DNA of 35,902 nucleotides, taken from a virus. Positions 1 to 35,902 of this stretch are shown here, in pieces (the stretch's first letter is position 1; each line of letters starts with the position of its first letter). Location: positions 1 to 35,902 of IMG/VR virus record IMGVR_UViG_3300022752_000198. One strand, 5' to 3'. The notes under the pieces were generated by a model. It saw only the letters and a list, made by a program, of their open reading frames with translations. It did not search any database and was not told the origin of the DNA. The position numbers were made by a program, and so were the translations under genes.

Positions 1-41
1 TTTGCTAACGCCTTTGCGTCAATTGTTCCGAAAATTGCCAT
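1..41 (-). CDS. Truncated gene at left edge, N-terminus only
   Basis: Only the first 13 codons are inside the window (MAIFGTIDAKALA), reading off the left edge. The ATG at 41-39 is preceded by an AGAGGA ribosome-binding site and, about 38 bases upstream, by a full TATAAATA late-promoter motif lying just beyond a terminator. This arrangement marks a true late gene start, probably a virion or morphogenesis protein. Thirteen residues are too few to name the product. Confidence 0.6.
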   Translation of the reverse strand, partial: MAIFGTIDAKALA

Positions 42-78
42 CGGTTTCCTCTATACAATATTTGCTTTTCTAAAAAGT

Positions 79-86
79 ATTTATAA
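79..86 (-). promoter_or_regulatory. Late promoter TATAAATA
   Basis: The minus strand reads TATAAATA, the full T4-type late promoter motif recognised by gp55 sigma. It sits immediately after the T-run of the terminator at 84-109, with two bases shared. A start 6-8 bases downstream gives a leader of about 30 bases with an AGAGGA site before the ATG at 41. Confidence 0.75.
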
Positions 87-109
87 AAAAAGGGATGCCT
101 AAGCATCCC
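84..109 (-). terminator. Rho-independent terminator after the 56-aa gene
   Basis: The minus strand forms a 7-bp stem GGGATGC / GCATCCC with loop TTAG, followed directly by seven T residues. It lies 22 bases beyond the stop of the 56-aa gene and insulates that unit from the late promoter that begins in its T-run. Confidence 0.9.
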
Positions 110-130
110 CAAGAACATATGATTTGATTA

Positions 131-301
131 TCAGCAACCCTTCATAAGAGCAGTTCTTACTGTTGCTGCGATTACGTTGTCAACATCGTTGTCGGTCTTC
201 TCAACATATCTGTCAAGTAGATCACATACGAGTCTCTTGGTGTGGCAGCTATTGAGTGCTGCGAAGATTATTGGTTTTAGTAGTTCTACGAGTGCGCCCA
301 T
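131..301 (-). CDS. Small hypothetical protein, 56 aa
   Basis: This short frame begins MGALVELLKPIIFAALNS and ends ALMKGC, with TGA at 133-131. The start ATG at 301-299 has a good AGAGGA ribosome-binding site seven bases upstream, and the stop is followed by a strong terminator, so it is very likely a real gene. The N-terminal third is hydrophobic (residues 4-17), the middle is charged (CDLLDRYVEKTDND), and the last part is amphipathic. It closes the late-type cluster after the 301-aa gene, 31 bases downstream of that stop. I recall similar small proteins in T4-like cyanophages but no function. A short membrane-interacting role is possible but unproven. Confidence 0.75.
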   Translation of the reverse strand: MGALVELLKPIIFAALNSCHTKRLVCDLLDRYVEKTDNDVDNVIAATVRTALMKGC

Positions 302-332
302 GGTTATATCCTCTAAGAGAGTTTACAGCTAT

Positions 333-1238
333 TTAGGCTGATTTTTTTGCCATTGTGGTAGCAGTTCCATACATCACTTCTTTTGCTCTGTCACCATACT
401 TTGACTTGAAGGATCCAAACTTCTTCTTCATACCTTTAACAAACTTTTCTTTCTTTGCTGCTTCTGCCTTAGAAAGTTTCTTCTCGTCAAGAACTTCTAG
501 ATTTTTTTCATAGTTCATAGCATGTTCGTGAACTTCGCTAATCATAATTTCAAGTTCTTCTACTGGAACGTTGTGAAGGATAATTCCTTCTGCTTCATTC
601 ACAATATCATAATGAGTAACAGTTCCATCATCAAGCATTGTATGCTCACCAGAAACCACAGAATACTCTACTCCCTCTTTCTTTACTTTTTTTGCACAAT
701 TGTGTTTTTTCTTCATTTTGCCATCTTCTAATTCAAAATATTCTTTTTTCAATTCTTTCTTTGCTTTCTTACCAGTTTCTTTTTCTGGGTCATTAGGAAT
801 ATCAACATCAGGCATCACTTCAATCTCAACCTTCTTTCCCTCAGCAATTTCTGCCGCCTTCTCCCACATTTCCTTTACTGATTTCTTAGCTTTCTTAGCA
901 CGAAGCAATGCGAAGTCGTGTGCGTCTACTTTACCATTCTTGTTAGCATCAATCTTTTCTTGATTACCAGGCATGTCTCTTGCCTCTTTCATTTTTTCTT
1001 TCTTCTCTTCTGCTTTACCTTCCTTGTGCTTCTTCTCTCCCTTCTCTTCTTTCTCAGACTTTTCCCACTCTTCAGACTTCACACACTTGTCTTTACCATT
1101 CTCTGTGCCAGCATATTTGTAACCCTTCCAGCAAGCTTTGCCGTCAGCACCTTGCTCCTTGCCTTCTTTGTTCTTTGCCTCATCGAGTTCAGCAACTGCC
1201 TTTTCGATCAAGTGTTTTGAAAACTCATCAATTGTCAT
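333..1238 (-). CDS. Lys/Glu-rich protein with an EF-hand-like loop, 301 aa
   Basis: The protein is extremely rich in Lys and Glu, especially residues 55-90 and 155-190, and probably largely disordered or coiled. Residues 97-108 (DANKNGKVDAHD) match an EF-hand or dockerin-type calcium loop: D97, N99, N101, G102, D105 and D108 are at ligand or turn positions. Two cysteines (C36, C52) frame a CWKGYKYAG...DKCV segment. The ATG at 1238 lies inside the 3' end of the upstream 95-aa gene (11-bp overlap), and a full TATAAATA lies 22 bases upstream, so it is probably expressed late. A late, highly charged protein could be an internal head or scaffold-like protein, but this is inference; no family was recognised with certainty. 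Confidence 0.8.
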   Translation of the reverse strand: MTIDEFSKHLIEKAVAELDEAKNKEGKEQGADGKACWKGYKYAGTENGKDKCVKSEEWEKSEKEEKGEKKHKEGKAEEKKEKMKEARDMPGNQEKIDANKNGKVDAHDFALLRAKKAKKSVKEMWEKAAEIAEGKKVEIEVMPDVDIPNDPEKETGKKAKKELKKEYFELEDGKMKKKHNCAKKVKKEGVEYSVVSGEHTMLDDGTVTHYDIVNEAEGIILHNVPVEELEIMISEVHEHAMNYEKNLEVLDEKKLSKAEAAKKEKFVKGMKKKFGSFKSKYGDRAKEVMYGTATTMAKKSA

Positions 1239-1515
1239 TGGTCTTTTGTCGTTTATTTTTATTTATAAATGACTTGACCTTATCCTTGGCACTCATCTCT
1301 TTTTCATCACATCCACAATGTTCTTTAATATCTTTCACCCAAGCGCGAAACATTTTGCCTTCAGTTGTCACAGCAATTACATAGTTAACTCCACGCCTAT
1401 GAATCTTTCCTACTTCCCCATCAATATTTTGAATTGTATCACCTTCAACAAATACATTACCAAGTCTAAAAGACTTTTGTTTTGATTGCTGTAATAAGTC
1501 TTTTAATGATTTCAT
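1228..1515 (-). CDS. Hypothetical protein, 95 aa, possibly SH3-like
   Basis: The product has a basic N-terminus (SLKDLLQQSKQKSFRLG), then a beta-rich core alternating short strands and turns (VFVEGDTIQNIDGEVGKI, GVNYVIAVTTEGKMFRAWVKD), and a lysine-rich tail. The core looks like a small SH3-like barrel of the kind found in phage accessory proteins, though no family was recognised. An AATAAATA late motif overlaps the stop codon of the upstream nucleotidyltransferase gene. The gene overlaps the 301-aa gene start by 11 bp, suggesting translational coupling within the late cluster. Confidence 0.75.
   Translation of the reverse strand: MKSLKDLLQQSKQKSFRLGNVFVEGDTIQNIDGEVGKIHRRGVNYVIAVTTEGKMFRAWVKDIKEHCGCDEKEMSAKDKVKSFINKNKRQKTNDN
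1260..1267 (-). promoter_or_regulatory. Late promoter TATAAATA for the 301-aa gene
   Basis: A full TATAAATA on the minus strand inside the last codons of the 95-aa gene. The predicted start near 1254 leaves a 15-base leader before the ATG at 1238. Confidence 0.6.
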
Positions 1516-1528
1516 AGTGTTTTATTTT

Positions 1529-1536
1529 TATTTATT
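1529..1536 (-). promoter_or_regulatory. Late promoter AATAAATA for the 95-aa gene
   Basis: AATAAATA on the minus strand contains the TAA stop of the nucleotidyltransferase gene and lies 14 bases upstream of the next ATG. The same stop-codon overlap recurs before gp67-like and gp20. Confidence 0.55.
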
Positions 1537-2104
1537 TAAAGTTTGACGGGAGCCTTGTTCTTATTTCATCCATAAGTTTTTTACAATCTTTGTCAGATAA
1601 TGCTGTTGGAATACCTTGTCTAAAAGTTTTAAAGTCTGCGGCAAATGCAGCTCTTCTCATTTTAGTTCCAGAGATTGCAAAAGTATCTCCATCCGCATCA
1701 CGATCTCCAGAAGAGATTACATCTAGTTCATTAAAAGTAAAATCTTTACCATTATACTTTTTAATCCATTGCATCGCAGGAACTCTATCAGACCCAACAA
1801 CAAAGTAAGCATTATCATAACCAAGAGATTGTATCTCTTTCAAAATAGTTACAGGATCTTTTGCTTCTGCACTACTGAATATTTTACCCCTGTGATCTGG
1901 TAATGATTTATTCATATAAGTTAATTTAATATCTGGCGGAAGTGGATTGTTTCCTTTAGTATCTACCGACTGACTGATATAAATGCGATAATCATTAGTG
2001 CCCGCAATCCTTTTTAAATTAGAAAAATTTTCGGCATGACCAGTGGTGCAGGGTTGAAATCTGCCAAATGTAAAATAACAACTTTTGTATTCTATAAGGC
2101 TCAT
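1532..2104 (-). CDS. HIGH-type nucleotidyltransferase (cytidylyltransferase-like), 190 aa
   Basis: The protein belongs to the HIGH nucleotidylyltransferase superfamily, which joins a nucleoside monophosphate from NTP to a phosphorylated substrate (as NMN or pantetheine-phosphate adenylyltransferases do). Visible motifs: GRFQPCTTGH at residues 14-23 (HxGH variant TTGH), NPLPPDIK at 53-60, VVGSDRV at 102-108 and the C-terminal ISGTKMR at 144-150, equivalent to the ISSTxxR nucleotide-binding motif. Marine T4-like phages carry this FGRFxPxTxGH...SASKMR family widely, with unproven substrate. Its ATG overlaps the TGA of the KxDG protein gene (ATGA), so the two are translationally coupled. Location in a late-promoter unit argues for action late in infection. 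Substrate could be NMN, a lipid head group or a sugar phosphate; I cannot decide. Confidence 0.88.
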   Translation of the reverse strand: MSLIEYKSCYFTFGRFQPCTTGHAENFSNLKRIAGTNDYRIYISQSVDTKGNNPLPPDIKLTYMNKSLPDHRGKIFSSAEAKDPVTILKEIQSLGYDNAYFVVGSDRVPAMQWIKKYNGKDFTFNELDVISSGDRDADGDTFAISGTKMRRAAFAADFKTFRQGIPTALSDKDCKKLMDEIRTRLPSNFK

Positions 2105-3309
2105 TTCTTCCAGTTCTTTTCGATTGTAAAATTATTTTTACTGAACTCAATGCGATTAACTAATTTCACCATGTCACCATCTTGATGAAGCACATAACCT
2201 TCTGGAGTAGTAACTTTGTATCCTCCATCAATCTCAACAAAAGTTCTGAACTGTTCTAATGAATCCAGTTTTTGTATAATGAATAACTTTGCTTCTTGAA
2301 TGGTTTTATAAAGAGCGACAAATGCTTTGAATTCTAGTTCATTATCTTCTAAGTATTTAATACCGCTATAAAGAAATTCTCTTTTTTTAGTTTGAGCGGC
2401 AGCTGTTTTTACAGAATTAATTTCTTTATCCATCTTTTCTTTATAAAACAAAGCAAAAGATTTTAAAGTTGACGCAACATTAGTAATTGTTCTTGCTGCT
2501 TTAATTTCTGCATTAAAAAATGGTTTAAGATAAGATCCCACAAAAAATTTTGCATCTCCCGTTGTGCCAGAATTTTCCACAAGATAATTATGAAAATCTA
2601 CAGAGATTTCACACATTCTGTTTATTTTTTGAATGTATCTATTAAATGTCAGTTCCTCTGTTTGTGTAAAAGATACTTGTTGAACTTGCGTATCATTAGA
2701 GATAACGGCTACATCATCAACAGAATTAAACTTTGAAATATCCACACGAGGCCCTGCAGACATATCTGCAAGATCAGGACCACCAGAATAATTAGTATGA
2801 AAGACCACTCCAATCTTAGCTCGATTGACTTTTTTACCAATAGGATGATCAGTTGGGATACCATATGTAATCGTGTTGGGTCTGAATACTATGAGTTCTT
2901 CACCATCTACTCTTCTAGTTTTCTTATCATCAGTGAATAGAAGATCTCCCTGAATGACGCCAGTAATACCAAGTTTAGAAAAATACTGAAGACAATCTTT
3001 AAGTTTTTTATTTAACTCACCCTCATATAAATTGTCAATATCATCTTTAGTATAGCAAATCTTAGGATCTTTTTTATTGAATACCGATTTAGTGCCAACA
3101 AAAAAAGTTCCTGTCATGGGATCTGTTCCGCAAACTACAGACGGAGCGCCATCCCATTTAGTTTGTAAGAACCCCCCAGTAGATTTCTTGCCAATCATAT
3201 TTTTAAGTTCTGTAAGAAATCCAACGATGGCAAAACACCCCGCCGAACCATAATTTAGAATTTCATCTTCTAAATGTTCTAAGTGTTTTAATTTTACTAC
3301 GTTTGCCAT
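2101..3309 (-). CDS. KxDG nucleotidyltransferase (ligase-like) family protein, 402 aa
   Basis: Residues 50-57 read TKWDGAPS, with K51-x-D-G the signature of covalent nucleotidyltransferases (DNA and RNA ligases, capping enzymes), where the lysine carries AMP or GMP. Further fits are GVIQGDLLFT (a possible motif III), EELIVFRPNTITYGIP (position of motif IV, not the classical EGxVxK) and a later KKVNRAKIG stretch (possible motif V). The C-terminal half is helical and matches no ligase accessory domain I know. Length suits a small ligase, but the weak motif IV means activity must be shown. The start ATG shares one base with the stop of the 464-aa gene and the end overlaps the HIGH nucleotidyltransferase, forming a coupled three-gene unit. 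I recall homologues as uncharacterised proteins in marine T4-like phages. Confidence 0.8.
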   Translation of the reverse strand: MANVVKLKHLEHLEDEILNYGSAGCFAIVGFLTELKNMIGKKSTGGFLQTKWDGAPSVVCGTDPMTGTFFVGTKSVFNKKDPKICYTKDDIDNLYEGELNKKLKDCLQYFSKLGITGVIQGDLLFTDDKKTRRVDGEELIVFRPNTITYGIPTDHPIGKKVNRAKIGVVFHTNYSGGPDLADMSAGPRVDISKFNSVDDVAVISNDTQVQQVSFTQTEELTFNRYIQKINRMCEISVDFHNYLVENSGTTGDAKFFVGSYLKPFFNAEIKAARTITNVASTLKSFALFYKEKMDKEINSVKTAAAQTKKREFLYSGIKYLEDNELEFKAFVALYKTIQEAKLFIIQKLDSLEQFRTFVEIDGGYKVTTPEGYVLHQDGDMVKLVNRIEFSKNNFTIEKNWKK

Positions 3310-4703
3310 TACACAAGTTTATAGTTTAATGTTCCGCTACCAGCTTCCAAAGAAGTTTCAGAATCCACAGCTGACTTATCACCTTTAAATATCACATTAA
3401 CTGCAGATGACTTCAAAACTTTGAAGTATATTTCCCCAGTATTTATAAACTTCCTATCATCCATATGCAACTGAAAAAAAGTTTTTCCTGCTAAAATACT
3501 TTTTAATGTATTCTCTAAAGCAGGAGTATTAGAAACTTCCATATTTAATCTATCTGCTATCATTCTAGAGAACGCTGATGTTATAGATCTCAAAGAAACA
3601 TTTTTATTTTTAAATGTTGATAATTGTTTATATCCTGGTTGAGATTTCAATTCATCAACTTTTTCTTTTATTTTTCTATAAAGACTTGCTGATTGTGCAG
3701 ATAATGTTTCTCGTTTTAATTCTGCAAAAAATATTTCTGGGTCAACTGTGGTATCCTTCATTATCTCCCTTACTCCACAATAATACAAAACTGCTCTACC
3801 CTTATTTTGATAACCATTCACTGACTCGCAACTTCTTATTAATTGTTTAATTGCAGAATCTTTTGCCATTCTAGTAATACTTTGTTCAGTTTTATTGGCA
3901 ATCACTAACGGCATAATATTATTCCAAACCGAAGCTTCTGCTCCTTCTCCAAATTTACTCGAAATACATGCTCTAGCACCGTTTGAATAAATGAAGGCAG
4001 AATCTATACCACCAAAAGATTGGTCATCTGGAACAACAAATTGACTCAATCCTTCGTGAATAATTCTTCTACTAAAAATATCTGTGCCGTATCTATTCTT
4101 TAAAGCAAAATAACCAGGCAGCAATTCTCCCAAATAAATACCCAATCGTTTCTTATCATTTTCGTGTATTGCTGGAATCCAATTAAATTTATTACTAACC
4201 TGAGATCCCGTAGAATCCATATTATCCATAAAAAAATCAAGAACTTGTTCTAAGACATGATCTGGTGTAGAAGCAGAAGATTCTAATCCAGATATAACTG
4301 ATTTTGCTATTTCATCAGCGTCAGTAAAAACTCTACACAAAACATTTGGTTGACCATTTAAATAATCTAATGTTTCTAATTTAACTCCTTCTGCCAATTT
4401 AGAAGCAGTAGTACTCCAACTTTTCCAAACTCCTTCTCTCGGTTTATTAATAGAGTCTACAGGAAAATAACCACTTTTCGCTCCATTATCATATATGATA
4501 GGCAATCTTGTTTGATATTCGCTGCCACCATGAACAACAATAGGAGTACCATCATCAAGTCTTTCTGATGTTTTTTTATCTGGACCTGGAGAATAAACGT
4601 AGTTTTTATCGCTAGTGGTTTTAGTATTTGCTTTTACTGTTGTGGAGACAGTTTTATCTTTATAATATTTTTCCCAGGCTTGTCTTCCGCTCCTTGCTGG
4701 CAT
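3309..4703 (-). CDS. Unknown 464-aa protein heading the late nucleotidyltransferase operon
   Basis: No family was recognised with certainty. The basic N-terminus (MPARSGRQAWEKYYKDK) and a beta-rich first hundred residues are followed by a mostly helical body. Residues 228-257 hold the most motif-like stretch: SFGGIDSAFIYSNG, then ACISSKFGEGAEAS. The spacing of D234 and K250 is loosely like a PD-(D/E)xK nuclease core (D...xSK), but the acidic residue before the lysine is missing, so this is only a suggestion. The gene is first of a coupled trio with the KxDG and HIGH nucleotidyltransferases. Its start is controlled by an overlapping terminator, late promoter and GGGGG ribosome-binding site, so it is probably made late and may be a virion or packaging-associated protein. 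Confidence 0.8.
   Translation of the reverse strand: MPARSGRQAWEKYYKDKTVSTTVKANTKTTSDKNYVYSPGPDKKTSERLDDGTPIVVHGGSEYQTRLPIIYDNGAKSGYFPVDSINKPREGVWKSWSTTASKLAEGVKLETLDYLNGQPNVLCRVFTDADEIAKSVISGLESSASTPDHVLEQVLDFFMDNMDSTGSQVSNKFNWIPAIHENDKKRLGIYLGELLPGYFALKNRYGTDIFSRRIIHEGLSQFVVPDDQSFGGIDSAFIYSNGARACISSKFGEGAEASVWNNIMPLVIANKTEQSITRMAKDSAIKQLIRSCESVNGYQNKGRAVLYYCGVREIMKDTTVDPEIFFAELKRETLSAQSASLYRKIKEKVDELKSQPGYKQLSTFKNKNVSLRSITSAFSRMIADRLNMEVSNTPALENTLKSILAGKTFFQLHMDDRKFINTGEIYFKVLKSSAVNVIFKGDKSAVDSETSLEAGSGTLNYKLV
3440..3447 (-). promoter_or_regulatory. Possible internal late promoter TATAAATA
   Basis: A full TATAAATA lies within the 3' end of the 464-aa gene, 131 bases upstream of the KxDG gene start. 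It could give extra late transcription of the two nucleotidyltransferase genes, but the motif also occurs by chance in AT-rich coding DNA. Confidence 0.35.
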
Positions 4704-4706
4704 ATG

Positions 4707-4727
4707 AAAAAACCCCCTTACGGGGGT
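4707..4727 (-). terminator. Rho-independent terminator after MazG, overlapping the next RBS
   Basis: The minus strand has a 6-bp stem ACCCCC / GGGGGT with loop GTAA, followed by six T residues (one shared with the stem). It begins six bases after the MazG stop. Its 3' arm AAGGGGG is also the only good ribosome-binding site for the 464-aa gene (nine bases before the ATG). Transcripts arriving from MazG should stop here or have that site masked. Confidence 0.85.
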
Positions 4728-4734
4728 ATTTATT
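4727..4734 (-). promoter_or_regulatory. Late promoter AATAAATA whose start bisects the terminator
   Basis: AATAAATA on the minus strand includes the MazG stop codon region. With T4 late geometry (motif at -13 to -6) the start is G at 4721, the first loop base of the terminator hairpin. Late mRNA would lack the 5' arm and begin GTAAGGGGG, with the ribosome-binding site free. Confidence 0.65.
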
Positions 4735-5137
4735 AAATATCAGTAGAAACTCGATTTTCACTTCGTTCAATACTAAAAGTTCCTTCAGGATATCGAGCAC
4801 TCAGTTTCTCGAAGTTCATTTGAGCAATCTCTTCGAAAGAAATATCAAGAGCAATACATGCTTGAGCGATATACCAGAGAATATCTCCAAGCTCTCGCTT
4901 CATATGGAAGATATTATCTTCGTTGTAAGGTTTACCTTGAAAAGCAATCTTCTTTACAATCTCAGTAAACTCACCACCCTCAGCAGTGATACCACAAGCA
5001 GCGGTCATAAGACGTTGAATATCAGCACCTTGATTTTTTAGTTCAAGAATACGATCAATAAACTCGCTCGTATCACGGGATGCTGGACTAGTAACTTCAC
5101 CAACAAATTGAACATACTTATTAAGATCGACTGTCAT
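4733..5137 (-). CDS. mazG: MazG-like nucleotide pyrophosphohydrolase, 134 aa
   Basis: An all-alpha NTP pyrophosphohydrolase of the MazG/dUTPase-2 type, which hydrolyses (d)NTPs to monophosphates or possibly degrades (p)ppGpp-like alarmones. The metal-binding EGGEFTE at about residues 53-59 and ELGDILWY at about 83-90 supply the expected EExxE and ExxD acidic residues; the NFEKLSARYPEGTF tail is typical of the family. A single MazG domain of this size is usual for phages, and T4-like cyanophages frequently carry one. It is the last gene of the gp43-uvsX-gp41 unit: its ATG overlaps the gp41 stop by 4 bp, and a terminator follows. Likely early or middle expression alongside replication. Confidence 0.9.
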   Translation of the reverse strand: MTVDLNKYVQFVGEVTSPASRDTSEFIDRILELKNQGADIQRLMTAACGITAEGGEFTEIVKKIAFQGKPYNEDNIFHMKRELGDILWYIAQACIALDISFEEIAQMNFEKLSARYPEGTFSIERSENRVSTDI

Positions 5138-6516
5138 AGAATAAAACTGGTAAATTTACTTTGCGTGTTTCTGCTTTGTTCTGCTGCCATCTCTTCGAAG
5201 TCATATTCTTCTTCTTTATCAGATGATAAGTCAACAGCGTTATCAACATTATACAACTTCATACGTGCTCTGTCAACCCCAACAAGGAAACGTTTATACA
5301 TGGTAGGATCGTTGTATCGATTCTTCAATTGTTTAACCATTATCTTACCATCCTTTTCCAGATCCTCTGTAGCGATGAGAGCAAACATAAAGTCAGCAGT
5401 AGCTGGCAAGCCAAAAGACTCACTGGTATCAGTGAGATCGACATCACTATTGCCAAACCCAGACCTTGTAGTTTGTGTAGCAGAGACAAGTGGGACATTG
5501 TGTTCCACTGCCAATCCTCTAAGTTCTTCTGCGATTGCCTTGACATAAGTATAAGAGTTTACAATTGCTCCCTTGTATCTAGCCGAAGCACAGATATTAA
5601 GGTAATCGATAAAAATAATATCAGGTTTAAAAGTTTTTTTAAGTTGAAGTTCATTAAGAAGAGATTTAAAGTGACCGACATGCGCTGATGCTGTTGGGTA
5701 TTCTTTGATGATGAGACTACCTTGTGTTTTACGCTTCAGTTCATTGATACGACTTTGAAAGATTATCTCAGGCAAATCTACAAGGTCTTTGATGTTGACG
5801 TTGAATAGATTAGCATCAATACGTTCAGCAATCTTTTCCTCTGCCATCTCCATTGTTATGTATAGCACATTCTTACCAAGTGATAAGCAGTTAGCAGCAT
5901 AGTCACACATGAAGAGTGACTTGCCAACACCTGTGCCAGCAAGTGCTACGTTAAGAGTTTTGTTTGGTAGACCACCTTTAGTAATCTTATTGAAGTATTC
6001 AAGGTGGAAAGGAATCTTATCTTCTTCACGGTGGTAGAACTCATAACGCTCTACGCTATTCTCTAAGTAATCGTGACCTACATGTTCGTCGAAAGATACT
6101 GCCAGGGCCTCCTGTAGGATTGCTGGGATCGCATCCTTTGATACTTTTTGATTGCCTCCATCTGCGATCTTGATTGACTCAAGGAGGGCAAGATAGATTG
6201 CTCTGTCTTTACACCATTTTTCTGTGGTGTCGAGCAACCAGTTGTATTCGACTTCCAAATCGTTAAGTTCAGCAATTGTTTTAACTGCGTTTTGATATAC
6301 TTCCTCATTTAAATCTTTCCTCCCTTCAAGATTAATTGTCAACACTTCTTTAGTCGGCACCAGTTCATAGGTGCTTGCGAAGTTCCAAACCTCTTCGTAG
6401 ATTATACGTTCATGAATCTCATTGAAATAATCTGGTTTCACAAAAGGAACTACCTTGCGATAAAACTGTTCATTACAAATAAGATTACGCAATATGGTTG
6501 TTTCAATTCTCTCCAT
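5134..6516 (-). CDS. 41: Replicative DNA helicase-primase subunit gp41 (DnaB-like)
   Basis: Homologue of T4 gp41, the hexameric 5'-3' replicative helicase that works with primase and gp43 at the fork. The N-terminal DnaB-like helical domain (residues 1-140) precedes a RecA-like ATPase with Walker A AGTGVGKS at 193-200 and a hydrophobic strand IIFIDYLNI as Walker [11 protein letters not shown] is the usual H4 region. Length of 460 aa matches T4 gp41 (475 aa). Its start overlaps the end of uvsX by 14 bp and its stop overlaps mazG, so polymerase, UvsX, helicase and MazG form a single tightly packed unit. No primase gp61 is in the window. Confidence 0.95.
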
Positions 6517-7531
6517 CCGCTACTCCATACATAAACTCTTTACGGGCACATTCATCAAGGGCTTGCATTACTTCTGGTGTGAAGTATTTCTCGGGAGAAG
6601 CAAGAATAACAGAAGGATAAACAGAGGATTCACCAACAACGATACGATTCCCCTTGCGGGTGAATACTCCATACTTCTCACCCAACTCCAGTAATCCATA
6701 ATACTTATCCAATCCCCTTGCATCATAGAATAACCTCGTTTCGATATCTGAGTTTTCTTTTGTGAAGCGCGACTTCTGTGCCTTCACTTTAATAATGTTA
6801 CCTACGACTTCAGTGCCATCTTTCTCCTTCTTCTTAGACAGAAAGAGAATCGTAGAGGCAGAATATTTCAGACCAGTGCCACCACCCATTTCTTTGGTAG
6901 GAACATAAGCACCCACCACTTCATATGTATGGTTGGTAACAATCAGTGGAATGCCAGCTTGACCAAGTTTGAGTGACAGAATCCTGAAAATAGATTTAAT
7001 CACCTGAGCGCGAGTCATGTCACGAGTTTCTTTACCTGCGGAAGCATCTTCAACTTCTTTGGTTGTGGATAACATACCAAGAGAATCTAATACAAACAAC
7101 AGGGGCGGGCGATCTTCTTTCTTCAGTTTCATATACTCATCTACAACCTTGATAGACTGAGTGCGAAACTCTTGAACTGTTGACACAGGCACAAGACCAA
7201 CACGCTTAACATCAATGCCACGCGATACCATCATATCTTTGGAGATAGCAGATTCTGTCTCAAAGTAAATTACTTGAGCGGCAGGATTACTATTTAAAAA
7301 ATGCTTGCAGATTGATAACGCAAAAAAAGTTTTACCAGTGCTGGATTCGCCCGCGAGGGCTGTGATTTTGTTTGCAGGCAATCCGCCAAAGATACTCCCA
7401 GAAATAAGGGCATTAAGAATATAACTGCCAGTATCCACAAACGATTCACAGTCACCAGCAGCGACTCCATCTTCAACAACACTTGCGTATTCATTATCTA
7501 ACTCCTTAATAATAGATTTTAAAAAACTCAT
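6503..7531 (-). CDS. uvsX: RecA-like recombinase UvsX
   Basis: Strand-exchange protein of T4-type recombination-dependent replication, loaded on gp32-coated ssDNA by UvsY (encoded here at 24779-25255). Walker A GESSTGKT occupies residues 61-68, Walker B is the strand LLFVLDSLG, and the region [26 protein letters not shown] is the DNA-binding loop area of RecA/UvsX. Length 342 aa against about 390 for T4. It lies six bases downstream of gp43, and no promoter is visible in that gap, so it is cotranscribed with the polymerase. Overlaps gp41. Confidence 0.95.
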
Positions 7532-7537
7532 AATACC

Positions 7538-10030
7538 TCAACTAAAAAAACTACTTAAACTGCCTTTGCGTTCAGATTGCCACCCGATACATTCTAGCAC
7601 GTTCTTCAGCGGTTCAAAGAAACTCTTCTCAAATTGTAGCGTGTAGTCAATGTATTTGTCAAGGTTCAGTTCTTTCGGCAGTTGTTGAAAGAAAGAAATG
7701 ACATTCTCGCGGATAGGATTTGGTGTCTTCAGATAGATAAACTTGATCTTCTCCCCTTCTTGAATAAGTGGATACTTGTGTTCTAAATTGTTTTTACGAA
7801 CATAATAGTTGTAGAGTAATGCTCCTCTTACTTGAATGGGAGTGCCCTTCTGGTAAATATCAGCAGCACTACGATACTTCTTAAGACCATTACAACCGCG
7901 AGGGAAAGCAATATTGAGATAGTTCTGTTTCTTGGTGTCTTCCTTGATCTCGTTAATGAAATCAAGAACATCATCATTAGTTTTGGTTACAATGATACGA
8001 TATGCTTGTTCCAGTTTATCACGATAATAAGCAGGAGTAGATGAGCGAGCGGTTTCCATGCCACAGATTTTCATCTTCGGTTTAGCATAGCGCACACCTT
8101 CACTATCCCAGACGTTGAGAACATAGCGTTTCTTGGCAGTCCAAAAACCACGCTCAGCAATGTTCTCCCGTTTCATCTTCATTTTCTGGTCGTATGCTTT
8201 GAGATAGTCGGCCAGTTCTTGGTAAGAACTTTCAATATATTGCTCAAGTTCCAGTGAAGCGACCTTATCAAGGAACGCAACAATGCTTTCAGGAGTTTTC
8301 TCTCGTACTCCGTATACACGTTCAACCAAAGGACCAAGGTTAAGATACATAGAGTCAGTATCAGAAGCAATAACATAATCAACATCCTGTGTCTTTAGAA
8401 CTTTATTAAGATAGGCATTCATCTTTCTCTCAATCCAGCGAATAGACAACTGACCTGAGAGAGTAATTGCCTCAGCGATTTCAAGTTTGTAATAACGAAA
8501 ATGCTCGTTACCGATAGCACCATAAGCAGAGTTGAGTTGAATTTTTCGTGCCATCTGAATGTTATTACAGCGGGCAATCTCTTTCTTTAACTCAATCGTT
8601 GGAGTCTTCTCGTATTGTTGTTTAGCAGCAATCATCTTCTTCTTATAGATGGTGCGATCCTCATATATCTTCTCCATAAGCTTAGGAAGAAACCCCTGAA
8701 ACTTGGTGGTGTAATGCGTTCCATTGGCGCATAGGGTCTCCCCCCCGAGGTCGCTGGTATCGAATGCCTTATCTAACAGCATGTCAACGTTGACGCTACT
8801 ACGGCGCGGCAGAAGCGTCTCTGGAGACAGGTTGTATTGCATGATGAGGTGAGGATACAGCGAATTAAGGTCAAAGTTTACAATCCAATCATACATACCA
8901 GGCACAGGTTCTTTCACATATGCACCAGCATACTTAGCATCTTTGACGCTATCTTTCTTGGGAGGAATCACTACACCCATCTTCGCAAGGTAGATGAAAA
9001 TAATGTTATCCCACATACGCACCTGAGAGTAAACATCTTCGTAGTTTACTTTGGCGTCGTATGCCATAGTGAATGCCAGTTCTAACAACTTCATCTTGTC
9101 TTCCAACTGGTCAACAAGGCGAACATCGTGGATGTTATACTTCACAAACTTATCCCAATCTTTAGTATAGAACTCTTTGAAAGTATCAAACTCAGAGTGG
9201 TCAAGTTTCTTAGCGTCGAGTTCCACAGATGCGATATGGTCTAGACGATATGATTCTTGGTTGGTGTACGTAAACTTCTTATAGAGTTCAAGGTAATCCA
9301 ACGTGGCGATGCCAGGAATATCATACGCAATCTGTTTACGACCTTTGATGAAAATCTCACGCGATGAAATAAGTTTCCAAGGCGATAGAAGTTTAGTGTA
9401 ATCTTCGCCCAGCACTCTATCCATACGGCGGCAGATGTATGGCATATCAAATAGCTGAACATTCCAACCAGTAATTACATCGGGAGTATTCTCCTGCCAC
9501 CATTTGAGGAAGCACGAAAGCAGTTTCGTCTCATCGTTACAATGGATGTAATCAACCTGTCTGTTTTCATTCTGGAAACTCTTGCTTCCCCAGACAGTGA
9601 TGCGGTTTGTAAAAGAATCACGGAGAGAAATAAGCAGAATCTCTTGGTCTGCTGATTCAATATCAGGGAAACCGTTTTCTGCTCCAGTTTCAATATCCAA
9701 AGTAAATGTGCGAATGAGGGAAGAATCGAAACGAATCTCATCATCGGGATATGCTTCGTTTATGTATTGATATAAGTATCTAGTATTCCCGTGAATTTCA
9801 AATCCCTCCACGCCCTCGTATTGATTGATAAATTGCCTACAATCATTAATAGAACCTGGAGAGACCTCCTTGAGGAAGCGTCCATCCAGACTCTTGTGAT
9901 CTGTTTGCTTATTGCTAAGCACATACAGTTTAGGATTGTAGTTTACACGATACTGAACACGCTCACCATTTTCATAACCACGAACGAGGATACGATTCCC
10001 AGCCTGTTCAATGTTCGTATAAAACTTCAT
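7538..10030 (-). CDS. 43: Family B DNA polymerase gp43
   Basis: Replicative polymerase with 3'-5' exonuclease. Exo I motif FTLDIETG has D112 and E114, the same positions as in T4; the Exo II-like NVQLFDMPYI and Exo III-like KYNIHDVRLVDQLE follow. Polymerase motif A is DLNSLYPHLI, motif B lies in RKIQLNSAYGAIGNEHFRYY, and motif C is ASDTDSMYL. The C-terminus LSSFFS resembles the T4 tail that binds the sliding clamp. Length 830 aa is somewhat shorter than T4 (898) and typical for cyanophages; the gene is uninterrupted by introns or inteins. It starts three bases after the LSm-like gene B and ends six bases before uvsX. Confidence 0.97.
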   Translation of the reverse strand: MKFYTNIEQAGNRILVRGYENGERVQYRVNYNPKLYVLSNKQTDHKSLDGRFLKEVSPGSINDCRQFINQYEGVEGFEIHGNTRYLYQYINEAYPDDEIRFDSSLIRTFTLDIETGAENGFPDIESADQEILLISLRDSFTNRITVWGSKSFQNENRQVDYIHCNDETKLLSCFLKWWQENTPDVITGWNVQLFDMPYICRRMDRVLGEDYTKLLSPWKLISSREIFIKGRKQIAYDIPGIATLDYLELYKKFTYTNQESYRLDHIASVELDAKKLDHSEFDTFKEFYTKDWDKFVKYNIHDVRLVDQLEDKMKLLELAFTMAYDAKVNYEDVYSQVRMWDNIIFIYLAKMGVVIPPKKDSVKDAKYAGAYVKEPVPGMYDWIVNFDLNSLYPHLIMQYNLSPETLLPRRSSVNVDMLLDKAFDTSDLGGETLCANGTHYTTKFQGFLPKLMEKIYEDRTIYKKKMIAAKQQYEKTPTIELKKEIARCNNIQMARKIQLNSAYGAIGNEHFRYYKLEIAEAITLSGQLSIRWIERKMNAYLNKVLKTQDVDYVIASDTDSMYLNLGPLVERVYGVREKTPESIVAFLDKVASLELEQYIESSYQELADYLKAYDQKMKMKRENIAERGFWTAKKRYVLNVWDSEGVRYAKPKMKICGMETARSSTPAYYRDKLEQAYRIIVTKTNDDVLDFINEIKEDTKKQNYLNIAFPRGCNGLKKYRSAADIYQKGTPIQVRGALLYNYYVRKNNLEHKYPLIQEGEKIKFIYLKTPNPIRENVISFFQQLPKELNLDKYIDYTLQFEKSFFEPLKNVLECIGWQSERKGSLSSFFS

Positions 10031-10033
10031 GCG

Positions 10034-10423
10034 TCAACCCAGAGTCTTCTGGTAGTATTCTAGCACAGAATACGATGGATCGCAAATGGTGAGAATGTCA
10101 TCTGCTCGCATGTAGATTTGTGTTTGATTTGTATACTTAGGAAATTTTTCCAAAAGAATATAATCGGATTGAACAACTGTTACTTCGTTACCCTCCTTAT
10201 CAATTTCTTTATCCGTGGTTTCACTAATAAAGAGAGCATCAGGATTACGAACGCTTTTATAATCTACGTTAGAATGATCCCAATAAGTTAAATCAAGAAT
10301 CCGATACGGATTCGTCAGAAGACACTCTGGACTTTCTTCCCTTTCTTCTATCTCCGCTATCAGATAATGCTGATCCTTCAGAACTATCACTTGAATCACT
10401 GGTTGATACGGTGTCGTTGTCAT
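10034..10423 (-). CDS. LSm/SH3-like small protein B, 129 aa
   Basis: Unknown beta-rich protein directly upstream of gp43. The N-terminal strand pair (VIQVIVLKDQHYLIAEIEE...ECLLTNPYRIL) and the closing segment (RADDILTICDPSYSVLEYYQKTL) align by eye with the proteins at 10293-10727 and 22883-23299, all showing strand-turn-strand, an NP or CP dipeptide, then an xxIVxxxxPxxxxxxYY ending. This order resembles Sm/LSm-like barrels, which often bind RNA, but function is inferred only. The ATG at 10423 has a GGAG ribosome-binding site. Its first 43 codons overlap the tail of the preceding gene in another frame. Confidence 0.8.
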   Translation of the reverse strand: MTTTPYQPVIQVIVLKDQHYLIAEIEEREESPECLLTNPYRILDLTYWDHSNVDYKSVRNPDALFISETTDKEIDKEGNEVTVVQSDYILLEKFPKYTNQTQIYMRADDILTICDPSYSVLEYYQKTLG

Positions 10424-10727
10424 TTAATTTTTCTCCAAATTTTTTCATGTATACGTCAAGAATTCCATCTTCTGGTTCACCCAAAGCAACTACCGAAGTA
10501 TATGGAATACGAAATTCTTCTGATTTAGAATACGCAAACCACTTGGTAAAGTTAATAGAAAATTGAGATGGATTGCCATCTGTATTATAGTCTCCTGTTG
10601 GTGCCATATCTAGAATATATGGACACTTAAGAAGTAAACAAATACCCTGACCATTTTCATCAGTTACTTCAGAAACTCCAGAGATTATTCTTTCTCCAGA
10701 ATTTAAAATCATAACTTTTGGAATCAT
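10293..10727 (-). CDS. LSm/SH3-like small protein A with overprinted Ser-rich tail, 144 aa
   Basis: The core, residues 1-101 (MIPKVMILNSGERIISGVSE, then CLLLKCPYIL, FTKWFAYS and VVALGEPEDGILDVYMKKF), has the same layout as proteins B and C and looks like an Sm/LSm-type barrel. From residue 102, exactly where gene B starts, the frame continues as a low-complexity tail with 15 serines in 43 residues. The core family ends where the tail begins, so the tail is probably an overprinted extension made by loss of an older stop codon. Start ATG at 10727 has a TTAGGAG site, and an extended -10 promoter lies just upstream. It begins the unit A-B-gp43-uvsX-gp41-mazG. Confidence 0.8.
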   Translation of the reverse strand: MIPKVMILNSGERIISGVSEVTDENGQGICLLLKCPYILDMAPTGDYNTDGNPSQFSINFTKWFAYSKSEEFRIPYTSVVALGEPEDGILDVYMKKFGEKLNDNDTVSTSDSSDSSEGSALSDSGDRRKGRKSRVSSDESVSDS

Positions 10728-10750
10728 ATAATTCTCCTAATGATAATTTA

Positions 10751-10779
10751 ATTATAGCACAAAAAAGAAAATAGGGCAA
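10751..10779 (-). promoter_or_regulatory. Sigma70-type promoter TTGCCC-17-TATAAT (extended -10)
   Basis: Minus strand: -35 TTGCCC (10779-10774), 17-bp spacer, TGC TATAAT (-10 at 10756-10751, extended TGn). It would start near 10744, just before the ribosome-binding site of LSm gene A, driving the polymerase unit. The -35 box is the 3' arm of the upstream terminator hairpin and the T-run forms the spacer. Confidence 0.75.
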
Positions 10780-10794
10780 GCCTGATAGTTGCCA
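10760..10794 (-). terminator. Terminator after hsp20
   Basis: Minus strand hairpin GGCAA / TTGCC with a 9-base loop (10794-10775), followed by CTATTTTCTTTTTT. An alternative longer closing stem pairs GGGGCAA at 10831-10825 with TTGCCCT at 10779-10773. It separates hsp20 from the polymerase unit. Confidence 0.65.
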
Positions 10795-10831
10795 GTCTCG
10801 CCCATTGCGCCGAAGATAGTTGGGTTGCCCC
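10761..10831 (-). ncRNA. Candidate small structured RNA between hsp20 and LSm gene A
   Basis: A GATAAATA late motif at 10844-10837 predicts a start at 10831, and the terminator T-run ends near 10761, giving an about 70-nt transcript with no reading frame. Its ends pair (GGGGCAA with UUGCCCU), and two inner stems (CCCA/UGGG and CUG/CAG) give a possible three-way junction whose two loops both contain ACUAUC. This is a prediction from pairing only; it may simply be the terminator and leader. Confidence 0.3.
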
Positions 10832-10836
10832 TCGTC

Positions 10837-10844
10837 TATTTATC
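10837..10844 (-). promoter_or_regulatory. Possible late promoter GATAAATA overlapping the hsp20 stop
   Basis: The minus strand reads GATAAATA and includes the TAA stop codon of hsp20. It is intergenic and fits the NATAAATA pattern, but the next gene is a replication gene behind a terminator, so its role is uncertain. Confidence 0.4.
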
Positions 10845-11283
10845 CTTCTGTTAGAAGTTCTTGTTTACCAGCTCCAATAGTATAGGTTGTTCTCTTTTGA
10901 TGTTCGGGAACAATTTTTTCTAATGAAACTGTTAGTAATCCATCAGCAAAATCTACAGAGGATACTCTGACATCTTCTGATAGTTGCCATGAGTGATTGA
11001 AGGAACGTTTGGAGAGACCTTTGTGGAGGTATGTTCTTTCAGTATCTCGTTTCTCAACTTTAGAGGCAACTCTGAGAATGCTTTGTTCTGTAGAGACTTC
11101 AATTTCTTCTGGTTTAAATCCAGCAAGAGCGACTTCAATCTCATAGTTAGATCCGTCATTTTTGATGATGTTGTAAGGTGGATAGTTAGTATTGTGACCA
11201 GACATAGCATCCAGTCTGTTGAAAATGCTTTCTAATCCAACTCCAAATGGGGAATAGACATCCCAAGTATATGCGTTTGTCAT
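10840..11283 (-). CDS. hsp20: Small heat-shock protein Hsp20
   Basis: ATP-independent holdase chaperone that binds unfolding proteins, typical of T4-like cyanophages. An alpha-crystallin domain spans about residues 37-133: NYEIEVALAGFKPEEIEV at its start, the conserved ERTYLHKGLSKRSFNHSWQL region, and DGLLTVSL near the end in place of the usual A/NGxLxVxx. The N-terminus MTNAYTWDVYSPFGVGLESIFNRLD resembles bacterial class A Hsp20. Length 147 aa is normal. It is a monocistronic unit: a TATAAT -10 box and a UUCG-capped leader hairpin lie upstream, a terminator follows. Ribosome-binding site AAGGAG is nine bases before ATG. It may assist folding of capsid or replication proteins; client proteins are unknown. 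Confidence 0.96.
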   Translation of the reverse strand: MTNAYTWDVYSPFGVGLESIFNRLDAMSGHNTNYPPYNIIKNDGSNYEIEVALAGFKPEEIEVSTEQSILRVASKVEKRDTERTYLHKGLSKRSFNHSWQLSEDVRVSSVDFADGLLTVSLEKIVPEHQKRTTYTIGAGKQELLTEG

Positions 11284-11315
11284 TTTAGTTCTCCTTAATA
11301 AGCGAGAGTTTGTTT

Positions 11316-11334
11316 AAGACCCCGAAGGCGTCTT
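11316..11334 (-). promoter_or_regulatory. Leader hairpin of hsp20 with C(UUCG)G loop
   Basis: Minus strand AAGACGCC TTCG GGGTCTT folds into a seven-pair stem with one G-G mismatch, closed by the very stable C(UUCG)G tetraloop. It lies at the predicted 5' end of the hsp20 mRNA, upstream of and not covering the AAGGAG site. It is likely an mRNA-stabilising 5' hairpin; an RNA thermometer is less likely because the RBS is outside the stem. Confidence 0.55.
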
Positions 11335-11338
11335 CATT

Positions 11339-11344
11339 ATTATA
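11339..11344 (-). promoter_or_regulatory. -10 box TATAAT for hsp20
   Basis: TATAAT on the minus strand, 56 bases upstream of the hsp20 start. No -35 match lies at 15-18 bp; that place is taken by the T-run and stem of the regA terminator. It may need an activator or be a weaker middle promoter. Confidence 0.5.
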
Positions 11345-11358
11345 TATTAGAAAGCAAT

Positions 11359-11381
11359 AAAAAAGGGAGTGTGGAACTCCC
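11359..11381 (-). terminator. Terminator after regA
   Basis: Minus strand stem GGGAGT / ACTCCC with loop TCCAC, followed by six T residues. It lies nine bases after the regA stop and ends the clamp-clamp loader-regA unit. Confidence 0.9.
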
Positions 11382-11389
11382 TACAAAAA

Positions 11390-11818
11390 TTATTCGGTTA
11401 CTTCGGTCTTCTTGCGACCAATGTTGTATTTACTTTCAAGCGTCCATTCGTCTTTCTCTTTAAAAGCAAGAACTTTGATTTGATTCAACGGAGCAACATC
11501 AGCAATCGCTTCTGGTTTAACAACAGAAATCAATCCCCAATCGGATAACAGTTGAATAATTCTATTTCTACGCTGAACATCATTCACTGAAAGATTAGTG
11601 TTCTTTCCGTCAAGGGCAAATAGTTCCTTGAAATGAACAATATAATATCTACCTTGCTTATGAAGAATATGGCAAGATTGGTAGATTTTCTTTTCTTTAC
11701 GAGATGCTACACCGATACGGGTTAAGGTCTCACGAACTTTGAGGAAATCATCAGGTTCATTGAGAGTCACCTCAACCATATCAGCTTGCTTCCATTCTAC
11801 TTCGATATCAGGAGTCAT
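11390..11818 (-). CDS. regA: Translational repressor RegA
   Basis: Homologue of T4 RegA, which binds the initiation regions of early mRNAs and represses their translation. The sequence shows the family pattern: an N-terminal DIEVEWKQADMVEVTLNEPDDFLKVRETLTRIGV strand-helix unit, then QSCHILHKQGRYYIVHFKELFALDGK and a C-terminal region QRRNRIIQLLSDWGLI, which matches the conserved RegA helix. At 142 aa it is a little longer than T4 RegA (122 aa), with an extra charged C-terminus. It overlaps gp62 by 4 bp, as in the conserved order 45-44-62-regA-43, although here hsp20 and two LSm-like genes separate it from gp43. Confidence 0.93.
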   Translation of the reverse strand: MTPDIEVEWKQADMVEVTLNEPDDFLKVRETLTRIGVASRKEKKIYQSCHILHKQGRYYIVHFKELFALDGKNTNLSVNDVQRRNRIIQLLSDWGLISVVKPEAIADVAPLNQIKVLAFKEKDEWTLESKYNIGRKKTEVTE

Positions 11819-12201
11819 CTTTTTCCACCTTTGTCTACAAGTTTTTTAATGTGTTCAAGTTGATCTTTTGATAAAATTCTCAATGCCTGTAGAGCCTTAT
11901 CGTCGTTATAACCATAATACTCTTTAATCGCATCAAGGTATTCTACTTGAGATTTTTTCGCCCACGGCGAAAACCGCTTACGCGGATTGATACTATTTAT
12001 AAAAAAGTCATACTGTAACTTCTTGTCCAAGTGAGGATACATATTCATCTCATTAGCAAAAAGAACTGTATCATGAAAAGCAGCAAGACACTTGTTGACG
12101 ATAAAAGGTGGATATGCTTTTTCAGATTCCTCGTCAATAACTACCGACTTCTTGTTTTGATTTATTGAGTTCAAATATTCCGTTAGAGATGGTTTCGTCA
12201 T
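11815..12201 (-). CDS. 62: Clamp loader small subunit gp62
   Basis: Partner of gp44 in the 4:1 clamp loader that places gp45 on DNA. The sequence has the family's helical features: N-terminal SLTEYLNSINQNKK, the middle PFIVNKCLAAFHDTVLFANEMN and the FFINSINPRKRFSPWAKK segment. At 128 aa it is shorter than T4 gp62 (187 aa), as in cyanophages. The ATG at 12201 lies inside the last 68 bases of dam and has no recognisable ribosome-binding site (upstream reads TTGATTACTAACT). In T4 gp62 is translationally coupled to gp44; here the endonuclease and dam genes sit between, so it probably depends on coupling to dam. Confidence 0.92.
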   Translation of the reverse strand: MTKPSLTEYLNSINQNKKSVVIDEESEKAYPPFIVNKCLAAFHDTVLFANEMNMYPHLDKKLQYDFFINSINPRKRFSPWAKKSQVEYLDAIKEYYGYNDDKALQALRILSKDQLEHIKKLVDKGGKR

Positions 12202-13033
12202 AGTTAGTAATCAATAGTTCAGCGCGGTCTTTTTGCTCGTTCATGTAGTCACCCACTGAACGCATAGTATAGGTCAAATCCCATTTGGTTTGATAATAAC
12301 CATCATACCACTCTATAAGAGTTGGGTTGGTATTGTAAGTAATCATCCAACGATCTTTTACATTACCTTGTGTAATCCAAGCATGAAACTCTTTATGATC
12401 GAATCCTTTATGCAGTTCTCCTTTCTTACCATAAAGATTATCTTTGATATCATAAGGAGGGTCAAAGAACCAGAACGTTCCTACGGGAGCAGATGTCATC
12501 ATCATATCCCAATACGCACCACAAGTAATCTTCCAGTTCTGAATCAGTTCCGAGTATTTGGGGAGATTGTCGATTCCACGCATAGTGAAGTTATGGTCAC
12601 TTGCTTGCGGGGAAAATGAAGATGATTCAGTTAGACCAGAGAAACTACATTTATTAACTACATAGAAAGCAGCAGCTCTACAAAGACAAGATTCAGAATT
12701 ATTCAAATCATTTTTAGAATGATTAAACAATTCTCTAGCAGTATCTGGCGTAGAGTATTCTTCTTTATATGCTGTGAGAAGAGCATATAAACCATCTGGG
12801 CGTTGTTGAAGTTGCTGCCAGAAGTTCACCAGCGGTTCATACAGGTCATTCACCCATACAGGAATGTCAGGGTATTCTTTTGTGAATGCAATCGCTACAC
12901 TACCACCACCAAGGAAAGGTTCGCGGTATTCTGTAGGATTCTTAGGCATCTTGGGAACAAGATACTTAACGGCACGAGATTTGCCGCCAGGATAACGTAA
13001 ACATGTTTTAAGTTGTTTTAAACTAGTTGCCAT
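12134..13033 (-). CDS. dam: DNA adenine methylase (Dam-like, D12 class)
   Basis: N6-adenine methyltransferase transferring methyl from S-adenosylmethionine. The motif order is that of the alpha (D12/Dam) class: CLRYPGGKSR at residues 11-20, EPFLGGGSVAIAF at 38-50 (SAM-binding FxGxG equivalent), and catalytic DPPY at 191-194, closing with ELLITNY. Likely role is to protect phage DNA from restriction or mark replication forks; target sequence cannot be read from the protein. Residues after ITNY (about 21) are an extension encoded in the overlap with gp62. Its start overlaps the end of the LAGLIDADG endonuclease gene by 11 bp. The two genes together interrupt the gp44-gp62 pair that is adjacent in T4, which suggests a joint insertion. 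Confidence 0.93.
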   Translation of the reverse strand: MATSLKQLKTCLRYPGGKSRAVKYLVPKMPKNPTEYREPFLGGGSVAIAFTKEYPDIPVWVNDLYEPLVNFWQQLQQRPDGLYALLTAYKEEYSTPDTARELFNHSKNDLNNSESCLCRAAAFYVVNKCSFSGLTESSSFSPQASDHNFTMRGIDNLPKYSELIQNWKITCGAYWDMMMTSAPVGTFWFFDPPYDIKDNLYGKKGELHKGFDHKEFHAWITQGNVKDRWMITYNTNPTLIEWYDGYYQTKWDLTYTMRSVGDYMNEQKDRAELLITNYDETISNGIFELNKSKQEVGSY

Positions 13034-13433
13034 TCAACTTCTCCATAATCATTTGATATTTTTCAAGGCGTCTTTTGCCGAGATAAGGTTTCATCAACTC
13101 AGTCCATCTTTTTGCTGCTTCACCCTGAAGGTTTATATAGTAAGTTGGTTTTTGACCTGCTGCTTTGTGAACTGGACCACCATCAGTGTAAGTTATTTTT
13201 CTACCATCCATTATAGCAGCAACTCTCTCCATAACATCTTGGTCTGTCATTGACATAGACATAGAAAGGTAATCTTTTTCTGTATATGTCTTCCCATTAG
13301 AAAAAGTTCTGGTTCTTCCCTTTTTGTAAGTCCATGAACCTTCTCCTTCCCATATACCAGTTAGCCAAGCAAGTTCTACATCTGTTGGTTCTCTATGTTC
13401 GTAAATAGTTCCTTTAGCCATTTGTTTTATCAT
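13023..13433 (-). CDS. Free-standing LAGLIDADG-like homing endonuclease, 136 aa
   Basis: Residues 19-32 (ELAWLTGIWEGEGS) are a single LAGLIDADG helix motif with the catalytic acidic residue (E in EGEG), followed by the beta-strand pattern and YYINLQGEAAKRWTELMKPYLGKRRLEKYQMIMEKL ending usual for compact phage and mobile family members. With one motif it should act as a homodimer. It lies between gp44 and dam, typical of a free-standing homing gene inserted between essential replication genes. An inverted repeat covers its ribosome-binding site. M1 is placed at 13433 (GGAG only three bases upstream); a second in-frame ATG four codons later is possible. A maturase or inactive relative is an alternative. 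Confidence 0.75.
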   Translation of the reverse strand: MIKQMAKGTIYEHREPTDVELAWLTGIWEGEGSWTYKKGRTRTFSNGKTYTEKDYLSMSMSMTDQDVMERVAAIMDGRKITYTDGGPVHKAAGQKPTYYINLQGEAAKRWTELMKPYLGKRRLEKYQMIMEKLNGN

Positions 13434-13435
13434 TT

Positions 13436-13461
13436 ACTCCACTACTATTTAGTAAAGGAGT
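13436..13461 (-). promoter_or_regulatory. RBS-masking hairpin with late-like motif before the homing endonuclease
   Basis: Minus strand arms ACTCC (13461-13457) and GGAGT (13440-13436) pair, with an inner TACT/AGTA stem and an AAAT loop. The 3' arm is the GGAG site of the endonuclease. The loop contains ACTAAATA, one mismatch from NATAAATA; with late geometry the start would be G at 13440, leaving out the 5' arm. It starts one base into the gp44 stop codon. Confidence 0.55.
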
Positions 13462-14402
13462 TATTTAAACTTACACTCCACCATGATTTCAGTTAGACAA
13501 GCAAGAAGATTAATCTCTTGATCTGCCACAAAGGCAATCTGATATTGATACTTGGCAAGCACCAACACAGCTGGAGGAATAGAAGATCCTTCGAGCACTT
13601 CACTCAGAGCATTATAGATTTTACGAATAATAGTGTTAGGATCACTATCCATATTATCCACGACCCACTGACGCACAACCTTATATTCCTTAGACTTCAT
13701 TGCTCGCATCAACTGATCTAAGTTAACATCAGCAATATCACAGAGCACAGCAGCATCCAGCGATCCACCAACAGAGTGGCGCTGTGCTTCGTTCAGCAGG
13801 CGTCGCCAGTCGGGGTAGTAACGCCGAATCAGTTTAACCAGCACCTTGTCCTCATACGCCACGCCAGAGGAGTCTAGGATGCTCTGTAAGCGGGCGAAGA
13901 ACGCCGCTTGGAGTTTCTGCTGCTCACCCGCTTTGGTGCGGAAGTCAACGACAGTACAACGAGAATGGAGGGGTTCGACAATCTTGTTGATGAAGTTACA
14001 AGTGAAAATGAAACGGCAGTTGCTATGAAACTCTTCAACAAATGCGCGAAGAGAAAGCTGAACATCATGTGTTGTGTTGTCTGCCTCGTCAATGATAACC
14101 ACTTTATGTTTACCACCTCCAGTAAGACTGATAGTTGATGCGAACTGTTTAACTTTGTTTCGAATCGTGTCGAGGAAACGACCTTCATCAGAACCATTAA
14201 TGACAATGTAACTAACGTCAAGTTCTTCACACAATGCTTTGGCAACTGTAGTTTTGCCGACGCCAGGAGGACCAGACAGAAGGAGATTAGCAATCTCTCC
14301 CTGCTCCACAAATCCAGTAAATACTTTCTTTAACGAATCAGGGAGGATACAGTCTTCAATAGTATGAGGACGATATTCCTCCACCCACAGAAATTTTTTC
14401 AT
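13461..14402 (-). CDS. 44: Clamp loader large subunit gp44
   Basis: AAA+ ATPase of the sliding-clamp loader. Walker A GPPGVGKTT at residues 44-52, Walker B VVIIDEADN at about 103-111, sensor 1 FIFTCNF, and an SRC motif (LHSRCTVVDF) that carries the arginine finger. Length 313 aa agrees with T4 gp44 (319). I place the start at the ATG 14402-14400, which overlaps the gp45 stop by one base (TGATG), rather than the TTG one codon earlier. Downstream, its T4 partner gp62 is displaced by an endonuclease and a dam gene. Confidence 0.96.
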   Translation of the reverse strand: MKKFLWVEEYRPHTIEDCILPDSLKKVFTGFVEQGEIANLLLSGPPGVGKTTVAKALCEELDVSYIVINGSDEGRFLDTIRNKVKQFASTISLTGGGKHKVVIIDEADNTTHDVQLSLRAFVEEFHSNCRFIFTCNFINKIVEPLHSRCTVVDFRTKAGEQQKLQAAFFARLQSILDSSGVAYEDKVLVKLIRRYYPDWRRLLNEAQRHSVGGSLDAAVLCDIADVNLDQLMRAMKSKEYKVVRQWVVDNMDSDPNTIIRKIYNALSEVLEGSSIPPAVLVLAKYQYQIAFVADQEINLLACLTEIMVECKFK

Positions 14403-15064
14403 CAAGGTTCAAGCGCAATGTAATATGTAACGTCAAGGTTTAGATGCTTCCACTCAGAAATATAATGCTTAGAAACACCAACCTCATAGTCACCTTGAAG
14501 GAGACGAATGTTATCCACTTTTAAATCAAGAGAATGACTTCCTTCAAAAGTTCCTGGAACAATTAAGTCATAAGTATTTGAAGTTGCAGATTCATTATCA
14601 CGCACTGAGAGAACAATCTCTTCATCAGAACTGATGTTCAGGTCAGGCAATTTGTAAATACCAGTTGCTTTTTGAATAGCAGAGATATCTGAAGTAGACA
14701 GAGTAAACTGAATATCAGAACCAGGATACTTTACAGATTTATCTGGCGCAGTTTTAAGCGTAATTTCAGGATCCGAGAAATAGTATTTGACACGACTACG
14801 CCCATCTTTGATAGTAACATAGTCAGGATTGTCAAACACGAGAGAGGGATTATCAAACAAAGACAAACCAGCAAGAAACTGGTTGAGATCGTAAATAGCA
14901 AAAGTTTGAGAAAAAGACTCTTCCACATTTGCGACCGCCAAGATGTTCTCAGCGTTGGAAATGGTTCGTAACGTATTTCCTTTTTTGATGATGATGCCAT
15001 TGTTAATCGTGGCGAAGTTTTTAAGAATGTTAAGAGTGGTTTGGGAAAGTGCGATTGTGCTCAT
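14402..15064 (-). CDS. 45: Sliding clamp gp45
   Basis: Trimeric processivity clamp for gp43, also the mobile enhancer that activates late transcription together with gp55 and gp33. The beta-rich sequence shows the family start SQTTLNILKNFATINNGIIIKKGNTLRTIS, the SFAI-like AIYDLNQFLAGLSLF element and the ending SEWKHLNLDVTYYIALEP. Length 220 aa against 228 in T4. Start overlaps the stop of the 102-aa gene by 4 bp; its stop shares one base with the gp44 start, so clamp and loader are coupled. Confidence 0.95.
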   Translation of the reverse strand: MSTIALSQTTLNILKNFATINNGIIIKKGNTLRTISNAENILAVANVEESFSQTFAIYDLNQFLAGLSLFDNPSLVFDNPDYVTIKDGRSRVKYYFSDPEITLKTAPDKSVKYPGSDIQFTLSTSDISAIQKATGIYKLPDLNISSDEEIVLSVRDNESATSNTYDLIVPGTFEGSHSLDLKVDNIRLLQGDYEVGVSKHYISEWKHLNLDVTYYIALEP

Positions 15065-15369
15065 TTAAACTCCTGTAGACCGTTCTGTGTGCGACTGTAG
15101 TGATTATCAAAGTTAAGTAGAAGCATTGCGTAATGAATCACTTTCAAAAGGTCACGCTTATTGCGACCCTCCTTATCACCATAACGACTGCCATACTTGA
15201 GGATGTTTGCTTGACAAAAAGGCGCAGCAAGTTTTTTTGCTGCCATCAAATCAATTGTTTGAATATCATCGTATCCTTCTTCATCACCACAGTAATGCCC
15301 ATGGTAGGTAGTCACAACATAATCCTCAACGTCTTTGAGGATTTTGTCTTCATTGTATTTCCATTGCAT
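15061..15369 (-). CDS. DUF3310-like small protein, 102 aa
   Basis: The segment AAKKLAAPFCQANILKYGSRYGDKEGRNKRDLLKVIHYAMLLL resembles the core of the DUF3310 (SaV-like) family found in many phages, with its alternating pattern of a Cys-containing helix, K-Y-x-x-R and D-L-x-K-x-x-x-Y. The N-terminal half is acidic and aromatic (YHGHYCGDEEGYDD). Function unknown. It is directly upstream of, and overlaps by 4 bp, the clamp gene gp45, so it is cotranscribed with the replication unit. Confidence 0.75.
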   Translation of the reverse strand: MQWKYNEDKILKDVEDYVVTTYHGHYCGDEEGYDDIQTIDLMAAKKLAAPFCQANILKYGSRYGDKEGRNKRDLLKVIHYAMLLLNFDNHYSRTQNGLQEFK

Positions 15370-15371
15370 AA

Positions 15372-15587
15372 TTAAAATCCACCGATAATAGAATCTATTT
15401 GGTTAGTATAGCACTTTGAGGTTACGGAGTCAACACCCCCAATGCCATCTGGATATCGAACACCAAGATAGCAGTCAATATCTTTGCCACCATGATATTC
15501 AATAACTTTACAATAAACTAAAAAAACACCCCCATCTTTAAGATGGATGAGGGTATGGCGAGGAAGATCGTCAAATGTTTTCGTCAA
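15372..15587 (-). CDS. Small hypothetical protein with TTG start, 71 aa
   Basis: The frame has no internal Met; the only workable start is TTG at 15587, with an AGGGA site at good spacing upstream. It overlaps the end of the 95-aa gene by 17 bp. The sequence (RHTLIHLKDGGVFLVYCKVIEY, GKDIDCYLGVRYPDGIGGVDSV) looks like a small beta-barrel. No family was recognised. The gene carries a terminator-like hairpin with seven T residues about 12-22 codons after its start, which may make it a regulated or attenuated gene. Confidence 0.6.
   Translation of the reverse strand: MTKTFDDLPRHTLIHLKDGGVFLVYCKVIEYHGGKDIDCYLGVRYPDGIGGVDSVTSKCYTNQIDSIIGGF
15520..15554 (-). terminator. Intragenic terminator-like hairpin (possible attenuator)
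   Basis: Minus strand CCATCT / AGATGG stem with loop TAA, extendable by ACCC/GGGT across a TCAT bulge, followed by TG and seven T residues. It lies inside the 71-aa gene, upstream of the 102-aa gene and gp45. Confidence 0.4.
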
Positions 15588-15858
15588 AATTTTCCCTGTT
15601 AATTAAATGTTGGCGGCGTTCTGGATCAATAAAATCTCGTTTTACTCCACGATTAGAATACCCCGATCCTTTTTGAGCTTTGGATAAAGCAGTATGAATT
15701 TCTTCATACAAGTTTTTATATGTAACATAGTTTGTATTTTTCATCATAAAAATTTTATGCTCATGATCATTTAAAAGAGCCGCTAAAGCATCCAACAAAT
15801 GATTAGTTTTGATGGTGCCAAATTTTAAATTCACTTCAACTTTTGGTTTGTTAGACAT
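15571..15858 (-). CDS. Hypothetical protein, 95 aa
   Basis: Starts MSNKPKVEVNLKFGTIKTNHLLDALAALLNDHEHKIFMM; residues 19-40 look helical, and the C-terminal part RGVKRDFIDPERRQHLINRENFDEN is strongly charged. No known motif. It starts five bases downstream of cobS, so it is likely cotranscribed from the cobS promoter, and it overlaps the TTG-started 71-aa gene by 17 bp. Confidence 0.7.
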   Translation of the reverse strand: MSNKPKVEVNLKFGTIKTNHLLDALAALLNDHEHKIFMMKNTNYVTYKNLYEEIHTALSKAQKGSGYSNRGVKRDFIDPERRQHLINRENFDENI

Positions 15859-15863
15859 AATGA

Positions 15864-16952
15864 TTAAGGGGTAACAGTTGTAGAATTTTCGGTTTCGGGT
15901 TGAGCATCAACAGATGCATCAATCTTAGTGTAGAGTTCCATGAAAGATTGCTTAGTTTCATCATCGAAACGAGCAATACACACTTCGATTGCTTTCTTGC
16001 GCTTGCCGAAGATGCTGAAGGCACGAATAACATGCACCAGACGACGAGTGGAAATGATTTCATCAACCCCACCATCGTAGAAAGTCTTACGAATGATTTC
16101 CGCCCAAGCAACCAAACGGTCAACGAATTCGGAATCGTAAGCATTCAGAGACTCAGCAGCTTTCTTAAGAATAGCAGTCTCAACCTTAGGAGAAGGATAT
16201 GCCTGCTCTAAAGTTACAGGGAAACGCTCAAGGAATGCTTCATTAAGCACATTGGTGCCGATGAAGCGACCGTCATCGCTACCCTTGCCTTTGGTGTTAG
16301 CGGTAGCAACAACGTTGAAACCAGCAGCAGGTTTGACATACTTGCCAATCTTCTTGAGGAAGACACCTTTGCCTTCAAGCACAGACTGAAGACACAGAAT
16401 CTTGTTGGAAGCAAGGTCAATCTCATCCAGCAGCAGAATAGCACCGCGATTCAATGCTTGAACGACAGGACCATCATGCCACACAGTCTCACCGTTGACG
16501 AGACGGAAACCACCAATCAGGTCATCCTCGTCAGTTTCGATGGTAATGTTAACGCGAATCATCTCACGTTTCAGCTGAGCACAAGCTTGCTCCACACCGA
16601 AAGTTTTTCCGTTACCAGAAAGACCAGTGATGAAGATAGGGTAATACTGGCGAGAAGAAAGAATCTTCTTAATATCACTAAAGTTACCAAAGCTGACGAA
16701 GGTAGCATCTTTCTCGGGAATAAAGTTTTCGGGATTTTCGACCACAGATTCTACAGCAGGTTGACTATAAGTTTGCTCTAGTTGCTCAATAGCAGTCAGA
16801 TGCCACATGCCGCGATGCACCTTAAACTGCTCCAGTTTCTTAGTGAGAGTCTGGTAAGACATACCGATCTCATCAGCATAAGCACGAACATCGGCGGCAG
16901 TCACTACCGAACCGAAGCGGTCAATCATAGGTGCGACTTCAAAGTTTTTCAT
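15864..16952 (-). CDS. cobS: CobS-like AAA+ ATPase (MoxR type)
   Basis: AAA+ ATPase homologous to the CobS subunit of aerobic cobaltochelatase, a frequent cyanophage gene. Walker A GLSGNGKT is at residues 110-117 and Walker B ILLLDEID at about 172-179; a sensor-1-like NVVATANT and an arginine-rich RFP region follow. The N-terminal part (MIDRFGSVVTAADVRAYADEIG) is the usual CobS-type DNA/protein-binding start. The start is ATG 16952: the earlier TTG at 17006 lies within the -35 box. It is paired with a vWA partner upstream, the standard MoxR-vWA layout. Whether it inserts cobalt into cobalamin precursors in the host or remodels another complex is unknown. Confidence 0.93.
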   Translation of the reverse strand: MKNFEVAPMIDRFGSVVTAADVRAYADEIGMSYQTLTKKLEQFKVHRGMWHLTAIEQLEQTYSQPAVESVVENPENFIPEKDATFVSFGNFSDIKKILSSRQYYPIFITGLSGNGKTFGVEQACAQLKREMIRVNITIETDEDDLIGGFRLVNGETVWHDGPVVQALNRGAILLLDEIDLASNKILCLQSVLEGKGVFLKKIGKYVKPAAGFNVVATANTKGKGSDDGRFIGTNVLNEAFLERFPVTLEQAYPSPKVETAILKKAAESLNAYDSEFVDRLVAWAEIIRKTFYDGGVDEIISTRRLVHVIRAFSIFGKRKKAIEVCIARFDDETKQSFMELYTKIDASVDAQPETENSTTVTP

Positions 16953-16977
16953 GGTGTGGGTTGTTTCGTATGTAAGT

Positions 16978-17006
16978 ATTATAGGGGAAAAGAGGTGAGG
17001 GCGCAA
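16978..17006 (-). promoter_or_regulatory. Sigma70-type promoter TTGCGC-17-TATAAT for cobS
   Basis: Minus strand -35 TTGCGC (17006-17001), 17-bp spacer, perfect -10 TATAAT (16983-16978). The start near 16971 gives an 18-base leader before the ATG at 16952. The -35 lies in the loop and 3' arm of the hairpin at 16997-17012. Confidence 0.7.
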
Positions 17007-17012
17007 GCCCCC
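16997..17012 (-). terminator. Hairpin after cobT-like gene, weak terminator
   Basis: Minus strand GGGGGC / GCCCTC (one G-T pair) with loop TTGC, starting 11 bases after the cobT-like stop. It is followed by a pyrimidine-rich but not pure T tract (ACCTCTTTTCCCC), so termination may be partial. Confidence 0.4.
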
Positions 17013-17023
17013 AAGTGATTAGG

Positions 17024-19165
17024 TTAACTAATGAGTGTGGCGAAGGAGGTCAGCATCTTCTTATTGACGCCTTTCTTAGAAAGTGCCTTAGTAAATGCGG
17101 TGCCGATTTCTTTCTCGGAAGCATCCTCGGCAACATCAAATTCGCTATTCGCAGATAGCGAATCGGTGCCCATCAGATAGAGTGCCTGATAACCAAGATG
17201 CTCAACCAGCTCAGCAGACTTAGATTTCCTCCATTGCTTCTGAACTTCATTCCAATCGGTTTTACAATCTTCAGCATTGTAGGTGGTGTTAAGACCACGA
17301 CCATTCACCAGACGAATACCAATCAGGTTTACATCCGAGAAACGATCACGCACATTTTGAAGAAATACTTTGGTGATAAGATCCGAGTTACCATAGTAAC
17401 CTCCACCATCAAAGCGAGGATATACACGACCAGTCTTGCGGTCACGCAGAACACAATCACTGCTTACATAAGAAGTGCCCATACGGCTACCGTAAGTCTG
17501 ATCGGTATAGTAATTGATATTAGAAGATTCACCGTCAGTCAAAATAATAACGTTAGTTTTTTGAACCTTGTTACGCTTCTGAAAGTTGGGGATAAGTGCG
17601 GTCAGAGAGATTGCTGCTTCATGAAGAGGAGTGCCAGAAAGACCATACCCCGCAGGAAGATAATATCCAGAATAGGATGCTTCACCAACCACAAGGCGCC
17701 AAAAGTTTTTCAGTTGTGCTTCAAGATCTTTACCATTTCGCCCATTGCTGCTGACAAGATTCAACATATTGAAGTTGTCACACAGTTTCACCTGACCCGC
17801 TTTAGGAGTCTGAAGACGAGAAGATTTGGTGCGAGTTTGAGTCTCATAATCGTAGGATTTGTGATACCAATAATCATTGGTAAAAGCATAGATGTCAAAA
17901 GGAATCTGCACTTTCTTACAAAACCAAGCAAGATTGAGCAGTTGCTTAGCAGTATCCTGAAGAATATTGCCCATCGAACCAGACCAATCAAGGATAAAAA
18001 TCAAACCGTGATTCTTACCATCGGGCACAACGTTAACTTTTTTAAATACATCTTCATTCCACTTGTAGGTATGAAGCAGTGCCGTATCGAGAATACCAGT
18101 CTTGGCAGTAGATGAACGGGCATACTGATCTGCAGACTTACGCATTTCAAACTCTTTCACAAGGTAGTTAACCTCACGTTGAGCTTCACTACGAAAAGTA
18201 AGATACTGTTTGTCAACTTCCCTAAAGAGAGATTGCGATTGCTCACCAAAAGTTTGATTACAATCTTCTTGAACTTCTTTATTGGTAATAACAAATTTTT
18301 CTACTTTCAAGTCAGGCAACTCAATATAGTTGAGATGATGAGAACGAGGGTGGTCACTAATCAGTTGTTTCTGATTCTCAGTGAATGCCTTGTCAGTTTC
18401 AGACTCAAGTGTATTGTGTTGACCACCAGAAGTAGCTCCTTCGCCCGCACCTTGAGGTTGATTAGCATCAGCACCATCACCTTGAGTTTGATTACCATTC
18501 CCAGACATTTCTTGCGATTGCTCGTCTTCGCCTTGATCACCCTTACCTTGAGTAGAATCACCCCCATTTTGAGTAGATTGCTGAAGGTCGCCTTGCGCCT
18601 CAACAACCCGCTGTTGCTCCTGTTCTTCAGTGTATTGAAGAATCTTACGAGCAACTTCTACAACTTGCTCAAAAGTTTCAGCATTGGCGAGCTCATCTAC
18701 CAACAGCTTCTCTTCATCACTCCAAGAAAATACCTCACCAGCATGAATACCAATCTTAAAATAAAGATTCACACGGTCAATCAGAGCATAAGAATCTAAC
18801 TCACGCTCACCAATACAGAAGAAGTCTTCATCTTGTAGCTCTTTGTAACCAGCATAGAAGTTACGAGCAAGGCCAGGAAACTTACGCTTCATCAGTTTTT
18901 CGATGCGAGCATCTTCGCACACATTCAGATAGGATTGAGGAATGCCATAATCATTACCCCACTTGTCAGGAGTATACAGAGCGTGACCGACTTCATGCCC
19001 CACCAGCATATCGTATACATTGGCAGATGCTTTTTCCCACATAGGCAGGATCAGCACACGATCCTTCACGTTAAACATCGCCGTCTCAACAGGGCGGTGC
19101 TCTACGATCAGGTTTTCGGTAGCGAGAAGGCGAGCGAGATTGCCCTTGACTTCGGCGTTAAACAT
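17024..19165 (-). CDS. cobT: CobT-like vWA protein with metallopeptidase-type N-terminus
   Basis: A 713-aa partner of the MoxR-type CobS. N-terminal HEVGH (residues 57-61) with a downstream NVCEDARIE (about 81-89) is a zinc HExxH...E arrangement. A Q/G/S-rich linker spans about 182-255. A C-terminal von Willebrand A domain has the MIDAS motif DWSGS at 393-397 and TDGES at 543-547. CobT supplies the vWA partner of CobS in cobaltochelatase, but the intact HEVGH also allows a peptidase role. Start is ATG 19165: the promoter -10 overlaps the TTG at 19189. It has its own promoter and lies between gp46 and cobS. Confidence 0.88.
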   Translation of the reverse strand: MFNAEVKGNLARLLATENLIVEHRPVETAMFNVKDRVLILPMWEKASANVYDMLVGHEVGHALYTPDKWGNDYGIPQSYLNVCEDARIEKLMKRKFPGLARNFYAGYKELQDEDFFCIGERELDSYALIDRVNLYFKIGIHAGEVFSWSDEEKLLVDELANAETFEQVVEVARKILQYTEEQEQQRVVEAQGDLQQSTQNGGDSTQGKGDQGEDEQSQEMSGNGNQTQGDGADANQPQGAGEGATSGGQHNTLESETDKAFTENQKQLISDHPRSHHLNYIELPDLKVEKFVITNKEVQEDCNQTFGEQSQSLFREVDKQYLTFRSEAQREVNYLVKEFEMRKSADQYARSSTAKTGILDTALLHTYKWNEDVFKKVNVVPDGKNHGLIFILDWSGSMGNILQDTAKQLLNLAWFCKKVQIPFDIYAFTNDYWYHKSYDYETQTRTKSSRLQTPKAGQVKLCDNFNMLNLVSSNGRNGKDLEAQLKNFWRLVVGEASYSGYYLPAGYGLSGTPLHEAAISLTALIPNFQKRNKVQKTNVIILTDGESSNINYYTDQTYGSRMGTSYVSSDCVLRDRKTGRVYPRFDGGGYYGNSDLITKVFLQNVRDRFSDVNLIGIRLVNGRGLNTTYNAEDCKTDWNEVQKQWRKSKSAELVEHLGYQALYLMGTDSLSANSEFDVAEDASEKEIGTAFTKALSKKGVNKKMLTSFATLIS

Positions 19166-19188
19166 CGGTCTCTTTCGTTGATGAATCA

Positions 19189-19217
19189 ACTATACAGCAA
19201 AGGGGATGCCAAAGCAA
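19189..19217 (-). promoter_or_regulatory. Promoter TTGCTT-17-TATAGT for the cobT-like gene
   Basis: Minus strand -35 TTGCTT (19217-19212), 17-bp spacer, -10 TATAGT (19194-19189). The start near 19182 leaves a 17-base leader to ATG 19165. The -35 is inside the hairpin at 19202-19221. Confidence 0.6.
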
Positions 19218-19221
19218 CCCC
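19202..19221 (-). terminator. Hairpin after gp46, weak terminator
   Basis: Minus strand GGGGTTGC / GCATCCCC with loop TTTG and one T-T mismatch, seven bases after the gp46 stop; only a short T-run (TTTGCTG) follows. Partial terminator that also holds the next -35 box. Confidence 0.45.
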
Positions 19222-19228
19222 TCTTAAA

Positions 19229-20953
19229 TTATTCTAATGTCTCTTCTGTGACGTATGAGAAATTCTTATGCTTCTCAAATCGTAAGCAACGATCAAATTT
19301 ATCTGCCATATTATCACGATGAGAAATAACAAAAACATTTGTCTTCTCATCAAATGTTTGGAGTATCCACCCTAAGTCACTATTACCAGATTGGTCTAAC
19401 GATCCATCAAAGATTTCATCTAAAATAAGGAGGTTAGTGTCAACACTATTTTTAAGTTTAGCAACAGAGCGCCAAGTAAGCAACAAAGCAATATCAATAC
19501 GAGCTTTCTCTCCTTCGCTGAAAGATTCATAACTAAATTCATCTCTGTAACGTGATTTGATTACTTCTTCAAAACTTTCGTTGAGCATAAACGATGCTGG
19601 AAATTCCATCTTATCAAGATAATCGTTGATAAGTTTATTCATCGTCGGGAGGTATTTTTTGATGATCCTCGTTTTGATGCCCGAGTCTTTGAGAAGCTGC
19701 GCTGCTGTGAGTAAGCAATCTTTTTCTTCTTTTGTTTCTGAAATCGTTTCTTGGATTTGCTTCCCATCTTCGCTGAGGGATTTAAGTATTGAAAACTGCT
19801 CCCGTTGATTGACATCTGAATCCCGCAGTTTTCTGATGTCGTCGTCCAGTTCTTCAATTCGTCTATGAAGTGACTTAATTTCATTATTGAGTTGTCTGTT
19901 CTTTAGATTGAGTTCGTTTATTTCATCAATCAGAAGAATAAAGGTATTCTCTTTACTTTGGAGATCGGAAAGTTGTTGTCCCAAATCAGACACGCCTTTC
20001 TCCACCTCAGCAAGTTTATCCGAGAGAAGCGAGATCTTTTGTTGTTTGAAATGCTCCTCAATACTCTGACCGCATGTTGGGCAAGTATCATTTTCCTCAA
20101 AGAATTTCTTCTCTTTTGTGTGAGACTTTTGTTTGGTTGAAAGTTTCTCTTTGATTGTAGTGATTTTAGATATCGTTGTTTTAAGTGTCTGCGTGTCTGA
20201 AACGGCAGCGGTCTTAACGTTGATTTCCTTGTCGTTATTGAGGATTTCTGTCTCATGATGTAGAGCTTCCGTTAATAGAGATTCTTTTCTATTCTCTTTT
20301 TCTTGAATATCTTCTTTATTCTTTTTATCAATTTCAAGCATAAACTGTTTCTGCATATCAATCTTTTCTTTGACAAGAGATAGCTTATACTCGTGATCTT
20401 TTAATTCGTCGTTAATTACTTTAATCTTTTCTTTGAGATTGACATTCATTGTCGAGAAGATTTGAATGTCAAGAATGTCTTCAATGATTTCTCTACGAGC
20501 TGCCAATGAAAGACGCATAAATGGCACAAAGGTAGATGACCCGAGCACCACAATCTGAGTAAATGATTTGTAATTCATTTTCAGAATGGTTTGCTCAAAA
20601 TGTTTCTGTTGATCTACAGAAGAAGAATCTTGATTGAGTAGCGCACCATTTTGATAGATTTCAAACTTATTAGGTTTGATACCACGAATCACTGTGTATT
20701 TATTCTTACCAATATCAAAATTAACTTCTACAACACAATCACTTTGATTAATGGAGTTGAGAAGTTGTGGTTTATTAATTTTTCTAAATGGTTTACCAAA
20801 CAAAGAAAAAGTGAGAGCATCAAGAATGGTGGATTTACCAGCACCATTGCTGCCCACAATCAAACTACTTTTAGTGTCAGTAAGAGATACTTCAGTAAAC
20901 TGAGCACCAGTAGAAAGAAAATTTTTCCATTTAATCGTCTTGAAGATTATCAT
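19229..20953 (-). CDS. 46: Recombination endonuclease subunit gp46 (Rad50-like)
   Basis: SMC/Rad50-type ATPase that with gp47 resects DNA ends for recombination-dependent replication. Walker A GSNGAGKS at residues 34-41, a coiled-coil region, a zinc-hook CPTCGQ near the middle, a second coiled coil, the ABC signature FSEGEKARIDIAL and Walker B LLILDEIFDGSLD. Length 574 aa matches T4 gp46 (560). I use ATG 20953 (MIIFKTIKWKNF, AGAG site upstream), not the TTG at 20989. The start overlaps the end of the DUF3110 gene by 23 bp. Confidence 0.95.
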   Translation of the reverse strand: MIIFKTIKWKNFLSTGAQFTEVSLTDTKSSLIVGSNGAGKSTILDALTFSLFGKPFRKINKPQLLNSINQSDCVVEVNFDIGKNKYTVIRGIKPNKFEIYQNGALLNQDSSSVDQQKHFEQTILKMNYKSFTQIVVLGSSTFVPFMRLSLAARREIIEDILDIQIFSTMNVNLKEKIKVINDELKDHEYKLSLVKEKIDMQKQFMLEIDKKNKEDIQEKENRKESLLTEALHHETEILNNDKEINVKTAAVSDTQTLKTTISKITTIKEKLSTKQKSHTKEKKFFEENDTCPTCGQSIEEHFKQQKISLLSDKLAEVEKGVSDLGQQLSDLQSKENTFILLIDEINELNLKNRQLNNEIKSLHRRIEELDDDIRKLRDSDVNQREQFSILKSLSEDGKQIQETISETKEEKDCLLTAAQLLKDSGIKTRIIKKYLPTMNKLINDYLDKMEFPASFMLNESFEEVIKSRYRDEFSYESFSEGEKARIDIALLLTWRSVAKLKNSVDTNLLILDEIFDGSLDQSGNSDLGWILQTFDEKTNVFVISHRDNMADKFDRCLRFEKHKNFSYVTEETLE

Positions 20954-21218
20954 AATCTCTGGGGGGAACAATAATGTCGTCGGGTTCAATAATAGTGTAC
21001 TTCATCCCTTTCATTTCACACACTTGTATGCCAGTTTTTGGATCTACTTCATGAGTTGTAAGAGGGGGTAGAGTTTCTTTGTAGTCGTTTGCCTCAAGCA
21101 AACCAAGATACCTCTCAGCATCTTCTTCTTCTTTGAAGAAGTATACCACATGATCACCCTCGTTGTCAACAACCGAATAAACTCCATCTGAATGTTCGGC
21201 AAGGGTGATGAGGAACAT
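20931..21218 (-). CDS. DUF3110-like protein between gp46 and gp47, 95 aa
   Basis: The start MFLITLAEHSDGVYSVVDNEG, then VVYFFKEEEDAERYLGLLEANDY, fits the DUF3110 family known from cyanobacteria, plant plastids and cyanophages: a small alpha/beta fold with a conserved 'DAxRYAxLLEAxDF' helix. Function is unknown. It is coupled to both neighbours (one-base overlap with the gp47 stop, 23 bp with the gp46 start), suggesting cotranslation with the Mre11/Rad50-type nuclease. The family is one reason to favour a cyanobacterial host. Confidence 0.85.
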   Translation of the reverse strand: MFLITLAEHSDGVYSVVDNEGDHVVYFFKEEEDAERYLGLLEANDYKETLPPLTTHEVDPKTGIQVCEMKGMKYTIIEPDDIIVPPRDYDNLQDD

Positions 21219-22267
21219 TATACTACCTCACAACTTTCAATATATAGGGACTTCATAACGCTTTTTAATTTATTTTTGTCTACGGTTAACTCTACTTCGT
21301 CAATATATTCATTAAGAAGAGTAAGAGTATCTTTGATTTCTACATTCTCATCATCTTCAACAAACAGATCGTTGACAAGAGTTTCAATAATCTTCACATC
21401 ATGTGGTTGAGTTGCAAACACAGAATCTACAAATTTTTCAAACTCAGTATAGTCTTTCTTATCTTCTACGATAATCTTGACAAAAGAATTTGAACACTGA
21501 CTGGTATCGAAGCTGAGATGAGAACCAGTAGAATCATTGTAATAGATTTTCTGGAAAATCTCATAAGGGTTCTTGACCCGCTTGAGTTTATTTGTCTTTG
21601 GTTCATAGAGATGAAATCCTCGCTCGTCTTTGTAATCATTCCAAAACATCTGGTAAGGATTGCCCAGATAAGTGATGTTACCTCTAGTTGATTTGTGATG
21701 ATAGTGACCAGAGAATACTTGTTTGAACTTTTTGAAGATGGAAGGATCCATACCATGTTCTTGGGTATTGCCAGGCGTCACTTCAAAACCAGATAGTTCA
21801 AGATGCCCCATAGCAATCTCGGCACTGGTGTCATTAAGATGCTTCAAGGTATCATCATAGTTGCTGGAGTTAATCCAAGGCAACATTAGAATCTTAGCAC
21901 CATCAATCATCACTACCTCTGGATGAGCATAGATTTCAATGTTTCTGAAGTCTTTTAGCAGAAGTTCAGGTGAGTTAATCTCATTTGTATTCTTATAATA
22001 GACACAATGATTACCAAGAATCATGTGAACGAAGATACCCATGTCTTCAAGGCGTTGAAAATAATGTTGGCGAACCCTATTCCAAACACTAAAGTCAATT
22101 CCTTTGCGATTATCAAACGTGTCACCTAGATCAATAACAGTTTTGATTCCGTGTTTCTCTAGTGTTGGAAAGAAGATATCGTCGTAAAACTTTTTAAAAT
22201 ATTCCCAAAAAGCGACACTACCTTTTCTTCCGTCAAGGTGTTGATCAGTAATAAGTGCTATGGTCAT
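21218..22267 (-). CDS. 47: Recombination endonuclease subunit gp47 (Mre11-like)
   Basis: Metallophosphoesterase nuclease partner of gp46. The five metal-binding blocks are visible: TDQHLDG (residues 7-13), VIDLGDTFDNR, HMILGNHCVYY, MGHLEL and SGHYHHKS. Length 349 aa agrees with T4 gp47 (339). Its ATG overlaps the gp55 stop by 4 bp; the order gp55-gp47-DUF3110-gp46 is a compact coupled unit driven by the promoter before gp55. Confidence 0.95.
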   Translation of the reverse strand: MTIALITDQHLDGRKGSVAFWEYFKKFYDDIFFPTLEKHGIKTVIDLGDTFDNRKGIDFSVWNRVRQHYFQRLEDMGIFVHMILGNHCVYYKNTNEINSPELLLKDFRNIEIYAHPEVVMIDGAKILMLPWINSSNYDDTLKHLNDTSAEIAMGHLELSGFEVTPGNTQEHGMDPSIFKKFKQVFSGHYHHKSTRGNITYLGNPYQMFWNDYKDERGFHLYEPKTNKLKRVKNPYEIFQKIYYNDSTGSHLSFDTSQCSNSFVKIIVEDKKDYTEFEKFVDSVFATQPHDVKIIETLVNDLFVEDDENVEIKDTLTLLNEYIDEVELTVDKNKLKSVMKSLYIESCEVV

Positions 22268-22782
22268 CGTTTGGATCGAATCTCAAGGTTTTCTTTGATG
22301 CTGTTCATATCAGCACTGCTGCTATTATATCCCATCATATCACCACTGTAACTGTCTGTATGCAAAACTTCATCAAATCCAGAACGCTCAAGCAATTTAT
22401 TTTTTGTTTCTAATTGCTTTTTCTCTTTAGCAATTCTACGAAGAAACGCAAAATATATCATTTGTGTAAAATAAGCAAAAGGATTAGTAGATTTTGCTGG
22501 ATCAAATCTATCAATATACTGTACACAATTTTCTACCGCATCACCTATCATATCATCCCTAAACATGTAATTTACAAAGTTAGGTTTGTAGGATAAATGC
22601 GTAGCAATTTTATGAAAACACTCCCCAATATAATTTGGAATACGTGGGCGCTGTATTCCTTGTCTTGTTGCTTCGCCACACTGAAGTTTATAGACAACCA
22701 AAGCGTCCAAAAATTCTCTGTTGTTGACGTAGTTTTCTGTTTTCTTTTTGGTCATTTTTGACGCTATGGTACTGGTACTCAT
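22264..22782 (-). CDS. 55: Late transcription sigma factor gp55
   Basis: Sigma-like protein that directs host RNA polymerase to NATAAATA late promoters, many of which occur in this window. The region DMIGDAVENCVQYIDRFDPAKSTNPFAYFTQMIYFAFLRRIAKEKKQ is a sigma region 2-like helix pair. The frame is open to ATG 22815, but a promoter -10 box lies at 22811-22806, so that ATG would not be transcribed. Candidates are ATG 22782 (used here, 172 aa) and ATG 22755 (MTKKKTENYVNN, close to the start I recall for cyanophage gp55); none has a clear ribosome-binding site. No gp33 co-activator gene is seen. Confidence 0.93.
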   Translation of the reverse strand: MSTSTIASKMTKKKTENYVNNREFLDALVVYKLQCGEATRQGIQRPRIPNYIGECFHKIATHLSYKPNFVNYMFRDDMIGDAVENCVQYIDRFDPAKSTNPFAYFTQMIYFAFLRRIAKEKKQLETKNKLLERSGFDEVLHTDSYSGDMMGYNSSSADMNSIKENLEIRSKR

Positions 22783-22805
22783 GAACTTAATCAATTTACA
22801 ATACA

Positions 22806-22834
22806 ATTGTAGCATACGCTAACAAAATTGTAAA
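22806..22834 (-). promoter_or_regulatory. Sigma70-type promoter TTTACA-17-TACAAT for gp55
   Basis: Minus strand -35 TTTACA (22834-22829), 17-bp spacer, -10 TACAAT (22811-22806); start near 22799. It is back to back with a plus-strand promoter whose -35 begins five bases away, so polymerase binding to the two should be mutually exclusive. Confidence 0.65.
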
Positions 22835-22838
22835 GGGC

Positions 22839-22867
22839 TTGACAAGACCTTCAATTCTGTGTATAAT
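22839..22867 (+). promoter_or_regulatory. Perfect consensus sigma70 promoter on the plus strand
   Basis: Plus strand TTGACA (22839-22844), exactly 17 bp, TATAAT (22862-22867). It faces away from gp55 into the antisense strand of the LSm-like gene C. No plus-strand gene exists downstream. Confidence 0.75.
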
Positions 22868-22873
22868 AGCAAT

Positions 22874-22994
22874 GTTGCGCTTTCAAGATTTATTATAGAT
22901 CTGTTCTAAAATACTTCTAGCTTCTTTAGTTGAACTGATATATCCATCCATTATTCTTGTATCACGGCGGTGACCTGGAATGCCACCGTTTTTT
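22874..22994 (+). ncRNA. Candidate antisense RNA, about 120 nt
   Basis: The consensus plus-strand promoter predicts a start near 22874. A hairpin CGGTG / CACCG (22968-22988, extendable by G-U pairs) followed by six T residues (22989-22994) could end the transcript. The RNA would be antisense to the last 110 or so bases of LSm-like gene C. It has only a trivial reading frame. Antisense RNA is known in cyanophage S-PM2 (opposite psbA), so the idea has precedent. The hairpin lies in coding DNA and could be chance. Confidence 0.4.
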
Positions 22995-23299
22995 AACATG
23001 TAATCTTCTTGTTGTTTTCTTTGTAGATACTGTTCATAGAAGGAAACAATTCTACCGTCAGTCTCAACCATTGTAACAATTTGATTACGAGGAATAATAA
23101 ATATGTCTTCGTATGTTGCTCGTATCCAAGATTGGAATTCAAATCCTTCTATTTTTATTCCCCTTTTTTTCATTTCAGTTCTAATTACAATCCTTGGATT
23201 AAAAATAATAATAACATCATCATCAGGATCATAGGAAACTTTTCCAACTAATTCTTCACTAGAAGTTAATTTAATAGTGGCATAAAATTCTTCTTCCAT
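22883..23299 (-). CDS. LSm/SH3-like small protein C, 138 aa
   Basis: Third member of the family seen at 10.0-10.7 kb: the start FYATIKLTSSEELVGKVSY, then VIIIFNPRIVI, a central FQSWIRA and IIPRNQIVTMVETDGRIVSFYEQYLQ match the strand order and the NP, FxxW and terminal Y features of A and B. A basic C-terminal extension (residues 103-138, GGIPGHRRDTRIMDG) is unique to this copy. Function unknown; Sm-like RNA binding is a hypothesis. It starts one base after uvsW ends, so it is cotranscribed with uvsY-uvsW. An antisense promoter faces its 3' end. Confidence 0.78.
   Translation of the reverse strand: MEEEFYATIKLTSSEELVGKVSYDPDDDVIIIFNPRIVIRTEMKKRGIKIEGFEFQSWIRATYEDIFIIPRNQIVTMVETDGRIVSFYEQYLQRKQQEDYMLKNGGIPGHRRDTRIMDGYISSTKEARSILEQIYNKS
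22968..22994 (+). terminator. Terminator-like hairpin on the plus strand
   Basis: Plus strand stem CGGTG / CACCG with an 11-base loop and six T residues right after it. Modest stem, inside the coding region of LSm-like gene C on the other strand. Confidence 0.35.
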
Positions 23300-23300
23300 A

Positions 23301-24779
23301 TTATCTTAAATCTATTTTAATAATTTCTACATTAAAATTTTCTTCTTCATAAATTTTTAAACGCTCATCCAAATGTTTTAGCGTGTAATTTTTTTGTGGT
23401 GTTCTACAATACTCATCGGCAATGTCATAAAGAGTAGCATAAGTTTTATTATCACCCTTACGCAATACACGACCGATAGACTGTAAGTTTCTTACTCTTG
23501 ATTTTGAAGGTGAAGCAAATACAACATTGTGTAGATTACGAATGTTGATGCCAGTGCTGAATGTTCCGTATGAAGCAACAATCACTGCGTTGTTTTCAGT
23601 TTCAGTGATGCGTCTAATCTCTTCGCGTTCTTCAGTGTCTACACCACCATAGACCAGAAAAACTTTACGACCTTCTTCGACAATACTATTTATCGACTCA
23701 TAAAGTGGCACTCCATGACGTTCCACATAGTTAAATAAAACTAAAGAGTTTCCATCCAAGTCACGCACAAGATTTTTAATCAAACGATTGCGTTTTGGAT
23801 TATCAACAATCGCATCGATCTCCCCTTGATAATCAAAAAACTCTTGTTTTTCATGTTTGAGCAAAAGAACTTTGATTCTGAAATCAGACAAGTGACCTTC
23901 CTTAATAAGCTTCTCTGTCTTGGTAACATGTTTACACTCACCAAATAATCCTTCCAGCACCCACTTGTGAGTAGCAGAACCATCTAGTGTTCCAGTGAAA
24001 CCAAACCTATACTTAGCTTCATGAAGTTTAGTCATGATGCCAGTAAGTGATTTGGATTTGAATAGATGTGCTTCGTCACCGATGACACAAGAGAAATCAT
24101 CAAACCAACGTTTAGGAAACTTGTAGATAGATTGCCAAGTGGAAATGATAACTGCTTTCTCTGCGTTTTTATCTTTACCGCCGTAAATTTTGTGACAAGT
24201 TTCTTCTACATCCCAACCATAATCCTCAAAGTCTTTATACATTTGCTCCACTAATGAAGTGGTAGGAACAATAATAAGAGTTTTCTTTCCTGTTTTTTTA
24301 TATTCGGAAGCATAGTAATAACGCACTAGAGAATAAATCATTAGAGATTTACCAGAAGCAGTTGGTGATAGTAAAAGTCTACGATTGTTTAATAATGCTT
24401 CGTATACTGCCTGAACCTGATAATTGCGTGGTTCGTGGTTGGAGCATACAGCTGCCATGAAACCTTTTACACCTTCAAGCGTAATATGTTCATTCTTTTC
24501 TTCTACATCTCCATAGAACTTATTGCCTTGATATTCGATTGAATAACCTTTAACTCCACTCCACTCTTTGAGATGTGAGATAAGACCACAATAGAGCTCA
24601 CCTGTTCCTGGTGAATAGAGTCTAATTTTACCGTCCCAGACACCACTTTTATATTGTGGCATAAACTTGGCATTAGGGATATCGAATGTAAAATAGTCTG
24701 CGAGTTCATAGTGAACATGTGGTTCTGTTTTGATGGTCAGGAAAATGTTGTTCTTTTTTGCGACGACCAGATTTGTCAT
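23301..24779 (-). CDS. uvsW: DNA/RNA helicase UvsW
   Basis: SF2 helicase that unwinds R-loops and branched recombination intermediates; in T4 it ends origin-dependent replication. The N-terminal UvsW domain (residues 1-115) contains the FMPQYKSGVWDGKIRLY motif, then Walker A SPTASGKS at 138-145, DEAH at 234-237, motif III FGFTGTLDG, and the C-terminal SYGTFSTGINIRNLHNVVFASPSKSRVRNLQSIGRVLR carrying motifs V and VI. Length 492 aa is near T4 (503). The start shares one base with the uvsY stop. Confidence 0.95.
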   Translation of the reverse strand: MTNLVVAKKNNIFLTIKTEPHVHYELADYFTFDIPNAKFMPQYKSGVWDGKIRLYSPGTGELYCGLISHLKEWSGVKGYSIEYQGNKFYGDVEEKNEHITLEGVKGFMAAVCSNHEPRNYQVQAVYEALLNNRRLLLSPTASGKSLMIYSLVRYYYASEYKKTGKKTLIIVPTTSLVEQMYKDFEDYGWDVEETCHKIYGGKDKNAEKAVIISTWQSIYKFPKRWFDDFSCVIGDEAHLFKSKSLTGIMTKLHEAKYRFGFTGTLDGSATHKWVLEGLFGECKHVTKTEKLIKEGHLSDFRIKVLLLKHEKQEFFDYQGEIDAIVDNPKRNRLIKNLVRDLDGNSLVLFNYVERHGVPLYESINSIVEEGRKVFLVYGGVDTEEREEIRRITETENNAVIVASYGTFSTGINIRNLHNVVFASPSKSRVRNLQSIGRVLRKGDNKTYATLYDIADEYCRTPQKNYTLKHLDERLKIYEEENFNVEIIKIDLR

Positions 24780-25255
24780 TAGGTACTACCGTTAATAAAC
24801 TTCTCCCACTCGATAGCGTTTTTAATTTGGAAACTTCTATTGGAAATCATTTTAAGAACATTATCCAAAAAGAAAAGTGCCTTATTAATAAACTCTATTT
24901 TCATTTCAATGTTAATTAAATCTTCATCTGCTTCCAAATATACTTTCATCTTCTCGGATGTTTTAATGGATTGCCCAAAAGGTTTCTCTTTGTAAACTTC
25001 GGGGTCTGCTTCCCCTTGATAATATTCTCTTTTTTCTTTTAACTTCATACGATACTGAAATTCCAGTGCTGTCTTCTCTGTAGAGAAATCGTTATAGAAG
25101 TTTAAATATTTATTGTGCTGGTAAGGGATATCTAGTGAGATTTGTGCTAAATCTGCTGAGTATTGTTTGTTTTTAAACTGGAAGTCGATGTGTGAATCTT
25201 CTTGCCATTCTGATTTAACATGATTAAAAAGAGTTTTCAAATCATCAAATTTCAT
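24779..25255 (-). CDS. uvsY: Recombination mediator UvsY
   Basis: Loads UvsX on gp32-covered ssDNA. The protein is helical and charged with the family's pattern: N-terminal KFDDLKTLFNHVKSEWQEDSHID, a central LNFYNDFSTEKTALEFQYRMKLKEKREYYQG and a C-terminal helix MISNRSFQIKNAIEWEKFINGS, which corresponds to the hexamerisation end. Length 158 aa against 137 in T4. It lies between the tail-tube-like gene (three bases upstream) and uvsW, as in T4-like cyanophages. Confidence 0.88.
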   Translation of the reverse strand: MKFDDLKTLFNHVKSEWQEDSHIDFQFKNKQYSADLAQISLDIPYQHNKYLNFYNDFSTEKTALEFQYRMKLKEKREYYQGEADPEVYKEKPFGQSIKTSEKMKVYLEADEDLINIEMKIEFINKALFFLDNVLKMISNRSFQIKNAIEWEKFINGST

Positions 25256-25258
25256 AAA

Positions 25259-25774
25259 TTAAATTCTCCTGTTGTTTTTATTTGTAAAGTAATAAGTTGT
25301 AAATTTAAATACTACATCAGCAGTCAAATAATCTACATCTCTATCTTCTACATCAAACGATAGTTCCGTCAAAGACGTTGGAAAAATATCCTCAAATTCT
25401 ACAATAATATTTGGATTAAAATTACTATTTAAAATTTGTAATTGAGCATTAGAATACTCTGGAATTTCTTGATCGTCCATTTCTTCTGATAGATTGTTTT
25501 TTCTAATCCATTTCCAGATGGTCAAATAATTACTTAAATCTTCTTCAACAATAAATTTTAAATTTAAATCTCCGTATTGAACTCCACCAGATGATGGTAG
25601 AGCAATGCTTCTATATCTCGTTGGTGCCTCTACTGTTCCAACAGAAATGTCTGGGAGATTTGCCCGTTGGCAAAAAAAATCTACACCAGTAAAAATATCA
25701 AGATTCATCTTGAATCCTGCTGGGGCAAGAAAATTTCTATTTGTTGGTTGTTCTGTGTACCACTTAGCAGACAT
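25259..25774 (-). CDS. Tail-tube-fold protein between gp23 and uvsY, 171 aa
   Basis: The motifs FFCQRANLPDISVGTVEAPT, QYGDLNLKFIVEEDLSNYLTIWKWIRK and the final DYLTADVVFKFTTYYF are those of T4-like tail-tube family proteins (gp19, gp54 and related baseplate or tail-terminator proteins). Its length is close to T4 gp3 (176 aa), and I recall cyanophages carrying a gene annotated gp3 at this place, so a tail-completion role is possible; the sequence alone supports only the tube-like fold. An AATAAATA late motif and the gp23 terminator lie upstream. Its ATG at 25774 has a weak TAAAG ribosome-binding site. Confidence 0.8.
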   Translation of the reverse strand: MSAKWYTEQPTNRNFLAPAGFKMNLDIFTGVDFFCQRANLPDISVGTVEAPTRYRSIALPSSGGVQYGDLNLKFIVEEDLSNYLTIWKWIRKNNLSEEMDDQEIPEYSNAQLQILNSNFNPNIIVEFEDIFPTSLTELSFDVEDRDVDYLTADVVFKFTTYYFTNKNNRRI

Positions 25775-25792
25775 GACTTTATGTTTTTTTAT

Positions 25793-25800
25793 TATTTATT
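25793..25800 (-). promoter_or_regulatory. Late promoter AATAAATA for the tail-tube-like gene
   Basis: The minus strand motif lies just beyond the gp23 terminator, 19 bases upstream of the ATG. Start at about 25787 gives a short leader of some 13 bases. Confidence 0.6.
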
Positions 25801-25805
25801 TCCAT

Positions 25806-25830
25806 AAAAAAAGACCCCCTTTTGGGGGTC
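25806..25830 (-). terminator. Strong terminator after gp23
   Basis: Minus strand perfect stem GACCCCC / GGGGGTC with loop AAAA and seven T residues, 19 bases after the gp23 stop. The strongest terminator in the window, placed after the most highly expressed late gene. Confidence 0.93.
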
Positions 25831-25848
25831 AAAGTATTTACCTGTAAA

Positions 25849-27267
25849 TCAGGTGAGGTTGGTAACCTTAACTCTTCTGTAATACTGGTTGGTATTAGCA
25901 GTGAGAGTTGAACCATCAGGAGTAGCACCAGCGATACCGTTGCTATTTGTAGTTGAAACGAATGGGTTGCTGACCATGCCGTAACGAGTCTTGAAGCCAA
26001 TCTTAGGCTGGAAGGTGTCAGGATTGATCGAACGAACCATCTGGAGAGGAACGTATGGGCAATAGAAGAGACCAGCATCATAAGGTGAAGTTCCCTTGTA
26101 ACCCATTACATAGTAGTGCTTAGCAGATTGTGACTGACTATAGATAGGAGCACCGAATGGATCAATGTAAACACGAATACCACCCTGAAGAACACCAGCA
26201 AATACGTTACCAGTGTCATCAACGTTGAGTGAAGTGTTGAGAGCAGGAGCGTAATCAAGCATACCAGCCATTGACATAGCGGAAGCAACGTCTGCCGAGC
26301 AGATCATGAAGTTGCCCTTACCTCTACGGGTTAGTTGACCGATAGCGTTTGCGTCACGCTGAATTTGGAATAGGAGACCCTTGAACTTCTCTGCCATCCA
26401 ACGACCGTTTGAATCGATATCAAGGTCGAAAGTACCTTGAGTAGCAACGTCGTTCTGAGCACCAGGAAGGGCAACAGTGTAGACGGTACGGATGATTTCG
26501 CGGTTGATCTCAGCGAGGATTTCGCTTGAGAGGATGTTAGCAAGCTCTTGCTCAGCATCAAGACCATGGATTGCCTTGAGGTCTTGTGCTAGCTCTAGGG
26601 TGTACTCAGCCTTGAGAGCGCGTGTCTTAGCAGTCACCGAGGTCTTCTCGATGCTGAATGCCATCTCGCGGAAGAGAGTGCCAGCTTCGCCAAGAACTTC
26701 TGAATTTTCACGAGTTAGTGAAGTTGTTCCACGCTCGTAAGTGCCAGGTGCGCTATCGTTAAGAACAGCAGGGTTGTTGCCTTCAGCATCGCCACCTGAA
26801 CCAGCAGCGGAACGAACGTTGTAAGCACCAACAGAAGCATCTGAACCACCAGAGAAACCAGCATCTGGTTCGTAGTAGAGAGCTTCAGCACCACCTTGAT
26901 TCTCGTAACGAGCACGCATTGCGAAAATAAGACCAGTAGGACCGCTCATTGGTTGAACACCAGCGATGTCGTAAGCGACAAGGTTGGGCATTGAACGGCG
27001 GATTAGGCTGATTAAGATAGGATCAAAACCAGCAAGACCAGCGGTGTTGCTTGAGGATAGAGCTGAACCAGCAGGTGAAACAGTTCCAGCGCCGAGTGAG
27101 TTAACGGCAACCTCGTTGAGCATACCATGCTCTTCGCGGATTGCGCGTTCTTGGTTTTCTAGCAGGGTAGCAACAACCTGTCTGCGATATGCGTCCTTAA
27201 TTTCAGGAAGGTCTTTGTGACCGAGAACAGGTGCCCACTTTTCCTGCAAAATTCTAGTGTCAGACAT
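25849..27267 (-). CDS. 23: Major capsid protein gp23
   Basis: HK97-fold hexon protein of T4-like heads. Recognisable segments: the N-terminus LQEKWAPVLGHKDLPEIKDAYRR, the NLVAYDIAGVQPMSGPTGLIFAMRARY core, LAQDLKAIHGLDAEQELANILS and a C-terminal KHYYVMGYKGTSPYDAGLFYCPYVPLQ. Length 472 aa is usual for cyanophages. The N-terminal about 60 residues are expected to be cleaved by gp21 in the prohead; the exact site is not assigned here. Codon use is biased to C/G-ending codons relative to neighbours, as expected for high expression. Late motif and GGAG site precede it, and a strong terminator follows. Confidence 0.97.
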   Translation of the reverse strand: MSDTRILQEKWAPVLGHKDLPEIKDAYRRQVVATLLENQERAIREEHGMLNEVAVNSLGAGTVSPAGSALSSSNTAGLAGFDPILISLIRRSMPNLVAYDIAGVQPMSGPTGLIFAMRARYENQGGAEALYYEPDAGFSGGSDASVGAYNVRSAAGSGGDAEGNNPAVLNDSAPGTYERGTTSLTRENSEVLGEAGTLFREMAFSIEKTSVTAKTRALKAEYTLELAQDLKAIHGLDAEQELANILSSEILAEINREIIRTVYTVALPGAQNDVATQGTFDLDIDSNGRWMAEKFKGLLFQIQRDANAIGQLTRRGKGNFMICSADVASAMSMAGMLDYAPALNTSLNVDDTGNVFAGVLQGGIRVYIDPFGAPIYSQSQSAKHYYVMGYKGTSPYDAGLFYCPYVPLQMVRSINPDTFQPKIGFKTRYGMVSNPFVSTTNSNGIAGATPDGSTLTANTNQYYRRVKVTNLT

Positions 27268-27302
27268 TTTGCTTTTACTCCGTTGAGTGATTGGGTTAAA
27301 AT

Positions 27303-27310
27303 TATTTATT
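27303..27310 (-). promoter_or_regulatory. Late promoter AATAAATA for gp23
   Basis: Minus strand AATAAATA in the 47-bp gp22-gp23 gap, giving a leader of about 30 bases with a GGAG site before ATG 27267. Confidence 0.8.
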
Positions 27311-27314
27311 ATTA

Positions 27315-28442
27315 TCAGTTGCTCCAGCGTGAAATCGCCTGAAGATAAGCAGCCATTACTGGTGATACTTCTTCGGATGATTGTTCGCCTGAGACTTCAG
27401 AAATTGCTTGTTCAGTTACAACATGCTTAGGGAAGTAACTTGAAATGAGAGTGGAAACTTTATTGCGGAAGTCTTCTTCCGAAACAAATTCTACACCTTC
27501 AGCAAGAGAAACAAGCTTTTCTCTTTGGGTATCAACTAGTCCCTCGCTCATCTGATTGAGGATTACGGTTTTTTGATAACCAGCGAGTTTATTATTAAGA
27601 TCAATATTACGCTCAATCTGTTCGTTGAGACGACCTTCCATTTCACAAAGCTCCTCAGTCATTGTTTCTACAACATTGACTTTCTCCTCGGGGAGATTGA
27701 GGTAGTTATCTTCAAAAACTTTTTTGAGACCACCCATGAACTCTTCAGCGATCTCAAGCTTGAGACCAGCATCAAGAGCTACTTGGTTTTCTTCTACCCA
27801 AGTGGTGATTGCGTAGTTGAGTGTTTCGTCAACTTTCTCTGAGAGAGCAGCAATCTCTTCTTGGAGTTTTGCGGAGAATTGCTCTTCTAGAGTTGAAGCG
27901 ATAGCATTTATTTGCTCTTCGATGCGTGACTTAACAGCAGCTTCGAAAATTGTAGTTGCTTTTGCTTTGAACTCTTCAGAGAACTCTTCGCCTTCGGTAA
28001 GAGCAGCAACATCTTCCGCAGCGGAATAGTTGATTGCTTCCATACCAAATACTTTTACGTTATTTGGACCACCAGGAATCTGGTAACCAGATGACTTAAC
28101 CGATGGAGCTGGATCTTGATGCTTCCCACGGGTTTGCTGATCGCTAACCTTCGAATTGTGGTTAGATGACTTAGCACCAGGATTTGATTCACCCTGAGGC
28201 TTCTCAAAGGTTGAACCACCGTCATCCTCTTCTGATTGATCAGGAGCAACGGAGGTTGGGATTTCAAATCCTGAATCCTTATGACCACCGCGAGTTTGAG
28301 CATCGCTTACAGCAGCACCAACTGGTTGCATGTACTGAGTGCCTGAAGATTGACCAGGAACGATTGAAGGGGAGAGCGCACTAGTGCCAACTTCTGACTC
28401 AGTTACAAGCTCCTCAAACTTTTCGTTTAAGTTATCTGACAT
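27315..28442 (-). CDS. 22: Prohead core scaffold gp22
   Basis: Scaffold around which gp23 assembles, later degraded by gp21. The acidic, coiled-coil C-terminal two-thirds (from about residue 145: EDVAALTEGEEFSEEFKAKATTIFEAAVKSRIEEQI) match the gp22 family; the N-terminal 130 residues are low-complexity and polar. That N-terminal part holds an internal repeat: VSDAQTRGGHKD (45-56) and VSDQQTRGKHQD (99-110), each followed by G-(F/Y)-x-I-P. Length 375 aa exceeds T4 gp22 (269), mostly through this region. Late motif 46 bases upstream, with a GAGGAA site. Confidence 0.93.
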   Translation of the reverse strand: MSDNLNEKFEELVTESEVGTSALSPSIVPGQSSGTQYMQPVGAAVSDAQTRGGHKDSGFEIPTSVAPDQSEEDDGGSTFEKPQGESNPGAKSSNHNSKVSDQQTRGKHQDPAPSVKSSGYQIPGGPNNVKVFGMEAINYSAAEDVAALTEGEEFSEEFKAKATTIFEAAVKSRIEEQINAIASTLEEQFSAKLQEEIAALSEKVDETLNYAITTWVEENQVALDAGLKLEIAEEFMGGLKKVFEDNYLNLPEEKVNVVETMTEELCEMEGRLNEQIERNIDLNNKLAGYQKTVILNQMSEGLVDTQREKLVSLAEGVEFVSEEDFRNKVSTLISSYFPKHVVTEQAISEVSGEQSSEEVSPVMAAYLQAISRWSN

Positions 28443-28487
28443 TTGAGATTCCTCGTAATTCTAACTAATATGTGTTTATTCTACAAT

Positions 28488-28495
28488 TATTTATT
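28488..28495 (-). promoter_or_regulatory. Late promoter AATAAATA for gp22
   Basis: Minus strand AATAAATA in the gp21-gp22 gap just upstream of (and clear of) gp22's ATG at 28442, with a leader of about 40 bases. Confidence 0.75.
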
Positions 28496-28498
28496 AAA

Positions 28499-29143
28499 TT
28501 ATAAACTTTGTAAGAAGTGGTTGAATGCTTTCAACGACCTCTCTTCAATATTTTTTCTGGTAGATTCAGAAATATATTTATGATATTTAGCAGCATTAAC
28601 CTCTTTAATGATGCCATTTTCCCAAACCCACTCTTTTCCTTCCATAATTCCGTTCACAAATGCGTCGGGTGCGGAGGGATCTGCTACAATATCAGCAGCA
28701 GTTGCGAGCATAAAATCATCACGAACATAATTGGCACCGTTCTTCTCTTCGATAGAACCCATGCCTCTTGAAGAAACACCAAGTTTTACACCTGATTCGA
28801 GTAGAGACTTGGCAATGTTTCCCATTGGTGTATTTAGGATCTGTGCTTTACCGATAAAATTGGAACCCTCTGCTTTGAGAGAAACAATTTTATGCGACAC
28901 ACGATCTAAGTTAACAGTAGGACCATCAGGATGACCTAGTTCACCGAGAGCACGACCAACGTTTACATACTGTTCGTTGTATCTACCAACTTCGCGCTCT
29001 AAAACGCCAAAGGGATATACGCGACCATTACGATTTTTAATATCTCCCTGAAGGAATACACCTTCGATGTGGAGAATTTTTGTTCCGTTTGATTCTTCTT
29101 CAAGGATTCGAATATCCTCAATGCTTTCGGTGATTAGTTTCAT
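28499..29143 (-). CDS. 21: Prohead maturation protease gp21
   Basis: Serine protease of the herpesvirus-assemblin-like fold that cleaves gp22, gp23 and other head proteins. FLQGDIKNRNGRVYP is the family N-terminal motif; LGELGHPDGPTVNLDRVSH carries catalytic His (H71), and GVSSRGMGS (residues 122-130) the catalytic Ser. Length 214 aa is near T4 gp21 (212). It overlaps the preceding core-protein gene by 4 bp. Confidence 0.95.
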   Translation of the reverse strand: MKLITESIEDIRILEEESNGTKILHIEGVFLQGDIKNRNGRVYPFGVLEREVGRYNEQYVNVGRALGELGHPDGPTVNLDRVSHKIVSLKAEGSNFIGKAQILNTPMGNIAKSLLESGVKLGVSSRGMGSIEEKNGANYVRDDFMLATAADIVADPSAPDAFVNGIMEGKEWVWENGIIKEVNAAKYHKYISESTRKNIEERSLKAFNHFLQSL

Positions 29144-29340
29144 TGGTCTGTTTCCTCTACTGGTGTTTCTTCTACCTCCTCTTCAGGAGCTTCGGGTTCA
29201 TCAAAAAAAGATTGGGCAACAATTTGTTTGTAATCTTTCATCGCATCTGCTGCTTTCCCATAGAGGATATCAGCAATTTTATCAAGTGCTTGAACTCTGT
29301 CGCCGTTACGAACGGCATTTACAACTTCAATAGTGTCCAT
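29140..29340 (-). CDS. Small prohead core protein (gp67-like), 66 aa
   Basis: Sits between portal gp20 and protease gp21, the place of T4 genes 67 and 68. An N-terminal helical part (VVNAVRNGDRVQALDKIADILYGKAADAMKDYKQIVAQSFF) is followed by a Glu/Pro-rich acidic tail (EAPEEEVEETPVEE), like T4 gp67. It is probably a minor scaffold component degraded by gp21. A single gene seems to replace both T4 genes. A late motif overlaps the gp20 stop just upstream; start ATG 29340. Confidence 0.8.
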   Translation of the reverse strand: MDTIEVVNAVRNGDRVQALDKIADILYGKAADAMKDYKQIVAQSFFDEPEAPEEEVEETPVEETDQ

Positions 29341-29360
29341 TTAATTTACCTATAATAAAT

Positions 29361-29368
29361 TATTTATT
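29361..29368 (-). promoter_or_regulatory. Late promoter AATAAATA overlapping the gp20 stop
   Basis: Minus strand AATAAATA contains the TAA stop of gp20 and precedes the gp67-like ATG by 20 bases. Confidence 0.65.
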
Positions 29369-30989
29369 GTTCTGAGGTTTTGGGTTTTGGTGCTGCAACA
29401 GGTGCTGGTGGTGGTGGCGGTAAAGCACCAACCTCCAAAGATGCTGCATTCATCAAGTTTGTGTGAACTGGGTCTGGAATTTTTCCTTCGGAAATTTCAT
29501 TTTCCATTTGTTTGGAAATTTCTTCATACTCAGCATCAGATTGCATTAAAACTTGTTTTCTGACATATTCAATCGAATAGTATTTACCCAAAAATGGATC
29601 TAATGCGGTAGCAACTTGGAGACGATTATTCATCAACTCTGCTTGCTTAAGTTCTTCAAAGTGATTATCAAATTGATAATCATATTGAATATGTTCTTGC
29701 ATCTCTTCCCAATCTTCAGGAGCAATAATTCCCTTTAGAATCAGTTGAGTTTTTAACATATCGTGGAATAATCCACTAAATTTTTTACGAAGTCTCGCAA
29801 TCCACTTCGCAAATTTAAGCTCATCACGAAGAATTTCTGATGAACGACCTAGAGAAAATCCTTGGTTGGCGTCATCTAAACGTGATGGCGGAAGATTGAG
29901 AGAATTGTATAATTTCTTTTTGAAGTATTCAACATCTTTAAGTTCTCCAAGATTTTGACCACCAGGAAGAGTAGTGATTTCAGTTCCTCTACCACCTTCG
30001 CGGCGAGGTAACCAGAAATCTTCAAGCATACTCATATGTTTTTTGTCGTCGCGGATTTCTCCAGTAGCAGCATCATATACAAGTTTATTTCTGTAACGCG
30101 CCATGGTTTCACGAAGATATTGCTCTGCCTTTACCTTCGGAAGATTACCTACATCAATGTAAAAAATTCTACGTTCTGGTGCGCGTGATAAGCGATAGAT
30201 AACCAGCGCATCTTCAATCATGCGTAACTGGTTGAGTGCCTTGATAGATTTGTGTAAAAAACTCAAGGTCATTTTTTTGTTATAATCTTGAATACCAGAG
30301 GTAATAAAAGTTATAGCATCATTTGCGATTCTAACACCAGTACCCACATTGTTGGTATCAAAAGAAGAAGCAATAAAACCTCTAGGATTATACATGTAGA
30401 ATTCTACATAGTCTCCAAAATCATATCTTGCTGCTCCATCCATCACTGTAGCGTTAGCAGTGACAGTGCTTAATTTCAAATCTTTATTTTGAACTCGTAC
30501 CTTTTTAATTTTTAACGGATCTATGTATCTTAGTTCAGTAATACCAGCCTTAGGATTTGCTAAATCAATTACTTTGTGGTAAAACATTCTACCATCTACA
30601 TACCAAGTTCTAAAAATTTCATGTGCTCTAGTATCAAAAGCAAGAAGTCTTTTGATGTAATCAAATTCTTCACGAATTTTTTTCTTTATTGATTCGCTTA
30701 CTTCAAGATTAGAAAGTTCTATTTGAACTGGAGAATCATCTAAACTTGAATTAATTGCTTCATTCACAATTTCGTCAATCGCAGAGTCAACTTCTGGATG
30801 CATCGCCATATCACGATAGCGCCTAATGAGATCAAACTCATTACGCGCTATACCGTCTATATCTACATACGAACCAAAATAACCACCAGCTACGGTGGTT
30901 ACTGAATCATCTGCGTTAGGAGGAACTGGAGATTGACCTCTCAGCTCCTCCTGTTTAGATTTAATTGAGAATCCAAATAACTGACTCAT
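29364..30989 (-). CDS. 20: Portal protein gp20
   Basis: Dodecameric portal at the head vertex through which DNA is packaged. The sequence shows the gp20 family core: GGYFGSYVDIDGIARNEFDLIRRYRDMAMHPEVDSAIDEIVNEAI, the LRYIDPLKIKKVR strand region, RAPERRIFYIDVGNLPKVKAEQYLRE and the DFWLPRREGGRGTEITTLPGGQNLGE stretch commonly used as a cyanophage marker. Length 541 aa against 524 in T4. The C-terminus is proline-rich (LPPPPPAPVAAPKP). A GATAAATA motif overlapping the gp19 stop is upstream. Confidence 0.97.
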   Translation of the reverse strand: MSQLFGFSIKSKQEELRGQSPVPPNADDSVTTVAGGYFGSYVDIDGIARNEFDLIRRYRDMAMHPEVDSAIDEIVNEAINSSLDDSPVQIELSNLEVSESIKKKIREEFDYIKRLLAFDTRAHEIFRTWYVDGRMFYHKVIDLANPKAGITELRYIDPLKIKKVRVQNKDLKLSTVTANATVMDGAARYDFGDYVEFYMYNPRGFIASSFDTNNVGTGVRIANDAITFITSGIQDYNKKMTLSFLHKSIKALNQLRMIEDALVIYRLSRAPERRIFYIDVGNLPKVKAEQYLRETMARYRNKLVYDAATGEIRDDKKHMSMLEDFWLPRREGGRGTEITTLPGGQNLGELKDVEYFKKKLYNSLNLPPSRLDDANQGFSLGRSSEILRDELKFAKWIARLRKKFSGLFHDMLKTQLILKGIIAPEDWEEMQEHIQYDYQFDNHFEELKQAELMNNRLQVATALDPFLGKYYSIEYVRKQVLMQSDAEYEEISKQMENEISEGKIPDPVHTNLMNAASLEVGALPPPPPAPVAAPKPKTSEQ

Positions 30990-31016
30990 GTTTAAAGTTA
31001 TATCACTTACTCTAGT

Positions 31017-31024
31017 TATTTATC
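31017..31024 (-). promoter_or_regulatory. Late promoter GATAAATA overlapping the gp19 stop
   Basis: Minus strand GATAAATA includes part of the TGA stop of gp19 and lies 28 bases before the gp20 ATG. Confidence 0.65.
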
Positions 31025-31622
31025 AACCTTGAATTCCGCTTGGTGATCTACCCTTTCTTCCATTTTCAACTTCCCAGTACTGGAGTTGGAATTCAACTGT
31101 AAAGTCTTCAATCTGATCATTGCTATCGTAGGCAAGATCAATTTGAGAAATGTTAGTTGGGAAACAACCCCAAAGAGTATATTCTCTAATAATTGAGCCA
31201 GTTTCGCTGCTATCTCTCTCAAGTTGTTTTACGTGAAGATCAGCAGTATATCCTGTTGAAAACTCAGGAACAATCAACTGTGCTTTATTTCCTTCGTGAG
31301 AATTAATCTTCGCCATCCAAGATTCCATGTAATGACGAATCTTGAAATCTTTATCATTAATAAATGTTGCTGTCCAAGTATCAAATGTTCTGTCACCAGC
31401 AATTTTTACAGTTCTTCCACGGAAAGGAACTTCAATTACACCTAGATTCGAAGCAGGAAGAGCAGCAGACTTACACAGAATGTTGACTAGTTTTCCATCT
31501 TCGCTAGAACCAGCTGGCAATCCAGCTGAATTAGGAAACACAATATCAACAAGGAATAGATTAGGTTTTACGCCTTGCTTAATAGTATTGAGAAAATCTT
31601 TAACGTTACTTTTGATGGTCAT
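31023..31622 (-). CDS. 19: Tail tube protein gp19
   Basis: Building block of the inner tail tube. Family marks are KPNLFLVDIVFP near the N-terminus, CKSAALPASNLGVIEVPFRGRTVKIAGDRTFDTWTATFIND and the end IEDFTVEFQLQYWEVEN. Length 199 aa is longer than T4 gp19 (163) but usual for cyanophages. It follows gp18 after a 32-base gap without a clear late motif, so it is likely cotranscribed with the sheath; an ACGAGGTAA site precedes its ATG. Confidence 0.95.
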   Translation of the reverse strand: MTIKSNVKDFLNTIKQGVKPNLFLVDIVFPNSAGLPAGSSEDGKLVNILCKSAALPASNLGVIEVPFRGRTVKIAGDRTFDTWTATFINDKDFKIRHYMESWMAKINSHEGNKAQLIVPEFSTGYTADLHVKQLERDSSETGSIIREYTLWGCFPTNISQIDLAYDSNDQIEDFTVEFQLQYWEVENGRKGRSPSGIQG

Positions 31623-31654
31623 TGTTTGTTTACCTCGTAATTAGTTTTTAAATA

Positions 31655-33274
31655 TCAAGCGACTGATCTAACTACTTCTGAAAACTCTACACCAGATCTG
31701 GTAGCAACAAAAGTAATCGTGATGAAGTTAATTGAACGTGTTGGTTTAATATAAAGTTCGGCAACAAATTCGTTTCTATCAATTACATCTGGGGTGTTGT
31801 TTGTAGAATCACATACTACAAGATAATCTGTGAGACCTCTTTTTGCCTGAACTTCAGAAAGATATGAAGCTGCTGCGGAATAGAAAGAAGTTCTGGTCGT
31901 TTCATCATTAAGTTCGAACATTACAGTTCTTGCTAGTTGACCAATTCTTTTCTCTATAGCAAGGAAAAGACGACGAACATTAATTCTGTCGAAAGCACTT
32001 GGAGTTGCTAAAGCAGTTTTATCACCAAACAGAACAGTTCCCTGACCTGGGAATGTAGCAATTGGATTAATTCTCTTAAGATATAATTTATCCCTATCTG
32101 CTTTTGATGGAGCAAAGGCAAGTTTTACAACATTTTTAATGTTACCTCTGCTAACACCAGCGGGAGAGAACCAATCTTCTAAAGTGGCGGAAGTCTCTAC
32201 GCAGAGACCAGCAACGTCTCCATTACATGGAATGTAGCGATATACGTCATTGTACTTATCATAAAGATACTTGTAACCACTATCAAACACAGCATATGAA
32301 CTGCTGCTACCTACACCGTCGAAGAAAGTGATGATATCATCCCTTTTCGCTGAACTAGTGGAGAGTGAAAGCATTCCACTGTGGGGCGAAACAAAAGCAA
32401 TACAATCTTTTCTGGAACCAGCAAGCGTAACAACTTTTTGTGCTTTTGTGATTTGGTCTGCTTCTACGGCAAGATTACCACCAGTGAGAATAAAATCAAT
32501 TGAAATATTTTCTGTGTCATCGAAAAGATCATAAGATGCTGTGATGCTGGCAACTGTTGTAGTGTAAGCATCAATACCACCAGAAAGAAGTACGTCGGAT
32601 TCTCCAGCAGCTGCATTTTCTGGTCCAGCATAAATGTATTTTGAACGAGAATTGATTACGTTCTTATAAAAAATTGAACTACCCTGCAAATCTTTTGCGG
32701 TTGATACGCGAGAAACATATAAAAATGTTTCTAAAATGTTGTTGTTAGCATCTAGAACCGCGATGTGAAGATCATCAGCTCCACCTGGATCGAGAGCAAT
32801 TGTGCTCCAAAGAACCGTGCCGTAAATAGTTGCTGTTGCGTAGTTAGTAACGCCACCATCTACAATAGCAATCTTAAGACCATTTGCCCAAGTTCCTGCT
32901 GTTCTAGCAGCAAATTTGAAATCATATGTACTAAAAGCTGCTTGAAATGCGTCTGTATCTTTGATAAGAACTGGTGTTGCACTTGTATCGTCGCAAGCAT
33001 TTTTTAAAGCACTGTCTTCAATTCTTACGACATTTAATTGACCACCATATGAAAGGAAGGATTGAGCTACAAACCAATCCTCGTAATTGTTTGCGTTAGG
33101 GGCACCGAATGTTTCTAATAATTCTCTTTCTGAAGCGATGCTCGTAATTGATCCTACTGGACCCTGAGCAAAGCTACCAACCAGAGCAGCAACATTTCCT
33201 TGTTGATTCACAACTGTTTGATTGGTTAAATCACGTTCTCTTAGAACAATTCCAGGTGATACTTGACCTGCCAT
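31655..33274 (-). CDS. 18: Tail sheath protein gp18
   Basis: Contractile sheath subunit. N-terminal SPGIVLRERDLTNQTV and GNVAALVGSFAQGPVGSITSIASERELLETFGAPN are the typical sheath start; the C-terminal domain NPIATFPGQGTVLFGDKTALATPSAFDRINVRRLFLAIEKRIGQLAR...FITITFVATRSGVEF is the conserved interlocking core. Length 539 aa is shorter than T4 (659), lacking part of the outer domains. A GAGGAG ribosome-binding site and AATAAATA late motif precede it. Confidence 0.97.
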   Translation of the reverse strand: MAGQVSPGIVLRERDLTNQTVVNQQGNVAALVGSFAQGPVGSITSIASERELLETFGAPNANNYEDWFVAQSFLSYGGQLNVVRIEDSALKNACDDTSATPVLIKDTDAFQAAFSTYDFKFAARTAGTWANGLKIAIVDGGVTNYATATIYGTVLWSTIALDPGGADDLHIAVLDANNNILETFLYVSRVSTAKDLQGSSIFYKNVINSRSKYIYAGPENAAAGESDVLLSGGIDAYTTTVASITASYDLFDDTENISIDFILTGGNLAVEADQITKAQKVVTLAGSRKDCIAFVSPHSGMLSLSTSSAKRDDIITFFDGVGSSSSYAVFDSGYKYLYDKYNDVYRYIPCNGDVAGLCVETSATLEDWFSPAGVSRGNIKNVVKLAFAPSKADRDKLYLKRINPIATFPGQGTVLFGDKTALATPSAFDRINVRRLFLAIEKRIGQLARTVMFELNDETTRTSFYSAAASYLSEVQAKRGLTDYLVVCDSTNNTPDVIDRNEFVAELYIKPTRSINFITITFVATRSGVEFSEVVRSVA

Positions 33275-33314
33275 GTTTATCTCCTCGTGAAGTAGTTCAT
33301 TTTTTAACTACAAA

Positions 33315-33322
33315 TATTTATT
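33315..33322 (-). promoter_or_regulatory. Late promoter AATAAATA for gp18
   Basis: Minus strand AATAAATA, 41 bases upstream of the gp18 ATG in an 88-bp intergenic gap; start at about 33309. Confidence 0.75.
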
Positions 33323-33362
33323 AAAATGAGTATCTTCATTGGGGAAACAACGCATGAACAAA

Positions 33363-33590
33363 TTACCAGTCGGGATACTCCCACACAATCAACTGTTTTT
33401 TACTTCTTTTGTCTGTAATTCTTTTTATGGTACAATGTTTACACTCATAAGAATATGACGATGGCAAATATTTTTTTCCTTTTCTTGTGATATAGTAATC
33501 AGTCATCAAGTCTTTAGTTTCCCCACAGACCCTACATGTTCTTTCTCTGAAAAGTAAATGATCTAAAATAAATCCATCTTCGATATCCAT
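33363..33590 (-). CDS. Small zinc-finger protein, endonuclease VII-N-terminus-like, 75 aa
   Basis: The two CxxC pairs (RTCRVCGETKDLMTDYY and YECKHCTIKR), about 27 residues apart, form a probable zinc ribbon. The C-x2-C-G-x-x-K-x-x-x-x-x-(F/Y) layout resembles the N-terminal part of endonuclease VII-like HNH proteins, but no HNH core follows, so it is either a stand-alone zinc protein or the remnant of one. It sits between gp17 and gp18 and shares one base with the gp17 stop. Compare the endonuclease VII-like gene at 35555. Confidence 0.7.
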   Translation of the reverse strand: MDIEDGFILDHLLFRERTCRVCGETKDLMTDYYITRKGKKYLPSSYSYECKHCTIKRITDKRSKKQLIVWEYPDW

Positions 33591-35251
33591 TAGAAACCTA
33601 ACATATATTCTACATCAGTATAAGGATTTCCATATCCATCGGCATACCAAACATTTCCATCTTCATCAATAAATTTTTCTTCGGCATCAATAATTCCATC
33701 TGATACAAAACCAAATGGTGCCATGTCTTGTTCTATCTGATTCTTCTGCTCTTCATAGATGCGTTTGCGAACATCGTTATCAGTCATTTCCCTGAAGTAG
33801 GGTTGAACTGCTAACCACGCAAACAGAACTAAACACATCACAAGGTCATCGTTGTATCCATCATCAGCTTCGAACGATTGATTCTTCTGAATGAATGTAG
33901 TAAGTTCACTGATAATCTCATAGTCAGAGATGAGAAGTTTATCATCCTCAATCAGTGTCTTTAAGTTAGAACACCCAACCTTCTTAGTCACCTTTGACAT
34001 CTTCAAACCAAGTTGAGATTTGGTGCCAGAGAATCCTTGTCCCACAATCTGACCTGCTCTGCCTCGCATAGCACACATCAGAATGTTTGGATACTCCAAG
34101 TCATAGTGAAGAATATTTGTGACCTGTTCTCCAATATCGTTGACTTCTGCGAGAATGTATGCTTTGTTATAATTCAACGCAACTTGTTCAATAATATTTG
34201 GGAATAGGATTGGTTTGATTTCATTGTTTCGATATTTAGCAACTACCTTCCAAGGTAGTGTGGTAATATCAAATACAACAAAAGCGGAGTAATCGTTGTT
34301 GGTTCCCCGAGACACGTCAACTGTCATAATGTAATCATGGTCTGGTTTTGTCTCTTCATAAACCATCAATCCCTTGTTGCTATGTAGAGGATCATCGTAG
34401 ACCATTGTGCGTAGCTTAGACGCTGAGATGAGAGTATCAACCGATCCTAAGAACTCACACTCAAACTCTTGTGTAAACTGTCTTGCTGAGGTGTTTCTGA
34501 TAGTTTCTTCTTTCCACTTCTCATCTCGTCCAGGAACTGCACTCCAATGAACTTCAAGTGGCACATAACCGTTCTTGTTGCGCTCGGCATCGTGCCAGAG
34601 TTTATAGAACATATTCATGCCGTTTGGCGTAGAAATGATAATAACTTTTGTTGTCTTACCAGATGAAATCGTAGGATACACAGAACTAAAGAATTGCTCT
34701 GCCATGTGGTTAGGAACGAACGCAAACTCGTCTAGAAAGATGATGTTAAAAGAGTTTCCTCGCACAGCAGATGATGAGGTGGAAGCAGCGATAATTTTGG
34801 AACCATTGTCTAATTCCATTGAACCTTTATTCCATGCTATGATACCTTGCTGCATCCACTTAGGCAAATTTTCATATGCTAATTGTAAACGAGATAAAAG
34901 TTCCCTTGATGTTTCTGCTTTGTTTGCTAGGATAGCAATCTTAGTATTGTCATTAAAGACAGCGTAGTGTAGTAGATACGAAATAACTGTGGTTGATTTT
35001 CCCGTCTGCCTAGGAAGTTTAGCGATGTTAAATCGGTGATGATGAAAATTCTCAATTAACTTCTCTTGAAAATCATACATCGTAAATGGAACAAGACCCT
35101 CATCCAGCGAAATAATTTTTACATAATTTTTTGCAAAGTAAACTGGATCATCTTTACACTTAATAAATTCCTGAATCTGCTTCTTTGTGAAATTTATTGA
35201 TGTATTAGCTTTCTTTAAATTAGGATTACCAAGATATACATTATCGCTCAT
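33590..35251 (-). CDS. 17: Terminase large subunit gp17
   Basis: DNA-packaging motor and nuclease. Walker A PRQTGKST at residues 80-87, Walker B NIIFLDEF at about 169-176, motif III IISTPNG, and the RNase H-like nuclease with first Asp in MTVDVSRG (D312), followed by ILAEVNDIGEQV and the late acidic DDGYNDDLVMCLVL. Start is ATG 35251 with an AGAG site; the TTG at 35263 is less likely. Length 553 aa; T4 gp17 has 610. Its start overlaps the 78-aa gene by 11 bp, and no separate small terminase gp16 is in the window. Confidence 0.97.
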   Translation of the reverse strand: MSDNVYLGNPNLKKANTSINFTKKQIQEFIKCKDDPVYFAKNYVKIISLDEGLVPFTMYDFQEKLIENFHHHRFNIAKLPRQTGKSTTVISYLLHYAVFNDNTKIAILANKAETSRELLSRLQLAYENLPKWMQQGIIAWNKGSMELDNGSKIIAASTSSSAVRGNSFNIIFLDEFAFVPNHMAEQFFSSVYPTISSGKTTKVIIISTPNGMNMFYKLWHDAERNKNGYVPLEVHWSAVPGRDEKWKEETIRNTSARQFTQEFECEFLGSVDTLISASKLRTMVYDDPLHSNKGLMVYEETKPDHDYIMTVDVSRGTNNDYSAFVVFDITTLPWKVVAKYRNNEIKPILFPNIIEQVALNYNKAYILAEVNDIGEQVTNILHYDLEYPNILMCAMRGRAGQIVGQGFSGTKSQLGLKMSKVTKKVGCSNLKTLIEDDKLLISDYEIISELTTFIQKNQSFEADDGYNDDLVMCLVLFAWLAVQPYFREMTDNDVRKRIYEEQKNQIEQDMAPFGFVSDGIIDAEEKFIDEDGNVWYADGYGNPYTDVEYMLGF

Positions 35252-35477
35252 TTGCTCTACCAATATCTTTTTCTATATCATTCATACTATTTAATCTTTT
35301 TTCCCATCCATCACCTTTTGTGGTTCCTTGTGCTGCATTAATACAAGTATCATCTCCAAACTTATCACATACTAAAGAAGCGAGTTCAGTTTCATTCCCC
35401 TTCTTATTTGTGCCAGACCAGAAGTGTTGCCCCCCAATCCAGCAGGCCCCACATTTGGGGCAGGTTTTGGTATCCAT
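35241..35477 (-). CDS. Zinc-ribbon small protein upstream of gp17, 78 aa
   Basis: TCPKCGACWIGG near the N-terminus and LVCDKFGDDTCIN further on supply four cysteines (C-x2-C ... C-x7-C), plus an aromatic stretch QHFWSGT, so it probably binds zinc. The C-terminal WEKRLNSMNDIEKDIGRANE is helical. Similar small proteins occur in cyanophages, with no known role. A strong host-type promoter (TTGACG/TATAAT) starts about 20 bases upstream, and it overlaps gp17 by 11 bp, so gp17 may also be transcribed from this promoter. Confidence 0.78.
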   Translation of the reverse strand: MDTKTCPKCGACWIGGQHFWSGTNKKGNETELASLVCDKFGDDTCINAAQGTTKGDGWEKRLNSMNDIEKDIGRANER

Positions 35478-35503
35478 AAGTCTTACCTTAAGACGGTAAT
35501 GTT

Positions 35504-35531
35504 ATTATATAGGTAAATGATGTATCGTCAA
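35504..35531 (-). promoter_or_regulatory. Sigma70-type promoter TTGACG-16-TATAAT
   Basis: Minus strand -35 TTGACG (35531-35526), 16-bp spacer, -10 TATAAT (35509-35504). Start near 35497 gives a 20-base leader with AAGG before ATG 35477. Its leader also has competing short hairpins (TACC/GGTA and GTCTT/AAGAC). Confidence 0.75.
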
Positions 35532-35554
35532 GTTACAATTTACACATATTTGTG

Positions 35555-35902
35555 TCAGCAATTCCTTTCTTTTAGATATAAAATTGCCCTTTCTAAATTT
35601 TGAATGTTGTCAAAAAAGTTTCCCAAACCTCTATTACAATGATTACATAACATACCTCTAAACTTTCCAGTGTCGTGGTTGTGATCCATCACAAGAGATT
35701 TTATCTTTCCAACATGTTTATTGTTTTTTGATCCACCACTATCTTCTTTACCGCATATATCACATTTAGTTTGTTGTTTTAATGTGCGAACTTCATCATC
35801 TGATAGTTGCCCTCTAAATTTTCCTCGGTTGATTTCACTGCGATATGTAGCTCTACAAACCCGACACCAACTATCTAATCCGTCTTTTTTCTTATTGTGT
35901 GG
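35555..35902 (-). CDS. Endonuclease VII-like HNH protein, N-terminus cut by window edge
   Basis: This frame is open from the right edge to TGA at 35557-35555 (115 aa visible). It has a zinc pair WCRVC, then CDICGKEDSGGSKNNKHVGKIKSLVMD followed by HNHDTGKFRGMLCNHCNRGLG, the HNH core and second zinc pair of the recombination endonuclease VII family, and NIQNLERAILYLKERN. Members cut branched DNA (T4 gp49) or act as homing endonucleases. A place beside the terminase gene favours a free-standing homing endonuclease; T4 gp49 lies elsewhere. The 78-aa gene follows after a promoter. Right-hand N-terminus lies outside the window. Confidence 0.88.
   Translation of the reverse strand, partial: PHNKKKDGLDSWCRVCRATYRSEINRGKFRGQLSDDEVRTLKQQTKCDICGKEDSGGSKNNKHVGKIKSLVMDHNHDTGKFRGMLCNHCNRGLGNFFDNIQNLERAILYLKERNC

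Follow-up and report, generated by a model that had tools for sequence, protein, structure and literature searches.

A conserved antisense promoter opposite gp55 in T4-like cyanophages and its tentative place in a divergent pair controlling the late sigma factor

Why would a phage keep a consensus promoter on a strand that carries no gene? The question is raised by IMGVR_UViG_3300022752_000198, from the cyanophage group of T4-like phages, of which we analyzed a window of 35.9 kb (the whole stretch of DNA studied here). A minus-strand block in this window is transcribed in the order uvsY, uvsW, gene C, gp55 and gp47, and a sigma-70 promoter points against it from between gene C and gp55. The original prediction placed all genes on the minus strand, which holds for every recognised gene near this antisense promoter. 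T4-like cyanophages time their early and late genes without the T4 proteins MotA, AsiA, Alt and ModA/B (PMC2984593), and a geneless promoter beside the late sigma factor gene points to a control step. The locus comprises:

22264..22782, minus strand: gp55, late sigma factor (phrog_234, E=3e-64)
22883..23299, minus strand: gene C, Sm-like protein (phrog_471 'methylamine utilization', E=8e-33; Pfam Sm_like, E=1.5e-6, 28.7 bits, cut-off 29.4)
22839..22867, plus strand: antisense sigma-70 promoter TTGACA-17-TATAAT (12/12; opposite-strand counterpart in 112/113 distinct relatives)

The gap between the gp55 start (22782) and the gene C stop (22883) is ~100 bp long and holds both the antisense promoter and a promoter for gp55. 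Gene C matches the Sm-like domain slightly below the Pfam cut-off, and its name in phage records, 'methylamine utilization', is probably misleading. A search for relatives of gene C in bacterial genomes confirmed none, and scanning the window for Rfam families and tRNAs gave no matches.

The perfect TTGACA-17 bp-TATAAT originally reported on the plus strand was confirmed at 22839-22867 (+), the sole 12/12 site within 16001-35902. Scored against the sigma-70 consensus (-35 TTGACA, -10 TATAAT, 17±1 bp), the promoter reaches 12/12 in the window and 10-12/12 in 114 relatives. The chance expectation first attached to it (0.004) was too low for an A+T-rich window; recomputed as expected exact matches at 17 bp spacing in the window, it rises to 0.020 from base composition and 0.010 under a first-order Markov model. 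Given this expectation of 0.01-0.02 and a second perfect TTGACA-17-TATAAT at 5248-5276 (-), within gp41 on the coding strand and just upstream of the next gene, a perfect match by itself is modest evidence. The gp41 site has near-identical counterparts in further cyanophages (S-PM2 102150, for one), probably through conserved coding sequence.

Whether the antisense promoter is genuine is decided by its conservation across sequences, not by match statistics. We collected 160 IMG/VR loci that encode a gp55 or gene C relative, representing 113 distinct gp55/gene C intergenic regions. TTGACA itself was present in 113/113, and TTGACA-17-TAnn[AC]T opposite the gp55 strand in 112/113, compared with none on the same strand of 581 kb of flanking sequence; as the loci share ancestry, the 112 are not independent events. 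The sole misfit, L064, has a 16 bp spacer. The -10 hexamer varies (TAGAAT 33, TACAAT 25, TATAAT 24, TAGACT 15, TAGGAT 11, few others), and the spacer changes in sequence while its length stays at 17. Loss of the -35 and -10 in relatives had been named as the observation that would speak against the promoter; instead, both hexamers and their 17-bp distance are retained where gene C has fallen to 25-45% identity and the spacer has diverged. The span of gene C identity among carriers, 25-96%, shows the promoter to be old. The second perfect match, falling as it does in gp41 coding sequence, could suggest that the antisense site also reflects chance or coding constraint and has no promoter function. 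However, the antisense site is intergenic, its spacer varies around fixed hexamers and spacing, and the contrast with the flanking background is nearly complete, which leaves this explanation a negligible probability. On this comparative evidence, it is close to certain that the antisense promoter is genuine and under selection.

The same-place promoter was also found in S-PM2, S-RSM4, Syn1, S-SSM7, S-RIM2, ACG-2014d, Syn9, P-SSM2, P-SSM4 and P-HM2, as well as in the pelagiphage HTVC008M (12/12). ME01 has only a weaker form nearby (TTAACA...TACACT), and T4 has no comparable site near gp55. Kept at one position in cyanobacterial and Pelagibacter phages alike while leading to no gene, the promoter hints at a concealed control of the early-to-late switch. 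In S-PM2, Syn1, S-SSM7, S-RIM2 and ACG-2014d, no second TTGACA-17-TAnAAT occurs on the genome strand of the antisense site, the gp55 strand carrying 2-8; loosening the -10 to TAnnnT brings up a few further sites. We found no description of an antisense promoter at gp55 in the open literature, where an earlier mention may nevertheless exist. Strand-specific RNA-seq of P-HM2-infected Prochlorococcus MED4 (PMC5082946) is suited to the question; in P-HM2 (NC_015284), the predicted antisense +1 lies at ~120,709 on the minus strand. The antisense promoter ends at 84,446 (-) in S-PM2 (NC_006820) and at 123,705 (-) in Syn9 (NC_008296), with starts predicted ~7 nt further downstream.

What the promoter might do is suggested by its immediate neighbor, which was absent from the original prediction:

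22806..22834, minus strand: gp55 promoter TTTACA-17-TACAAT with extended -10 (TGC), 10/12 with TG
22829..22844, no strand: core of the divergent pair, two -35 hexamers back-to-back, 4 bp apart

The gp55 start codon follows this promoter by ~25 nt, and a gp55-strand promoter of 9-12/12 occurs in 113/114 relatives. The arrangement is tight in 104/114 relatives (gap of 2-7 bp in 76, -35 boxes overlapping in the palindrome TTGTCAA in 28) and wider in ten (14-28 bp), a distribution that our method somewhat favours, since on the gp55 strand we took whichever promoter scored best close to the antisense -35. A near match to an NtcA box (GTA-N8-TAC) between the promoters, seen by eye in the window, is absent in L087 and was rejected. 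On the plus strand downstream of the antisense promoter, we saw no conserved ORF and no recognised gene for this arm to serve; a small ORF (ATG-TTG-CGC...) was rejected, as it ends after 8 codons in the window and its ATG is missing in L087 and L101.

The sequences establish two promoters, their back-to-back placement, their conservation and a geneless antisense arm. Given an antisense promoter that is strong, geneless and closely tied to the gp55 promoter, we consider competition with gp55, or interference there, its most probable use. We hypothesize, with confidence slightly short of even, that it is one arm of a conserved divergent sigma-70 pair that controls gp55 in Kyanoviridae and delays the late sigma factor by competition. 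During early infection, host RNA polymerase could occupy only one arm of the pair at a time, and the stronger antisense arm would hold down and delay the gp55 arm. The antisense transcript, predicted to start past the gene C stop codon at a distance of ~10 nt in the window clade and of up to some tens of nt elsewhere, would run against transcripts arriving from uvsW-gene C. Once the antisense arm weakened, through lost host sigma-70 activity or a factor binding an element at its start site, gp55 would be released and late transcription would begin; the antisense RNA may be no more than a by-product, or it may be a second effector on the gene C 3' end. An effect of the promoter on gp55 transcription, already offered in the original prediction, is possible.

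Bidirectional promoters of E. coli provide a close model. Their arms compete once one direction is strongly activated, and basal activity is too low for competition (PMC12825309), which is why promoter strength matters for the competition model. Like these sigma-70 promoters (PMC12825309, PMC10268837), the phage promoters are opposed, and from their spacing they may be close enough for mutual exclusion; in 28/114 relatives their -35 hexamers overlap in one palindrome. By contrast, published accounts of the E. coli pairs stress pseudo-symmetric shared elements, whereas most phage pairs stand back-to-back at the -35 (gap of 4 bp in the window), and the phage arrangement has one geneless arm and is kept across a phage family. 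Counting against competition are the ten relatives with -35 boxes 14-28 bp apart and the weak form in ME01. A transcriptional roadblock would act at the same place: antisense transcription would block readthrough from uvsW-gene C into gp55 and leave gp55 to its own promoter. In every relative examined, the predicted antisense start falls in the interval that separates the gene C stop codon from the gp55 promoter, and the gp55 arm is conserved, as would fit a roadblock, yet this explanation overlaps with promoter competition, and we consider it quite unlikely.

Promoter conservation could instead serve an antisense RNA, for which the relevant features are:

22874..22994, plus strand: predicted antisense RNA, inferred from the promoter and a hairpin/T6
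22964..22994, plus strand: weak terminator-like hairpin with T6, within gene C
22886..22930, minus strand: last 15 codons of gene C, with synonymous-site conservation

The original proposal of an RNA against the 3' end of gene C would make it a cis-antisense small RNA that base-pairs there with the gene C (or uvsW-C) mRNA, altering its stability or translation; we find this unlikely. The extra synonymous conservation at the end of gene C is consistent with such pairing: codon identity is 0.92 in the last 15 codons versus 0.67 in the rest of the gene (14 closest sequences, MWU p=2.9e-5), and 0.81 versus 0.57 in the last 6 codons of a second clade (63 further sequences, p=8e-4), with cut points chosen after viewing the profile. 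The end of the RNA is less consistent. The reported hairpin with six T residues is present at 22964-22994, but it is weak (-8.2 kcal/mol) and not listed by a stricter terminator scan. Its homologue in L083 is a perfect form (-16.5 kcal/mol, z -4.0), whereas it is lost in L087 and in more distant relatives, being confined to the window and its closest relatives. Terminator-like sites are enriched in the first 300 nt of the predicted transcript (12/117 relatives versus 6/327 control stretches, Fisher p=3e-4), an enrichment that counts related phages more than once; their positions differ, and ~90% of relatives are without a terminator by the criteria used. The predicted whole RNA of the window also has no unusual fold (z -0.46). 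Of the ~120-nt RNA first proposed, the promoter stands, but a fixed end set by the hairpin is not supported as a general feature.

Antisense RNAs do occur in phages. CfrI, the antisense RNA of psbA and a homing endonuclease gene in S-PM2 (PMC2984593), resembles the present case in that a cyanophage gene is transcribed antisense at its 3' end, here as a prediction. The locus differs (gp55/gene C, with no Rfam match in the window), the promoter here is read from sequence and the RNA is predicted, so that the relation is by analogy only. PAK_P4as15 and lambda OOP (PMC12197685) are likewise antisense RNAs from phage control regions; these were detected, whereas the gp55 antisense RNA is predicted and has no defined end in most relatives.

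Alternatively, the transcript could matter as a primer, forming an R-loop that primes DNA synthesis at a T4-type replication origin. In T4, oriF and oriG need a promoter and an A+T-rich downstream element, oriE appears to use an early promoter, and UvsW unwinds R-loops (PMC3016281). As at oriE-type and other R-loop origins, the gp55 site would be a promoter whose transcript may outweigh any product: it makes no protein and adjoins uvsW/uvsY. Unlike the T4 origins, however, it has no clear unwinding element, the A+T content after the promoter showing only a small rise (0.77 at 25-50 nt versus about 0.67). The sequence at its start site also precedes ordinary genes elsewhere, and we judge an origin very unlikely.

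This start-site sequence sets the antisense promoter apart from most others:

22868..22883, plus strand: start-site element AGCAATGTTGCGCTTT, directly after the antisense -10, with the predicted +1 G at ~22874

The element is conserved within clades, reading AGCAATGTTGCGCTTT in the window, AACTCTGTCAGGGTTCA and close forms in S-PM2-like phages, AACCATGT in S-RIM2, AACAATGT in ACG-2014d and AAGCTTGTC in contig G005; the evidence that it changes from genome to genome comes from a handful of variant types. TGT is fixed 6-8 nt past the -10 in 67/83 sequences, which puts G at the expected (predicted) +1. The same element follows one or two other TTGACA-17 promoters per genome, on the coding strand and before early-type genes, and its presence at both kinds of promoter is a firm observation. 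For instance, in G001, a relative from the window's clade, one sense promoter shares the complete element (16/16) with the gp55-antisense promoter. In six genomes, each of the 27 near-consensus sense promoters was scored against the gp55-site element of its own genome, with no picking by eye. In five of the six, one or two sense promoters matched at 8-10/10 (chance of an 8/10 match for a random stretch, 0.0003) and the remaining promoters at ≤5/10; S-SSM7 had no matching sense promoter, and in S-RSM4 the own-genome match was no better than the cross-genome match.

A dyad centred near +1/+2 had 5/5 pairs in 49/83 sequences versus 27 in shuffles, a test that relatedness inflates, and the window's own element pairs at 3/5 only. 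Dyad arms co-vary in several lineages, though not all (AACTC/GGGTT, AACCT/AGGTT, AACCG/CGGTT, AAACC/GGTTT; in HTVC008M AGGC/GCCT). A hairpin of the antisense RNA was rejected as the meaning of this dyad, the left arm preceding the predicted +1; a DNA dyad is likelier. As the element spans positions on both sides of the predicted +1, its sequence favours a role at the DNA rather than the RNA level.

The promoter-element module occurs in 64 stretches of the window's clade, and its copies away from gp55 precede the start codon (ATG) of a 62-aa protein by ~30 nt. Building on the divergent pair, the element might be a genome-specific start-site operator of an early-to-late timing switch, placed also on one or two early genes, where a phage-encoded regulator would couple early expression to gp55 release; we regard this extension as possible but doubtful. 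As part of the same proposal, the early gene under the operator in the window's clade would be the 62-aa protein, which belongs to no PHROG family and matches nothing in Pfam above cut-off. This protein (MNLQNPSE...) is conserved (L215 6678, L203, L209, L222 and others) and is a candidate early regulator or regulated gene. In L230, at about 1541-1854 (-), the module occurs twice, as identical copies 269 bp apart. A second divergent pair with the element was seen in the cyanophage contig L424 (1299-1361; G004 162098/162132), where the element-bearing arm drives an ordinary 193-aa gene.
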